A stretch of 64,000 nucleotides of DNA from Sulfuricaulis limicola (GTDB lineage Bacteria > Pseudomonadota > Gammaproteobacteria > Acidiferrobacterales > Sulfurifustaceae). The DNA lies in assembly GCF_002355735.1 (NCBI RefSeq), contig NZ_AP014879.1:868001-932000 (forward strand), in the 5' to 3' direction. Position 1 is the first letter of the stretch, and each line of letters begins with the position of its first letter. Made by a program: the position numbers and the translations under genes. Below are positions 1-64,000 of the stretch, piece after piece. The notes beneath the pieces were generated by a model. The model ran no database searches. It saw only the letters and a list, made by a program, of their open reading frames with translations, and was not told the DNA's origin.

Positions 1-2264
1 AGCTTCGCCACGCGCTGCCAGACTTCTTCGGTGATGAAGGGCATGACGGGATGCAGCATACGCAGCGCGGTTTCCAGCACCTGCACCAGCGTCCGGCGTG
101 TGCCGCGCAGTTGTTCTGGCCGGCTGTGTGTGTCTGTCAGCACCACCTTGGAGAGTTCCAGATACCAGTCGCAGTATTCATGCCAGATGAAACTGTAGAT
201 GGCCTGTGAGGCAAGATCGAAACGGTATTCCCGGAACGCGGATTCCACCTCGGCGGCGACTTCCTGCTGGCGCGAAACGATCCAGCGGTCGGCGGCGGTA
301 AGTTCGATCTTGCCGCTCAGGCCGCAGTCCTGGCCCTCGGTGTTCATCAGCACGTAGCGGGCGGCGTTCCACAGCTTGTTGCAGAAGTTGCGATAGCCGT
401 CGATGCGCCCGAGGTCGAACTTGATGTCGCGCCCCTGTGTCGCCAGGCTGGCGAAGGTGAAGCGCAGAGCATCAGTGCCGTAGGCGGGAATGCCATTGGG
501 AAATTCCTTGCGCGTGGCCTGCTCGATTTTCTTCGCCATCTGCGGTTGCATCAGCCCCCGGGTGCGCTTGGCGACCAGGGTTTCGAGATCGATGCCGTCG
601 ATGAGATCGATCGGGTCGAGAATGTTGCCCTTGGACTTCGACATCTTCTGCCCGTGGGCATCGCGCACCAGACCGTGGATATAGACCTCGCGGAACGGTA
701 CCTCGCCGGTGAACTTGAGGCCCATCATGATCATGCGCGCGACCCAGAAGAAAATGATGTCGAAGCCGGTGACGAGCACGCTCGTGGGATAAAAGGTTTT
801 CAATTCTTTCGTCTGCCCCGGCCAGCCGAGCGTAGAGAACGGCCACAGCGCCGAGGAAAACCAGGTATCGAGCACGTCCTCGTCCTGCTCCAGCGGGACC
901 TCCAGGCCGTGTTTTTTCCGGGCCTGGGCATGGGCCTCGGCGGCGTTGCGCGCAACATAGATATGGCCGTCGGCGTCGTACCACGCCGGGATGCGATGCC
1001 CCCACCAGATCTGGCGCGAGATGCACCAGTCCTGGATGTTGCGCATCCATTCGTAATAGGTCTTGGTCCAGTTTTCCGGCACGAACTTGATGCGGCCGTC
1101 TTCCACGCACTGGATGGCCTCCTGCGCCAGCGGGCCGACTTTCACGTACCACTGGTCGGTGAGGAAAGGCTCGATCACGGCACCGGTGCGGTCGCCGCGC
1201 GGGACCATAAGCTTGTGATCCTGCACCCGCTCCAGCAATCCCCGGGCTTCGAGGTCGGCGACGATCTGCTTGCGCGCCTTGAAACGGTCAAGGTTGTGGT
1301 AGGGCGAGCCCGGCAGATTGACGCCGGCGTCGGAAAAGAAAATGTTGATCAGCGGCAGGTTATGGCGCTTGCCGACCTCGTAGTCATTGAAGTCATGCGC
1401 GGGAGTAATCTTGACACAGCCCGAGCCGAACTCCTTGTCCACGTACTCGTCCGCGATGACGGGAATTTTGCGGCCGGTGAGCGGCAGCTCGACCATCTTG
1501 CCGATGAATTTTTTATAGCGCTCGTCGTCCGGGTGCACCGCCACGGCGGTGTCGCCAAGCATGGTTTCCGGGCGGGTGGTGGCGACCACGAGATGTTCTT
1601 TCGTGCCCGCGATCGGATAACGGATATGCCACAGATGGCCGGCTTCTTCCTCGGAAACGACCTCGAGGTCGGAGACCGCGGTGTGCAGCACCGGATCCCA
1701 GTTGACCAGGCGTTTGCCGCGGTAGATCAGCCCTTCTTCGTGCAGCCGCACGAACACCTCGGTGACCGCGTGCGACAGGCCGTCGTCCATGGTGAAGCGC
1801 TCGCGCGACCAGTCGAGCGAGGCGCCCATGCGACGCAGCTGGCGCGTGATGGTGCCGCCGGATTCGGCCTTCCATTGCCACACGCGCTTGACGAATTCCT
1901 CGCGCCCGAGGTCGTGGCGCGTCTTGCCCTCGGCCTCGAGCTGGCGCTCGACCACCATCTGGGTGGCGATGCCGGCGTGGTCGGTACCCGCCTGCCACAG
2001 GGTGTTGTCGCCCTGCATGCGGTGGTAGCGGATGAGCGTGTCCATGAGCGTGTCCTGGAACGCATGCCCCATGTGCAGGCTGCCGGTGACATTGGGCGGC
2101 GGGATCATGATGCAGTAGGGCGCGCCCTGGCCGGAGGCGGCGAAGTAACCGGCACGTTCCCAGGCCTCGTAGATGCGCGTCTCGATCGCGTGCGGATCGT
2201 AGGACTTGCTCAGGGCGTTCTCCGGTGGCGCGCCACCGGCGGGTTTTTGCGGGTTCTGGCTCAT
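1..2264 (-). CDS. valS: Valyl-tRNA synthetase, C-terminal part cut by window edge
   Basis: Class I aminoacyl-tRNA synthetase that charges tRNA-Val in the cytoplasm. About 754 residues are visible, against a usual length of roughly 920-950, so the C-terminal coiled coil lies outside the window. The reading starts [11 protein letters not shown] at the ATG ending at 2264. The HIGH-type motif appears as [13 protein letters not shown] near residue 55 (about 2062-2100), and the KMSKS loop as KMSKSKGN near 631-651. The editing (CP1) domain lies between them and contains [13 protein letters not shown]. It is the last gene of the leftward pepA-holC-unknown-valS run, 79 bases after the preceding gene. 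The identity is secure from the two signature motifs and the Val-specific N-terminus. Confidence 0.97.
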
Positions 2265-2343
2265 GGAAACGGTAAAAGTTGGAAAAGCGGGCGGAATTCT
2301 AGTGAGTTATCGGTATTTTTTCACTTGATTAAGTCTGGCCGGT

Positions 2344-4140
2344 TCATTTTCCCCCGCTTTTTTCGAGCTCCTGGCGTATCAGCTGTTGCAGCCGCAGGAT
2401 GGTTTTGGTGTCGAGTCCAGCCCCGCCGGTTTTGCGCATCTCGACATTGAGTTTGGCTACCGCGCGCACCACGAGGTCGCGGGCGCGGTCTGGTGCCGGC
2501 AACGGCGGTGCCGGGGGCGTGGTGGGCGTCGGCACGCTCCCGGCGGGTGGCGCCACGACTTCGTTCAGTACCGGAATGTCATCGAGATTGAACGATTCCG
2601 GTGCGCCCTTCGGAGCGGATTCCACCGCTGCCGGGGGCGGTTCCGCCGCGGGCCTCGTTTCGGCCCTGATCTCTGTGGCCGATGCCTTTTCCGGGGTTTT
2701 CGGGGTTTCCGGTTCCGGTACCGGGCTCAGGTCGGGTTCCACGACGATAACCGGCAATTCGGTTTCCGGGGCCGGTGTTTCAGCGGTGACCAAGGGAGGG
2801 GTCGGCTCCGGCGGTGAAGGCTCGAGGCCGAGAGTATCGAAGTCCACCTCGGACCTGTCTTGAGGATCGTCGAGCAACGGTCCACTGACGATTTCAAGCG
2901 TGATTTTTTTCTCCACCGGCGCGGCCGGCGGTTCCGACGCCGGGGGAGCTCCCGTCGTTGGCGCCGGGGTCGCGACGCCCGGGGGCATCGTTTCCGGGGC
3001 GCCGGAAATTTCCACGTCCAGGGTAATAAGTTCCTCCGATGCCGGTGACGGATTTTCCGCAGGTGGCCCTGCCGTGCTGAAGTAATTGCCCGTGTCGAAA
3101 TTTTCCTCGACCTCAATCGTCGGCAGCGCCTGTTCTGTATTGCGCTTGTCGATCTCCGTTTCCGGTGTGCCCGCCGCCGGTGCCATGGACGTTTCCGGTT
3201 CCGGCGCAGGTTCAGTTACCGGCGCGGTTTTGGCATCGGGCGGAGGCATGCGCAGCTCGATCGGCGGCAGTTCTTCGAGAAACATCTCCTGCTGCGTACC
3301 TGGCACGATGTTGTCATTCGTGACGGGCGGGGCTTCGGGAGCCGACGGCGGTGGCGTGATCCCGGGTTCGACGGCCAGTTCAGGTGAAATCTCTCCGGGA
3401 AGGTCCGGCGTTTCCGGCAAAGCCGGCGGGGGCGGAGCGACCTCCGCCAAATCCTCGAGCGTCAACTCCTCGTCGAGCGGGGCGAATCCCTGCGGCAGGG
3501 TTTCTTCAATAATCTCTTCGGGCGCGTCGGCCTGTGGCGGCGTGGCCTCCGCCAGTTCCTCGAGCGTCAACTCCTCGTCGAGCGGGGTGAACCCCTGCGG
3601 CAGGGTTTCTTCGATAATCTCGACAGGCGCGAACGACTCGGCCAGCGTCGGCGTGACGGGAACGGATCCCGGCGCGGTGGATTCGGCGCCGAGATCAGGA
3701 ACATCATCGAGCCGGCCCAGCTCTTCCGGGACGTACTCCTCGATTTTTTCCTCGGTGGCCAGATACTCTTCGTGCGCCGATGCCGGCGCGGTTTCCGCCG
3801 GCGCCGCCGGCGGTGTGTCGCCGACATTAAGTTCATTGCCGATGAGGTCCTTCAGCGAACGCATCACGGCATCGAGGTTGACCGGTCCCGAGCCGGGCGC
3901 GACCGGCGCAAAATCTTCCCGCAGGCCTGGTGTATTGTCGCGGCGGGGTTGGGCGTTGGCAGTTGCCGGCGATGCGCCCCCGTGCTGGCGCGATTCCGTC
4001 GGCGCTGATCCCGGTTTGGCGGCGCCGGAAGCGCCCTCGGCCAGATCGTTGCGGATCAGGTCCTGCAGCGATTTCAGCACTTCTTCGAGCGTGTGTTTCT
4101 CGGAAGGCTTGTGCTTGTATTTGGGATCGGATGTCTCCAT
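2344..4140 (-). CDS. Unknown acidic, Pro/Ala-rich protein with repeated amphipathic helix motifs
   Basis: 598 residues, no signal peptide or membrane segment, function not recognised. Most of the chain is low-complexity Pro/Glu/Ala sequence expected to be disordered. Two short helices near the N-terminus resemble each other: LEEVLKSLQDLIRNDL (about residues 18-33) and LDAVMRSLKDLIGNEL (about 89-104). A third, weaker copy, TILRLQQLIRQELEK, ends the protein. Two near-identical acidic repeats containing EIIEETLPQGF and PLDEELTLE lie at about 174-199 and 209-234. The layout (short N-terminal helix, Pro-rich acidic linker, C-terminal helix) is reminiscent of PopZ/DUF2497-type pole-organising scaffolds, but that is analogy only. 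It starts 3 bases after the holC stop, so it is co-transcribed with holC and pepA. Confidence 0.85.
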   Translation of the reverse strand: METSDPKYKHKPSEKHTLEEVLKSLQDLIRNDLAEGASGAAKPGSAPTESRQHGGASPATANAQPRRDNTPGLREDFAPVAPGSGPVNLDAVMRSLKDLIGNELNVGDTPPAAPAETAPASAHEEYLATEEKIEEYVPEELGRLDDVPDLGAESTAPGSVPVTPTLAESFAPVEIIEETLPQGFTPLDEELTLEELAEATPPQADAPEEIIEETLPQGFAPLDEELTLEDLAEVAPPPPALPETPDLPGEISPELAVEPGITPPPSAPEAPPVTNDNIVPGTQQEMFLEELPPIELRMPPPDAKTAPVTEPAPEPETSMAPAAGTPETEIDKRNTEQALPTIEVEENFDTGNYFSTAGPPAENPSPASEELITLDVEISGAPETMPPGVATPAPTTGAPPASEPPAAPVEKKITLEIVSGPLLDDPQDRSEVDFDTLGLEPSPPEPTPPLVTAETPAPETELPVIVVEPDLSPVPEPETPKTPEKASATEIRAETRPAAEPPPAAVESAPKGAPESFNLDDIPVLNEVVAPPAGSVPTPTTPPAPPLPAPDRARDLVVRAVAKLNVEMRKTGGAGLDTKTILRLQQLIRQELEKSGGK

Positions 4141-4143
4141 GGC

Positions 4144-4593
4144 TCAGGCCTCGACAAAATCGCCGGCGGAGATGTTGTGCGTTTGCAGCGCGTAGCCGCG
4201 GTCGCGGTAGAAGCGAAAGCGCTCGCGTGCCAGCGCCTTGTGCTCGTCGGCGCCGCCGACCACCTCGGCGACGCGCTGGAAGCGGCTGAAGCACTCCGGC
4301 ACCTTCGACGCGAGCTGGATCAGCACATCTTCACAAGCCGCCGGCGGTTCATCATAGCCGATCAGCACCGGCATGTCGGCATCCGCGGTTTCCGTGCCCA
4401 ATCCGTGGGGAATAAAACTGCCGGCGCTGAAAATCCACAGCAGCCGGTCGAGCCGCTGCGCGTGGGCGAAATCGGGGGCCAGGATATAAATGCGGTGGCC
4501 GAGGCGAAAGGCCTTGTGGGTCAGTTTGCAGACAGCGGCGTCCAGGCTGCCGTCGTTGGCGTCATCGATCAGGTAGAAATCGACGCGCGTCAT
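4144..4593 (-). CDS. holC: DNA polymerase III chi subunit
   Basis: 149 residues starting [11 protein letters not shown]. Chi is the clamp-loader accessory subunit that contacts psi and SSB. Family-typical blocks are visible: [12 protein letters not shown]-like ([19 protein letters not shown]), [17 protein letters not shown] and [15 protein letters not shown]. The ATG at 4593 overlaps the pepA stop as ATGA, and a longer in-frame extension upstream is rejected because it would run far into pepA. The pepA-holC-valS neighbourhood is the usual gammaproteobacterial one, which supports both the start and the identity. Confidence 0.93.
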
Positions 4594-6101
4594 GCCGCAG
4601 TTTCCGCGTCGCCCTTGTGCGCGCGGTTGAGCAGGAATTGCACCAGCAGCGGCACCGGACGGCCGGTCGCGCCCTTTTCCTTGCCGGTTTTCCAGGCGGT
4701 GCCGGCAATGTCGAGATGCGCCCATTTGAAATTCTTCGCATAGCGCGAAAGAAAACAGGCGCCGGTGATGGTGCCGGCCTCGCGCCCGCCGATGTTGGCC
4801 ATGTCGGCGAAGTTGCTGTCGAGCTGCTTCTGGTATTCGTCCCACAGCGGCAGTTGCCACGCGCGGTCGTGGGTGTATTTGCCGGCATTGAGAATCTCGC
4901 GCGCCAGCTGGTCATTGTTGGCGAGCAGTCCGCTCGCGTGGGCGCCGAGCGCGATCACGCAGGCGCCGGTGAGCGTGGCGATGTCGATCACGGCGGCCGG
5001 GTTGTAACGTTCGACGTAGGTGAGGGCGTCCGAGAGGATCAGCCGGCCCTCGGCGTCGGTGTTGAGCACTTCCACCGTCTGGCCGGACATGCTGGTGACG
5101 ATGTCGCCGGGCTTGTTGGCATCGCCGTCGGGCAGATTTTCCGAGCTTGGCACGATGCCGACGACGTTGAGCGGGAGTTTCAATTCGGCCGCGGCCTTGA
5201 TGGCCCCGAGCACGGAGGCGCCGCCGCACATGTCGTATTTCATTTCGTCCATGTTGGCTGCCGGCTTGATCGAGATACCGCCGGCGTCGAAGGTCAGGCC
5301 CTTGCCGACCAGTGCCACGGGCGCCTCACCGTCCTTGCCGCCCTGGTACTCGAGCACGATCAGTTTGGGCGGCTGACGGCTGCCGCGCGATACCGACAAC
5401 AGCGCGCCCATGCCAAGCTTCTGCATGTCATCCTTTTCCAGGATCGTGGTTTTCAGGTTGTATTGCTTGCCGATCTCGCTTGCCTGTTCCGCCAGATAGG
5501 TCGGCGTGCAGATGTTGCCGGGAAGATTGCCGAGATCGCGCGCGAGCCGCACGCCTTCCGCGATGGCCTGGCCCTCGCGGATCGCCTGCTCGCCGGGGCC
5601 GAGATCGCTGCGTTTGGGCACGGCCAGCACCACGCGCTTGAGCGCGCGGCGCTGGTTGTTGGGTTTGCTCTTGAGCCGGTCGAAGCGGTACAACGCGGCT
5701 TCCGTCACCTCTACCGCCTGGCGCACCTTCCAGGCGATGTCGCGGCCCTTGACGTCGATCTCGGTGAGGTAGGAGGTGATTTCGGTGGCGCCGGTATCCT
5801 TGAGGGCGGAAACTGTCCTGGCGATGGCGTCGCGATAGCGACTTTCGTTTAATTCCTTTTCCTTGCCGCATCCCACGAGCAGCACACGCTCGCTGGGAAG
5901 ATTCGGGATGTTGTGCAACAGCAGGGTCTGGCCGGCCTTGCCCTCCAGGTCGCCGCGCCGCAGTATCGCGCCGATGGCGCCACCCGAGACCTCGTCGATC
6001 TGGTGCGCCACGGCGGACAGCTTGCGCGACTCGAACACGCCCACCACGATGCAGCCGGTACGTTGTTTTTCGGGTGTGCCGCTTTTGACGATGAATTCCA
6101 T
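4590..6101 (-). CDS. pepA: Cytosol (leucyl) aminopeptidase, M17 family
   Basis: 503 residues, the normal length for PepA, a hexameric two-metal aminopeptidase that can also bind DNA in XerCD recombination. The M17 signature [14 protein letters not shown] is present near residue 350. The upstream metal/catalytic blocks [15 protein letters not shown] and [13 protein letters not shown] are intact. The N-terminal macrodomain-like region begins [10 protein letters not shown]. It is the first gene of the leftward operon and overlaps holC by four bases. The 215-base gap to lptF on the other strand should hold divergent promoters. Confidence 0.97.
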
Positions 6102-6272
6102 GCCGGTTCCCTGTATTTATTTCACGCCCCGACGGCGCTGGATATGGTATATTTTTGTCGATTTCGGGTCACGGTTCCGTTTTGCAATCAAGCTATTAGG
6201 AATGACTGCGCGTGTGAAAACGGTGTTTTGGATGGTTTCCCTTCCGGCGCGCCCATTGGGAGGCATTTTCCA

Positions 6273-6320
6273 ATGTTTGCTTGGCCCTTGTCAAAATCCG
6301 GTCCGGCGTTCCCGCCTTGA
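6273..6320 (+). promoter_or_regulatory. Candidate 15-codon leader ORF coupled to lptF
   Basis: An ATG at 6273 has a good Shine-Dalgarno GGGAGG at 6258-6263 with 9 bases between. It opens a 15-codon frame, MFAWPLSKSGPAFPP, whose TGA (6318-6320) overlaps the probable TTG start of lptF as TTGA. lptF itself has no ribosome binding site, so translation could be coupled through this leader. The frame may also be chance. Confidence 0.35.
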
Positions 6321-7414
6321 TCATTAATCGCGCGTTTTACCGCGAAGTGGCGGTCACTACCCTGGGTATCGCGGTGGTGCTGCTGGTCGTCATGACCATG
6401 ATGAACCTGACCCTGCTGTTGGGGCGGGCGGTGCGCGGCGGAGCGACCGAAAGCGTGCTTTATGTCCTGCTGGGTTACCAGATGCTCGGCAAGATCGATG
6501 TGCTGCTGCCGCTGGCGTTTTACCTGGGCATCCTGATGACGCTGTCGCGCTGGTATCGCGACAGCGAGATGACCGTGCTGGCCGCCTGCGGGATAGGGCT
6601 GACGCACTTCCTGCGGCCGGCGTTGCTGATCGGACTGGCCCTGGGCGTGGTGGTCATGGCGATGTCTTTTTACACCACGCCACTGGCGGTACGGCAGATC
6701 GAAAAGGTAAAGGCCCAGAGCACGCATCGCACCGAGCCCCAGCAGGTGGCGCCCGGGGTATTCACGGAGTCGGCGGGTACGGGACAGATTCTGTACGCCG
6801 AGAAAGTCCACCGGAACGGCGACCTGGAAGGAATATTCATCAGCAGCCAGCAAGCCGGCAATCAGGGCGTGCTGGTGGCCAAGACCGGTCGCCCTTTCAC
6901 CGACAAGAAAACCGGTGACAAGTTTGTCGCCTTGCACGAAGGCGCGCTCTATGAAGGCGAGCCCGGTGCCGCCAACTACCGCATACTGGAATTCGGCGTC
7001 TATAACCTGCGCATTGAGCCCAGACTGATCGACGAACCGCTGGTGCCGCTGGCGGGCCAGACGAATTTCGCGCTGCTCGGCCAGCTTGGCAACCCCGAGG
7101 CCGCTGCCGAGCTGCATTGGCGCCTCGGCAAGACCATTGTCCTGTTCGTGCTGGCCTTGTATGCGCTGGTGTTCGCCTATACCGACGCGCGCCGCGGACG
7201 CATGTCCAACTTCTTTGTCGCCATCGTGGTCTATTTCGTCTATTCCAACCTGCTCGGCATCGGCGAAACCATGTTGCAGAACGGGCGCGTGCCAGCCGCG
7301 GCGGGATTGTGGTGGGTGCACGGCGGCATGGGTCTGGTTGCCATCTACCTGCTGCGCCAACGCCTGCGCAACCGGCCGTTGTTCGTCCTGCCGGCCGGAC
7401 TGGTGCGCGCATGA
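6317..7414 (+). CDS. lptF: LPS export ABC transporter permease LptF
   Basis: Inner-membrane permease of the LptB2FG exporter that extracts LPS for transport to the outer membrane. With the TTG start at 6317 it is 365 residues, beginning MIINRAFYREVAV, which matches the usual LptF N-terminus. An upstream TTG at 6281 would add 12 residues but has no better ribosome site. N-terminal membrane segments surround residues 10-115, a periplasmic beta-jellyroll lies in the middle (GVFTESAGTGQILYAEKV), and three C-terminal membrane segments include FAYTDARRGRMSNFFVAIVV. The stop overlaps the lptG start as ATGA. Confidence 0.93.
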   Translation: MIINRAFYREVAVTTLGIAVVLLVVMTMMNLTLLLGRAVRGGATESVLYVLLGYQMLGKIDVLLPLAFYLGILMTLSRWYRDSEMTVLAACGIGLTHFLRPALLIGLALGVVVMAMSFYTTPLAVRQIEKVKAQSTHRTEPQQVAPGVFTESAGTGQILYAEKVHRNGDLEGIFISSQQAGNQGVLVAKTGRPFTDKKTGDKFVALHEGALYEGEPGAANYRILEFGVYNLRIEPRLIDEPLVPLAGQTNFALLGQLGNPEAAAELHWRLGKTIVLFVLALYALVFAYTDARRGRMSNFFVAIVVYFVYSNLLGIGETMLQNGRVPAAAGLWWVHGGMGLVAIYLLRQRLRNRPLFVLPAGLVRA

Positions 7415-8490
7415 CGCTATCGCTGCTCGACCGGCTGATCGCGCGCCACGTGCTCTACAGCACCCTGCTGGTGCTCAACGTGCTGGTGGCGCTGGCGGTG
7501 TTTTTTGTCCTGATCGATGCACTCAAGGATTACGGTCAGGCCAATTTCGGCCTGTTCGAGGTGATCCGGTACGTCATCCTGAGACAGCCGCAGCAGGTCT
7601 ATGAGTTGTCGCCGATCGGCGCCCTGATTGGAACGATCATGGGATTGTCCACCCTGGCGCTCAATTCGGAACTGACGGCCATGCGTGCCGCCGGGGTGTC
7701 GGTGGCGCGCATCGTGACGGCGACCATGAAGGTCGGACTGCTGTTCGCGCTGGTGATCCTGCTGGTGGGCGAATACGTCGTCCCGGCCTCGGAAAACATG
7801 GCGCAGACCGGCCGCGCCCGGGCGCTGGAGACGTCGCTGCAGAAAAAGAGCACCGGCATCTGGCTGCGCAGCGGCTCGACTTTCGTGAACATCGGTGAAG
7901 TGCTCCCGGACTTCAGCCTGTTGCGGATAAACATCTACGATTTCGGTCAAAACAACCGACTGCGTTTCCAGACCACCGCGCAGCGGGCGCGCTACGACGG
8001 CAGCCAATGGCGGCTGGAGGATGTGCGCGGAAGCCTGATCGTCGGCAATGAAGCGGTGCAGACCCGCCGCCTGCCCGAGGAAGGCTGGCAGTCGGCGCTC
8101 ACGCCCGAGGTAGTGTCGGTGTTTGCGATCCAGCCCGACAGCCTTTCCCTCCAGCAGCTCCACTATTACATCGGACATTTGCAGCAGAACAATCAGGACA
8201 CGCGTAACTTCCGCATCGCCTTCTGGCAGAAGGTCTTCATGCCGCTGGCCACCCTGATCATGGTGCTGCTGGCCACGCCCTTTGTTTTCCGCCAGGCCCG
8301 CAGCGGCGGTTTGAGCCATCGGGCGTTCATCGGCATCATGCTGGGGCTGCTGTTCAGCATCTTTCACAAGAGCCTCGGCTATTTCGGCGCGCTTTACGCG
8401 CTGCCACCCGTGGCCGCCGCGCTGATTCCCATCGTCGTATTTTTCGCCGTCGCCCTGTTTCTGTTGCGCCGGGCCTCGCGCGGAATATGA
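7411..8490 (+). CDS. lptG: LPS export ABC transporter permease LptG
   Basis: 359 residues from the ATG at 7411, which overlaps the lptF stop by four bases; a longer in-frame extension into lptF is rejected. The second permease of LptB2FG. N-terminal membrane segments include LIARHVLYSTLLVLNVLVAL, followed by the YELSPIGALIGTIMGLSTLA region and a periplasmic jellyroll (GIWLRSGSTFVNIGEV). Three C-terminal segments include FWQKVFMPLATLIMVLLATPF. The pair forms a two-gene operon whose ATPase LptB is not in this window. Confidence 0.95.
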   Translation: MTLSLLDRLIARHVLYSTLLVLNVLVALAVFFVLIDALKDYGQANFGLFEVIRYVILRQPQQVYELSPIGALIGTIMGLSTLALNSELTAMRAAGVSVARIVTATMKVGLLFALVILLVGEYVVPASENMAQTGRARALETSLQKKSTGIWLRSGSTFVNIGEVLPDFSLLRINIYDFGQNNRLRFQTTAQRARYDGSQWRLEDVRGSLIVGNEAVQTRRLPEEGWQSALTPEVVSVFAIQPDSLSLQQLHYYIGHLQQNNQDTRNFRIAFWQKVFMPLATLIMVLLATPFVFRQARSGGLSHRAFIGIMLGLLFSIFHKSLGYFGALYALPPVAAALIPIVVFFAVALFLLRRASRGI

Positions 8491-8539
8491 TGGTGATCGC
8501 GTCCGTCATGTCTTATCGGACACATTCTGCAAAACTGCC

Positions 8540-9559
8540 ATGAAGACATTGACCGCCGTATTGCTGGTATTTGCCGTGACGGCCGCTTCGCACTTTCCCG
8601 CCGCGTGGGCCGATATGCCCCGCGGCCGCCTCACGGGCGGCCAGGTTTATGAATTGCCCGGCTGGTTCAAGAAGAGCTTTCTGGTGCTGAACGAGGATGT
8701 TCAGGAAGCCAGGGAGCAGGGACGGCATGTGATGCTGTTCCTGCATCTGGACGAGTGTCCGTACTGCGCGCGCCTGCTGGACGAGAATTTCCGGCAGGGC
8801 GAGACGAAGGAATTCGCGGAAAGGCATTTCGACGTCATCGGCATCAACATCCGCGGCGGCAACGCCGTGGAATGGTTCGACGGCAAGAGTTATTCGGAAA
8901 CGGAGCTGGCGCGCCACCTCAAGGTCGTCGCCACCCCGACCCTGGTGTTTCTCGACGCGAAGGGAAACGTCGTGCTGCAGCTCAACGGCTATCGCAAGCC
9001 GCCCGTGCTGCGCCAGGCGCTCGAATATGTGCACGGCAAGCATTACCAGTCGCAATCGCTGGCAGGTTACGTCGAGCAGCAAAACAACAGCGCGGTTTAC
9101 CGTTTCCGGCCGGACCCGCGATTTTCCGATATGACCGATTTCAAGGGTTACGCGAAGCCGCTGGCCGTGATCTTCGAGGACAAGGATTGCGCCGATTGCG
9201 CTGAATTCCATGCCAAGGTGCTCAACCACGCCGCCGTGCAGCCGGAGCTGGCGAAATTCAAAATCGTCCGGCTCGATGCCTACTCGACTTCAGCCATTGT
9301 CGACATCGACGGCCGCCAGACCACGCCCAAGGAGTGGGCACTGCGCCTCAACATCGTCTACCGCCCGGGTGTGGTGTTCTTCAACGAAGGCAGGGAACGC
9401 ATGCGCATGGACGGCATGCAGTATCACTATCATTTCAGGGAACTGCTGCGCTACGTCAGCGGCAGGCATTACCGCGAGCATGCCACTTTCTCCTCTTACA
9501 ACGCCGCGCGCCGGGAGGAACTGCTGCAACAGGGAGTGGTGATCGATTATTCGCAGTAA
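8540..9559 (+). CDS. Exported protein with two tandem thioredoxin-like domains
   Basis: 339 residues with a signal peptide ending near residue 24 (FPAAWA/D), so probably periplasmic. The first thioredoxin-like domain has a CPYC motif at residues 73-76 and the cis-Pro block ATPTLVFLDA near 131. The second has CADC at 217-220 and a cis-Pro block YRPGVVFFNEG near 275. The CXXC plus cis-Pro pairs point to thiol-disulfide chemistry, as in SoxW/DsbD-type thioredoxins, but substrate and partner are unknown. It stands alone after lptG. Its last 18 codons (9502-9556) are copied again downstream at 9638-9692. Confidence 0.85.
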   Translation: MKTLTAVLLVFAVTAASHFPAAWADMPRGRLTGGQVYELPGWFKKSFLVLNEDVQEAREQGRHVMLFLHLDECPYCARLLDENFRQGETKEFAERHFDVIGINIRGGNAVEWFDGKSYSETELARHLKVVATPTLVFLDAKGNVVLQLNGYRKPPVLRQALEYVHGKHYQSQSLAGYVEQQNNSAVYRFRPDPRFSDMTDFKGYAKPLAVIFEDKDCADCAEFHAKVLNHAAVQPELAKFKIVRLDAYSTSAIVDIDGRQTTPKEWALRLNIVYRPGVVFFNEGRERMRMDGMQYHYHFRELLRYVSGRHYREHATFSSYNAARREELLQQGVVIDYSQ

Positions 9560-9692
9560 ATTGCTGTTACATCAGGTTGTCCCTTACCCAACTGTCCGTG
9601 GAAACGGGGCTGGCTCAGCCTGGCCCCTTTTATTCCCCGCCGCGCGCCGGGAAGAACTGCTGCAACAGGGGGCGGTGATCGATTATTCGCAG
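9502..9692 (+). repeat. 55-bp direct repeat of the thioredoxin-gene 3' end
   Basis: Bases 9502-9556, which encode the last residues before the stop of the thioredoxin-like gene, recur at 9638-9692 with 3 mismatches, an offset of 136. The 80-odd bases between the copies hold the stop codon and a terminator hairpin. The second copy carries no start and is non-coding debris, probably from slippage or recombination. Confidence 0.85.
9606..9633 (+). terminator. Rho-independent terminator after the thioredoxin-like gene
   Basis: GGGGC pairs with GCCCC around an inner GGC-TCA-GCC hairpin, followed by TTTTATT. It lies about 45 bases past the stop at 9559, between the two copies of the direct repeat. 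Confidence 0.65.
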
Positions 9693-9726
9693 ATAAGTCG
9701 GGGTCGACTCACTCCAACGCCATTAT

Positions 9727-11649
9727 TTAGTTACGTAAATCATCTGATTTACGCTTTCTTGCAATCACAATCAGTCCAAGCAGTCCTGACCCGAATAGCC
9801 AGAAGGCTGCAGGCAGCGGTACGGCAGAGACCACGCTCAGACGCACGATATCGGTAGTGTCGATTACGTCGGTTAGGTAGCTGATGTTCCATACCAGACC
9901 ATTGCCCAAAGCGGCAAGATTGTATGTGCTGAACTGACCACTCAGCATTTGAGCGGCGAGAATATCGAAAGAGTCACCCACCTGCGGTGTAAAGAGCCCG
10001 GACCCCCAATCAAACAAGCTCACGTTCAAAGTTCCGTCGAGCGTGGCTGTGCCAGAGATATTTAGCATGTCAAACTGACCCAAACCTATGCCGCCGATTT
10101 CGACGGCAAAAGTTCCCGCGCCAGACTGGCTGTAGTTTCCCGTAATGTTGGTAATGCCGGGTGAATTACCCGGGGCAAGCGTACCGCCAAGGTTGGCAAG
10201 GTCGCCGTTAAATTGGTTTACCGAAAGTGTGCCACCGTTGAAATTGAAAGTACCTCCGCTATTTACCGTGATGGTGTTGGCGCGCAGGACACCGTCATTG
10301 AGGTTGTAGATGCCGGTACTGCCAGTGTTGGCGGCGAGTGTGAGCGTGTTAGTTACCGTGTGTGTACCACCATCCTGAGTAAAGTTGCCAACGCCGGAAT
10401 TCCCTATATTTTCATATACTGCCGTGATGCTACCGGTGCCTGATAAGGTGTGGCTGCCATTTGTATTCGCTGCCGAGCCAAGGTTTAGATTGTCAACACT
10501 GACACTCCCGTTGCCATTGCCCACAGTAAGCGTACCACCGTCAATGTTTAACGTGCTGCTGCCGGCCCCCTTAGTAATTGTGCCTGTTGAGAGAGTGCCA
10601 CCGTTAAGATTGTAGGTACCTGTGCTACCAGCCCATGTGCCAACTGTAAGTGAGTTAGATACGGTATGAGTACCACCAGCTTGATTGAAAGTCCCGGTAC
10701 CCCAATATCCCAGGTTTTCATTGGTTGTTGAAAGGTCACCAGTTTGCAGATTATAAATTCCGTTGAAACCATTGTAATAACCAAGGATGAGCGAATTAGT
10801 TATTGTATGTGTGCCACCGTTTTGATTAAAGGCGCCAGTTCGGGCTTGACCAATGATTTCATTGTAGACAGAGAGGTTGCTGGTACCGTCTAAGTTATAT
10901 GTCCCACTGCTGCCAGTTGGTACGCCAGCAGCACCAATAAAGAGGGCATGAACTGTATTTGTGCCACCGCTCTGGTTAAATACGCCGGTTCCATGACCAC
11001 CTACCGATATCCCCCCGGATGAAGAAGGGTTACCCGCATTGAGGCTTCCTCCCTGCAGGTTGTAAATACCGCTGGAACCGTCACCCGCGCCAAGGTAAAG
11101 AAAACTGCTCAAAGTATTTGTTCCACTACTTTGTGTGAATGTACCACTACCGAATTTACCCACGTACTCGTCGAAAGCTACCGAGAGACTTCCATTTTGC
11201 AAATTGTAAATGCCATTACTACCGCTGTTTTGGCCTAACTCAAGAGTAACTCCTAATGTAACTGTGCCTCCTGTCTGCGTAAATACACCGGTTCCACTAT
11301 TTCCGACATTCAAGGAATTTGCAGAGAGAAGATCTTTCGATTGATTTAGTGTGATTGAACCTGAACCAACAGCGTTGATTGTAATGCCGGCAAGCTTTGC
11401 GGAGGGATAGAGCGGATTTGCATAGGAAACTACGCGATTTACGTTATCCGATTGGGTCAGAAAAACAAAGTCGTTATTCTGCGGTTGTCCTGAGGGATTC
11501 CAGTTTGTTCCAACATCCCACCAATCACTGCCACCGATCCAATATTTAGTCGCTGCCGATGTGACAGAAGGTGCGATATAGATCGCGGACAAGACGGCAA
11601 CGACCATCAAGCGCAGAATCTTAACGCGGAGTTTAGTGTGCGGATTCAT
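9727..11649 (-). CDS. PEP-CTERM sorted surface protein with beta-helix-like repeats
   Basis: 640 residues, Gly/Ser/Thr/Asn-rich. An N-terminal signal peptide covers about residues 1-33. The C-terminus has the exosortase-type sorting tail: VPLPAAFWLFGSGLLGL near residue 610, a hydrophobic stretch and then a basic ARKRK end. The middle consists of imperfect repeats of 40-50 residues combining GTGxFxQxGGT and GSxGIYNLxxGxL, with at least six YNL copies. This pattern is common in autotransporter-like beta-helices. Family knowledge predicts cleavage and anchoring by an exosortase, which is not encoded here. Base composition is more AT-rich than in the neighbours, hinting at separate acquisition. 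Function unknown; possibly an extracellular matrix or biofilm protein. Confidence 0.85.
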   Translation of the reverse strand: MNPHTKLRVKILRLMVVAVLSAIYIAPSVTSAATKYWIGGSDWWDVGTNWNPSGQPQNNDFVFLTQSDNVNRVVSYANPLYPSAKLAGITINAVGSGSITLNQSKDLLSANSLNVGNSGTGVFTQTGGTVTLGVTLELGQNSGSNGIYNLQNGSLSVAFDEYVGKFGSGTFTQSSGTNTLSSFLYLGAGDGSSGIYNLQGGSLNAGNPSSSGGISVGGHGTGVFNQSGGTNTVHALFIGAAGVPTGSSGTYNLDGTSNLSVYNEIIGQARTGAFNQNGGTHTITNSLILGYYNGFNGIYNLQTGDLSTTNENLGYWGTGTFNQAGGTHTVSNSLTVGTWAGSTGTYNLNGGTLSTGTITKGAGSSTLNIDGGTLTVGNGNGSVSVDNLNLGSAANTNGSHTLSGTGSITAVYENIGNSGVGNFTQDGGTHTVTNTLTLAANTGSTGIYNLNDGVLRANTITVNSGGTFNFNGGTLSVNQFNGDLANLGGTLAPGNSPGITNITGNYSQSGAGTFAVEIGGIGLGQFDMLNISGTATLDGTLNVSLFDWGSGLFTPQVGDSFDILAAQMLSGQFSTYNLAALGNGLVWNISYLTDVIDTTDIVRLSVVSAVPLPAAFWLFGSGLLGLIVIARKRKSDDLRN

Positions 11650-11830
11650 GTTTGGCTCCCCTCCAACAAAATATTTCTTTATTTCGCTCGTTCTAGAGCG
11701 TTACGGTTATATTTTCAACTTATGTTGCATGAAAATATGGAAGTTCACCAGATCCGGCCTGATGTTGTGGAAGGGGGAGTCCTAAGTAATTGAATTACCA
11801 GCCTGTCATTAACCGACTGTAGATCTATAT

Positions 11831-12265
11831 CTAGGGTTTAGTTTTGGGCAAAAGTATCATCTGCGTCCCCGACAACCGATCATGCCACGCGAGTTTGTCG
11901 CGGTCGTACAACACCCACAGAAATCCCAATCCGAGGCAAAGCAGCGAGAGCCAGGCCGAGGCGAAACGTTTTAGTGCGATGACCCAGGTGATGGACCCGC
12001 CGTCTTTGTTCACCAGCTTCATGCGCCAGGTGCGCAGGCCGAGCGTCTGACCGCCACGGACCCAGAAACCGGCGTAGTAAAAGAAACAAATTGCAAGCAG
12101 ATAAAACTGATAGGCGGTTTTAATGGCGAGACCGGGTTTGGCGCCGCCGGTGAGCCAGACGTAGGGATAACTCAGCATCATAAGAAGGGCGAGCAACAGC
12201 AGGCCGTCGTAAAACATGGCGCCGAGGCGGCGCAGGAACCCGGGAGGCGGCAGTTCTGATGTCAT
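11831..12265 (-). CDS. RDD family membrane protein
   Basis: 144 residues with three hydrophobic segments. The RDD signature is visible near the N-terminus as FLRRLGAMFYDGLLLLAL, with the expected Arg and Asp. The second family block, GQTLGLRTWRMKLVN, is also present, and the C-terminus carries LAWHDRLSGTQMIL. RDD proteins are small inner-membrane proteins of poorly defined function, some linked to ion transport. It is transcribed alone and leftward, with about 180 AT-rich bases separating it from the PEP-CTERM gene. Confidence 0.9.
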   Translation of the reverse strand: MTSELPPPGFLRRLGAMFYDGLLLLALLMMLSYPYVWLTGGAKPGLAIKTAYQFYLLAICFFYYAGFWVRGGQTLGLRTWRMKLVNKDGGSITWVIALKRFASAWLSLLCLGLGFLWVLYDRDKLAWHDRLSGTQMILLPKTKP

Positions 12266-12572
12266 GAGGTTTTTATTCGGGAAAATCCCGGCCTGTGTAA
12301 AAAATGCTCAATCTAATATCCGGACAGCTGGTTGACCGGTTCGGGTCTGTCCCGCCGTGATTACGCACAAAGTTATACACAAAATCTGTGAGTAGTTTCG
12401 CGAACATCCGGTGATTTCTCCGGTCTATTCGAAAGCGCAAAAGGCTGTATCGGCCGGGGCGTCCAACTCTATACGAAAGCAGTGCAATAGGATAATCTTG
12501 CAACCCATTGATGCGAGGGATCGAATCTCACCGTATGCTGTTCTCCCGTATATCCCCAGGAATTTATTTTAA
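12266..12572. other. Intergenic region between the RDD gene and ccmF
   Basis: 307 bases between divergent genes, so it should hold promoters for both. A TTGACC near 12330 could be a -35 element, but no convincing partner at the right spacing was found. One DnaA-box-like TTATACACA lies near 12370; a lone copy is not meaningful. No RNA gene was recognised. Confidence 0.4.
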
Positions 12573-14542
<1,970 letters not shown>

Positions 14543-14564
<22 letters not shown>

Positions 14565-14646
14565 ACGCGGATTAGTAACGAATATGAAAAATTTTTCGAA
14601 TTTATTTGTTAAATATCTGTGTTCATTTGCGTTAATCTGCGGGTTC
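14543..14646. repeat. Inverted-repeat element across the ccmF/ccmH junction
   Basis: The left arm (about 14543-14574) contains GATGAACGCGGAT-type units repeated in tandem. The right arm (about 14611-14646) is an imperfect reverse complement, with roughly 23 of 28 positions pairing. The central ~35 bases are AT-rich. The element covers the last codons of ccmF and the ccmH signal-peptide codons. It resembles the short palindromic intergenic repeats seen in many environmental bacteria. Confidence 0.7.
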
Positions 14647-15072
14647 GCATTTTTTTCTGTTTCTACTTTTGCCGAGCCGGTGACGGAAGACCCGCTGGAG
14701 CGGCAGGTGCTCGACATCGGCAAGGACTTGCGCTGCGCGGTGTGCCAGAACCAGCCGATCTCGGAATCGAACGCCGATCTCGCCAAGGACATGCGGAATA
14801 TCATCCGTGAACAAATTCAGGCCGGAAAATCGCGCGAGGAGATCGTCAACTATTTCGTCGAACGCTATGGCGATTACGTGTTGATGAATCCGCCCAAGCG
14901 CGGCCCGGGCACGGTGGTGTGGCTCGCGCCGGTGGTCCTGCTGCTGGCCGTGGGCATCTCCGGATTTTTATTCCTGCGTCATCGGCGCCAGGAATCGCTG
15001 CCGCCGGCGCCAAAACTCTCCCAGGAAGACGCCGCGCTCGTGCGCGCCGCGCGCAAACAAAATCGCATATGA
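14584..15072 (+). CDS. ccmH: Cytochrome c maturation protein CcmH (CcmL type)
   Basis: 162 residues from the ATG at 14584, 19 bases after the ccmF stop; an ATG at 14551 inside ccmF would add 11 residues. The thiol-reducing motif LRCAVCQNQPI is intact in the typical context, ahead of the ADLAKDMRNIIREQI and GDYVLMNPP blocks. A C-terminal membrane anchor follows (VVWLAPVVLLLAVGISGFLF). It works with CcmG to keep apocytochrome cysteines reduced. The signal peptide is partly encoded by the right arm of an inverted-repeat element. The stop overlaps ccmI as ATGA. Confidence 0.93.
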   Translation: MKNFSNLFVKYLCSFALICGFAFFSVSTFAEPVTEDPLERQVLDIGKDLRCAVCQNQPISESNADLAKDMRNIIREQIQAGKSREEIVNYFVERYGDYVLMNPPKRGPGTVVWLAPVVLLLAVGISGFLFLRHRRQESLPPAPKLSQEDAALVRAARKQNRI

Positions 15073-15947
15073 TCTGGCTCGCCGTCGTCGCCCTGTTGAT
15101 CGCGGCCGCCACGGCCTGGTACCTGGCGCGTCCGCTGGCGCGCGTCATGGTTACGGACGATCGCGAACGGCGGAATCAGTTGCAGCAACTGCGTGACCGG
15201 CTGCTGGTGCAGCTGGACGAGCTGGATATCGAGGAAGGCGACCGGAATATCGACACCAACGTTCTTTCCGACGAGCGCAACCGGCTCGAGGCGGAGCTGG
15301 CGGGGGTGTTGCACGAGCTGGAACTGCCGAAGGAAAAGAAGAAAAAGAAAAAGGCCATAGCGGTATCCCGCCGCGGCTGGGCGGTTGCGCTGGCGCTGTT
15401 CGGCGTCATGCTGCCGCTGTCCGCGGCCGGTCTTTATGCATTGTATCAGCGCCCGATTCTGGCCTATCTGGCCAATCCCGAGGCGCTTGCCGATCCCTCG
15501 ATGCCGCCCGATGTGATGAAAATGGTCGCGCGTCTGGAAAACCGCCTGGCCGGGCAGCCGGAGGACGCCGACGGCTGGTTCCGTCTGGGTCGCGCCTATG
15601 CCGTGCTCGGGAGGGGCGAAGCGGCCAACGCGGCCTATGCGCGCGCCTACAAGCTGACGCCTGATAATCCGGAGCTGGTGGCGGAGTACGCCGTATTCCT
15701 CTATCAGGGCGACCCGCAGAATACCGGTGGCCAGGTATTCGGCCTTTTCAGCCGCTTGCACCAGATGGATCCGGAAAACCGCGATGCGCTGTGGTTTCTC
15801 GGTTTCGCGGCCTATCAGAAAGGCGACCACAAGCAGGCCCTCGGATACTGGGACCGTCTGCTGAAGTCCTTGCCGGCCGACAGTCCCGAGGCCGAGCACA
15901 TGCGCGCCATTACCGCCAAAATGCGCCAGCAACTGGGAAAAAAATAA
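15069..15947 (+). CDS. ccmI: Cytochrome c biogenesis TPR protein CcmI
   Basis: 292 residues from the ATG overlapping the ccmH stop. The N-terminal part has a membrane segment, a charged coiled-coil region and a second membrane segment (GWAVALALFGVMLPLSAAGL) after a run of lysines. The C-terminal half is periplasmic TPR: AENRLAGQPEDADGWFRLG-like helices and AYARAYKLTPDNPELVAEY. CcmI holds apocytochrome c C-termini and delivers them to CcmFH. A longer frame reaching back into ccmH is a shadow and is rejected. Confidence 0.93.
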   Translation: MIWLAVVALLIAAATAWYLARPLARVMVTDDRERRNQLQQLRDRLLVQLDELDIEEGDRNIDTNVLSDERNRLEAELAGVLHELELPKEKKKKKKAIAVSRRGWAVALALFGVMLPLSAAGLYALYQRPILAYLANPEALADPSMPPDVMKMVARLENRLAGQPEDADGWFRLGRAYAVLGRGEAANAAYARAYKLTPDNPELVAEYAVFLYQGDPQNTGGQVFGLFSRLHQMDPENRDALWFLGFAAYQKGDHKQALGYWDRLLKSLPADSPEAEHMRAITAKMRQQLGKK

Positions 15948-16026
15948 CGCTCGTCGGTTAGCCCGATGTTACGGCTTTACAGCCTTCACGGGGCTAGGGT
16001 ATAAGAAAACTCCTGTTACGCACGGT

Positions 16027-16644
16027 ATGACCCGCTTGCCACATTCCCGTCACCTGATAGCGCTGTTGCTGGTCTCCGGCGCATTTTTCGTTGAACCTGC
16101 GCTGGCGGGGATCTACACCTTTACCGACGCCAGCGGCGTGATGCACTTCACCAACGTCCCGTCCACCCCGCGCTATGCCGACATGAAGCGCGTGGCCTAC
16201 ATGCCCGAACCGGTGTCGACGACCCGCCGGGCACGCTTGGTCGATCCAGGCCGCTTCAACCCGCTGGTCGAACAGGCGGCGCGCGAGCATCAGATCGATC
16301 AGGCGCTGCTGCGTGCCGTGATCGCGGTGGAGTCGGGTTACGATCCGAATGCTGTCTCGCGCAAGGGTGCCGTGGGTTTGATGCAACTGATGCCGCAAAC
16401 CGCGCGGCGTTATGGCGTCAGGAACATGTACGACCCGGCCCAGAACATCCAGGGCGGGGCGCGTTATCTGCGCGACCTGATGGGGAAATTCAACAATGAC
16501 CTGCCGCTGGTGCTGGCCGCCTATAACGCCGGGGAAGAAGCCATCGCCCAGTACGGCAACCGCATCCCGCCGTACCGCGAGACGCGCTCCTACGTCCCGC
16601 GGGTCCTGGATTTTTACCGCCAATATCAGCGCGGTTCGCGCTAG
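16027..16644 (+). CDS. Lytic transglycosylase (SLT domain)
   Basis: 205 residues. A signal peptide ends near residue 27 (EPALAG). A short DUF4124-like strand region (IYTFTDASGVMHFTNVP) precedes the SLT catalytic domain, which spans about residues 80-200. The catalytic Glu is in IAVESGYDPNAVS, and the family blocks GAVGLMQLMPQTARRYGV and LVLAAYNAGEEAI follow. It should cleave the glycan strand to leave anhydro-muramyl ends. It converges on the SPOR/beta-barrel gene, and the two stop codons share the palindrome CTAG at 16641-16644. Enzymes of this type open peptidoglycan for trans-envelope machines, so a role in inserting the conduit is plausible but inferred. Confidence 0.92.
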   Translation: MTRLPHSRHLIALLLVSGAFFVEPALAGIYTFTDASGVMHFTNVPSTPRYADMKRVAYMPEPVSTTRRARLVDPGRFNPLVEQAAREHQIDQALLRAVIAVESGYDPNAVSRKGAVGLMQLMPQTARRYGVRNMYDPAQNIQGGARYLRDLMGKFNNDLPLVLAAYNAGEEAIAQYGNRIPPYRETRSYVPRVLDFYRQYQRGSR

Positions 16645-19202
16645 AAGTCCCAGCGATAACCGAGCGACCAGTAGCGCCGGAGGGTTTTATCTTCCGTGGT
16701 GGCGCTTGTGGTGGTTGTGCGCTCCTCACCGAATTCCGCTTCGAGCGTGACGTTCTCCTTCCATTTGTAACTGGGCCTTAATACCGGCGCAAAGCGGTCC
16801 AGCTTGCTGTCGGTGGTTGTATTGTGCTGACTGTACCAGCTCAGCGTGACGTCCAGCCCCCAGCTCGCGCCCCACAGCAGGCGGTTGGTCAGGGAGTAGG
16901 AATTGCCGGTGTAATCCGGGCCGTCGATGCGGCTGATGTTGAGCACGTTGACGTCGCGTTGCGTGAACAGCCCGGTGCCGATGATATTTCCCGTATAGGT
17001 ATGAATATCACCGGTGTCCGGTTGCGCCGGCTGGTTGACCGTGCCGACGGTGGCCGAGGTGTGCGCCGATTGCACGTCAAACCCCGCCTGCCAGCGTGGG
17101 CTCAGCGACTGCGATACGCCGACACTGAACATGTCGGTCGTGGACGTCAGATCGAGGGCCTGCTGCTTGAGCTGCTCGTAGGACTTGGTCTGGAGCTGCG
17201 ACTCGATTGACGTGTTGGTTTCGCCGAGCAGGGCATTGGTCAGCGTCAGTGACGGTGTCTTGCGTTTGTCGTACAGCACATGCGCGGACGTGCCGCTGCC
17301 GCCGGTCCAGTTGCCCTGCAGCAGGAAGATGTTCGGTGCGGCAAACTCGGTATCGTAGTCATACAGGCTGTATACGGTGAACGCCGGGCTGAAGTAGCGC
17401 AGCTCGCCGCCCACGGCGTTGCGGTCCGTGACCCCGTCCGCCTTCTGCTGCATGGTGTAGAGACTGCCGCCCCAATGCTCCGCGAACGGGCCCAGATCCA
17501 CGCTGGCGCCGTAGAATTTCAGGTCGGTATCGAATGAATTATCGGCGGGTTTGCCGCCCACCACATTGACGCGCCACTTGGGCGTGAAGTTGTAGCCGGC
17601 GGTGGCGCCGTCGAAGCGCCCGAGTACGCCGCCGGAACTGCCGGGCTGGCGGCCAAGGCGCGCCGAGTAATCGCGCTTGCGGTCCTTGACCTCGTAATAA
17701 AGCGCGCTCAGACGATTGGCGTCATTCTGCCCCGTGAGAAAATTCTTGGTATGGGTGTCACGTACCACAAAACGATTGTCGAAATCCTCGCTGCGATAAC
17801 GGTGCGTCAGGTTGAGATTCGTGACCAGCGCGCTTTGGTCGGTCTGGGTCAGGGTCTCCTGGTTTTGCGAACCGGCGGTCGGGATCAGATCGGTGGTGTC
17901 GACCTTGCTGGCGCCGTGATAGTAATACTGCGACAGGTTTCCGATGACGGTCGACAGTACCTCGACACGCGGTTTGGCAGCCTTGAAGACTGGCGAAGGA
18001 GTGGGGCTGGCAGCGTCAAGCGCGGCGATGCGCTGGCGCACACGGTCCGCGCCTTCGCCGGTCGGATACAGCCGCAGATAAAGCTCGTATTCCTTGTGCG
18101 CCGCCGCGGCTTCCCCGGAGCGTTCGCGCGCGAGGCCGATGAACTCCTGCGCATCCTGGGAGTAACGGTTGGGCGGCATGCGCAACAGTGCATCGAGGGT
18201 GACGACGGCGGTGCGATTGTCACCGCGCGCCAGGGCGGCGCGGGCCTTGTCCATCAGCGCCAGCGCTTCCTTGTCGCCGGACGTCGCCGGGAGCACCGCC
18301 ACGCTTGGCAGGCTTGCCGGAGGGGCGGCAGGCGCGGCCCGGGCAGGCACCTTTGCCGGCGGTGCAACCGGAACGGCAGGCGCCGCCAGGACCGGCACCG
18401 CAGGCGCGACCAACGCCATCCGCACCGAATCGTTTTGTTCCCTGGGCGTGATGCGCGTCACCTTCGCGTTCGGGTAAGCCGCTTTCAATTGCTGGCGTGC
18501 GGCAAAGACTTCCTCCTCTTTCTCGAAAAAGCCAAGTTTCAGCTGGTAGCGGGTCTTGTCTTTTACGCCTGTCTGCGTGACATAAAGCCGGTTGCTTTTC
18601 AGTGAGGCTGGCAGGGGTGAACGCGTCGTGCGTATGGGCTGTTTGCTTTCCTCGAGCTGAATGACGTAGAGCGCCCGGGGAGAAATGACGGCCGCCGTGG
18701 CCGGGACTGTCGGTGTCGGAGCAGGTGCCGGCACCGGCACCACCGGGATCGGTTGTACAGGCACGGCCTTGGCGGTCTCCACCGGCGGCATCGCCGGTTT
18801 TGCCACCGGGGCCGTACGCTGAATGGTGGCGTATTCGTTGCGGCCGATCTCGGTGACCGACGCCGCGGGGTATTTGTCCAGCACGCTGTGGCGATAGGCG
18901 TTGGCTTCACTGAAGCTGTCGAAAAATCCGACGCGCAGGTTGTAGACGTTCTTGCCGAACGCCTTGCTTTGAATCAGGTATACCGGACGATCCGGGATAT
19001 CGCGCTTGGCCTGTTTGTCTGAAATCGGCGTAAAGCCGCTGCGCAACGTGACCACGAAACGCTTTTCAGGGGTGGCATCCGTGACGGTATTGGTGTTGCC
19101 GCTGTCGCCTGAAATGGCATGGGCGGGCGATACCGATGAGAGATTCAAAAGCAGCAGAAACAGCACGACGAGGGGGATAGCCCGCATGGTAGTTATATTC
19201 AA
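16641..19202 (-). CDS. SPOR-SPOR-TPR-beta-barrel outer-membrane protein, candidate porin of a multiheme conduit
   Basis: 853 residues. A signal peptide ends near residue 29 (SPAHA). Two SPOR-like domains follow, at about 45-115 (YLIQSKAFGKNVYNLRVGFF) and about 172-250 (LYVTQTGVKDKTRYQLKLGF). They are joined by Pro/Ala-rich linkers to a TPR pair at about 305-395 (ALARGDNRTAVVTLDALLRM). From about residue 415 to the end the sequence alternates polar and aromatic residues like an outer-membrane barrel, and it ends in Phe (LGYRWDF). SPOR domains bind denuded peptidoglycan, so this looks like a barrel tethered to the wall. It is the last gene of the operon with two giant multiheme cytochromes. Identification as the electron-conduit porin is inference. 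Confidence 0.75.
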   Translation of the reverse strand: MNITTMRAIPLVVLFLLLLNLSSVSPAHAISGDSGNTNTVTDATPEKRFVVTLRSGFTPISDKQAKRDIPDRPVYLIQSKAFGKNVYNLRVGFFDSFSEANAYRHSVLDKYPAASVTEIGRNEYATIQRTAPVAKPAMPPVETAKAVPVQPIPVVPVPAPAPTPTVPATAAVISPRALYVIQLEESKQPIRTTRSPLPASLKSNRLYVTQTGVKDKTRYQLKLGFFEKEEEVFAARQQLKAAYPNAKVTRITPREQNDSVRMALVAPAVPVLAAPAVPVAPPAKVPARAAPAAPPASLPSVAVLPATSGDKEALALMDKARAALARGDNRTAVVTLDALLRMPPNRYSQDAQEFIGLARERSGEAAAAHKEYELYLRLYPTGEGADRVRQRIAALDAASPTPSPVFKAAKPRVEVLSTVIGNLSQYYYHGASKVDTTDLIPTAGSQNQETLTQTDQSALVTNLNLTHRYRSEDFDNRFVVRDTHTKNFLTGQNDANRLSALYYEVKDRKRDYSARLGRQPGSSGGVLGRFDGATAGYNFTPKWRVNVVGGKPADNSFDTDLKFYGASVDLGPFAEHWGGSLYTMQQKADGVTDRNAVGGELRYFSPAFTVYSLYDYDTEFAAPNIFLLQGNWTGGSGTSAHVLYDKRKTPSLTLTNALLGETNTSIESQLQTKSYEQLKQQALDLTSTTDMFSVGVSQSLSPRWQAGFDVQSAHTSATVGTVNQPAQPDTGDIHTYTGNIIGTGLFTQRDVNVLNISRIDGPDYTGNSYSLTNRLLWGASWGLDVTLSWYSQHNTTTDSKLDRFAPVLRPSYKWKENVTLEAEFGEERTTTTSATTEDKTLRRYWSLGYRWDF

Positions 19203-19230
19203 AAATTTAAATGTAGGAAAGGAAGGTTTT

Positions 19231-19728
19231 TTATTTGGCCGGATTGCTTTTTGCCGCCGGAGTGTTCCTGGGTGCGTTCGCCGGGCCGGTTTCCACCGGC
19301 ACCACGGGCAGGTAAATCACGATGCTGCGATTATCGTCGCCGGGCCGGACGTTGTAGTTGACGTCGCGATTGAAGCGCACCGTCAGCGACCACGGATCAC
19401 GCTGCAGATTGAGCGACACGGGCGGGTCGAAGGTGATGGTCGCAGCCGGTAACACGGGCGTGGCGGAAACGTGGCGGGTTTCCTGCCGCAGACTGATGTC
19501 CTGCAGGTCCAGTGCCGCGATATTGACGAATATTTTCAGTAATTGCCCGTGTTCCTGCGGGAAGTGGCTCACGTAGTTGACCGGCATGGTGAAATGTATC
19601 CGGATCTCCGCCCATTCCGGCTCAACCGCGGTTTCGACATCATCCAGCAGGACCTCCTGCGCGCTGACGATCCCGGGACCGGCGATGACCATGAACAGCA
19701 GGGTCAGCCCGAGCAGCGGACTCTTCAT
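19231..19728 (-). CDS. Small exported beta-rich protein of the conduit operon
   Basis: 165 residues from the ATG at 19728; a longer upstream start would overlap the cytochrome gene. A signal peptide ends near residue 23 (GIVSAQ). The rest is predicted beta-strand, with alternating hydrophobics such as WAEIRIHFTMPVNYVSHFP and SLTVRFNRDVNYNVRPG. The pattern is loosely like AMIN-type periplasmic beta domains. It ends in a Pro/Ala/Lys tail. It lies 28 bases before the SPOR-barrel gene and 53 after the 25-site cytochrome, so it is probably a periplasmic accessory of that complex. No function can be assigned. Confidence 0.75.
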   Translation of the reverse strand: MKSPLLGLTLLFMVIAGPGIVSAQEVLLDDVETAVEPEWAEIRIHFTMPVNYVSHFPQEHGQLLKIFVNIAALDLQDISLRQETRHVSATPVLPAATITFDPPVSLNLQRDPWSLTVRFNRDVNYNVRPGDDNRSIVIYLPVVPVETGPANAPRNTPAAKSNPAK

Positions 19729-19781
19729 GATCCAGTTCCCTGTGATGCAGGTTCGTTGTGGCATATTCGACGCACCTCGGT

Positions 19782-21893
19782 CTAGTTGGTCCATCGGCTG
19801 TAAGGGGTGCCCTGGCTACCCAGGGGCCGGTGGCAGCCGGACGCGGAACAGTCTGTCTGGCCCTGGTATCTTTCATAGTGGTTCAACGATTTCTTGTCCA
19901 TGGTGCCAAGATAGCTCGTGCCGCTTGCGTGGCAGCCTTTGCACCAGCCCGAACCGCTGCCCAGGCTGCCGTTGTGATTCATTGTCTGCGACGCAAAGCT
20001 GGTCGTGCTCTTGTGGCAAGAGTCGCAGTTCATGCTGGCGCCGGCAAGCAGCTGGGACTGATAGGGGATGTGGTTGGTGGGCGCGGCCAGCCCCGGACCA
20101 CCCTGGTAGTGGCAGGTGCTGCAGGTGCCCGGGCTGATGCCCGTGTGACTGAACGTGGCGCCGGCAAAGCTGGTGTAATTCTTGTGACAGGTATCGCACG
20201 AGGCCGTGGTCGCGACATGGTTGGCCGGCTTGCCCAGCGCGTTCCACTGGACGAAGGAGCCATTGTGGCAGGTCGAACACTGACCGGCGATGACGCCCTG
20301 GGTGGCCGAGTGCGTAAAGGTGGAGGTCGTGAACGTGCCTCCGGTCGAATGACAGGCATCGCACGACAAGGTCGTCGGGATGTGATTGCCCGGCTTGCCG
20401 GTGGCCTGGGAGCCGTTATGACAGGTGGCGCAGCCACCGGGCGTCACGCCGGTGTGATTGAAACCGGCGCCGGCAAACGTCACGTAGCCCGTGTGACAGG
20501 TGTCGCAGGAGGCCGTGGTGGCGACGTGGGTCGCATGTTTGCCCAGCGCGTTCCACTGGGTATAGGCGCCGTTGTGACAGGTGGAGCACTGGCCGGGGAT
20601 GACACCCTGCGTGGCGGAATGATTGAAGGACGAACTGGTAAACGTGCTGGCCGCCGAATGACAGGCGTCACACGACAACGACGTCGGGATGTGATTGGCG
20701 GGTTTCCCGGTCGCCTGCGAACCGTTATGACACGTGGCGCATGCGCCCGGCGTCACGCCGGCGTGGTTGAACGTCGCGCCGGCAAAGCTCGTGTAATTCT
20801 TGTGACAGGTGTCGCAGGAGGCCGTGGTGGCGACGTGGGCCGCATGTTTGCCCAGCGCATTCCACTGGGTATAGGCGCCGTTGTGACATGTGGAGCACTG
20901 ACCGGCGATGACACCCTGGGTAGCGCTGTGATTGAACGTTGAGGTCGTGAACGTGGTGCCCGTGCCATGACAGGCATCGCAGGATTGCGTGGTCGGAATA
21001 TGGTTGCCCGGTTTGCCGGTCGCCTGCGTGCCGTTGTGGCAGGTGGCGCAGGCACCCGGTGTGACGCCGCTGTGATTGAAGGTTGACCCGGCCATGACGA
21101 AGGACTGGAAACCGGAATGGCAGGTGTCGCACGAGGCCGTGGTGGCGACGTGGGCCGCATGTTTTCCCTGCGCGTTCCACTGGGTGAAGGAGCCGTTATG
21201 ACAGGTGGCGCATTGACCGGGGTTCACGCCCTGGGTGGCGGAATGGTTGAACCGGGACGTGGTAAACATGCCCCCGGTCGTGTGACATGCGTCGCAAGAG
21301 AGACTTGTTGGAATATGGTTGCCCGGTTTGCCGGTCGCCTGTGAACCGTTGTGACAGGTGGCACAGCTACCCGGTTTCACGTCCATGTGTGTGAATCTCG
21401 CGCTCATCCATGTGGTGGTGCGATGGCATGTGTCGCAGGGCTGGTTGGTGACCGGATGATTCGTCGGTTTGCCGGTGGCGATATTATTGTTATGGCACTG
21501 CGCGCACTGGTGTGGCATTACGCCGATGTGAGTGAACCGGGCCACCTTCCACGAAGCGGTCGAGGAATGACATTGGCTGCACGGCTGCATTGTCGGTATG
21601 TGATTCTGGGGTTTGATGGTGGTGGTCTGGATACGGCTGCCCGGGGTGTGGCAGGTTTCGCATTTTTTGGGCGTGCCCTTGAAGGTGCCCTGGACGTGGC
21701 AGGTTTCGCAGGGAATCTGCACATGTGCCCCGGTCAGCGGAAATCCCGTTTTCACGTGATCGAAACGCACATTGCGTTTGGCGTCGGCCGCCGGCGCGTC
21801 GCCGTGAGGAATGGCAAGCAGGAACAGACCCAGCATGGTAACGACGCCAATCCAGGACAAAAGTTTCCGGAAATTATGAGCTGAATCTTTCAT
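19782..21893 (-). CDS. Multiheme c-type cytochrome, 24 CXXCH plus one CX4CH
   Basis: 703 residues with a signal peptide ending near residue 36 (APAADAKR) and no lipobox. I count 24 CXXCH motifs and a final CSASGCH (CX4CH), so up to 25 covalent hemes. Many spare histidines (FNHSG, NHIPT, KHAAHVATT) could serve as distal ligands. The central part is a tandem array of a 103-residue unit carrying four hemes, including ASCDTCH, GACATCHNG, LSCDACH and GQCSTCHNG. Outside the hemes it is rich in Ser, Thr, Gly and Asn and poor in charge, as in cell-surface cytochromes. Its place beside a candidate porin suggests the outer or barrel-inserted wire; location is inferred. Confidence 0.93.
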   Translation of the reverse strand: MKDSAHNFRKLLSWIGVVTMLGLFLLAIPHGDAPAADAKRNVRFDHVKTGFPLTGAHVQIPCETCHVQGTFKGTPKKCETCHTPGSRIQTTTIKPQNHIPTMQPCSQCHSSTASWKVARFTHIGVMPHQCAQCHNNNIATGKPTNHPVTNQPCDTCHRTTTWMSARFTHMDVKPGSCATCHNGSQATGKPGNHIPTSLSCDACHTTGGMFTTSRFNHSATQGVNPGQCATCHNGSFTQWNAQGKHAAHVATTASCDTCHSGFQSFVMAGSTFNHSGVTPGACATCHNGTQATGKPGNHIPTTQSCDACHGTGTTFTTSTFNHSATQGVIAGQCSTCHNGAYTQWNALGKHAAHVATTASCDTCHKNYTSFAGATFNHAGVTPGACATCHNGSQATGKPANHIPTSLSCDACHSAASTFTSSSFNHSATQGVIPGQCSTCHNGAYTQWNALGKHATHVATTASCDTCHTGYVTFAGAGFNHTGVTPGGCATCHNGSQATGKPGNHIPTTLSCDACHSTGGTFTTSTFTHSATQGVIAGQCSTCHNGSFVQWNALGKPANHVATTASCDTCHKNYTSFAGATFSHTGISPGTCSTCHYQGGPGLAAPTNHIPYQSQLLAGASMNCDSCHKSTTSFASQTMNHNGSLGSGSGWCKGCHASGTSYLGTMDKKSLNHYERYQGQTDCSASGCHRPLGSQGTPYSRWTN
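20110..21340 (-). repeat. 309-bp tandem repeats inside the 25-site cytochrome gene
   Basis: A marker string (GCCGTGG in the CDTCH context) recurs at 20203, 20512, 20821 and 21136. The spacings are 309, 309 and 315 bases. Each unit encodes 103 residues with four heme sites. The near-identity of the units at DNA level points to recent amplification or ongoing homogenisation. Confidence 0.85.
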
Positions 21894-21917
21894 GATGGAT
21901 CTCCTCGACTGGCATTG

Positions 21918-23729
21918 TTAATGTCCCGGGGACACGCCACTGACTCCCGGGCGGATTTTCCTGAACGAACTGGTTACGTGACATTGCTCGCAGAGTTTCC
22001 CGAAACCGCCGTTATGCACGTCGTCGGCGTCATGACAACTGATGCAGGCGTTGCTCTGCGTTACCTTTCTCGGCATGGGTTTGGTGTGGCAGGCATCGCA
22101 GGCGATGCCTTTATGCCCACCGTCGAGCCTGAACGTGGTTTGTTTGTCGTGGTCGAAACGCCAGGATTCCCACGAGGAAGCGTTATGGCAGGTTTCGCAG
22201 CGTGGCCCCAGCTTGTACTTGTGCTTGTCGTCCTTCTCGTGGCAGCTGACGCAGGCGATGCCGGCGTCCTTGAAGGCCGGCGTTTTGTGGCATTCCTTGC
22301 ATTCGACCTTGGCGTGTTTTCCCAGTAGCGGGAAGCGGGTCAGTCCGTGGTCGATCCTGGCCACCTTCCAGTCACGCTCGTTGTGACAGGACTCGCATTT
22401 GTTGCCTTCCTGGCCCTTGTGCTTGTCGTCCTTTTCGTGGCAGGCGATGCAGGTCGTTGGCAGTTTTTCCTTGAACAGGGAGCCGATGTGGCATGATTCG
22501 CACTTGGCCTCGGCATGCTTGCCCCGCAACGGGTATTTGGTGTCCCGGTCATGATTGAAAGCGGTGGTCTTCCAGCTTTTTTCGACGTGGCAGGACTCGC
22601 ATTTTTCACCGAATTGGCCCTTGTGTCCGTTGCGGTCGTCATCCTTCTTGTGGCAGGCGACACATGCGCTCTTGAGCTTCTCCTGGTACAGGAAGCCGGT
22701 GTGGCAGCTGTCACATTTGGCCGCAAGATGCTTGCCGCGCAGCGGGTATTTGGTGTCGCGGTCATGGTTGAAAATGGAAATGCCCCAGTCTTTTTCCGTA
22801 TGGCAGGACTGGCACTTCTCGCCGAAACGGCCTTTATGTCCTTTCTTGTCATCGTCGGCCTTGTGACAGGCGACGCAGGCGGTTTTCAGTTTTTCCTTGT
22901 ATAAAAATCCGGTGTGGCAGCTGTCACACTTGGCCTGCAGGTGCTTGCCCCGCAGCGGGTATTTGGTGTCGCGGTCATGGTTGAAAATGCTCGTCTTCCA
23001 GTCGCGGTCGCTGTGGCAGGATTCGCATTTCGTGCCGTACCGGCCCTTGTGTTCGTCGTCTTTCTTGTGACAGGCGACGCAGGCCGTCGGCGCGCCCTTG
23101 AATTTCGGATCCGCATGACAATCCTTGCAGATGACATCACGGTGCTTCCCGGTGAGCGGGAACTTGGTCTTGCTGTGATCAAAGAGGGTTTTCTTCCAGT
23201 CGCTTTCCTGGTGGCAGTCGGCACACTGCGTTCCGAGGCTGCCCTTGTGTTTGTCGTCTTTCCTGTGACAGGCAAAGCAATCCGACGGCGCATCGCGGAA
23301 TTTTGTTTTTGGTTTGTGGCAATCGCGGCACAGAACTTTCGCATCCGCATGCCCGCCCTTCAGCAGGAAGTCCGTGAGCTTGTGGTCGAAGGATTTTTCA
23401 TCCACCGGGGCGATATTCATCGTGCGTCCCTTATGTTCCGTATGGCAGGCGCGGCATTCCTGCTCCGGGATGCGACCGTGGTGTCCCTGTTTCTGTGCAA
23501 CGTCCCTGGCGACGTCCTTGTGACAATCCAGGCACAGGGCGTTCTGGGCGGATTTCTTGAAGCGCGCGTGACAGTTTTTGCAATCGCCCTCGAGGTCCGC
23601 GTGGCCCTCGATGACCTTGCCGGGCATCAGCACGGATTCGAGCGAATCGGCGTATGAGCCGGTCGGCAGGCAGAAGCTGGAAAGTCCCATGATCAGCCAT
23701 GCGAATAATGTCCGCGCCAAGCAAGCCAT
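21918..23729 (-). CDS. 24-heme c-type cytochrome, Lys-rich, probably periplasmic
   Basis: 603 residues with a signal peptide ending near residue 27 (GSYADS). I count 24 CXXCH motifs. A repeating unit of 71 residues with three hemes runs through the middle, with CDSCHTGFLY, ACVACHKxDD and EKCxSCH, followed by FNHDRDTKYPLRGKH. The regular spacing is like that of DmsE/MtrA- or NrfB-type wires but much longer. The protein is strongly basic (Lys/His), unlike the adjacent 25-site cytochrome. It lies 11 bases after the cytochrome b gene and 24 before the second multiheme gene. Most simply it is the periplasmic wire that takes electrons to or from the membrane cytochrome b. Confidence 0.93.
   Translation of the reverse strand: MACLARTLFAWLIMGLSSFCLPTGSYADSLESVLMPGKVIEGHADLEGDCKNCHARFKKSAQNALCLDCHKDVARDVAQKQGHHGRIPEQECRACHTEHKGRTMNIAPVDEKSFDHKLTDFLLKGGHADAKVLCRDCHKPKTKFRDAPSDCFACHRKDDKHKGSLGTQCADCHQESDWKKTLFDHSKTKFPLTGKHRDVICKDCHADPKFKGAPTACVACHKKDDEHKGRYGTKCESCHSDRDWKTSIFNHDRDTKYPLRGKHLQAKCDSCHTGFLYKEKLKTACVACHKADDDKKGHKGRFGEKCQSCHTEKDWGISIFNHDRDTKYPLRGKHLAAKCDSCHTGFLYQEKLKSACVACHKKDDDRNGHKGQFGEKCESCHVEKSWKTTAFNHDRDTKYPLRGKHAEAKCESCHIGSLFKEKLPTTCIACHEKDDKHKGQEGNKCESCHNERDWKVARIDHGLTRFPLLGKHAKVECKECHKTPAFKDAGIACVSCHEKDDKHKYKLGPRCETCHNASSWESWRFDHDKQTTFRLDGGHKGIACDACHTKPMPRKVTQSNACISCHDADDVHNGGFGKLCEQCHVTSSFRKIRPGVSGVSPGH
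22330..23170 (-). repeat. 213-bp tandem repeats inside the 24-heme cytochrome gene
   Basis: The string GGGTATTTGG recurs at 22531, 22744 and 22957, exactly 213 bases apart, with more diverged copies on both sides. Each unit encodes 71 residues and three heme sites. Unit length and heme count differ from those of the neighbouring cytochrome, so the two genes were amplified independently. Confidence 0.8.
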
Positions 23730-23740
23730 CCCCGGTCAGA

Positions 23741-24649
23741 TCAGTACATGTGCACGGCGATGACATGCGCGATCCCGCTGATGATCAGCATGAATACAAA
23801 CGGAACATGGAGCACGTGCCACAGCGAGAACAGCCGCTCATAGGCGCTGAATCTGGCCACGTCGATGATGGCATCCAGGTAGTGACGGATGGCCATCTTT
23901 CCGGCGACCAGGCGCTTCTCCAGCTTGTCGGTGTCCCAGGCATGTTTACGGGCATGGTCACGACCGAGGCGCTTCAGTTCTCTGGTTACCAGGTGATAGG
24001 TCCATCTGGCGCGCATGCCCACGGTGACGAACAGCCAGAAGCGGGACCACGCGCTTGTGTGTTCGCCGAGCGTGGAGGCTTCGAATGCCTTGAGCCGGGC
24101 TTCGAGATGCGGGGCAAAATGGAATTTGGATTTGACATCGCCGCCGACGATGCCGAGATTCGTCTGCACCTCCTGCAGGGTGGCACTGCGGCCGTACAGC
24201 CCATGGTGAATCTTGCGGTAGATGACCCGGCCGATGATGCCGCTGCCGGCGACCAGGACCATGCAGCTCAGCGCCACGATCGCGTTCACCGATCCGGCGC
24301 GGAACGTGGAATGAAACAGGATCAGGGTCGGTCCCGTGATGCCGAGGAACATGTGCAGGCGGAACCAGTGCCTGGTCGGCCCCCAGTTGTGCATGAAGCG
24401 GATATGCTTGCGCAGCGAGTAGAGTAGCAGCGTCAGCATCATGAGGCCGCCGACGACGCCGAGGTAATAACCGAAATCGTCACCGGCCTCGTAGTAACCG
24501 CCGTTTCTGACGGCCCATCCGGCTATGACGAGCAAAGCCAGCACCGGCCATAGCCAGATGCGCAGCGACGCATCGCGGGTTTCTTTTTTGGCGGCGGCGG
24601 GCCGTGGCACGGCCTGACTGGCACGCATGACTGCTTGTTGCTGACTCAT
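23741..24649 (-). CDS. Inner-membrane cytochrome b, ferric-reductase-like
   Basis: 302 residues with five hydrophobic segments, at about 32-50, 60-80, 95-118, 122-146 and 274-300. Histidines are placed as for two membrane hemes: RLHMF and LFHST in segment 3, and LWHVLH and AHVIAVH in the last segment. The pattern resembles ferric-reductase/cytochrome b folds. A charged loop of about 110 residues containing KIHHGLYGRS sits between segments 4 and 5. It is first in the operon with both multiheme cytochromes and the porin candidate. It probably exchanges electrons between the quinone pool or a soluble partner and the 24-heme cytochrome. Exact family not certain. Confidence 0.82.
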   Translation of the reverse strand: MSQQQAVMRASQAVPRPAAAKKETRDASLRIWLWPVLALLVIAGWAVRNGGYYEAGDDFGYYLGVVGGLMMLTLLLYSLRKHIRFMHNWGPTRHWFRLHMFLGITGPTLILFHSTFRAGSVNAIVALSCMVLVAGSGIIGRVIYRKIHHGLYGRSATLQEVQTNLGIVGGDVKSKFHFAPHLEARLKAFEASTLGEHTSAWSRFWLFVTVGMRARWTYHLVTRELKRLGRDHARKHAWDTDKLEKRLVAGKMAIRHYLDAIIDVARFSAYERLFSLWHVLHVPFVFMLIISGIAHVIAVHMY

Positions 24650-24900
24650 CTTCTCCCTCTATTGCCGACCACCTTCCGGGAAGAGGTGGGTCATTTTTAT
24701 GATCTATTCTTGCTTACGGAGCCCCGCGGCGGTTTGCCGCAGACATTCCGGGGCCTGAAAAAACCATTGGTTTCATGCAATTAAAGAGTAGACGACGGCC
24801 CAAGACCACGCTAAACCGTATGAACCGTATGTATTAGCTGACGAACGGAGGCGGTTTTGCCCCAGGCCCCTGGCTGGGCCGGGGTAAGCTGCAAGATGTC
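24650..24900. promoter_or_regulatory. Divergent promoter region of the cytochrome operon and the ferredoxin-flavoprotein
   Basis: 251 bases between divergent genes. Several hairpins are visible. One is CCTTCCGGGAAGAGG near 24670. Another is a GC-rich palindrome, CCCCAGGCCCCTGGCTGGGG-like, at about 24859-24886, just ahead of the rightward start at 24901. That gene lacks a clear Shine-Dalgarno site, so the hairpin could affect its translation. No clear -35/-10 pair or known operator was identified. Confidence 0.45.
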
Positions 24901-26202
24901 ATGACAACTGATTTTATCGTTTATCTGCTGTATTTGGCGCCGCTGACCGTGGTGCTGTTCTTTTATCTGCGCCGGCACAAGAAAAAGGAACAACACCATG
25001 TCATGCAGATGCAGCAGGCTGTCGAAGCGGGGCTCACGGAACCGGCCTCGTTGCATCCGGTGTTCGACCCGCGGCGCTGTCTCGGTTCCGGCGCCTGCGT
25101 CAAGGCCTGCCCGGAGGGCGCGATCGGGATCATCAGGGGCAAGGGGCATCTGGTGAAACCGGCCGTGTGTATCGGTCACGGCGCCTGCGCCGCGTCCTGT
25201 CCGCACGACGCCATCACGCTCGTGTTCGGCACCGCCAAGCGCGGCATGGATATTCCCCAGGTCAATCCGAATTTCGAAACCAATGTCCCGGGCCTGTACA
25301 TCGCCGGAGAGCTGGGTGGCATGGGGCTTATCCGCAAGGCGGTGGATCAGGGGCGTCAGGCCATCGAATCCATTCGCAAGGGGAAGAAAGGCAGCGCGCC
25401 GCTGGATGTGGTCGTCATTGGCGCCGGGCCGGCGGGTATCGCGGCCTCGCTCGCGGCGCTGGAGCACAAGCTGAAATTCGTCACGCTGGAGCAGGAAGAC
25501 TCGCTGGGGGGCACGGTATACCACTATCCGCGCAACAAGATCGTCATGACCGCGCCGATGCAGTTGCCGATACTGGGCAAGGTGAAAATGAGCGAGATCA
25601 GCAAGGAAGCGCTGATGGAATTCTGGCAGGGGGTGGTGAAGAAGACCGGCCTCAAGCTGAATTTCAGCGAGCGCATGGAAACGATCTCGAAGAACGTAAA
25701 TGGTTTTACCGTAAAAACCTCGCGAGGTTCCTACAACACCAAAGCGGTGCTGCTGGCCATCGGCCGGCGCGGTACGCCGCGCAAGCTGGAGGTGCCGGGA
25801 GAGGAGCTGCCCAAGGTGGTCTATCGTCTCATCGATCCGGAGCAATACCGCAACCAGCAGGTGCTGGTGGTGGGTGGCGGCGACAGCGCGCTGGAAGCGG
25901 CGCTGGCGCTGGCCGATGAACCCGGAACCGGGGTGACACTTTCCTATCGTGGCGAGGCCTTCGGGCGCGTGAAGGAGAAGAATCGTCAGCGCCTGCAGGA
26001 GGCGGAGAAGAATGGCCGGATAAGGGTATTGTTGCAGTCGAACGTAAAGAAAATCGATCCGGACAAGGTCACACTGGATCATGCCGGAAAAATGATTGAG
26101 ATCAAAAACAGCGCTGTCATCGTCAGCGCCGGCGGCGTGCTGCCAACACCGTTCCTGAAAGAGATCGGGGTGATGGTGGAAACGAAGTTCGGAACGGCGT
26201 GA
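24901..26202 (+). CDS. Membrane-anchored ferredoxin / thioredoxin-reductase-like flavoprotein
   Basis: 433 residues. An N-terminal membrane segment (about 5-22) is followed by two iron-sulfur motifs, CLGSGACVKACP and CIGHGACAASCP. Both lack the second Cys of a standard CX2CX2CX3CP and carry Ser or His there. A piece reading ETNVPGLYIAGELGGMGL follows; this normally ends the FAD domain of thioredoxin-reductase-like enzymes. The FAD Rossmann motif VVVIGAGPAGIAAS and the NAD(P) motif VLVVGGGDSALEAA come only later. The protein ends after IVSAGGVLPTP, where the missing piece would normally follow, so the fold looks circularly permuted. It diverges from the multiheme operon and could link NAD(P)H to that chain; this is inference. 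Confidence 0.85.
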   Translation: MTTDFIVYLLYLAPLTVVLFFYLRRHKKKEQHHVMQMQQAVEAGLTEPASLHPVFDPRRCLGSGACVKACPEGAIGIIRGKGHLVKPAVCIGHGACAASCPHDAITLVFGTAKRGMDIPQVNPNFETNVPGLYIAGELGGMGLIRKAVDQGRQAIESIRKGKKGSAPLDVVVIGAGPAGIAASLAALEHKLKFVTLEQEDSLGGTVYHYPRNKIVMTAPMQLPILGKVKMSEISKEALMEFWQGVVKKTGLKLNFSERMETISKNVNGFTVKTSRGSYNTKAVLLAIGRRGTPRKLEVPGEELPKVVYRLIDPEQYRNQQVLVVGGGDSALEAALALADEPGTGVTLSYRGEAFGRVKEKNRQRLQEAEKNGRIRVLLQSNVKKIDPDKVTLDHAGKMIEIKNSAVIVSAGGVLPTPFLKEIGVMVETKFGTA

Positions 26203-26227
26203 ATTCCTCTCCCGGGGAAGGTCGGGG

Positions 26228-26749
26228 CTAGGACAATTCCTTGATCAGCGGTGCCAGCTTCTGCTCCCATACTTCCGGCGTGATCGGGCCGATCTGCTTG
26301 TAGCGGATCACGCCCTGTTTGTCGATGACGAAGGTTTCCGGCACGCCATAGACGCCGAGATCGATCCCCAGCCGTCCGTCGTTGTCCATGAGGCTCAGCT
26401 CGTAAGGGTTGCCGAGGCTGCCGAGCCACCCGAGCGCATCCTCGCGCTTGTCTTTGTAGTTGAGCCCGATAATGGTCACGGCCTTGCGCCCGGTGAGTTC
26501 ATTAAGATAGGGATGTTCCTGGCGGCAGGCGACACACCACGAGGCCCAGACGTTGAGCAGATAGGCGCGTCCGAGCAGATCGTCGCGTCCGACCTTGCGT
26601 GCGGGATCGGTGACCGTGGCGAGTGAAAAGGCCGGCAGGGATTTCCCGATCAGTGGCGAAGGAATTCTGCGCGGGTCGAGATTGAGACCGTAGGCGAGCA
26701 GCAGGCCCAGTGCCACGAAGATAACCAGCGGGACGACATACTTTTTCAT
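26228..26749 (-). CDS. ccmG: Thiol-disulfide interchange protein CcmG/DsbE
   Basis: 173 residues. A membrane anchor (about 5-22) is followed by a thioredoxin fold. The active site is WASWCVACRQEHP, and the cis-Pro region reads YGVPETFVIDKQG. The CcmG-specific IPSPLIGKSLPAFSL segment precedes it. It reduces apocytochrome c or CcmH in the periplasm. The start overlaps the ccmE stop as ATGA, so ccmF, which normally lies between ccmE and ccmG, is missing from this operon. It is the last gene of the leftward ccm block. Confidence 0.95.
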   Translation of the reverse strand: MKKYVVPLVIFVALGLLLAYGLNLDPRRIPSPLIGKSLPAFSLATVTDPARKVGRDDLLGRAYLLNVWASWCVACRQEHPYLNELTGRKAVTIIGLNYKDKREDALGWLGSLGNPYELSLMDNDGRLGIDLGVYGVPETFVIDKQGVIRYKQIGPITPEVWEQKLAPLIKELS

Positions 26750-27204
26750 GGCTTTTTCATTTCTTTGCCAGCCGCGTACGACCCGCCCTGCAGGGCCTGC
26801 GCCGCTTCCGGCGGCATGTATTTTTCGTCGTGCTTGGCGAGCACTTCACTTGCCACAAACCGGTTTCCGTCCTGCAAGCGGCCCTGCGCCACCACGCCCT
26901 GGCCCTCGCGGAACAGATCGGGCAGCAGGCCTTCGTAGTGCACCGGCAGTTTCTTGTTGAGGTCGGTGATGATGAAGTCCACTTTCAGTCCGTCAGCGGA
27001 GCGCTTCACCGATCCCTGCTCCACCAGCCCGCCGATGCGGATGGTTTGGCCGGGAGCAATGCTGACCTTGCCTTCCAGAATTTCCGTGGGCGAATGAAAG
27101 AACACCAGGTTCTTGTTGAAGGCATTCAGCACCAACAGGGTGGCGACCGTCAGTCCGACGACGCCGGAAACGATTATGGCCAGCCGCTTGTGTCTTGTCT
27201 TCAT
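26746..27204 (-). CDS. ccmE: Heme chaperone CcmE
   Basis: 152 residues, inner-membrane anchored at about 8-28, with a periplasmic OB-fold domain. The covalent heme-binding His is in LAKHDEKYMPPE near residue 128. Other family blocks are GQTIRIGGLVEQGSV and FIITDLNKKLPVHYEGLLPDLF. It receives heme from CcmC and passes it to CcmF. It overlaps ccmD at its start and ccmG at its end by four bases each. Confidence 0.96.
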   Translation of the reverse strand: MKTRHKRLAIIVSGVVGLTVATLLVLNAFNKNLVFFHSPTEILEGKVSIAPGQTIRIGGLVEQGSVKRSADGLKVDFIITDLNKKLPVHYEGLLPDLFREGQGVVAQGRLQDGNRFVASEVLAKHDEKYMPPEAAQALQGGSYAAGKEMKKP

Positions 27205-27371
27205 CGGGTTTGTTCCTTGAGGCGCATGAATTCACGCAGCTGGCGCCGCACCGCTTGGCGGCGGCGCAACGGCAGGTAGAGGTTCAGAATCAGGATCAGC
27301 GCGGCCAGTCCGTAGGAACTCCATACGTACAGGCCATAGCCGCCCATGGCAAAGAATTCCGTCCAGTTCAT
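27201..27371 (-). CDS. ccmD: Heme exporter protein CcmD
   Basis: 56 residues from the ATG at 27371, which overlaps the ccmC stop as ATGA. It begins MNWTEFFAMGGYGLYVWSSY, the typical CcmD N-terminus, followed by one membrane segment and a basic C-terminal tail (PLRRRQAVRRQL). CcmD helps release holo-CcmE from CcmABC. Longer in-frame extensions upstream lie inside ccmC and are rejected. Confidence 0.93.
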   Translation of the reverse strand: MNWTEFFAMGGYGLYVWSSYGLAALILILNLYLPLRRRQAVRRQLREFMRLKEQTR

Positions 27372-28096
27372 GGTTTGGACTCCAGCATATCGGCGACCCA
27401 GCCGGTATGACGCTCGCGCTCCAGGATTTCGTTGCGCATGCGCAGCAGCGCCACGGCGACAAAATAGAAGGTGAAGGCGAAGGCCATCAGCAGCAGGGGC
27501 GCGATCATGCTTGGATGAATCGAAGGCGTGCCGACCTTGCTCACCGAGGCCGGCTGGTGCAGGGTGTTCCACCACTCCACGGAGAAATGGATCACGGGAA
27601 TGTTGACCACGCCTACCAGCGCCAGGATGGCGGCGGCACGCGCCGCACGGCGGGGGTCGTCAATGCTGGCCTGCAGTGCCATGTAGCCTATGTACAGGAA
27701 AAACAGGATAAGTTCCGAGGTCAGGCGCGCGTCCCAGACCCACCAGGCACCCCACATCGGTTTGCCCCAGAGCGAACCGGTGGCGAGCGCGAGGAAGGTG
27801 AACGAGGCGCCGATGGGCGCGCAGCTGCTGGCGAAAATTTCCGCCAGCTTGATGTTCCACACCAGCGCCACCGCGCCGGCGCCGGCCATGAGCACGTAGA
27901 TGAACATGGACATCCAGGCCGCCGGCACGTGGATGAACATGATGCGGTAGCTTTCCCCCTGCTGGTAATCCGCCGGGGCGACGAACAGGCCCAGGTAAAG
28001 ACCCGCCAGCAGCAGCACCGCAGTGACGGCGGCGGTCCACGGGATCAGTTGTCCGGCGAGGGAATAGAAGAATTTGGGTGAGGCGTATTTATGCAT
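27368..28096 (-). CDS. ccmC: Heme exporter permease CcmC
   Basis: 242 residues with six membrane segments. The tryptophan-rich WWD motif reads PMWGAWWVWDARLTSELIL, flanked by conserved His-containing loops (MFIHVPAAWMS and VIHFSVEWWNTLHQP). CcmC loads heme onto CcmE. It lies two bases after the ccmB stop and overlaps ccmD by four bases. Confidence 0.96.
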   Translation of the reverse strand: MHKYASPKFFYSLAGQLIPWTAAVTAVLLLAGLYLGLFVAPADYQQGESYRIMFIHVPAAWMSMFIYVLMAGAGAVALVWNIKLAEIFASSCAPIGASFTFLALATGSLWGKPMWGAWWVWDARLTSELILFFLYIGYMALQASIDDPRRAARAAAILALVGVVNIPVIHFSVEWWNTLHQPASVSKVGTPSIHPSMIAPLLLMAFAFTFYFVAVALLRMRNEILERERHTGWVADMLESKP

Positions 28097-28098
28097 GC

Positions 28099-28776
28099 TT
28101 AGTCCAAAGATACGCGCAATGCCGCCGCGGCGGCCCAGGGCGCGAAGGTCAGGGCCAGCGCGAGAAAGGCTCCCAGCAGGGAAAAATGCGCTCCGGTATC
28201 GATGCCGGCAATGACTCCCGCCACGCTGCCGGCGCCGAAAATCAGGATCGGAGTATACAACGGCAATACCAGCAGCGAAACCAGCACGCCGCCGCCGCGC
28301 AAGCCCAGTGTCAGCGCCGCGCCGACCGCGCCGAGCAGGCTCAGGATCGGTGTCCCCAGCAGCAGCGACAGCACGAGCGTGCCGATGGCGGATTCCGGCA
28401 GGTGCATCTGCACCGCCAGCAGGGGCGAGATCAGCACCAGCGGCAGGCCGGTGAGCGTCCAGTGGGCCGCGATCTTGGTCAGTGCCAGCAACGCCAGCGG
28501 ATAGGGCGCCAGCGCCATCTGCTCCAGGGTGCCGTCCGCGTGGTCGTTGGCGAACAGCCGGTTGAGCGAAAGCATGGTCGCAAGCAGCGCCGCGACCCAG
28601 ATGACGCCGGGTGCGATGGTGCGCAGCACCGCAGGCTCGGGTCCGAGACCCAACGGAAAAAGGCTGACCACGATCACGAAAAAAACCAGCGGTGTCAGGA
28701 TGTCCGTGCTGCGGCGCATGGCAACCGTCAGGTCGCGCCAGAACAGGCGGGCAATGGCTTGCAGTAATTTCGGCAC
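28099..28776 (-). CDS. ccmB: Heme exporter permease CcmB
   Basis: 225 residues from a GTG at 28776, one base after the ccmA stop. This gives an N-terminus (PKLLQAIARLFWRDL) that fits the family. A TTG at 28821 would overlap ccmA by 44 bases and add an untypical leader. Six hydrophobic segments include ILTPLVFFVIVVSLFPLG and AALLATMLSLNRLF. It is the membrane partner of the CcmA ATPase. No clear Shine-Dalgarno site is visible, which fits translational coupling to ccmA. Confidence 0.93.
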   Translation of the reverse strand: MPKLLQAIARLFWRDLTVAMRRSTDILTPLVFFVIVVSLFPLGLGPEPAVLRTIAPGVIWVAALLATMLSLNRLFANDHADGTLEQMALAPYPLALLALTKIAAHWTLTGLPLVLISPLLAVQMHLPESAIGTLVLSLLLGTPILSLLGAVGAALTLGLRGGGVLVSLLVLPLYTPILIFGAGSVAGVIAGIDTGAHFSLLGAFLALALTFAPWAAAAALRVSLD

Positions 28777-28777
28777 G

Positions 28778-29389
28778 CTAGGTGACCCGGATATGCAGAA
28801 TGGATTTGGTATCGACGTCAATTTCCTGGTGCGAGGTGATGACGATCATTCCTCCTTGGGAAAGATGCTCGATCAGTATGTTTGTCATCAGGGCCACCGA
28901 ATCCACGTCGAGCCCGCTCAAGGGTTCGTCCAGAATCCACAGCGGCTTGTGTTCAACCAGCAGACGCGCGAGCGCGAGCCGGCGCTTCTGGCCCTGCGAC
29001 AGAATTTTGGAAGGGAAGTGGTGATACGCGGCGAGACCGAGACGCTCCAGCGTCGTTCCGATGCGCGCATGGTCCGCGTCGCCGCTCAGGCTGGTAGCCA
29101 CGTGGAGATTTTCGACCGGCGTCAGGTCGCCCTGGATACCGTTGGCATGCCCGATGTAGGCGAGCTGGGCGCGATAGTCGTCGCCGAGTTTGTGGATGGC
29201 GTTGCCGAGCCAGCGAATCTCGCCGGCGTGGGCGCGCGTCAAGCCGCAGAGCGTGCGCAACAGGGTGGTCTTGCCGCTGCCGTTGACGCCGGTCACGTGC
29301 ATCAGCTCTCCCGGCTTGAGCGAGAAGGACAGGCGGCTGAACAGCGGCCGGTCGCCGCGGACGCATTCCAGATCGACTGCTTCCAGCAA
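28778..29389 (-). CDS. ccmA: Cytochrome c biogenesis ABC ATPase CcmA
   Basis: 203 residues from a TTG at 29389, chosen because GGAGG lies 6 bases upstream (29396-29400) and the resulting LLEAVDLECVRGDRPLF start is typical. An upstream start at 29425 would lie before that ribosome site. Walker A is GVNGSGKTTLL, the signature is LSQGQKRRLALAR, and Walker B is PLWILDEPLSGLD. It powers release of holo-CcmE from CcmC. It is the first gene of ccmABCDE-ccmG, directly downstream of tRNA-Arg on the same strand. Confidence 0.95.
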   Translation of the reverse strand: MLEAVDLECVRGDRPLFSRLSFSLKPGELMHVTGVNGSGKTTLLRTLCGLTRAHAGEIRWLGNAIHKLGDDYRAQLAYIGHANGIQGDLTPVENLHVATSLSGDADHARIGTTLERLGLAAYHHFPSKILSQGQKRRLALARLLVEHKPLWILDEPLSGLDVDSVALMTNILIEHLSQGGMIVITSHQEIDVDTKSILHIRVT

Positions 29390-29435
29390 AGACGTCCTCC
29401 CCCGGACAGGTTGAAGATACATCAATCTTTGAACT

Positions 29436-29511
29436 TGGTGCCCCAGGCCGGAGTTGAACCGGCGACCTGCCGCTTAGGAGGCGGCCGCTCTATCCACTGA
29501 GCTACCGGGGC
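29436..29511 (-). tRNA. tRNA-Arg (anticodon CCU)
   Basis: 76 bases with encoded CCA. The acceptor arms GCCCCGG and CTGGGGC pair almost fully, the T-loop reads TTCAACT, and the anticodon loop CTCCTAA gives CCU, decoding AGG. It lies just upstream of ccmA. Confidence 0.95.
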
Positions 29512-29605
29512 CCGCCGCTATTCTAGCAGCAGGACGGGACAAAACCGCCCGGCGGCATGCCGGGCCATAAATGAAAATGGCCGGTAATTCCGGCCATTTC
29601 GGGAT

Positions 29606-29681
29606 TGGTGGAGCGGAAGGGGATCGAACCCTCGACCTCTGCATTGCGAACGCAGCGCTCTCCCAGCTGAGCTACCGCCCC
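29606..29681 (-). tRNA. tRNA-Ala (anticodon CGC)
   Basis: 76 bases with encoded CCA. The acceptor stem contains the G3-U70 wobble pair that identifies alanine tRNAs. The anticodon loop TTCGCAA gives CGC, decoding GCG. It may be co-transcribed with tRNA-Arg. Confidence 0.93.
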
Positions 29682-29769
29682 GTTTTAGAAATAAGCTGTC
29701 AGTCTTACTCAAGTCTTTCAGGGAAATAAGCGATAGCGAGAAAAAATTCGACCACGCTGTAAATCCCTG

Positions 29770-29789
29770 CCTGCCGTTGAGGCGGCAGG
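29770..29789. other. Short hairpin after the O-antigen-ligase-like gene
   Basis: CCTGCCG-TTGAGG-CGGCAGG forms a perfect 7-bp stem, about 50 bases past the stop of the leftward gene. There is no T run after it on either strand, so it is at best a weak terminator. Confidence 0.3.
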
Positions 29790-29837
29790 ATTGTATGCCA
29801 CTCCACTTGATTTAGAAAGATATTGGCATTTGCAGCG

Positions 29838-31781
29838 TTATTGGCCATATGTGCCCACCGGAGATTTGCCTGACTTTAGCCTGATTTCCAGCTCTATCAG
29901 TTTCAGGAAATATTGATTCGCTTCGTCGTTCCGGCCCATGTCGCGGTAGATTTTTGAGAGCTGGGCATAATAGCCCGGAAGCTCGGGATTATCATCATAG
30001 TAGTATGGAATGCCTCCCTCGAGCACCTGAACCGCCGCAGCCGTTTTTTTCTCGGCCATCAGCATTTTCGCATACTCAACCCGGGTTTTATAAAGTTTCG
30101 GATTGAGCTTGAGTGCATGACTGTATTCCTGATAAGCCAGATCCCGCCATCCGTTACCCGCCAGTTCGGGATTATTCTGATAAATCAACCCCCGGACAAC
30201 GGAGATGTTCCAGCGCAAGGGGTTCAGCTGCTCGGCCTGATCGAGGAATCGCAGAGCATCTTTATACACAGCCGTTCTGGCGCGAAGATCCGAAGCCGGG
30301 AGTTGCGTGAGGCCATGCCGGAACAGATTGGCACGCGCAACGAAAATCCTGTCATCAGAAGGGGTAAATCTTGCCGCGAGCCCAAATGCTTCATTCGCCT
30401 CTTGCAGTTCGCCACGGGTGGAATGTTCCAATGCCTTTTCCGACAATAGATCACCCGCGCTCAGACGGACAAAGTAGGATAAGGGTATAAGCATGACCAT
30501 CAATATGATGCTCACATAAAATCTTTTACCAACAAACTTCGCAGGCTGGAAGTTAAGATAGCCGGCGGGATTTTGCCGCGCGGCCAGATGATGGAACCTG
30601 GCCAGGATTGCACCGGCGATCAACAGTATGGAGGGGATATAAAAATTAAAATCGACAAATGTATGCAAGGCGATCGCCAGCAGCCCGCCAAACAAGGCGA
30701 TTAATTCGATTCTTGCTTTCGGGCCAAGACTGGCCGAACGAAGTTTTGTTATCAACATCCACAGGACGGATGCAAGAACTGTGACCAGAAGGAGCAGCGC
30801 CGGCAATCCAGCCTCAATCCATATCTGCAAGTAATCGTTGTGAACGAAAAAACCGGCGCTCGAGTCCAGGGGATGTCGGTAAGGTGGCCAAACAAAGCGG
30901 AAATTCCCCAGGCCAATACCCAGCCAGGGAGACTCCATAAGCATATCCCAGGCGCGCGTCCAGATAATGGCTCGAGTGTTATTTCCCGGCGTTAACCCTA
31001 TGCGCGCTATTCCTTCGCCCTGTGACACGATATTGGCCAGCAACAGGGCGCCAGCCAGGACGCATGACAGCATGAGCAAGCTGTTTTTTGGTGAATGTTT
31101 GCGTGAAACGAGCAACAGCAATGTCATGCACGCAATCAGGCTTAAAGTGGCGCCGCGACTTGCCGTGAGGAAGACAGAAAAAAACAGGCAAAAAAGAAAG
31201 CCCGCAAATGCCAATGTAAATCCGCTGATGTGTTTGTTCCTTGCTGCGGCAAGCAGAAAATATCCTGCGGCCGGAATCGCAATGAGATTCAGGATTGCCG
31301 CGTGGGTGTTACGCGTGACAAAAACGGATTTTGGTTCAGTGCCCGCAAAGAAAAACTGATATATAGCTGTCATGGCCAGAGAAAAGCCGATAAACATTAT
31401 TATTTTTGACACATGACGCCATATCCGCTCATGATCCCGCGAAAGGACGCTGGTCCAGAACACAAGAGGCAGGATTCCTATCCACCAGAAATACACCGTG
31501 CTGATCCACGGAACCCGGCTCCAGCAGACCGATACCGCCAGCCATATCCATAGCAGGGTCAGGCTTAGCGTTAAAGGCGATCTGGGTATGCGGATGCCGC
31601 CTGCGTATCCTTGCATGACGATCATGGCGGTCCAGAGGAGGAGCATCACCAGCGCCATGGCCAGGTACACCAGCCTCAGCTCATGAATGAATAGCAGCAA
31701 AACAAGTGAACAGAAAAAAAATGCCACAGGCGCTGATTTGAAGACGACATCAGGAATCTTGTCCTTCATGTGTTTCTTCAT
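29838..31781 (-). CDS. O-antigen ligase/polymerase-like membrane protein with C-terminal TPR
   Basis: 647 residues. About ten to twelve membrane segments fill the first 430 residues. The Wzy_C/ligase region contains FLTASRGATLSLIAC and the periplasmic loop with ESPWLGIGLGNFRF and FVHNDYLQIWIEAGLPAL; HNDYL is the usual family motif. The C-terminal third is TPR-like (ALKLNPKLYKTRVEYAKML). Proteins of this layout transfer polyprenol-linked glycans to lipid A or, as PglL/PilO types, to pilins. The nearby pilA and glycosyltransferases make the pilin option worth considering, but the substrate cannot be told from sequence. Confidence 0.85.
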   Translation of the reverse strand: MKKHMKDKIPDVVFKSAPVAFFFCSLVLLLFIHELRLVYLAMALVMLLLWTAMIVMQGYAGGIRIPRSPLTLSLTLLWIWLAVSVCWSRVPWISTVYFWWIGILPLVFWTSVLSRDHERIWRHVSKIIMFIGFSLAMTAIYQFFFAGTEPKSVFVTRNTHAAILNLIAIPAAGYFLLAAARNKHISGFTLAFAGFLFCLFFSVFLTASRGATLSLIACMTLLLLVSRKHSPKNSLLMLSCVLAGALLLANIVSQGEGIARIGLTPGNNTRAIIWTRAWDMLMESPWLGIGLGNFRFVWPPYRHPLDSSAGFFVHNDYLQIWIEAGLPALLLLVTVLASVLWMLITKLRSASLGPKARIELIALFGGLLAIALHTFVDFNFYIPSILLIAGAILARFHHLAARQNPAGYLNFQPAKFVGKRFYVSIILMVMLIPLSYFVRLSAGDLLSEKALEHSTRGELQEANEAFGLAARFTPSDDRIFVARANLFRHGLTQLPASDLRARTAVYKDALRFLDQAEQLNPLRWNISVVRGLIYQNNPELAGNGWRDLAYQEYSHALKLNPKLYKTRVEYAKMLMAEKKTAAAVQVLEGGIPYYYDDNPELPGYYAQLSKIYRDMGRNDEANQYFLKLIELEIRLKSGKSPVGTYGQ

Positions 31782-31918
31782 GTGCCTGAATTTTATGCGC
31801 TATGCTTTGGTATGAGGGTGGTTTGGCGCGCCCGAGCGTTATTTTTTGATGCACGCGGCCGCCACTGCATCAATCTGCTAGATATATGGTAGACCATACT
31901 TAAAATTACGCACCTTCA

Positions 31919-32518
31919 ATGGAAGACGAAAACTTCAGGGACAAATACACCAAGAGTGGCATGATTGGCCGGTTTCTTGTAAACCGCTTTTTTTCCCAAT
32001 TCAGCGAGCTCATTGAACAGTGCGGCACGGATATCACCACCGTGCTGGAGATTGGTGCCGGCGAGGGTTTTTCGACACAAAGAATCGCAAATTTGCTGGG
32101 ATCCGGAGTCCGGCTTGAAGCGTCCGAGTATCGCGGTGATCTGGTTTCCAGGGCTGCTGCAAGAAATCCCGGAGTTAATGTCCGCCAGGAATCCATTTAT
32201 AGTCTGGACAGGCCGGATCATGCCTTTGATATTCTGATTTGCCTTGAAGTGCTGGAGCATCTGGAAAATCCTCAAGCGGCGCTGCAGGAACTTGCCAGGG
32301 TATCGAAAAAATATGTGGTTATTTCGGTCCCACGCGAGCCCATCTGGAGGATATTGAACATGGCGCGCGGGAAGTACCTTGGAAGTCTTGGGAATACGCC
32401 GGGTCATATTCAACATTGGTCATCCAGAGGGCTGCGCGATTTTGTTTCACCCCGGTTCAGGATTGTGGACATGCGAAAGCCCCTGCCCTGGACCATTTTG
32501 CTGCTGAAACCGGCATAG
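31919..32518 (+). CDS. Class I SAM-dependent methyltransferase
   Basis: 199 residues. Motif I reads VLEIGAGEGFSTQRIA (about 41-56), and the post-I acidic region and motif II/III read FDILICLEVLEHLENPQ. The C-terminal part (ISVPREPIWRILNMARG and GHIQHWSSRGLRDFV) resembles UbiE/Coq3-like or glycan-associated methyltransferases. The substrate is unknown; its position among glycan genes suggests a sugar or lipid carrier. It is the first of two rightward genes, divergent from the O-antigen-ligase-like gene. Confidence 0.85.
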   Translation: MEDENFRDKYTKSGMIGRFLVNRFFSQFSELIEQCGTDITTVLEIGAGEGFSTQRIANLLGSGVRLEASEYRGDLVSRAAARNPGVNVRQESIYSLDRPDHAFDILICLEVLEHLENPQAALQELARVSKKYVVISVPREPIWRILNMARGKYLGSLGNTPGHIQHWSSRGLRDFVSPRFRIVDMRKPLPWTILLLKPA

Positions 32519-32526
32519 TGGCTTTC

Positions 32527-33462
32527 ATGAAATCCAGATTTGGTTTGGTGCTCAGCTCCCTCTTTGCGGGGGGCGTCATTGTCTATTTCCTGTTCTCCTT
32601 GTGGAAACAATGGCAAACAGGACTTCTGGAGAATTTTACCTATTCGATTACCGGTATTCTCACAAGCATGCTGGGCATGGTTGGCCTGGTTGTCTTGATG
32701 GCGTTGCTGTGGCGTTGGCTTTTGGAGTTGCTGGTTAAAAAAAAACCTTCATTGAAAGCAGTATTAAAAATTCAAATCCTGTCCTGGCTGGGACGATACA
32801 TGCCTGGAAAGGTCGGCATGTTGCTTGGAAAGGTGCTGCTGGGAAAGGAAATCGGCCTGCCCGGAGCGGCTCTGGCCTCTTCGGTTTTGTATGAACATTT
32901 ATTATTCATAAGCAGCGGTTTTAGTATTGTCTTGCTTACCCTTGGCTCATCTGTCGTTGCCAAACTGATTTCTATCGATATATCGGTGATGCAGGTTATC
33001 TTGCTGGTCGGTGTTATTTTGATATCAGCTCCATACCTGATTAAAACGGCGTTTTATCTGTTGGAAAAAATAATGACGCCCGGAGATCATAAAGACATCG
33101 CTGTTTTGTCTCTCCAGAACACGGGCCTCATGTTTCTCGGATATCATCTTGCCCATATATCCGCCGGGGCCGGGTTTTTCTTGTTGCTCCACACCCTGAT
33201 TCCAGGAATTGGCATTACAGCGCTGTCGGCGGTTGGCATCATCACGGCAGCACATCTTGCAGGGATACTGGCTTTCTTCGCGCCGGCGGGTCTGGGGGTC
33301 AGAGAGTCTGTGATGACCTGGCTTCTGCTGCCTTATATGAGCCTGGATAACGCTTTATCGATATCAATTTTGACGCGAGCATGGAGCACTGTCGCAGATG
33401 GAATATTGATGGGTGGGTTGCTGTTATTGAGGTCCGGCAAGCGACCAGTGCAGCATCGATGA
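32527..33462 (+). CDS. UPF0104/LPG-synthase-type integral membrane protein
   Basis: 311 residues from the ATG at 32527, eight bases after the methyltransferase stop; a GTG at 32518 would add three residues. Seven to eight membrane segments are visible. The family blocks are LGRYMPGKVGMLLGKVLL near residue 95 and HLAGILAFFAPAGLGVRESVM near 250, typical of the membrane half of lysyl-phosphatidylglycerol synthases (YbhN/AglD-like). No soluble aminoacyltransferase domain is present. Related proteins have been linked to lipid or polyprenol flipping in glycan pathways; that role is inferred here. Confidence 0.85.
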   Translation: MKSRFGLVLSSLFAGGVIVYFLFSLWKQWQTGLLENFTYSITGILTSMLGMVGLVVLMALLWRWLLELLVKKKPSLKAVLKIQILSWLGRYMPGKVGMLLGKVLLGKEIGLPGAALASSVLYEHLLFISSGFSIVLLTLGSSVVAKLISIDISVMQVILLVGVILISAPYLIKTAFYLLEKIMTPGDHKDIAVLSLQNTGLMFLGYHLAHISAGAGFFLLLHTLIPGIGITALSAVGIITAAHLAGILAFFAPAGLGVRESVMTWLLLPYMSLDNALSISILTRAWSTVADGILMGGLLLLRSGKRPVQHR

Positions 33463-33479
33463 TTGGCTGACCAGCAGGA

Positions 33480-34340
33480 TTACTTTTCCTTTCCGCTGTA
33501 GAGCAGCATCGTAATCTGTTCGGAGACAAGCCCAATAAGAAATATCAGCACTGAAACGCTGAACAGCAGGGCGCTCATGTTGGTAAACCGTCCTGAAGTT
33601 ACAAAGGTATAGATGTAATAAAAAAGCCCGGTCAGAAAGAATGAAAAACTGATGGGAACGAATAACTTCATCGGCGAATACAGCGCGCCAATTTTGAAAA
33701 TAATCAGAAAGAAACGAACGCCATCCCGTATAGGCTGAATATGGCTGGCACCTCTGCGCTTGCTGGCATGGATGGGAACGTAGGCTACGGAATAGCCCGC
33801 ACGAAAAAATGACATGGTGATTGTCGTGGGATAGGAGAAACCGTTCGGTAACAGATGGATAAACTCGCGGAATTTATCAGCCTTGACGGCGCGAAATCCG
33901 GAAGTCAGGTCTTCCACGTTCTGATTGACCATCCAGCTGGCAAGACGGTTATAGAGACTGTTGGCCCACCAGCGTCCGATATTGGCCTGTGATCCTCCGC
34001 TGCGGGCGCCCACCACCATGTCATAGCCTTGATCCAGCCTCGAGAGCAGAGTCTGGATGTCGTCAGGGTTGTGCTGACTGTCAGCATCCATAAACACCAG
34101 GACGTTGCCAGTGGCGGCGCGCGCGCCAGTCTTGACAGCCGCTCCGTTTCCCTTGCTGTATGGGTGAGAAACTACCGTCACTTGCTGTGATCTGCACAGA
34201 TCAGCTGTGCCATCGGTCGAGCCGTCGTCAACAACGATGATTTCCGCGTCGGTGAATAATGTGCGCAACTTCGGCAGGATCTTGGCGAGTCCAGCTTCCT
34301 CGTTCTTTGCCGGTATGATGATGGACAGCTTGTTCTGCAT
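33480..34340 (-). CDS. Family 2 glycosyltransferase, polyprenol-phosphate-sugar-synthase-like
   Basis: 286 residues. The GT-A nucleotide-binding start SIIIPAKNEEAGLAKIL and the DxD-type motif FMDADSQHNP are intact, together with TSGFRAVKADKF. Two C-terminal membrane segments follow. The layout matches dolichol/undecaprenyl-phosphate mannose or glucose synthases (DPMS/DpgS/GtrB-like), which make the lipid-linked sugar donors that GT-C enzymes use. It sits directly beside two TMTC-like GT-C genes in the same direction, so donor supply for them is the natural inference. It converges with the UPF0104 gene, 17 bases apart. Confidence 0.9.
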   Translation of the reverse strand: MQNKLSIIIPAKNEEAGLAKILPKLRTLFTDAEIIVVDDGSTDGTADLCRSQQVTVVSHPYSKGNGAAVKTGARAATGNVLVFMDADSQHNPDDIQTLLSRLDQGYDMVVGARSGGSQANIGRWWANSLYNRLASWMVNQNVEDLTSGFRAVKADKFREFIHLLPNGFSYPTTITMSFFRAGYSVAYVPIHASKRRGASHIQPIRDGVRFFLIIFKIGALYSPMKLFVPISFSFFLTGLFYYIYTFVTSGRFTNMSALLFSVSVLIFLIGLVSEQITMLLYSGKEK

Positions 34341-34508
34341 TCTGTTGTTTTGTTGATCCGTATCAGTTATTCACTTATATAAAATCATAGCATCAACCGG
34401 GCAACGCGGCGTCTGGGCGAATAAAATTTGTCAGCGCCAACGGTTCTGCTCCCCCCATGGCTTGATTATGAAGATCCTTAAACGCCAGCACGTGATGGTT
34501 ATTGGTTT

Positions 34509-36419
34509 TTACCGGGTACGCGTATCTGTGCGGGTAGTAATGGAACCGATGGCTCGCTGAAAATCTCCCGACTCGGCGTACAGCCGCGCGGTATTGGACA
34601 GAATCAGTCGGTGATAGGAGTCGGTTGTCATGGTGTTTTTAGCTGCTATCACATGCCATTCCAGGACATTTCCGGCAAGCGGCCGACAATACGCCGTATT
34701 GCTGATTACGCAGGTAAAGAGATTGTTCAGGGTCATGATCGTGTGGGCGGTAATGGGCCGTTCTTTCAGCAGCGTTTTGATGACCTCATCATTTGATGAT
34801 TCGTGGTAATAATTAATAATGCCACCATTGCTTGAAACCTTGATGGAATCAGGCATGCCCGCTACCAGAACCGGCTTGTCATCGGCAGATGCACCTGACG
34901 CAGCGACGGCAGAAGTAACCTTCAGCGAGAATTGCGCGAGGAGCAGTTGCAGGTCCATGCGAAAACCGGCTTCATGGGGGGCGGCATGGATGCCATTTAA
35001 TATGTATCGAACGGCGGCAATGGCATCGTTCTTTTCCAGAATGCTTGCATGCGCCGCGAGATTATTCGCCCTGGGTGAATTCGGGTGGTTGGTGACGCAA
35101 TGTTCCGCGAGCGTGTAGAAATCCTTCCACGTTCCAGCCAGGCTCCAGGTACCGAAACCGAATACCATGATTATGACAACAGCAAAACCTGTTATGACCT
35201 TGCTGTTTCCGGTTGTTTTTTGCAGAAAATGGACAATGGTATAAGTGGCAGCAAAAATAATTCCCAGGCTTGGGAGGTAATTGCGATGTTCAAACGCAAT
35301 TTCGAGTCCGAAGATGCTCGATTCCAGGCTATGCCCCACCAGAAACCAGAGGATGGCAAAAGCGGCAAGCGGGTATTTGCGGCGTAAGATCAAGGCGAAT
35401 GCCGCCGCCGCGCATATTCCCGCGACGGCAGGAAGCGTGCTGACCGGGTCCAGCAGACTGGTGCTCAGTGAGATGTCGTCATGAAACAGACCGAGCCGAT
35501 GCGTGCTGGGTACAAGGATAAGGCTGAGATAAAACCACAGAACGCGCGCCTCGGTTAACAGGCGTTCGGAAAGGGAAAAGTTTCGCTGAGCATAGGTGTG
35601 CATCACGAAATCAGGATGAGTGGCCAGATAACCGATAAACATCGCTACCGGCACAAGGACCAGACAAAAATGGAATATCGCCAGCCTTTTCCGGACAGGT
35701 CTATTAAGGGAATTGGACCGATAGAGGGTGACCTCGATGACAAATGCGAATAGAGGCAAAAGGGCGGCGTTTTCCTTGGCTCCGAGTCCGAGGAGTGTGC
35801 CGATGACCAGACCGGCACCCATCAGCATGAATCCGGCCGGTTCTGACTTCTCGAGCTTTTCTCGGCCATGGATGTAGGCAATCAGTCCGAGAATGACAAA
35901 CAGGGCGGAGAGGCTGTTCATCCGTTGCACTACATAGAGCACGTTCGTCAACTGGATGGGATGTAATGCCCACAGCGTGGCAGCCAGCCCGGCAACCTGG
36001 AGTTTTTGTTTATCGCCCAGTCCGGCAATCAGTGCCGGGCTGTGCATGAGCCGGAGCGCCAGGAAATAGACAAGAATGGAATTGATGATATGTATCACTA
36101 CATTCGTCAGTTTGAACGGGAACGTGTTGTCAAAGCCACCGGCGAAGTAATGATTCAAAGCGAAGCTCAGCGCCGCCAGCGGGCGCTTGAGCGGGCCGCT
36201 GTCATTGCTCCACATGGCTTGTTGTATGCCGTCCCGGGTGATTTCCTTGAGGGCGATGGCCTTGACCGAGGTGATGTTCGGCTCGTCATCCAGGACGTAA
36301 GGACCGTGCAGACCGGGAAAATATGCCAGAATCAGCAGAAAAATCAGGGAAAGAATGACAGTGGCATGAGAAATCAGTTGTGCCATTTCATGGCCGCTGC
36401 ATTTTTTCCCCGGCTGCAT
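34509..36419 (-). CDS. TMTC-like GT-C membrane protein with TPR, copy 2
   Basis: 636 residues (possibly 625 from an internal Met). About ten membrane segments occupy the first 430 residues. The first periplasmic loop has the Asp-Asp motif GPYVLDDEPNI, and RPLAALSFALNHYFAGGF and PFKLTNVVIHIINS follow. The C-terminal region is TPR-like (ENDAIAAVRYILNGIHAAP-type helices). The architecture matches TMTC/GT-C transferases that use polyprenol-phosphate sugars. It begins four bases after the stop of its paralogue. Being in the pilA neighbourhood it could glycosylate pilin or another secreted protein; the substrate is unproven. Confidence 0.8.
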   Translation of the reverse strand: MQPGKKCSGHEMAQLISHATVILSLIFLLILAYFPGLHGPYVLDDEPNITSVKAIALKEITRDGIQQAMWSNDSGPLKRPLAALSFALNHYFAGGFDNTFPFKLTNVVIHIINSILVYFLALRLMHSPALIAGLGDKQKLQVAGLAATLWALHPIQLTNVLYVVQRMNSLSALFVILGLIAYIHGREKLEKSEPAGFMLMGAGLVIGTLLGLGAKENAALLPLFAFVIEVTLYRSNSLNRPVRKRLAIFHFCLVLVPVAMFIGYLATHPDFVMHTYAQRNFSLSERLLTEARVLWFYLSLILVPSTHRLGLFHDDISLSTSLLDPVSTLPAVAGICAAAAFALILRRKYPLAAFAILWFLVGHSLESSIFGLEIAFEHRNYLPSLGIIFAATYTIVHFLQKTTGNSKVITGFAVVIIMVFGFGTWSLAGTWKDFYTLAEHCVTNHPNSPRANNLAAHASILEKNDAIAAVRYILNGIHAAPHEAGFRMDLQLLLAQFSLKVTSAVAASGASADDKPVLVAGMPDSIKVSSNGGIINYYHESSNDEVIKTLLKERPITAHTIMTLNNLFTCVISNTAYCRPLAGNVLEWHVIAAKNTMTTDSYHRLILSNTARLYAESGDFQRAIGSITTRTDTRTR

Positions 36420-36423
36420 ATTT

Positions 36424-38424
36424 TTATTTCCGGGAAGTCTGCTGTGGTGGAAGTTGTTTCTTCAGATTATCCAGCGCCGCGGCGAGTTCTTGTGCCTCAA
36501 TTTTTTTGGGGTGAGGGTTATGCTGATTGGCGTTGTTCAGCTCAACCAATATGCGTTCTGCTACCTCAACTTGCTCCAGCTGGATAAACACTCTTCCCAG
36601 GGCGATTAAGGGATGAAGAAACTTCGGATCTGCGAAATAAGATTGGCGTAATACGTCGATGGCTTCATGAACGCGGTTTTGGCCAATCAACGATATGCCC
36701 AGTATGTAGTAATAAAATGATTTGTCTGTGATGTCAGTGCGTTCAGTCAGTATCTTATATGTCCATGTTTCTACTGGAATCTGAAGCGAACGGCAGGTGG
36801 TCAGAAGGCAGGCTGTAATATTATAAAAGGCGATGTAAGCGCTGGGTGTCATGGGTTCTGACACCAGCAATTTTGCGGTTATCGCCTCTTCCTCGGGATC
36901 CAGTCGTTTACCATTGTTCGCCGCGAGCAAGTGCATGTGCAGCCGGAATCCCGTTTCAAAAGGTTGTAGTTCCCAGGCGCGCCGCATCGCTTGCAAGGCC
37001 TGTTCGTAATGGCCCTGGTTTTCCATCAGCAGGCTCAGACTGGCCTGAATGCGTGCGGAATCTGGATGATGCAAAGCCTCGTATCGGCTGAAATTCTTGT
37101 AATCAGACCACTGCGTAGCGCGGGCGTACGTCGTCCCGGCAAAAACCAGCCCCAGCAGTGGCACGAGTGCCCACCATTTGCGGTTTTTTAGCTTGCTGCT
37201 GATGTGGCCAATGAGATGAATGAGCACAAACAGGATACCCAGAGATGGAAGATAGTTACGGTGTTCATGCGCGATTTCCAGATGAAGAATGGTCGATTCC
37301 AGCAAATGCCCGGCAAAAAACCAGAGTATTCCCAGGCTGAGCAGCGGCTGTTTCCTACGTGCTACCACCGCAACAAAGAGCAGAATTGCTATGCCAGCGA
37401 TGGAAGAAAAGGTTGTCCATGGATCGAAAAGGGAATGCGAGATGGCGATGTCGTCATGCTGGTGTCCAAACAGGTCGATCCTGGGGATCAGGATCAGGTA
37501 AATATAAAAGAATAGTACGCGTGCCTCGGTCAACACCCTCTCGTGCATGCTGAAATGCCGGTTGGCGTAATAGGGAAGGCTGTAGTGTATTGCCATCAGC
37601 AGTATCAGGACGGAACACAAGACGGCTCCCGCCAAAATTGCATATTTTGTTTTTTGCGACAAGCCCTGCCAGGGCCGTTCGTTCGGATACAGCACAAATT
37701 CGAATACAAGCATGAACACCGGCAGCAGGACGGTATTTTCTTTGCTGAGCATTCCCAGCCATCCCCAGACAATCAACCCGAACAGAATCCAGCCGATGCC
37801 GCCGGATTGTCCTGAGACCATGCGCTGGCGTCCCTTGAGATAGAAGACCAGGCCGAGCAGCGTAAACAGCGCGGACAGCTCGGTCATGCGCTGCACTACA
37901 TACAATACGCTGGTCAGCTGAATCGGGTGCACCAGCCAAAGAAGTGCGACGGCGGCGGCCAGCAGGTTAACGTTTTTTCTGGTCAAGTACCGATATAACC
38001 CGCGGCCGGACTGAATTTTTGTTAAACGCGCAAAGACCAGGCGCAGCATCCAAAAAAGTAGCACGCCATTAATCGCGTGGATCGCAAGATTTGTCAGTTT
38101 GAAAGGTGTTGAATCCGCAAAGCTGCCGGCAAAGTAATAGTTCAGCGCGAAGCTGAGCATCGCAATGGGGCGTTGTAGCGGCCCGGCTTCCAGGGAATAG
38201 GCGGCCTGGTAAAGTGCTTCGGTATTCAGAGACTGAATCTTGACGTAGCTGTTATCCAGCAGATTGGTGTAGTCGTCAAAAATCCAGGGGCCGGAGATTC
38301 CCGGCCAGTAGACCAGTGTCGACAAGACGAGCAGCAGCGAGAGAGGAATTATGGATACAAAAAATTTTCCTGGCCGCATCCTTACAGAAGCCTTATTGCG
38401 AGAACCGTTCCTGGGTTTGGACAC
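36424..38424 (-). CDS. TMTC-like GT-C membrane protein with TPR, copy 1
   Basis: 666 residues, paralogous to the next gene. It has an equivalent loop, GPWIFDDYTNLLDN, with the Asp-Asp pair. The blocks RPIAMLSFALNYYFAGSF and TPFKLTNLAIHAING also match. Both genes share a conserved AHEHRNYLPSLGI or FEHRNYLPSLGI segment late in the membrane region, and C-terminal TPRs (GHYEQALQAMRRAWELQPFE). A Lys/Arg-rich start precedes the first membrane segment. It lies downstream of pilA, past a strong terminator. A pilin glycosyltransferase role is plausible by context only. Confidence 0.8.
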   Translation of the reverse strand: MSKPRNGSRNKASVRMRPGKFFVSIIPLSLLLVLSTLVYWPGISGPWIFDDYTNLLDNSYVKIQSLNTEALYQAAYSLEAGPLQRPIAMLSFALNYYFAGSFADSTPFKLTNLAIHAINGVLLFWMLRLVFARLTKIQSGRGLYRYLTRKNVNLLAAAVALLWLVHPIQLTSVLYVVQRMTELSALFTLLGLVFYLKGRQRMVSGQSGGIGWILFGLIVWGWLGMLSKENTVLLPVFMLVFEFVLYPNERPWQGLSQKTKYAILAGAVLCSVLILLMAIHYSLPYYANRHFSMHERVLTEARVLFFYIYLILIPRIDLFGHQHDDIAISHSLFDPWTTFSSIAGIAILLFVAVVARRKQPLLSLGILWFFAGHLLESTILHLEIAHEHRNYLPSLGILFVLIHLIGHISSKLKNRKWWALVPLLGLVFAGTTYARATQWSDYKNFSRYEALHHPDSARIQASLSLLMENQGHYEQALQAMRRAWELQPFETGFRLHMHLLAANNGKRLDPEEEAITAKLLVSEPMTPSAYIAFYNITACLLTTCRSLQIPVETWTYKILTERTDITDKSFYYYILGISLIGQNRVHEAIDVLRQSYFADPKFLHPLIALGRVFIQLEQVEVAERILVELNNANQHNPHPKKIEAQELAAALDNLKKQLPPQQTSRK

Positions 38425-38501
38425 CGCGAGCCTCGTTGCAGGGTCATCAGTAAATCCTCAATGTTAAGGAATAGAGGAATTCTGCCCTGGTTTCAATAAC
38501 A

Positions 38502-38533
38502 TAAAAAACAAGGGCGGCTTGCGCCGCCCTTGT
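38502..38533 (-). terminator. Strong terminator after pilA
   Basis: An 11-bp perfect stem (ACAAGGGCGGC / GCCGCCCTTGT) with the loop TTGC. On the minus strand it is followed by TGTTTTTTAT. It ends the pilA transcript 20 bases past the stop and separates pilA from the TMTC-like genes. Confidence 0.92.
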
Positions 38534-38552
38534 TTGTTTGCCGAACCTAGGC

Positions 38553-38987
38553 TTAGTTCTTGGGACGATATTTGGTTGGTACTGAACCCGTAACAGTCCA
38601 GGAAAGGTTTCCGCCTTGGTTGGTAGGACCATAAATAACTGTGCCGCCCTTAGCCGTGCCTAATTCGTTTACTGTGTTTTTGAGGGTGACGGTTATGGTG
38701 CCGTTGGCGGTATAGGCAACCTTCGAGACATATTTGCTCTTATAGCTGGTTGAAGCAGATATGTTCAGCGACTCGGGCGTTGTCGGAATGGAGCCCAGAT
38801 CGAAACCTTCACTAAAGGCCACGTCGATGGCGGTTCTCACCGCGCCGGACAGACTCGCCGCTTCCGATACACGAGAACGAATGGTGTAATCCTGATACGC
38901 CGGTACCGCGATGGCGGCCAGAATGCCGATGATTGCGACTACGATCATCAGTTCGATGAGTGTGAAACCCTGTTGCAACTTTTTCAT
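38553..38987 (-). CDS. pilA: Type IVa major pilin PilA
   Basis: 144 residues. The class III leader MKKLQQG is followed by [20 protein letters not shown], with Glu5 for assembly and methylation after PilD cleavage. The ~137-residue mature chain has no Cys at all, so the C-terminal disulfide loop typical of many type IVa pilins is missing. The C-terminal half is Ser/Thr/Gly/Asn-rich, with many possible O-glycosylation sites. It is monocistronic, with a strong terminator, a candidate sigma-54 promoter about 220 bases upstream, and pilR-pilS next door. Confidence 0.93.
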
Positions 38988-39375
38988 AAAAGAACCTCCA
39001 ATTGGATAATTGTTGCGAGGGTGCCCCGGAAATAACCGGCCCTGTTTATCCTTAAACGGGGACCGTCTGCGAGCATGGGGCCCCGGCTCCCTGCCAGGCC
39101 GATGCTTTCCGTGACATCCTCAACGTACCTACTTAGCAGAGCCCCTTCCGAAGTCAATTCAGTCGAAACCCTGCCCATCTTCACTACTTTTCGACCTGTA
39201 AATGCTGCAGGTTTTATGCCAGCGACCGCTCTTCGGCGATCGATGGGTAGGGTGTCCTGACCCATTGAAATCAAAAGGGAATTTTAAGCTATCATCTCCT
39301 CTTACAGATTTCTACCCCCTGTTTTTGCAAGATAATTTGCCGCTTTTGGGCGACACTGCCGGCAAACGTCAGTCT
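38988..39375. other. pilA upstream region and pilR 3' flank
   Basis: 388 bases without a credible gene. It holds a candidate sigma-54 promoter at 39205-39221, which implies a leader of about 207 bases before pilA. Near the pilR stop there is an imperfect hairpin (TTTGCCG 39336-39342 with CGGCAAA 39360-39366) that could be a weak pilR terminator. A 96-codon frame on the minus strand here has no family features and is not called. Confidence 0.5.
39205..39221 (-). promoter_or_regulatory. Candidate sigma-54 promoter of pilA
   Basis: The minus strand reads TGGCATAAAACCTGCAG. GG and GC are separated by exactly 10 bases, and the -24 box TGGCA and -12 box TGCA match the RpoN consensus (TGGCAC-N5-TTGCA) except for two positions. 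It points toward pilA. pilR, encoded next door, is a sigma-54 activator known to drive pilA in related bacteria. Confidence 0.6.
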
Positions 39376-40745
<1,370 letters not shown>

Positions 40746-40749
<4 letters not shown>

Positions 40750-42425
40750 AGCGTTCCCAGTTCGGCGCAATCCTCGGCGCGCAGGAAGGTAATACGGAAA
40801 CGGCTGCCGACTCCGCCCTCGCCGGGATGGTAATTCAACGCCGCCCCATTGCCCTCGCACAATTCGCGCGCGATATACAGGCCGAGCCCGGTTCCTTTGG
40901 GTGTGGTCGTGAAGAAGGGATCGAAAATGTTGTCCACGATGTCAGGGTTGATACCGGCGCCCCAGTCGATGACATCCAGCACGGGCCGGTCTTCGCCGTC
41001 CCGGCTGCCCTGGAATTTGATCAGCGGTGTGCCGGTGAAGGGCGGGCTGTGGCGCAAGGCGTTCTGGCACAGGTTGGAGATGACCTGGTAAAGCTGATCC
41101 GGGTCCACGCATGCCGACAGCCCCTGAATGCCCTGCATGACGAAGGCTTCGTGTGCCACGGAAACGGTGTCGCCGTACTGTCGCAGGAAATCCTGCAGCC
41201 ACGGTTCGAGTTCCAGCCGGATCGGATTGATTCGGTCGCGCCGGCTGAGCTGTGTGACATTCTGCACGATGACGTTCATGCGTTTGCTTTGTTCATCGAT
41301 GATCTTGACGAGACGTTTTTCCTCGTCGTTTTCGGTGTCCATGGTTTCGCCGAGAAGCTGTGCGGCGTTGGTCAGCGCGCCGAGCGGATTGCGGATTTCA
41401 TGCGCGATACTGGCGGTCAGTCGCGCCAGTGCCGCCATTTTCAGCTGCTGGGCTTGCTGCTTCAGGATCGACATGTCCTCGAGGAAAATCAGCTTGACGG
41501 CGTTTTTGTCATCGCCCAGGGAGATGAAACGGGGCAGCAGCGAATATCCCACGCGCGAGGTGAATACCTTCCGTCCCCGATTCACAGCACTGTTGCCCAG
41601 CCACTGGAACAGCTGGATGGCCAGTTCCGGCGAGATTTCGTTGAGCGGGGATTTTTTCTCGGTCTCGTTGTGAATGCCGAGATATTTCTGCGCCGACTGG
41701 TTGATCAGGCGTATGTTTCCCTGCGCGTCGCAGATGACGACCCCGGATTGCATACGCTGGATGACGAGTTCATTGAGTTGTGTGAGATTGGCGACGTCCA
41801 CACCGCGGCGCTGGGCCAGTTCCTCAGTGGCGCGCAGGCGTGTGGCGAGCAGATACCCGAAAAAGGCCGTGGCATAGAGGCCGACTCCGAACAGGCCTAC
41901 CTGGGGAAAACCCTGCAGCATTTCGGTCTCCGCTGCGTCCACGCCAGTCAGCCAGCTCCACGAGTGTTCCAGCAGTACGGCGATGGTGGCGAGCGAGGCA
42001 TAAAAGATCGTCAGGCGCTTGCCGAGCATCAGGCTGGTACCGGCGATGGCCACCACCAGCATCAACCCCATGCCACTGGTGAGCCCGCCGCTGGCATGCA
42101 TGACGATCGTGAGCAGCGTGACATCCGCGAATGAGAGCAGCGCCGCCTGGCTGTCGTAGTCGGGTTTCTGCCAATGGATGGAAAAGGCCGCCGTCAGGCT
42201 TATGATGGCGTAGACCACGCTGGTGCTGAGAAACAAGCCGGGATGGGCCTCGCCAAAAGGCGAGAATTTTCCGACGGAAAGAGCAATGCCTGATGCAGCC
42301 AGCGCAATTGCCAGTCGGTAGAAATTGAAGTACTTAAGAAGCTTCCAGTTCTGGGCGTCAACCGTGGCCCGACCTTCCGCCCGGCTCTGTCCCGCACGGG
42401 GAAGGGAGCTTTCCATAGCTGTCAT
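40746..42425 (-). CDS. pilS: Sensor histidine kinase PilS
   Basis: 559 residues. Six membrane segments lie in about residues 30-205, a PAS domain at about 215-320 (MQSGVVICDAQGNIRLINQ), then the H-box AHEIRNPLGALTNAAQLL with its phospho-acceptor His. An HATPase domain follows, with DWGAGINPDIVDNIFDPFF and GTGLGLYIARELCE. In related bacteria PilS senses pilin in the inner membrane and controls PilR. A second Met four codons in is an alternative start. Confidence 0.94.
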
Positions 42426-42560
42426 ACCCTATGGAAATAGCACAGATTCCGGGGGGTGGCAAAATTTGTCAGTTTATATTTTTGCTGGAATTTCGCGTGC
42501 TGGCGGGGTTGAAAGCGGGGATAAAGGATATCTGAGGCTGTCATGAGCCCTCAAAGACAG

Positions 42561-42788
42561 TCAGGTGTGCATTTTCCTCCGATGCTCCTCACTGCAATAA
42601 TGCCTGTTACCGTCCCGAACCGCCTCGGATTCAGGGATATGCATCCCGCAATGGGCGCAGGCTACCATTTTGGTCACGGCCGGTTTATCTGGCGCCGGTT
42701 TTTGGAGAGATGCCAGTGCGCGTTTGATGATTGTCAGGACCAGCCACAGGCCGATCAGGATGATGATGAGGCGAAGAAGCTGACCCAT
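42561..42788 (-). CDS. PP0621-family small membrane/zinc-ribbon-like protein
   Basis: 75 residues. One N-terminal membrane segment (LIIILIGLWLVLTIIKRAL) is followed by MVACAHCGMHIPESEAV and HYCSEEHRRK, a CXXC...C...H arrangement like a small metal-binding ribbon. This matches the PP0621 family, which is often found beside pilS in Gammaproteobacteria. Function unknown. It is transcribed in the same direction as pilS, 135 bases upstream. Confidence 0.88.
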   Translation of the reverse strand: MGQLLRLIIILIGLWLVLTIIKRALASLQKPAPDKPAVTKMVACAHCGMHIPESEAVRDGNRHYCSEEHRRKMHT

Positions 42789-42885
42789 GTTCTCTTTGAA
42801 GAAGAAACCAGGCCACCGGGTTGTCGGCGCGCCAAGATGAGTCTTATCGGGAACTTGGCGTTTTGGCAGTTGATTTCTTGAAACT

Positions 42886-42962
42886 TGGTCGGGGTGAGAG
42901 GATTTGAACCTCCGGCCCCTTGCTCCCGAAGCAAGTGCGCTACCAGGCTGCGCTACACCCCG
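42886..42962 (-). tRNA. tRNA-Pro (anticodon CGG)
   Basis: 77 bases with encoded CCA. The 5' end CGGGGTG pairs with CACCCCG, the D-arm has the proline-type GCGCAGCCTGG, and the anticodon loop TTCGGGA gives CGG, decoding CCG. Confidence 0.96.
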
Positions 42963-42982
42963 TTGGTACTGACGATACCTAC

Positions 42983-43951
42983 CTAATAACTACGGTGGAC
43001 GGAAAAATGGGCCAGATCGAGAAGCGCTTGTTTGTAGGGCGAATCCGGTATGGCGGCCAGGGCTGCCGTGGCCCGGGAGGCCTCGTCTTCAGCCCGGCGC
43101 GCAGTGTACGTGATGGAACCCGTTGATTCAATGGCGTCCATGACCTCTTCCATCTGGGCCAGGCCGCCTTCCTCGATGGCGGTGCGGATCAGTTCACGCT
43201 GGCGGTTGTTTCCCTGGCGCAAGGTATAGATGAGCGGCAGGGTAGGCTTGCCCTCGGCCAGGTCATCGCCGATGTTTTTCCCCAGGTCGTGATTGTCCCG
43301 GCCATAGTCGAGGGCATCGTCCACCAGCTGAAACGCGGTGCCGAGATGCATCCCGTAGGATGCCATGTCCTCCTCGATCTGCTGGTTTTGCCCGCTGATG
43401 ACGGCCGCGAGCTGTGCGCCCGCCTGGAACAATTTGGCGGTCTTGTTGCGGATGACCTCGATGTAGCGCTCTTCGGTGGTTTCCGGGTCGTGGCAATTGA
43501 GCAGCTGCATGACCTCGCCCTTGGCGATGGTGTTGGTGGTATGGGCCAGGATCTGCATCACGCGCATGCTGCCGACCTCGACCATCATCTCGAAGGCGCG
43601 CGAATACAGGAAATCGCCGACCAGCACGCTGGCCTCGTTGCCCCAGATGGTGTTGGCGGTGGTGTGCCCGCGACGCAACTCCGAGGCATCGACCACGTCG
43701 TCGTGCAGCAGGGTGGCGGTGTGGATGAACTCGATGATGGCGGCCAAACGGATGTGGGCATCGCCCTGGTAGCCGAAGGCCCGGCTGCCCAGCAGTACCA
43801 GCACCGGCCGCAGCCGTTTGCCGCCGCTGTGGACGATATAGGAGCCCATCTGGTTGATGAGGGCGACATCGGACTGGAGCCGGGTTTCGATCTCGCGGTC
43901 CACGGCCCGCAGATCGTCCCGAACCAGGGCCTTGATGGCTTCGTAATCCAT
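42983..43951 (-). CDS. ispB: Octaprenyl diphosphate synthase
   Basis: 322 residues. The two Asp-rich metal motifs are present: LLHDDVVDASELRRG (first) and AFQLVDDALDYGRDN (second). The GGKRLRPVLVLLGSRAFG block lies near residue 45. It builds the polyprenyl side chain of ubiquinone. It diverges from rplU-rpmA, as in Pseudomonas and Escherichia. Confidence 0.95.
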   Translation of the reverse strand: MDYEAIKALVRDDLRAVDREIETRLQSDVALINQMGSYIVHSGGKRLRPVLVLLGSRAFGYQGDAHIRLAAIIEFIHTATLLHDDVVDASELRRGHTTANTIWGNEASVLVGDFLYSRAFEMMVEVGSMRVMQILAHTTNTIAKGEVMQLLNCHDPETTEERYIEVIRNKTAKLFQAGAQLAAVISGQNQQIEEDMASYGMHLGTAFQLVDDALDYGRDNHDLGKNIGDDLAEGKPTLPLIYTLRQGNNRQRELIRTAIEEGGLAQMEEVMDAIESTGSITYTARRAEDEASRATAALAAIPDSPYKQALLDLAHFSVHRSY

Positions 43952-44017
43952 GAAAATGAAGGGTAGGTAAGGTCCGGGCCGGCATGCTAGGGGGTGGGTC
44001 TGGGTCCGTCAAGACGT

Positions 44018-44046
44018 TTGACCTGATGCGGCACAATCGTTAAAAT
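44018..44046 (+). promoter_or_regulatory. Sigma-70 promoter of rplU-rpmA
   Basis: TTGACC at 44018-44023 and TAAAAT at 44041-44046 are separated by 17 bases. The predicted start is near 44053, about 60 bases ahead of the rplU ATG. Confidence 0.8.
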
Positions 44047-44113
44047 TGCCGGCCTTTTAGCGGGCTTTTTCCGCATTTTCCGGCCCAGGGGCCAGGCAGG
44101 AGCTGAATTCATC

Positions 44114-44422
44114 ATGTATGCAGTCATTCAAAACGGCGGCAAGCAATACCGGGTCGCGCCGGGCGACGTCATCCGGGTGGAAAAACTGGAGGCCGCCGAA
44201 GGCCAGACGGTCGATCTCAACCCGGTGCTGATGGTGAGCGACGATCAGGGCGCGCGCGTCGGCAATCCGGTGCTGGCAGGCGCCAGTGTCACGGCCAAGG
44301 TGAAGAGCCACGGGCGCGCGGACAAGATCAAGATCTTCAAGATGCGCCGGCGCAAGCACTATCGCAAGACCCAGGGTCACCGTCAGTACTACACGGAACT
44401 GGAAATTACCGGCATCAAGTAA
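44114..44422 (+). CDS. rplU: 50S ribosomal protein L21
   Basis: 102 residues starting [14 protein letters not shown], with the C-terminal signature [20 protein letters not shown]. Length and sequence are typical. AGGAG precedes the start. It is co-transcribed with rpmA 19 bases downstream, from the sigma-70 promoter at 44018-44046. Confidence 0.98.
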
Positions 44423-44441
44423 GCAACAGAGAGATTCTTCC

Positions 44442-44699
44442 ATGGCACACAAAAAAGCAGGCGGCAGTTCACGCAACGGTCGCGATTCCCACGCGCAGCG
44501 CCTCGGCGTCAAGCGTTATGCCGGCGAACAGGTTCTGGCGGGCAACATTCTGGTGCGTCAGCGCGGCACCGAATTTCACCCCGGCGTGAACGTCGGTATC
44601 GGCAAGGACGACACGCTTTTCGCCAAGATCAACGGCCGGGTGCAGTTCGATATCAAGGGCCCGCGGAACCGCAGAACGGTAAGCATCGTCCCGGGCTGA
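44442..44699 (+). CDS. rpmA: 50S ribosomal protein L27
   Basis: 85 residues beginning [16 protein letters not shown]. The N-terminal tail reaches the peptidyl-transferase centre and no cleaved extension is present. [20 protein letters not shown] is typical. AGAGA precedes the start. A strong terminator follows 20 bases after the stop. Confidence 0.98.
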
Positions 44700-44718
44700 C
44701 CCGCTTACGCGCGTACCG

Positions 44719-44757
44719 AAAAACCCCGCCCTGGCAACACGGCGGGGTTTTTTATTT
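44719..44757 (+). terminator. Terminator after rpmA
   Basis: AACCCCGCC pairs with GGCGGGGTT over a ten-base loop, followed by TTTTTATTTTTA. The A-rich upstream side would also allow some leftward function. Confidence 0.92.
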
Positions 44758-44767
44758 TTATGATTTT

Positions 44768-44847
44768 GAACCGCCAAGGCGCCAAGAGCGCCAAGTTTTA
44801 TCCAATAATTCCGTTTCTCTTGGCGTCCTTGGCGGCTTGGCGGTTTA
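44768..44847. repeat. Inverted-repeat element between rpmA and obg
   Basis: The left arm (44768-44795) consists of CCGCCAAGGCGCCAAG-type units. The right arm (about 44817-44847) is its near-exact reverse complement, about 24 of 27 positions. The two are separated by a short AT-rich centre. The element lies right after the rpmA terminator and ends about 14 bases before the obg start. It has the same build as the element at the ccmF/ccmH junction but a different unit. Confidence 0.75.
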
Positions 44848-44857
44848 CAATCTTTAA

Positions 44858-47082
<2,225 letters not shown>

Positions 47083-47092
47083 TGCGACACCC

Positions 47093-47124
47093 AAAAAAAA
47101 GGCCGGCAACGCCGGCCTTTTTTA
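47093..47124. terminator. Bidirectional terminator between proB and rpsT
   Basis: GGCCGGC-AAC-GCCGGCC is flanked by eight A on the left and a T run on the right. It can therefore end both the rightward proB and the leftward rpsT transcripts. Confidence 0.9.
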
Positions 47125-47141
47125 TTATGAAGGCTGAAAAG

Positions 47142-47405
47142 TCACGCGAGCGTACGCAGCTGCTGGTTGAGCCCGCTCTTGTAGCGCGCCGCGGCGTTCT
47201 TGTGGACCAGTCCTTTTCCAACCAGACGGTCGATGACGGAAGCGGCTTCGCGGAAAGCCTGCTGCGCGGCGGATTTGTCCTTGGAGGCGACGGCGGTGCG
47301 GACCTTCTTGATCTGGGTGCGCAGCTCGGTGCGCTGACCGGCGTTGCGGGCGCGATGCGCCTCGGCTTGACGCGCGCGTTTCTTTGCCTGTGCGGTGTTG
47401 GCCAA
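47142..47405 (-). CDS. rpsT: 30S ribosomal protein S20
   Basis: 87 residues from a TTG at 47405, giving M-ANTAQAKKRARQAE. AGGAG lies seven bases upstream. A longer frame from 47441 would place the ribosome site inside the gene. Escherichia rpsT also uses a UUG start, which takes part in autoregulation, so the same control may apply. Typical S20 blocks include RTELRTQIKKVRTAV and LVGKGLVHKNAAARYKSGL. Confidence 0.96.
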   Translation of the reverse strand: MANTAQAKKRARQAEAHRARNAGQRTELRTQIKKVRTAVASKDKSAAQQAFREAASVIDRLVGKGLVHKNAAARYKSGLNQQLRTLA

Positions 47406-47579
47406 AACAATTCTCCTGGGAATGCCTCGAAAGGGCGGCAACTATGCTGATTTTGGGCGTATTTGTCAATCCCGCCGGCGGGTTATCCGGCGTTATGCAG
47501 GGGGCAACGGCGGTTGGGGTGGCCCGGTGACATCCTGTATTATCGCGGCTCGATGGAGCCATGCCCTTAAAGTGTATAC

Positions 47580-49154
47580 GTGAGCCGCAAGCTCCTTAAA
47601 TCCACGGCCGTCACCGGTGGCATGACCCTGCTGTCGCGGATCACCGGCCTGATCCGCGACATCTTTTTTGCCAGTCTCATCGGTGCCGGCACCGGCGTGG
47701 CGGCCGACGCCTTCTACGTCGCCTTCCGCATCCCCAATTTTCTGCGCCGTATTTTCGGCGAGGGCGCCTTTTCCCAGAGTTTCGTCCCGGTGTTTGCCGA
47801 GTTCAAGACCAAGTATTCGGCCGACGAGACCAGGGCCTTCATCGACCACATGGCCGGCATACTTGGCGCCATACTCTTTGTCGTCACGCTCGCCGGCGTG
47901 ATCGCCGCCCCGCTGCTGGTGATGGCCCTCGCGCCCGGGTTCCTCGATGAACCGCAGAAATACGGCCTGACGGTGCAGATGCTGCGCATCACCTTCCCAT
48001 ATATTTTCTTCATCTCGCTGGTCGCCATGGCGGCGGGCATACTTAATACATATGGCCGTTTCGGCGCCGCCGCCTTCACGCCGGTGTTGCTGAATCTCTC
48101 GCTCATCGGCGCGGCGGTGTGGCTGGCACCGCGCCTGGACGAGCCGGTGCTGGCGCTGGCCTGGGGCGTATTCATCGCCGGCGTGGTGCAGTTGCTGTTC
48201 CAGATTCCGTTCCTGCGCGGCATCAAAATGCTGCCGCGCCCGCGCTTGCGTCTGCGCGAGCGGCATCATGGCGTGGCGCGCGTCTTCAAGCTGATGTTGC
48301 CCGCGATCTTCGGCGTGTCGGTGGCGCAGATCAACATGCTGGTGAACACGCTGCTGGCGTCGTTTCTGGTCACCGGCAGCGTCTCGTGGCTGTATTATTC
48401 CGACCGCTTGATGGAATTCCCGCTGGGCGTGTTCGGCATCGCGCTGGCGACGGTGATCCTTCCCAGCCTGGCCCGGCGACATGCCAGCAATTCGCGCGAG
48501 GATTTTTCGCATCTGCTCGACTGGGGACTGCGCTGGGTGTTCCTGGTTGCCGTGCCGGCCTCGGTGGCGCTGGTGATTCTTTCCGGGCCGTTGCTGGCGA
48601 CATTTTTTTATTTCGGCAAGTTCACGGTGCATGATGTGCACATGAGCGCCAACGCGCTTATGGCATTTTCTTTCGGGTTGCTGGGATTTATCCTGATCAA
48701 GGTGCTGGCGCCGGGATTCTATGCGCGGCAGGACACCAAAACACCCATGCGAATCGGGGTGATTTCGCTGGTGATCAATATCCTGCTGAGCCTGTTGCTG
48801 GTGATTCCGTTGAAACACACCGGTTTGGCGCTGGCGATTTCGCTGGCGGCATTTGTGAACGCCGGCATACTTTTCTTCATGCTGCGCCGGCACGATGTGT
48901 ATCGTCCTTCTCCGGGATGGTTTGTGTTTCTCGTGCGTGTCAGTCTGGCCAGTGCCGTGATGGGCCTGGTGCTGGTCTGGGGCGCAGGCAATCTCGATTC
49001 GTGGTTGCAGGCCTCGGCGCCGGAGCGGGCAACCCGCTTGTCAATATGGGTAGTTACCGGCGCCGTGGTGTATTTATTGACCGTAACCGCTTTCGGAGTA
49101 CGATTGGCACAGTTACTGCTCAGAAAGGGGGAAGGGGCAAAATTCGATGACTAG
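47580..49154 (+). CDS. murJ: Lipid II flippase MurJ
   Basis: 524 residues from a GTG start (MSRKLLKSTAVTGGMTLLSR). It has about fourteen membrane segments of the MOP superfamily. Conserved blocks are ITGLIRDIFFASLIGAGTG, AFRIPNFLRRIFGEGAFSQ and RITFPYIFFISLVAMAAGIL. The central Arg residues of the cavity are present. It overlaps the next gene by eight bases. Confidence 0.96.
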   Translation: MSRKLLKSTAVTGGMTLLSRITGLIRDIFFASLIGAGTGVAADAFYVAFRIPNFLRRIFGEGAFSQSFVPVFAEFKTKYSADETRAFIDHMAGILGAILFVVTLAGVIAAPLLVMALAPGFLDEPQKYGLTVQMLRITFPYIFFISLVAMAAGILNTYGRFGAAAFTPVLLNLSLIGAAVWLAPRLDEPVLALAWGVFIAGVVQLLFQIPFLRGIKMLPRPRLRLRERHHGVARVFKLMLPAIFGVSVAQINMLVNTLLASFLVTGSVSWLYYSDRLMEFPLGVFGIALATVILPSLARRHASNSREDFSHLLDWGLRWVFLVAVPASVALVILSGPLLATFFYFGKFTVHDVHMSANALMAFSFGLLGFILIKVLAPGFYARQDTKTPMRIGVISLVINILLSLLLVIPLKHTGLALAISLAAFVNAGILFFMLRRHDVYRPSPGWFVFLVRVSLASAVMGLVLVWGAGNLDSWLQASAPERATRLSIWVVTGAVVYLLTVTAFGVRLAQLLLRKGEGAKFDD

Positions 49155-49563
49155 CGCCGCCCAGATATACCAGATTTCTGCCTGCAACAATCCGCGCGTG
49201 TTCACGCTGTCGGAGGCCGAAGAGTTGTTCCCGCTGATGTGGAAAATCACCGAGGAGGCCTACCGCGAGCTGGAACCGGTGCGCCGCACGCTCGAGGCCA
49301 TGGTTCCGAGCAACCCCCAGGTGCGCAAGGTGGAAAAACAGTACGAGGCGATCGTGCGGCGCTGGATGGGCAAGATGGAGCGGCTCGGGCTGGTGGTCAA
49401 GGGGCTGTGGCTGGCGGATTTCGACACCGGTGACGGCTATTTGTGCTGGAAATTTCCGGAACTGCGCATCGGCCATTACCACGGTTATCACGAAGGTTTC
49501 GGCGGACGCCGTCCGCTGCAGGACATCATCGAAGAACTCGACCCGGACTGGGCGCATCTGTAG
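49147..49563 (+). CDS. DUF2203-like conserved protein
   Basis: 138 residues, no signal or membrane segment. FTLSEAEELFPLMWKITEEA begins a predicted helical pair, and the C-terminal part has LWLADFDTGDGYLCWKFPE and IGHYHGYHEGFGGRRPL. The pattern of a helical hairpin plus a LCWxxPE strand matches DUF2203, whose function is not established. It overlaps the end of murJ by eight bases, so it is probably translated with it. Confidence 0.82.
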   Translation: MTSAAQIYQISACNNPRVFTLSEAEELFPLMWKITEEAYRELEPVRRTLEAMVPSNPQVRKVEKQYEAIVRRWMGKMERLGLVVKGLWLADFDTGDGYLCWKFPELRIGHYHGYHEGFGGRRPLQDIIEELDPDWAHL

Positions 49564-49646
49564 ATTCTCCGCTGTTTCTCGCTTGTTCTCGCGTGCGCGA
49601 GACGGTAACCTTCCCGGTTTTCCCGGACATAAATCTGAGCGGTCCC

Positions 49647-50618
49647 ATGGAGTTCATACGCGGGTGGCACAACCTCAAGCCGCAGCATCGCGGGTGTGTC
49701 GCCACGATCGGAAATTTCGACGGCGTGCATCTCGGTCACCAGGCGGTGATCGGCCAGCTGGCGGAAAAAGGCCAGGAACTCGGTCTGCCCACCCAGGTGA
49801 TCCTGTTCGAGCCGCAGCCGCAGGAGTTTTTCCAGCCGCAAGCGGCGGTCCCGCGTCTGACGCGCCTGCGCGAGAAGCTGCAGGCGCTGCGCCGTTACTC
49901 GGTGGATCGCGTGCTGTGCCTGCACTTCGACGTCGAATTCGCCGCTCTGGAGCCCGAACAGTTCATCCAGCGCCTGCTGGTGGACGGCCTGCAGGTGCGC
50001 TATCTCGTCGTTGGCGATGATTTCCGTTTCGGCCGGCAGCGGCGCGGGGATTTTGCCATGCTCGCGGAAGCCGGCCGGAAACACGGTTTCCAGGTCGTGA
50101 ACATGCATACCGTGACGATCGACGACACGCGGGTTTCGAGCACGCGCATCCGCGCGGCCCTGACGGACGGCGACCTGGCGCTGGCGGAAAAGCTGCTGGG
50201 ACGCCCCTATCGCATGTGCGGGCGGGTGGCGCATGGCGACAAGCTCGGCCGTACCCTCGGGTTTCCGACCGCCAACATCTACCTGCATCGCAAAGTTACG
50301 CCGATCAAGGGCATTTTCGCGGTCGAGGTGTTCGGCCTGAATAACGAGCCGATCGCCGGCGCGGCCAACATCGGCACGCGTCCCACGGTCGGCGGGACGC
50401 GCACGCTGCTGGAAGTGCACCTGCTGGATTTCAGCGACGACATCTACGGCGCCTACGTGCACGTCAATTTTCTGCGCAAGTTCCGCGACGAGAAGCGCTT
50501 CGAGTCGCTGGACGAACTGCGCCGCTGGATTGAAAAGGATGTCGCGGATGTGCGGGCGTTTTTCCGGGACTACCATCCCGCGCGCAGTGCCGGCGCGCGC
50601 CGGGAAAAGACCGCATGA
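49647..50618 (+). CDS. ribF: Bifunctional riboflavin kinase / FAD synthetase
   Basis: 323 residues from the ATG at 49647 (MEFIRGWHNLKPQHRGCVA); a longer frame into the upstream gene is rejected. The adenylyltransferase domain has ATIGNFDGVHLGHQAVI and the VDGLQVRYLVVGDDFRFGR block. The kinase domain has VAHGDKLGRTLGFPTANIYL. It makes FMN and FAD. The order ribF-ileS-lspA is the conserved one. Confidence 0.96.
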   Translation: MEFIRGWHNLKPQHRGCVATIGNFDGVHLGHQAVIGQLAEKGQELGLPTQVILFEPQPQEFFQPQAAVPRLTRLREKLQALRRYSVDRVLCLHFDVEFAALEPEQFIQRLLVDGLQVRYLVVGDDFRFGRQRRGDFAMLAEAGRKHGFQVVNMHTVTIDDTRVSSTRIRAALTDGDLALAEKLLGRPYRMCGRVAHGDKLGRTLGFPTANIYLHRKVTPIKGIFAVEVFGLNNEPIAGAANIGTRPTVGGTRTLLEVHLLDFSDDIYGAYVHVNFLRKFRDEKRFESLDELRRWIEKDVADVRAFFRDYHPARSAGARREKTA

Positions 50619-50636
50619 GTATTTTCAAGAGGGTAC

Positions 50637-53459
50637 GTGGTGAACGACTATAAAAAAACGCTGAATCTGCCACAGACGGATTTTCCCATGAAGGCCAACC
50701 TGGCGGCGCGCGAGCCGGAGGTGCTCAGGCATTGGCAGGAGATCGATCTGTACGGCAAGTTGCGCGCCGCGGGACGCGACCGGCAAAAATACGTCCTGCA
50801 TGACGGTCCGCCCTATGCCAATGGCGACATCCACATCGGTCACGCGGTCAACAAGATTCTCAAGGATATCATCGTCAAGGCCCGAACCCTGAGCGGGTTC
50901 GACGCGCCCTACGTGCCGGGCTGGGATTGTCACGGCCTGCCGATCGAACATGCCGTCGAGAAAAAAATTGGCAAGGCCGGCGTTCAGGTCGAGCCGGCGA
51001 AATTCCGCCAGGCCTGCCGCGAGTATGCGCGCGTGCAGGTGGACCGGCAGCGCGAGGATTTCATTCGTCTCGGCGTGATTGGCGACTGGAGCCGGCCCTA
51101 TCTCACGATGGATTTCTCCGTCGAAGCCGACATTATCCGCGCGCTCGGACGCATCATCGCCAACGGTCATGTGGTGCGCGGCCACAAGCCGGTGCACTGG
51201 TGCAGCGACTGCGGTTCGGCGCTGGCCGAGGCCGAGGTTGAGTACATGGTAAAGTCGTCGCTCGCCATCGACGTGCGTTTCGCCGTGGTGGATCCGGCGG
51301 CATTCCTGGCGCGCTGCGAACATGTCGCGGGACACGCGGGCGAGGGCCCGATCAGTGTCGTGATCTGGACTACGACACCGTGGACGCTGCCCGCCAACCA
51401 GGCGGTGGCACTGCACCCGGATTTGGAGTATGTGCTATTGCAATGCGATGGCCTCCAGAGTGGCCACGAGCGTTTGTTGATTGCCGAGCCTCTGGTGAAA
51501 GATGTTATGGCGCGATATGGCATTGAAGATCAGTACCGTGTTGTGGCCAATTGCCGTGGCAAGGATCTTGAAGGAGCAAAGCTCAAGCATCCGTTCTACT
51601 CGCGTGAGGTGCCAATCATACTCGGTGAGCATGTGACAACGGATGACGGCACCGGCGCCGTGCACACGGCACCTGGGCATGGCCTGGAGGACTACGTGGT
51701 CGGCGCGCGCTACGGACTCGCGGTGGACAATCCAGTAGGCGAGGATGGAAAGTTCCTGCCCGGCACCGAACTGTTTGCCGGCGAGCATGTGTTTAAGGCC
51801 AACGAGCATGTCGTCGAGGTGCTCAAGACGCGTGGTGCATTGCTGCATGTAGAGGGGTTGAATCACAGCTATCCTCATTGCTGGCGTCACAAGACTCCTC
51901 TCATTTTCCGCGCTACCTCCCAGTGGTTCATCAGCATGGAGCGGCTGCGTGATCCGGCCCTGCGCGCCATCGCGAACGTCAGGTGGATTCCGGATTGGGG
52001 TCAGGCGCGCATCCAGGGCATGATCGAAAACCGCCCGGACTGGTGCATTTCGCGTCAGCGCGCCTGGGGCGTGCCGATCCCGCTGTTCGTGCACCGGCAG
52101 ACGGGCGAGGCGCATCCGGATACCGATCGGTTGATCGAGGATGTCGCCCGGCGTGTGGAAAAGCAGGGCATCGATGCCTGGTTCGAACTGAAACCGCAGG
52201 ATCTGCTCGGCGCGGAAGCCGATCAGTATGACAAGGTCAGCGACACCCTCGATGTCTGGTTCGATTCCGGCGTGACGCACAGCTGCGTGCTGCAGCGCCG
52301 GTCGGAATTGCCGTTTCCCGCCGATTTGTACCTCGAAGGTTCGGACCAGCACCGCGGCTGGTTCCAGTCGTCGCTGCTGACGTCGGTGGCGATGCGCGGG
52401 GAGGCGCCGTACCGCAGCGTCCTGACGCACGGGTTCACGGTGGACGCCAAGGGCCGCAAGATGTCCAAGTCGCTCGGCAACGTGATCGTGCCGCAGAAGG
52501 TGATCAAGGTCATGGGCGCGGACATCCTGCGACTGTGGGTGGCGGCCACCGAGTATCGCGCCGAGATGAGCATTTCCGACGAGATCCTCACGCGCATGGC
52601 CGATTCCTACCGGCGCATCCGTAATACCACGCGTTATTTTCTGGCCAGTCTTTCCGGTTTTGACGCTTCGGCGGCGTTACCGGTGAAGGACATGTTGGCG
52701 CTCGATCAATGGGCGCTCGCGCGGGCGCATGAACTGCAGAAGGAGGTGCTCGAGGCCTACGAGCAGTTCCAGTTCCATGTGATTTATCAAAAACTGCATC
52801 AGTTCTGCGTGGTCGACATGGGCGGCTTCTATCTCGACATTCTCAAGGACCGGATGTACACCATGCCCGCCAACAGCCGCGGGCGGCGTTCGGGCCAGAC
52901 GGCGATGTTCCATATTGTGGAAGCGCTGGCACGCTGGCTGGCGCCAATACTGTCATTCACGGCCGAGGAAATCTGGCGTTACATGCCCGGCAAACGCGGC
53001 GAGTCCGTCTTCCTGGAACAGTGGCACACGCTGCCGGCACTGCCCGATGGCGCCGTCGATCGTGGTTTCTGGAACGATGTCATTGCCGTGCGTCAGGCTG
53101 TGGCGAAGGAACTGGAAAAGCTGCGCGTGGCCGGCGGCATCGGCTCCGGTCTCGATGCGGAAGTCGATATTTATTGCGATGCCTCCTGGCAGCAGCGCTT
53201 GCAACGTCTGGGCGATGAATTGCGTTTTGTTTTTATCACCTCCTACGCGCGGGTACATCCGCTGTCGGAGAAGACCGCGGATGCGGTCGAGACGGAGATC
53301 AGGGGGCTGGCGGTAAGGGTCGCGCCTTCGGTCTTTTCCAAATGCATTCGCTGCTGGCATCACCGCGAGGATGTCGGTGTGAACAAGGATCATCCGCAGA
53401 TCTGCGGGCGCTGCGTGCAGAATGTTGTTGGCCCGGGCGAGACACGGAGTTACGCCTGA
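50637..53459 (+). CDS. ileS: Isoleucyl-tRNA synthetase
   Basis: 940 residues from a GTG at 50637 (a second GTG follows immediately). The HIGH motif is in [17 protein letters not shown] and the KMSKS loop in [14 protein letters not shown]. The CP1 editing domain carries [17 protein letters not shown]. The C-terminal zinc ribbon is [12 protein letters not shown] followed by ICGRCVQNV. The stop overlaps lspA as TGATG. Confidence 0.98.
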
Positions 53460-53941
53460 TGCGACGGTTTGCCTGGATTGCCGTTGTTGTGCTGGTTTTC
53501 GATCAGCTGACGAAATACCTCGCCGCTGATTACCTGGCGCGACATGGCGAGATTCATCTCGCGCCTTTCCTGAGCTTTGTGCTGGTCCATAACACCGGTG
53601 CGGCGTTTGGTTTTCTGAGCAGCGCGGGTGGCTGGCAGAATATTTTTTTCATTGTCGTCGCCATGGCCGCATGCGTTTTCATCCTGTGGATGGGCCGGCG
53701 CCTGAGTACGCAGGACAGGTTGCTTGCTGCCGGGCTCATGCTGGTGCTCGGCGGCGCGCTGGGCAATCTTGTCGATCGCCTGATTCATGGATATGTGATT
53801 GATTTCATTGATGTCTACTACGGTACCTGGCACTGGCCGGCATTCAATATTGCCGATTCAGCGATCACGATTGGTGCCGGCATGCTTTTGCTGGATGCAT
53901 TAGGATCAAACTCAGGAAAGCGTCATATTTCTGCCAAATGA
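53459..53941 (+). CDS. lspA: Lipoprotein signal peptidase (SPase II)
   Basis: 160 residues from the ATG that shares one base with the ileS stop. Four membrane segments. The conserved blocks FDQLTKYLAADYL, LVHNTGAAFGFLS, GGALGNLVDRLIHG and VIDFIDVYYGTWHWPAFNIAD are all present, carrying the two catalytic Asp. The usual next gene, fkpB, is missing. Confidence 0.97.
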   Translation: MRRFAWIAVVVLVFDQLTKYLAADYLARHGEIHLAPFLSFVLVHNTGAAFGFLSSAGGWQNIFFIVVAMAACVFILWMGRRLSTQDRLLAAGLMLVLGGALGNLVDRLIHGYVIDFIDVYYGTWHWPAFNIADSAITIGAGMLLLDALGSNSGKRHISAK

Positions 53942-54067
53942 GGTTATGTGCATTGGTAGCAAAAGGTATTTTTCGCGCTAAACTTAATTCACCTCTGATA
54001 TTAACCCAGTAAATTGACTGGATGAGCCGCCTGCTCGCAAACCCACCCATATCAAGGAGTTATTGAA

Positions 54068-54304
54068 ATGCGCATTTGTGTGAAATCCTGGTTATTGATG
54101 ACCGGAATCAGTTTATTGCTGACCGTTCCGCTTGCCGGTGCGGCGGATAAGCCGACAGCCGGGAAAGATATAAAGGCTGATCCGGTCAAGATGTGTTATG
54201 AAAGTTGCAGGGGCAAGAACGACAAGCAAGCATACGATGAAGCCTGCATGCTGAAATGCAGGGAAACTCACAAGAGTCAGGTTGAGGCACCGAAGAAGAA
54301 GTGA
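54068..54304 (+). CDS. Small exported twin-CX3C protein
   Basis: 78 residues with a signal peptide ending near residue 25 (PLAGA). The mature ~53 residues contain CYESC and CMLKC separated by 12 residues, a twin CX3C arrangement expected to close into a two-disulfide helical hairpin, plus a Lys-rich C-terminus. AAGGAG lies well placed before the ATG. It has its own terminator, so it is probably a monocistronic gene. It occupies the spot where fkpB normally lies. No family recognised; a metal- or thiol-chaperone-like role is only a guess. Confidence 0.82.
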   Translation: MRICVKSWLLMTGISLLLTVPLAGAADKPTAGKDIKADPVKMCYESCRGKNDKQAYDEACMLKCRETHKSQVEAPKKK

Positions 54305-54324
54305 CCCTGCTGTTTCGTGCCCAG

Positions 54325-54353
54325 ACGCCCGGCATCCCCGGGCGTTCTTTTTT
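54325..54353 (+). terminator. Terminator after the twin-CX3C gene
   Basis: ACGCCCGG-CATCC-CCGGGCGT followed by TCTTTTTT, 20 bases past the stop. Confidence 0.9.
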
Positions 54354-54491
54354 CCGACACTAAAACCCGTTGTTGTTTCCGAGACCTGAAACAATCGGCT
54401 CTTCTGTATATATTACTCCGTACCGTACCATGCCCTGCTGAAATCATCGTTTTGTCTGATTATTCGGAAAAATAAGGGTATTATTTGAATC

Positions 54492-55418
54492 ATGCAAGTC
54501 TATCTCGCCAATCCCCGCGGATTTTGCGCAGGCGTCGATCGCGCCATAGAGATCGTTGAGCGAGCACTCGAAATGTTCGGCGCGCCAATCTATGTGCGTC
54601 ACGAGGTCGTACACAATCGTTTCGTCGTGGACGATCTGCGCTCAAAAGGCGCCGTATTTGTCGATGATCTGGATCAGGTGCCGGCGGGAGCGACAGTGAT
54701 TTTCAGTGCACATGGCGTCTCACGCGCGGTGCGCGAGGAAGCTGCCCGACGGGGATTGCGGATCTTCGACGCCACCTGTCCACTGGTGACCAAGGTGCAC
54801 CTGGAGGTAGCGCGTCATCGGAGCAATGGAACGGAATGCATCCTTATCGGCCATGCCGGTCACCCGGAAGTGGAAGGCACGATGGGGCAGGCCGATAGCG
54901 GGATTTATCTTGTCGAATCCGTCGGAGATGTTGCCCGACTGCAAGTCAGGGACGCGGCCAATCTGGCGTACGCGACACAGACTACTCTTTCCATGGACGA
55001 TACGACGAGGATCGTTGATGCCCTGCGCGCCCGTTTTCCGGACATCAGAGGCCCGAAGAAAGATGACATCTGTTATGCCACGCAAAACCGTCAGGACGCG
55101 GTGAAGGTTCTGGCGAAGTCGGTCGATGTAATGCTGGTGGTCGGTTCGCGCAACAGCTCCAATTCCAACCGTCTGCGCGAAGTGGCGGAAGGGCAGGGGG
55201 TGCGTGGTTACATGATTGACGGACCGCAGGACATTCGCCGCGAATGGCTGGACGGCGCCCGGAAGGTGGGATTGACGGCCGGCGCATCAGCGCCGGAAGA
55301 GCTGGTGCAGCAGGTAGTTATGCAGTTACGCGAATGGGGCGCTGATGTTGTCGAGGAACAGCGAGGCAAGGCAGAGCATATTTCTTTCCCCATCCCAAAG
55401 ACATTACGGACTGGTTAA
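54492..55418 (+). CDS. ispH: 4-hydroxy-3-methylbut-2-enyl diphosphate reductase
   Basis: 308 residues. Last enzyme of the MEP isoprenoid pathway, with a [4Fe-4S] cluster. The three cluster Cys are in [12 protein letters not shown] (Cys12), [12 protein letters not shown] (about 96) and [10 protein letters not shown] (about 196). The catalytic blocks [10 protein letters not shown] and [14 protein letters not shown] are present. It converges with the pilE operon, as in Pseudomonas. Confidence 0.97.
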
Positions 55419-55473
55419 CGGCGCTTCTTTGACTGCCAGTTTTTATGAATTGATGGCATTCAGGCCAGAATTG

Positions 55474-56022
55474 CTATTTATCTGTCCACTTGTAGGCATA
55501 ATTTCCATGGGTGCTGTCATTCGGGGTATTTGTATTTCCTTTATCCCAGGATTTTTGACCGGTGGACGTGATTCTGAATTTTCCGTCACCGATCTGCAGC
55601 CCGGTACCACCTTGAGCTTTTGTCGCCGGAGTAGCCTGGAGCGTAAAGCATCGTGTGATGGGACAAGTACCCGAGCTGGCGGTAGGGGCCACCAGCGCGA
55701 TGACATAATGTTGTCCCGGCGAAAGTATGGTTGTGGAGGCGCTGTCATTCATGGACAGCTTGCCATCGTCGAAATTCGCGTTGGTGGCGCAGGCGCGGGC
55801 GGTTTTTGCGCCATACAAAACCTGCGCATAATGGCTGCAGTCTGAATTGAATTTCTCCTGCAAAGCAGCGGCCTGGGTTAGCGCGATCTGCGCATCGGAG
55901 CGCCGGGTTTGGATCGTGTATTTGGTGTAACTCGGATAGGCAATGGCGGCGAGGATGCCGATGATGACCACGACGATCATCAGCTCGATAAGGGTAAAGC
56001 CGTATAACCTTGCGCGTTTCAT
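55474..56022 (-). CDS. pilE: Minor type IV pilin PilE-like
   Basis: 182 residues. The leader MKRARLYG is followed by [20 protein letters not shown]. The mature region contains the PilE-type [20 protein letters not shown] block and four or more Cys ([24 protein letters not shown]) for disulfides, in contrast to Cys-free PilA. It is the last gene of the minor-pilin cluster, separated from pilY1 by a terminator-like hairpin. It likely helps prime pilus assembly with PilVWX and PilY1. Confidence 0.92.
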
Positions 56023-56047
56023 GCAGTGTGCTCCCTGAAGCAGCTTC

Positions 56048-56083
56048 TAAAAAAAGCCGTCTCCTCCGGACAGGAGGAGACGG
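56048..56083 (-). terminator. Terminator-like hairpin between pilY1 and pilE
   Basis: An 11-bp perfect stem (CCGTCTCCTCC / GGAGGAGACGG) with a five-base loop. On the minus strand it is followed by GC and seven T. It sits 26 bases before the pilE start, so pilE expression would need readthrough or its own promoter. The stem also contains GGAGGAG on the pilE-sense side. Confidence 0.88.
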
Positions 56084-56108
56084 TGGATGTATCAGATCCT
56101 ATTTTAGA

Positions 56109-59100
56109 CTATTCATCCCACCAGAAAGTCTTGTAGCGGTTTGATCCGCTGCCTGGATCTACCTGTTTCGCGCCACCGCTGGTACCCACAAGGCCGGTAA
56201 CGCCACCATCGCGAATCACGATGATTACTTCGGACGGGATACCGCCTCCGGCAAAGGCGTACCGATCGAGCGTGCTATCGCCAGCCAGGTTATATACCGG
56301 GCTGCCGGTCAGATAATTGACTTCATAATAACGACCTTCGCCCTCATTGGCTTGGCAGGTATTCTGCGCCGTGCTGACATTGGCCGGTATAAAGGTGGTA
56401 AAGAAGAGCACGCCGTCGAAGATGACCGGCTTTGCGAGCACTTTCTCGCCCACCCATTGGGTCGTGAGGCCATTGTTCAGCGCAACAGCGCTGAGTTCCT
56501 TGAGGTCAAAGAACCAACCTTTGCTGTTTTTGACATTAGTATTGATTTCAGTTTGCAGTGTCGCCCCTGTCATGGTGCCCAGGTTGTTTGAGGTGGCGTC
56601 ATACATGACGCTGTGTGTAATCGCGAAGGGCGTCGTCGGTGTTGTCAGCAGCATCGAAGCCGGCGCACCCGTCTTGTAGTCGTAATCCCGGAAGGCGTAG
56701 ATCCGGTTATGCACCGCTTCCGCAACCGGACTGCTATTTGACGTAAGCAAATCCAGCGGATCTTCACGATCGCCCGAGCCAATGGCCACGAGATCGTAAT
56801 TGGTATCGGTCGAATAAGCCGCATCCTTGACCATTGCCACATCCGGCGGATAGAAGAACTTGCGCCAATTTTGTTTGGTTACGGCGCTGCAATCCCGCAC
56901 ATTGCTGGCGTTTCGGGAACAGGTGACATCGGCAAACACAAAGCCCTTGGATCCGTCATTACTGGCGGCGCCGATCTGATCTCCCAGGTCGATGCGCCAG
57001 ACCTGGCCGCTGACGTCGCCCACGTACAGGCGGTCAACGGATTTATCGCCGTTGGTATCAATCGTGGTTATCTCTGACGGGATGCTGTATTGCATGTCGG
57101 ACAATACCAGATTGGCGCCGGCGGCGCTGCTGGCCCACCATATGCGACTTCCCGTGAAAGGATCCACGATGTAGATCGCGTTGCCCATGCTGTCAGGCCC
57201 CGCAGGCAGGCTGTTGTCCTGAATGGTGTCATAGCCTCCGCCGAAAATGAGCACCATTCTGGACTCGCTGTCGTCCGTCGCCGGATTGCTGTCATCGCAG
57301 ACGCTGCCCGTGCACTTGGCGCGAATACGCACCACCTTGGGTCGCGACCAGGTTTGCCCCAGCTTGGCGAAGTCTCCCGTGCCACCCTGTATGACCCACA
57401 ACAGTTTGGGCGTGACCGTGTCGCTGTGGCTGGTCAGTTTAGTGGGCGATGTCGGCGATACATCGAAGGCATAGAGGTTGCGTCCGCCACGGCGCATGCC
57501 GATATACATATACACCCTGTCCCCGGCGGCATAATCAATGATGCCGTCGTTATTCACGTCAGTGACCATGAAGGTGGGCGAATCGTCCAGGCCATATATG
57601 TGGCCGCCATCCGCGTTCTGCGACAGGGCGTACTGTTGGCTCAACAGCTCATTGGGGATGAATGCCCATTCTTCCGTCCCGTCATCGTCATTGATGATGC
57701 GCACTGTGCCATCGTTGGTGCTGATGAAGATTTTGATAATGGGATTGTTCTTGTCCACGACCCCGAGGGTAGTTACGGCGCCATAGGTGAAAGCTACGGG
57801 CCGGCTGTGCAGCGGGTCGGCAAAGTTCCACGAACGGGTTTCCGTCGTATTGCCGTCGTTATCCTTGTCATAGGCATCCTGCCCGCGCATCCAGTTAATT
57901 AATTTGTCAACTTCCGTGGCTGTCGCCGTGGAGGGCAGACCCAGAATGGCGGGGTTGGCGACAGCGGCATTACGAATGGTATTGGTGGACGAGCCGCCGA
58001 GCGTGGTTGCAGCCTCGATCGCCACCGGAGTTGCCGGCATGGACGCGCTGGCGTATGAGCCGGTATAGGTATACAGCGCGCGCGGCACTTCACTGTTCTG
58101 CGTGATTTTTGCGCCCGCGCCGCCCTTGTTGACATCCGAGCCATCCGCGGTTGTTCCCCAGTAGCTTATGGACGTGTCCTTGATTTTGCTGGTTGATGTG
58201 TTGATCGCGGCAATATTGTCTTTGTCAATCACTTCGCCGAAGGTGCACGCCGGCGTTTCTTTGCCGTTGCACAATTTGAGTTTTTTGAGATTGCCATCCC
58301 AACGGACCGTGCTGGTGGGTTGAAACAGGGCGAAATAGACATCGTCGCGGTTGTACAGTTTGTTGAAAGCATTGATGGACAAGCTGGGCGCAACGAAGGA
58401 AGTAGTTTCATTCCAGACTTCCGCCAGCGCCCCCTTGAGCGCGCTTGAAAGCGAGGAAGCATCCACTGCGTCACTGTATTTTCCGCCGCTCTTCGTGGCC
58501 GTTTCTTGCAGCAGGGCCTTGCCTGGGACCGAAATGCCGGTGCCAAAACCGATGGTAAAAGTGGTGATCTTCTGGTCCAGCGGCAGACCGCTGTAAACGT
58601 CGTTTTTGGACATCCATTCTGCCAGAACGGACAATCTGCTCTTGTGGTTGGCCGAGGCGAAGCCGGTGCCCGCATAGTAATCCACAATGGTCGGGGTTCC
58701 GATACCCGACAAGGCATCGATAGTCGTATCGGCGGCTTCGTCATTCGTCGGGTCACCGTCCGTGACGTAAATGATATAGCCCGTTTGGCAACCGTATTTG
58801 AATGGAGAGATATAGGTGCCGTCGTTATAGGTTGTATCGGTAGTGCCTCCGGACAGGATAGCTCCGCTGCTGTTGCTGTACTGGCCGTTGGTGGCACGGT
58901 AGAGTTTTCCGTCGTTGCAATAGCTGCTCGTGACGTTCTGCGCACAGGAATCCTGGTTTGGCGTCATGCTTGACGAAGGATTACCATAGGTCGCCGTGAG
59001 GCCGGCGTAATAGCGATAGGCTTCCCACATGGTCTCTGCCAGGGGTGTGGTGGTATCAGGCCCCAGGCTATCGATGATGTTTTTCATGGTTGTGCGGCGC

Positions 59101-59969
59101 GCATCGTCCATGGTGTCGACCCGCATCAAGACTCGACCACCATGCGGAGTGTTATTGTTATTGTTGAACGCCATCAAACCGAACCGGATACCGGGATTGG
59201 AATCAATGAGATCCTTTAACGTGGCTTTGGCCACATCGAGGCGGGTGATGTCCTGTTGCAACATCGCGTTACTGGCGTAGGCCAGATAATTGGCGCTGTA
59301 GAGCGTTGGGCGATGGTCCGTATTGAACGTCGTCCAATCGAACCGTTGGCTTGTGCCGCCATTGGTGTAAGCGCCAGCAACCGTGTTGGCGGCGACGGGA
59401 TTCTTTTTGGGATAACCGTCCGAGTTACTGCCGTCAGGCTGACAGTCAATGAAGGTAATATCACTGTCGGTTTTGTTCCTGATGCTGGCCCAGTTGTAAC
59501 TTGTTCCCGAGGTAATCAAACCCGCGACTCTATTGTTGCCATATTGCCCGGAGGATCCATTCAGGCTTGTTTTGGATTGTTCGCAGTGGTTTTTGGTCGC
59601 CGCAAACCAGCTGTTGGAGGTCAGCGCTGGCGCGCTGCTGTTGAACGACCAGTAAACGCGACCGCTGTAGGTGGCGCAGCTGCTCGGTATTCCGCTGCTG
59701 GCGCCGCTGACAATGGCATCGACAGCGGTGGCGCTGCAGTAGTCGACGGAAGAATTGTACGCGGGCGCCGATGTGATGATCGCGTCCATGCTTATCGAAT
59801 TGTCGATAATGAGCAGGACGTTCGGGGAATCGTCGCGCGCCACCGTAGGCGCCATGAGATACACATCCGTGTCCTTGGCGCTGGCGGGCAGAATCCCAGA
59901 CAGTGCGACCAGCGCGCCGCTTAACAGAACGCAGAAAAGGTGATTAAAGTGTTTGCGATGTGTGGTCAT
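56109..59969 (-). CDS. pilY1: Type IV pilus tip adhesin/assembly protein PilY1
   Basis: 1286 residues with a signal peptide ending near residue 31 (LPASA). The N-terminal half is a von Willebrand A domain whose MIDAS begins VLLIIDNSISMDAI near residue 50. The C-terminal half is the PilC/PilY1 beta-propeller, with Asp-rich calcium loops such as DVNNDGIIDYAAGD (about 803) and DTNGDKSVDRLYVGD (about 969), which control retraction in Pseudomonas PilY1. The chain ends in a short Trp-containing tail (TFWWDE). It follows pilX by 29 bases. Confidence 0.95.
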   Translation of the reverse strand: MTTHRKHFNHLFCVLLSGALVALSGILPASAKDTDVYLMAPTVARDDSPNVLLIIDNSISMDAIITSAPAYNSSVDYCSATAVDAIVSGASSGIPSSCATYSGRVYWSFNSSAPALTSNSWFAATKNHCEQSKTSLNGSSGQYGNNRVAGLITSGTSYNWASIRNKTDSDITFIDCQPDGSNSDGYPKKNPVAANTVAGAYTNGGTSQRFDWTTFNTDHRPTLYSANYLAYASNAMLQQDITRLDVAKATLKDLIDSNPGIRFGLMAFNNNNNTPHGGRVLMRVDTMDDARRTTMKNIIDSLGPDTTTPLAETMWEAYRYYAGLTATYGNPSSSMTPNQDSCAQNVTSSYCNDGKLYRATNGQYSNSSGAILSGGTTDTTYNDGTYISPFKYGCQTGYIIYVTDGDPTNDEAADTTIDALSGIGTPTIVDYYAGTGFASANHKSRLSVLAEWMSKNDVYSGLPLDQKITTFTIGFGTGISVPGKALLQETATKSGGKYSDAVDASSLSSALKGALAEVWNETTSFVAPSLSINAFNKLYNRDDVYFALFQPTSTVRWDGNLKKLKLCNGKETPACTFGEVIDKDNIAAINTSTSKIKDTSISYWGTTADGSDVNKGGAGAKITQNSEVPRALYTYTGSYASASMPATPVAIEAATTLGGSSTNTIRNAAVANPAILGLPSTATATEVDKLINWMRGQDAYDKDNDGNTTETRSWNFADPLHSRPVAFTYGAVTTLGVVDKNNPIIKIFISTNDGTVRIINDDDGTEEWAFIPNELLSQQYALSQNADGGHIYGLDDSPTFMVTDVNNDGIIDYAAGDRVYMYIGMRRGGRNLYAFDVSPTSPTKLTSHSDTVTPKLLWVIQGGTGDFAKLGQTWSRPKVVRIRAKCTGSVCDDSNPATDDSESRMVLIFGGGYDTIQDNSLPAGPDSMGNAIYIVDPFTGSRIWWASSAAGANLVLSDMQYSIPSEITTIDTNGDKSVDRLYVGDVSGQVWRIDLGDQIGAASNDGSKGFVFADVTCSRNASNVRDCSAVTKQNWRKFFYPPDVAMVKDAAYSTDTNYDLVAIGSGDREDPLDLLTSNSSPVAEAVHNRIYAFRDYDYKTGAPASMLLTTPTTPFAITHSVMYDATSNNLGTMTGATLQTEINTNVKNSKGWFFDLKELSAVALNNGLTTQWVGEKVLAKPVIFDGVLFFTTFIPANVSTAQNTCQANEGEGRYYEVNYLTGSPVYNLAGDSTLDRYAFAGGGIPSEVIIVIRDGGVTGLVGTSGGAKQVDPGSGSNRYKTFWWDE

Positions 59970-59998
59970 GTCACGTACCTGCCTGTTGCCTGAATTGC

Positions 59999-60508
59999 CT
60001 AATTGGATTTGGGCACAATCTGGGCCACGCCCTGGTGAACCACCGCTTTGGCGCCCACCGTGGTTGTGCCCGTACTGGCCTGTTCAAAATTGGCAGCCTC
60101 GAAGTTGCTGCCATAGCCGGAACCGCGTTTCGGCGCGGTGAACTGCACGAACCAGGTGCTCACTGTCGCGCTGCCGCTTTTGCCGCTGTCATAGCTGAAC
60201 GGTGACAGAGTCTTGGGGGATGAGCTGCTGGTATTAAGGTCAAGCCCGCCACTGGCGTTCATGGCGTCGTTCAGCCCCGATTCTGCCGCTTCAAACGCCT
60301 TGTTGGTTTCCTGCGTGTTGCCTGACATCTTTTCTTCCAGCGAGGCCGTGCTCATGGCCGTGACGCCAAGAATGGTGAGAATCATCAGGATCACCAGGCT
60401 CATGATAAGCGCGGTGCCGCGCTCATAACGACCCGCGACCGGCGCGAGATATTTTTTTGCCAATCCGTGCGCAGAACCGCTTTCGGAATTAATGCAGGGC
60501 ATGTTCAT
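59999..60508 (-). CDS. pilX: Minor pilin PilX
   Basis: 169 residues. A cytoplasmic leader of about 30 residues ends at RG, followed by the hydrophobic helix TALIMSLVILMILTILGVTA. The PilX signature MSTASLEEKMSGNTQETNKA and FEAAESGLNDAM follow. The start shares one base with the pilW stop. Part of the priming complex with PilV, PilW and PilY1. Confidence 0.92.
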   Translation of the reverse strand: MNMPCINSESGSAHGLAKKYLAPVAGRYERGTALIMSLVILMILTILGVTAMSTASLEEKMSGNTQETNKAFEAAESGLNDAMNASGGLDLNTSSSSPKTLSPFSYDSGKSGSATVSTWFVQFTAPKRGSGYGSNFEAANFEQASTGTTTVGAKAVVHQGVAQIVPKSN

Positions 60509-61614
60509 CAGAGATTTCTCAAATGGACCACGGCCTGGAACACGCGGCGTTTGTAGTGGTCGCCCGGATTGCTGAGTTCATTGGTGCCATCCCCATCAAC
60601 GTCATAATTGAAAGTATCGAGATCGGTTTCTTTCGGTTTTCCGGTTTCCTTGTCGCTGAGCGTTCTGGCGAGGATGCCAATACGAGCGCTGACGACCGAG
60701 CCCCAGTCTGTCGCCGATTGCAAACCGGCATCACCAGCCTTGAGGTATCTGTTGGGGAGCCTGTCGCTGTCAGTGTCCTTGCCATACAGAATCTGCAGGT
60801 TCTCGATACCGTCAACCAGTTCAACAGGTGTTTTGTTCAGTTCTTTCCGGAAGAGCGCCGGGTTTCCGCTGGCTCCCGTGGCGATGTAATACTGCACCGT
60901 TGTGAATTTCATGATCCTGGTGCCATTGCCGGAAGGACTGTAGGACTTGCTCAGTTTTTGCGTGGAGTTGCCGGGAAGAGGGCTGCTGCCGCTGTTATGC
61001 ACAAGATGCGGATCAGTGGTATTTAATTGAGTAATTTGCATGATGTCAGCACTGGCGCAGTCCGAGACCATGATGATTTCGCCGACACTCAAAAGATCGG
61101 TAATCGTGATAGCGGCCCCGGTAACAGGATCAGTTTTGTTGGTTTTGAGGACGGCCGATGTATTCGGCATTTCCTGGTCAAGATAAAGATTGCTGTTGGC
61201 ATCGGCCTTGCGGATGGCAATGGCATCGGTGCCTGCCTTGATATTTGTTGGCAGGGTTGTCTCGCCCGATGGATACCAGGTGCCTGTGGCGTTGTTCAGG
61301 CCTTCAATCGGAATTTGTGCATTGTAGAAAAAATCCGAACTCCCGTTTAATGTCGAGTTGATGGCATCGGGGCTGATTTCATCGATACAGCCATAGTAAC
61401 CCGCCATCCGCAGGTCCTTGATGATAAATTGCATGGCGAAACGCGCGTTTTCCTGCAGCCTGGCCAGACTGTCCTGCGTCGTATAGGTTTTCTTGCTGCC
61501 AACGAACAGCATGGACACGGCAGACAGGATGATCAGACCGATAGTGAGGGCCACCATCAGTTCCACCAGACTGAAGCCGCGCATTTTTTCTGTATTGTGA
61601 GCGACTGATTTCAT
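60508..61614 (-). CDS. pilW: Minor pilin PilW
   Basis: 368 residues from the ATG at 61614, which overlaps the pilV stop as ATGA; a longer frame into pilV is rejected. The prepilin site is KMRG/FSLVELMVALTIGLI. Family blocks include SLARLQENARFAMQFIIKDL and RMAGYYGCIDE. The C-terminal part ends RRVFQAVVHLRNL. It is the largest minor pseudopilin of the cluster. Confidence 0.93.
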   Translation of the reverse strand: MKSVAHNTEKMRGFSLVELMVALTIGLIILSAVSMLFVGSKKTYTTQDSLARLQENARFAMQFIIKDLRMAGYYGCIDEISPDAINSTLNGSSDFFYNAQIPIEGLNNATGTWYPSGETTLPTNIKAGTDAIAIRKADANSNLYLDQEMPNTSAVLKTNKTDPVTGAAITITDLLSVGEIIMVSDCASADIMQITQLNTTDPHLVHNSGSSPLPGNSTQKLSKSYSPSGNGTRIMKFTTVQYYIATGASGNPALFRKELNKTPVELVDGIENLQILYGKDTDSDRLPNRYLKAGDAGLQSATDWGSVVSARIGILARTLSDKETGKPKETDLDTFNYDVDGDGTNELSNPGDHYKRRVFQAVVHLRNL

Positions 61615-62093
61615 AACTGCACTTCCCATGTTTGCAATTTTTGCAGATCGCTCTCCATCCAACGGATGGTAACTGTTACCTTTTTCGTGGTGCTTATCTG
61701 AATAGTTGGCGGTCTGGCCACGGCATCGGGGAGCGTCGCAACAATTCTGTCGTACCATCTTTTGACATCGTAGAGAGCCAACTGGGCACTCGTGCAGTCA
61801 GTAGTGTCGCAATTGGTGCCGGCTGTTACGTTGGCCGAAGCTGGCTGGTCGTAGCCATTTCCGTCCGAATCCGCAACCGCTGCGCTATTGGCGCGCATAC
61901 GGTCGATGATGTCGTAGGCCAGGTAAGTAGCCTGGGTGCGGTGGTACGAGCCGGTGTTGTATTGCAGGGAAGTTGTTTGCAGCGCCGCCAGGCCGAGCAA
62001 TCCGATGGACAAAATAAGCAGGGCAACCAGCACCTCGACCAGGGAGAAGCCCTGGTTTTGCGAGGCGATGCCAGTTTTTTTCTCTGGTATCAT
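61611..62093 (-). CDS. pilV: Minor pilin PilV
   Basis: 160 residues. The prepilin site is NQG/FSLVEVLVALLILSIGLLG, with the PilV-typical LAALQTTSLQYNTGSYHRTQAT and YDIIDRMRAN. Two Cys in CDTTDC may form a disulfide. It follows the GspH-type gene by ten bases and overlaps pilW by four. Confidence 0.93.
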   Translation of the reverse strand: MIPEKKTGIASQNQGFSLVEVLVALLILSIGLLGLAALQTTSLQYNTGSYHRTQATYLAYDIIDRMRANSAAVADSDGNGYDQPASANVTAGTNCDTTDCTSAQLALYDVKRWYDRIVATLPDAVARPPTIQISTTKKVTVTIRWMESDLQKLQTWEVQL

Positions 62094-62103
62094 GAAATGG
62101 CTC

Positions 62104-62835
62104 TCAGCAAGTACCGCTGGAAACGGATGTTTGGCCGACGACTGTAATGTCGATCATGCGGGTTTGATTCCGTTTTGGATCGCAAACTGTAAATTTGTAG
62201 GTGTATGTCTGCGAAGAAAAGGCGCCGCTTTTGCTGAATGTCATCGTATCGATGGAAGATGTTGTGTTGGTGCCGGTATCGGTACGCGTTCCCGATAAAG
62301 TGTTGTTTCCGGTTAGCGCCTCATGGGCTTTCATTACGACGTTGTTGCCTGCGGTGCAGCCAGAGGGATCCCCTGTCGGACAGACGTAATAAACCAGCCA
62401 GCCGCTGGCCCAGTTGCCACTAACGGTGCATCCAGTGCCTGACGTAGACGCACAGATACCCGCGTTTACATTTCTTTTTATGGCCTCACTTCTTGCAAGA
62501 CTTATATCGGCCAGTAAATCGTTGACTTGTGTGGTCAGGCGGTTGCTGGAGACAAACTTTTGCATGCTGGGACCCGCCAAGGCCGCTAAAATCCCTGCAA
62601 CCGTTAAGACAATGATCAATTCAACCATCGTTAAACCACGGTTTCTGACAAAAGGTATATTCCAGCTGATGAAAGGACTTATCGCCGATTTCTTTGAGCA
62701 GACGAACGGCATATTCAGGCAGATAAAAGGATGTACCTTCTGAATGGCGCGTCCTGGCTTGTGAATTTCGTTACGCATGATCAGTTCAAATAGTGCCTGA
62801 AAAACCCGGATAAACTGAAATTTAGAATGCCTCAA
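62104..62835 (-). CDS. fimU: GspH/FimT-type minor pilin, unusually long leader
   Basis: Up to 243 residues. The prepilin site is RNRG/LTMVELIIVLTVAGILAALA, followed by the GspH-type LLADISLARSEAIKRNV. Four Cys lie in the C-terminal half. Its place before pilV fits FimU. The start is uncertain: candidates at 62835 (TTG), 62778 (ATG) and 62712 (ATG) all lack a clear ribosome site and give leaders of about 75, 56 and 34 residues, against a usual 6-15. The leader contains an internal duplication (PFICLNMPFV and PFISWNIPFV), so it may be a duplicated or decayed 5' end. Confidence 0.85.
   Translation of the reverse strand: MRHSKFQFIRVFQALFELIMRNEIHKPGRAIQKVHPFICLNMPFVCSKKSAISPFISWNIPFVRNRGLTMVELIIVLTVAGILAALAGPSMQKFVSSNRLTTQVNDLLADISLARSEAIKRNVNAGICASTSGTGCTVSGNWASGWLVYYVCPTGDPSGCTAGNNVVMKAHEALTGNNTLSGTRTDTGTNTTSSIDTMTFSKSGAFSSQTYTYKFTVCDPKRNQTRMIDITVVGQTSVSSGTC
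62642..62731. repeat. Imperfect direct repeat in the fimU 5' region
   Basis: Two copies of about 36-39 bases (62642-62677 and 62693-62731) encode PFIxxNxPFV on the minus strand. The second is about 70-75% like the first. It looks like a tandem duplication of the original start region. Confidence 0.6.
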
Positions 62836-63097
62836 GGACTTAAGTCTAATCGCGCATCAGCTATCCGCAATTGCCGCAAATTGTCATCAAATTGTCTGAT
62901 TCCTTCACATTGCTGTCAGATCGGTATTTACTGAGTATTGACGAATGGTCACAAAAGACAGATGAGCGGTATATATATTTTTATATTTTCATGAACATAA
63001 CCGGCATATTTTTATGATTTTTATATGCAATCTGGCACGTCATTGAGGATTGGTAAAAATTAGACTTCGCTTATATCGTTATTTATAATTGTTCTAA
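62836..63097. promoter_or_regulatory. AT-rich divergent promoter region between fimU and the Fur-family gene
   Basis: 262 bases, clearly more AT-rich than the surroundings, with TATATATATTTTTATATTTTC near 62970. It should carry promoters for both the minor-pilin operon and the regulator. No match to a complete Fur box or sigma-54 site was found by eye. Confidence 0.45.
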
Positions 63098-63523
63098 ATG
63101 AATGCAATGTCACATCCTGAATCAGAAGCGGAAATAGTTTCACTTCTGCGTAACCATGATATATACCCTACAACGCAAAGGGTGATTATCGCGCGCCTGC
63201 TGTTCGAAAAGTGTACCCATCTGTCGGCAGAGGATGTGTTCCGTCTGGTCAACGCGGACAATCGTCACGTTTCCAAAGCCACGGTTTACAACACGCTCGG
63301 CCTACTGGCAGAGAAAGGCGTGGTCCGGGAAGTGATTGCCGATCCCACGCGGATTTTCTACGACCCGAACACACAGCCGCACCACCATTTTTTCGATGTC
63401 GCCACCGGCGAGCTGACGGACATCAGCGCAGATCAAATACAGGTCAGCAGTTTGCCGCCGTTGCCGCCGGGTGCCCGGCTCGAAGGGGTGGATGTTATCG
63501 TGCGTTTGCGTCCCGCCAAGTAA
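63098..63523 (+). CDS. Fur-family transcriptional regulator, Irr-like
   Basis: 141 residues. The winged-helix part has YPTTQRVIIARLLFEKCTHLSAEDVF and SKATVYNTLGLLAEKGVV. The metal region reads FYDPNTQPHHHFFDVATGEL, with a His triplet. The C-terminal CXXC zinc pairs of classical Fur and Zur are absent, and the ending PLPPGARLEGVDVIVRLRP resembles the Irr/PerR-like branch that responds to heme, iron or peroxide. In a window with about 50 heme sites, a heme- or iron-responsive regulator would fit, but its targets are unknown. Confidence 0.9.
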   Translation: MNAMSHPESEAEIVSLLRNHDIYPTTQRVIIARLLFEKCTHLSAEDVFRLVNADNRHVSKATVYNTLGLLAEKGVVREVIADPTRIFYDPNTQPHHHFFDVATGELTDISADQIQVSSLPPLPPGARLEGVDVIVRLRPAK

Positions 63524-63601
63524 TTCTGCCTTGCCGGCAGTGCCGCGGTTGGTTCAGCCGGAAGAACCGCTTATACTTCGGCCCGTTTCAAAATAACCCA
63601 G

Positions 63602-63677
<76 letters not shown>

Positions 63678-63743
63678 TAATCAATGACTTACGCGCGTTT
63701 TTATTTGGCGCTGTCTAATATTTGTTGGACAATTATTGGACAG

Positions 63744-64000
63744 TTATCGGAAAGCGACGGGGTTCACGCGCCGAAGCAACTGACAAACGCGTTTCGTTGT
63801 GCGTGGGTCATCGTGCCCCAGTAGATCCTGCGCGTTTTCCAGCTCGCTTCCCGCCTTCGCGCGCAGGTCATGGAAGGTAAAGCTCTGTTCGAGGACCTTG
63901 TCCTTGATTGCCTTGGCCATCAGCTTTTGCCAAGCGGTCGAGAAACCATCGAGCGTGTAGTGGCCCCCGCGATAGTCTCGAGGTTTCGAGCAGATTGACC
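63744..64000 (-). CDS. Tyrosine recombinase (integrase), C-terminal part, catalytic Tyr apparently lost
   Basis: About 84 residues are visible, cut by the window edge. The catalytic-domain blocks FTFHDLRAKAGSELE (HxLR) and DLLGHDDPRTTKRV (LGH) are clear. The residue after KRV, where the nucleophilic Tyr belongs, is Cys (codon TGT, one base from TAT). The chain ends RRVNPVAFR, as in related integrases. Pointing toward tRNA-Thr with a 66-base gap, it marks the boundary of an integrated element extending to the right. With Cys at that position it should not recombine, so it may be a decaying gene. Confidence 0.82.
   Translation of the reverse strand, partial: SICSKPRDYRGGHYTLDGFSTAWQKLMAKAIKDKVLEQSFTFHDLRAKAGSELENAQDLLGHDDPRTTKRVCQLLRRVNPVAFR

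Follow-up and report, generated by a model that had tools for sequence, protein, structure and literature searches.

Genes at the locus

The window, that is, the whole stretch of 64,000 nucleotides of Sulfuricaulis limicola DNA that was analyzed, contains five closely spaced genes read leftwards and a sixth, divergently encoded gene. Their positions in the window, with the evidence on which each description rests, are as follows.

23741–24649, minus strand: inner-membrane protein (IMP), a predicted di-heme b protein of 302 aa (motifs, hydropathy, loop charges)
21918–23729, minus strand: 24-heme cytochrome of 603 aa, predicted periplasmic (CXXCH count, composition)
19782–21893, minus strand: 25-heme cytochrome of 703 aa, predicted extracellular (heme motifs, composition, Cytochrome_C7 matches)
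19231–19794, minus strand: small exported AMIN-like beta protein, 187 aa from its first start (domain survey, structural matches)
16641–19202, minus strand: outer-membrane porin of 853 aa with a TTG start (Pfam, AlphaFold2, Foldseek)
24901–26202, plus strand: divergent flavoprotein of 433 aa, predicted to face the cytosol (Pfam, PDB relatives, co-occurrence)

A preliminary description of this DNA had reported five tightly packed leftward genes with short gaps, and all five open reading frames (ORFs) were recovered at the positions it gave, on the minus strand. The gaps are of 11, 24, 53 and 28 bases when the small gene is started at position 19728. The 53-base gap of the preliminary description implies this internal ATG and a small protein of 165 aa, and the N-terminus of the 165 aa form resembles a signal peptide, making 19728 the likely start. 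A promoter scan of positions 16500–25000 found a single weak site, where shuffling led to an expectation of 2.4; since this is below the shuffled expectation, no promoter is claimed. The coordinates of the preliminary description end just before the divergent flavoprotein gene, which was left out there.

The operon is flanked by what we take to be cytochrome c maturation genes, namely ccmF, ccmH and ccmI on the left (12573–15947, plus strand) and ccmG, ccmE, ccmC and ccmB together with an ABC ATPase gene on the right (26228–29425, minus strand). Genes ccmC, ccmE and ccmG also adjoin the corresponding cluster at the related locus L039, and the same genes plus ccmF do so at L040.

Two giant cytochromes

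The 603 aa cytochrome contains 24 CXXCH motifs, or 25.1 aa per heme, and the 703 aa cytochrome contains 24 CXXCH motifs plus one CX4CH at residue 682, or 28.1 aa per heme, in agreement with the counts of the preliminary description. Heme motifs in 1000 shuffles of each cytochrome averaged about 0.3 and never exceeded 3. The content of Thr, Ser, Ala and Gly amounts to 45% in the 703 aa cytochrome, which also gave Cytochrome_C7 matches in Pfam, versus 25% in the 603 aa cytochrome, which is Lys-rich. The 603 aa protein is predicted to be periplasmic and the 703 aa protein to be extracellular.

Related loci were collected by scanning genome contigs with a b-protein alignment; out of 272 relatives, the best 80 were retained together with the neighboring sequence. 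The first cytochrome encoded after the b protein has 18, 21, 24 or 27 CXXCH motifs in 66 of 69 complete ORFs, so that the heme counts of the periplasmic wire look as if they had been built up by three-heme units. The remaining three (17, 10 and 9 motifs) are, in our reading, wrongly picked or split ORFs. The heme number of the surface cytochrome varies widely between loci.

The porin and its detached domain

The 853 aa protein matched the SPOR and TPR families in Pfam. Its AlphaFold2 model, built with a 25-sequence alignment, had a mean pLDDT of 78.6, with the barrel mostly above 90, and it places two SPOR-like segments ahead of a helical TPR region, with a C-terminal barrel of about 22 strands (residues ~410–853). 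The preliminary description had read this protein as a SPOR-TPR-barrel protein and had set beforehand, as a test of its reading, the presence of a barrel in the C-terminal half; the Pfam matches and the model agree with both. The best PDB matches of the model in Foldseek were outer-membrane ushers and porins, with low whole-chain TM-scores. Among the 25 aligned porins, Pfam detected SPOR in 8 and TPR in 21. This alignment (A2) covers 25 of the 31 loci positive for the AMIN-like domain described below, L062, L078, L090, L095, L117 and L118 having been left out as cut off, oddly started, near-duplicate or with no porin ORF located. A further alignment (A3) leaves out L062, L075, L078, L090, L095 and L117. 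An iterated porin HMM drifted onto cytochromes and was dropped.

A domain model of the 187 aa protein matched 32 ORFs in 31 loci. The AMIN-like domain forms a separate gene in six loci (the window, L039, L040, L046, L049 and L118), lies inside a porin-type ORF in 24, near the front except in L117, where the ORF start is doubtful, and is split over two overlapping ORFs in L090. Judged by sequence, the 187 aa protein is the AMIN-like domain from the N-terminus of the PCC3 porin, encoded separately here, PCC3 being the type of porin-cytochrome cluster to which the operon is assigned below. An independent subunit is ruled out by the occurrence of the same domain within the porin in 24 loci, and the small beta-rich protein, previously taken as an operon member in its own right, is a split-off porin domain instead. 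The top four VIA matches of a model of the small protein were to PilQ, the type IVa pilus machine and AmiC, with Z of 7.0–7.7 (values below 8 being moderate) and 4.8 for the next match; the aligned parts are presumably the AMIN domains of these proteins. A plain Foldseek search with the same model returned no match at E 0.001, and the Pfam AMIN family PF11741 gave no match to the window protein and matched one of 25 members at E 0.059. Peptidoglycan binding is known for both AMIN and SPOR domains, so that the porin would be anchored to the cell wall.

Inner-membrane protein and assignment to PCC3

The 302 aa IMP contains the motif WX3HX13H twice as well as SGXXG, and it is predicted to carry two b hemes. 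In the window and the best 80 of 272 relatives, both WX3HX13H motifs were found in 78 of 81 loci and SGXXG in all 81. A hydropathy scan yielded segments that fit helices 1, 2, 4 and 5, helix 3, with the first heme motif, being weak, and a basic loop of about 130 aa lies ahead of the last hydrophobic segment, as seen from hydropathy and loop charges. The ferric reductase-like family PF01794 did not match the IMP at E up to 1. An hhalign comparison with 16 PF01794 matches, of the MsrQ type, gave a probability of 0.1%, which rules out a detectable MsrQ-type ferric reductase, the narrowness of the set leaving distant kinship possible. A profile search of PDB sequences with the IMP gave matches at chance level (best E 1.1). 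The b-protein alignment (A1) comprises 17 sequences, that of the window and those of 16 of the 29 other loci from the b-protein genome search.

The five-gene cluster is a PCC3 porin-cytochrome cluster, a type whose layout is published and whose function the PCC3 papers call untested. In PCC3 a porin is combined with two giant cytochromes, one extracellular and one periplasmic (He et al. 2017, PMC5566968; PMC10734462), and the same is predicted for the cluster in the window. According to He et al. (2017, PMC5566968), the two giant cytochromes are encoded side by side, with 22–39 aa per heme, and the IMP has about 300 aa, five helices, SGXXG and two WX3HX13H motifs; the IMP described above has this size and these motifs, the surface cytochrome is rich in Thr, Ser, Ala and Gly as in other PCC3 clusters, and the 25 and 28 aa per heme counted here compare with that published range. 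Because these hallmarks of size, motif and composition are found in the window, its layout is of a known kind, and a new type is ruled out by the PCC3 clusters already in print (He et al. 2017, PMC5566968). Thus, of the interpretation given in the preliminary description, the trans-envelope conduit stands, whereas the layout that it did not recognize is the published PCC3 type, and the side-by-side giant cytochromes, cited there as part of the unfamiliar layout, are a defining trait of that type. Two features set the window apart from the published type: the AMIN-like porin domain is a separate gene here, and a flavoprotein partner, on which the PCC3 text examined is silent, is divergently encoded.

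The logic of a barrel combined with multiheme cytochromes is shared with MtrCAB, MtoAB and PioAB. However, the two cytochromes scored 85.2 and 16.1 bits with TIGR03508 (MtrA/DmsE), for which the cut-off is 192.2 bits, and the porin had no match to TIGR03509 (MtrB/PioB) at E up to 1, which rules out membership of the Mtr family for either cytochrome and for the porin.

The locus survey found the gene set again in other genomes; the preliminary description had named the lack of such co-occurrence as a refutation of its reading. The same genes are also carried by another member of the family of the host. PCC3 spans genomes titled as belonging to iron-oxidizer, sulfur-oxidizer, methylotroph and Nitrospira groups.

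The divergent flavoprotein

The divergent flavoprotein gene is the strongest clue to the mechanism of the system. Its 433 aa product has an N-terminal membrane segment, two Fe-S motifs and, by Pfam, FAD and NAD(P) domains. The membrane segment is present in 58 of 66 flavoproteins, that of the window included, and Lys plus Arg residues average 4.8 after the segment versus 0.4 before it in the 66 relatives. The protein is predicted to be a membrane-anchored, cytosol-facing oxidoreductase of the 2x[4Fe-4S]-FAD-NAD(P) type. Motifs GxGPxG and GGGDSAxEAA are kept in the 66 aligned flavoproteins, and putative binding of NAD(P)H is read from them. In the second Fe-S motif (CIGHGAC) the second Cys is replaced by a His that is invariant in 66 of 66 sequences; the equivalent position of the first Fe-S motif holds Ser in 47, Cys in 11 and Ala in 8 (n = 66).

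Relatives of the flavoprotein in the PDB are ferredoxin-NADP reductases of the TrxR-like kind and YpdA/Bdr. All of them have FAD and NAD(P) domains, whereas the membrane anchor, the N-terminal 2x[4Fe-4S] domain and the conserved His in place of one Cys distinguish the flavoprotein from these relatives. No CXXC occurs beyond residue 112 in any of the 66 flavoproteins, which rules out a disulfide reductase of the thioredoxin reductase type.

Co-occurrence of the flavoprotein with PCC3

The flavoprotein was found in 66 of 81 PCC3 loci (the window plus the best 80 of 272 relatives), and it is divergently encoded within 700 bases in 48 of the 75 loci that have at least 2 kb upstream. When neighboring genes other than cytochromes were clustered, the flavoprotein appeared in 60 of 81 loci, the next commonest family not belonging to PCC3 appearing in 17 of 81. 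For the 15 loci lacking it, 14 genomes were searched (L105 was left out): 13 of these carry the flavoprotein elsewhere, two of them in two pieces, and the genome search detected none in G596.

A survey of 194 relatives found both proteins in 31 genomes (including that of the host), only the b protein in one, only the flavoprotein in three and neither in 159 (Fisher p 2e-31, a value inflated by relatedness among the genomes). In the genome with only the b protein (G030), the b-protein gene is cut by a contig end. Those with only the flavoprotein are G010, where it lies at a contig start, G012, which is 63% complete, and G153, where it lies on a 3.5 kb contig with cytochrome pieces. Eight b-protein hits of 19–37 bits (G026, G061, G070, G094, G139, G146, G154 and G167) were counted as negative. 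Flavoprotein matches below 280 bits were taken as other flavoproteins; among the matches listed, scores fall from 283 to about 130 bits once second pieces of the same gene are set aside.

Among 398 Pseudomonadota, the flavoprotein was present in six genomes and a close b protein in the identical six, with cut-offs of E 1e-60 and E 1e-12, respectively; two of the six (the host genome and G141) also belong to the 194-genome sample. In G552 and G141 the b protein and the flavoprotein lie on different contigs, indicating that the link is more than one of neighborhood. In a seventh genome (G582), a homologous flavoprotein of 860 aa is encoded next to a distantly related b protein (25% identity). 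Three genomes that have two b proteins also have two flavoproteins. The flavoprotein is a near-obligate companion of PCC3: most PCC3 genomes examined carry it, usually adjoining the cluster.

The PCC3 cluster itself is in print, and its tie to the flavoprotein is new here. FAD, ferredoxin and SPOR are absent as whole words from the main text of He et al. (2017, PMC5566968), the figures and supplements of which, outside the scope of this search, might show the gene. The word ferredoxin is likewise absent from the main text of the PCC3 papers PMC8788666, PMC13386937 and PMC12016527. No paper naming the flavoprotein partner was found among the titles and abstract openings listed by searches of the open-licence literature. 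PCC3 is not named in the available parts of PMC6295460 and PMC11475568, and a recent paper on methanotrophs at anodes (PMC13322032) concerns, in its available part, an Mtr-type cluster.

Variants of the locus and PCC4-like clusters

At least 8 kb follow the b-protein gene in 38 loci, among them the window. Of these 38, 33 encode two or more cytochromes with at least eight heme motifs each, 26 encode the barrel, and in 12 no barrel was detected by profile. Several of these 12 loci are on Nitrospira-type contigs that end shortly upstream of the b-protein gene. The porin sits upstream of the b-protein gene in the related loci L072, L074 and L075.

Six loci (L084, L112, L092, L076, L096 and L116) show the b protein, a cytochrome and the flavoprotein in this order on one strand, and in L084 and L112 the cytochrome and flavoprotein genes overlap by 4 bases. 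No PCC3-type barrel was detected in L084, L112, L092, L096 and L116, which have at least 8 kb downstream (L076 is shorter). These five loci come from Rhodocyclales-type and other MAGs. A single strand encodes the flavoprotein, the b protein, the cytochromes and a TPR-like protein (identified by eye) in L077 and L118.

PCC4 has an IMP with the same motifs as here, and its cytochromes, unlike those of the window, have 4, 5 and 10 hemes and include no extracellular one (He et al. 2017, PMC5566968). In three PCC4-like clusters (L156, L159 and L160) a homologue of the flavoprotein, with Fe-S clusters, adjoins the b protein. L159 and L160 show both heme motifs of the b protein; the L156 contig ends within the b-protein gene. 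The homologue has about 800 aa and two cNMP-binding domains, and its segments are in a different order: the FAD segment with ETNVPGLYI, which precedes the Rossmann domains in the window flavoprotein, follows them in the homologue, so that the flavoprotein is circularly permuted relative to it, with the FAD segment shifted to the front. The next gene in L159 and L160 encodes a 10-heme cytochrome with an FHA-like N-terminus (identified by eye).

Proposed mechanism and alternatives

We consider it probable that PCC3 is a trans-envelope conduit whose b protein has the flavoprotein as its cytosolic partner, electrons being exchanged between the exterior of the cell and NAD(P)H or ferredoxin. The surface cytochrome with its 25 hemes would meet the 24-heme periplasmic wire at or in the large outer-membrane barrel, itself likely held to peptidoglycan through its SPOR domains and the separate AMIN-like protein. 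The periplasmic wire would join the b protein of the inner membrane, with its two predicted b hemes and five predicted helices. The partner of the b protein at the cytosolic face would be the 2x[4Fe-4S]-FAD protein of the divergent gene, itself anchored in the membrane, and the two together would be the counterpart of a transmembrane NADPH oxidase or ferric reductase. The path would lead from NAD(P)H or ferredoxin, through FAD and the Fe-S clusters, the b hemes, the 24-heme wire and the barrel, to the 25-heme surface wire. We infer the localization of the components, the contact between the flavoprotein and the b protein, the use of NAD(P)H and the direction of flow; co-occurrence is no proof of contact.

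The link to the flavoprotein suggests that PCC3 trades electrons with cytosolic NAD(P)H, perhaps outward, and is not simply an iron oxidase. Given that NAD(P)H is of low potential and that the membrane potential favors the exit of electrons, we lean to outward flow. A stricter form of this proposal, which we put forward tentatively and with some doubt, is that PCC3 and the flavoprotein make up an export line driven by NAD(P)H or ferredoxin, in which some 49 c-type hemes would lead to the surface with no need of the quinone pool, and the inner module would consist of an NADPH-oxidase-like b protein and a 2x[4Fe-4S]-FAD protein with an unusual His position.

Flow that is inward or linked to quinones is possible. 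PCC3 could be a quinone-linked oxidase of iron or minerals, in which electrons from outside reduce the quinone pool through the two wires and the b protein, and the flavoprotein has a side role, for example in making NAD(P)H with part of the current. Inward flow with a link to the quinone pool is the published model (He et al. 2017, PMC5566968), and PCC3 occurs in many iron-oxidizing Gallionellaceae, where it is treated as a candidate iron oxidase (PMC10734462). The available part of PMC12442390 reports that in Sideroxydans CL21 the PCC3 genes are expressed above the mean and that the copy 2 inner-membrane protein is significantly higher in iron-oxidizing cells. By contrast, both PCC3 clusters of Sideroxydans ES-1 are lower on Fe(II) than on thiosulfate, according to the available part of PMC8788666; the host of the window, S. 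limicola HA5, is described in the available part of PMC5024460 as an aerobic oxidizer of thiosulfate, tetrathionate and sulfur; and a near-obligate flavoprotein points to the cytosolic side. We regard such an oxidase as a serious alternative, though one that we do not favor.

The flavoprotein lies beside ccm genes in the window, L039, L040 and G552, so that a role in maturation is possible; it would then be an accessory of cytochrome c maturation for the giant cytochromes, outside the electron path. It adjoins ccmG-like genes in the window, in L039 and L040 and in several Methylotenera-type loci; in G552 it is located in a ccm region at a distance from PCC3, and in G012, a genome in which no b protein was detected, beside ccmC and ccmB (named by eye). 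However, its copy number tracks that of the b protein, with two of each in three genomes, which a maturation factor would not need, the flavoprotein is without a redox CXXC, and its homologue adjoins the b protein in PCC4-like clusters, where the cytochromes carry 5 or 10 hemes, all of which makes an accessory role improbable. Slightly less probable still is that the cytochromes serve to store electrons in the periplasm and at the surface, as a capacitor and not as a through-conduit. Such a capacitor role is mentioned for PCC3 (PMC10734462) and is suited to very high heme counts, but the dedicated barrel and b protein encoded alongside would be needless for storage alone.

If the export line is the true reading, the pair of b protein and flavoprotein, found also in PCC4-like clusters, would be an inner module shared more generally by several conduits that are at present classed as candidate iron oxidases. 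The near-obligate cytosolic flavoprotein offers a concrete, testable answer to the question of the electron source or sink of PCC3. It also calls for caution, PCC3 alone being unsafe as a marker of iron oxidation when other evidence is missing.

Other genes of the host

The host genome also encodes, at C1:2772460-2787693 (stretches L119 and L155), a decaheme lipoprotein-like protein of the OmcA/MtrC family (536 bits) and an MtrB/PioB porin (347 bits). Between these two lies a 678 aa protein in which nine heme motifs are fused to a cytochrome b561-type membrane domain, and no separate MtrA-like ORF was found in stretches L119 and L155. In the window, positions 9727–11649 (minus strand) encode a repeat-rich exported protein of 640 aa, the C-terminal anchor of which looks, by eye, PEP-CTERM-like.
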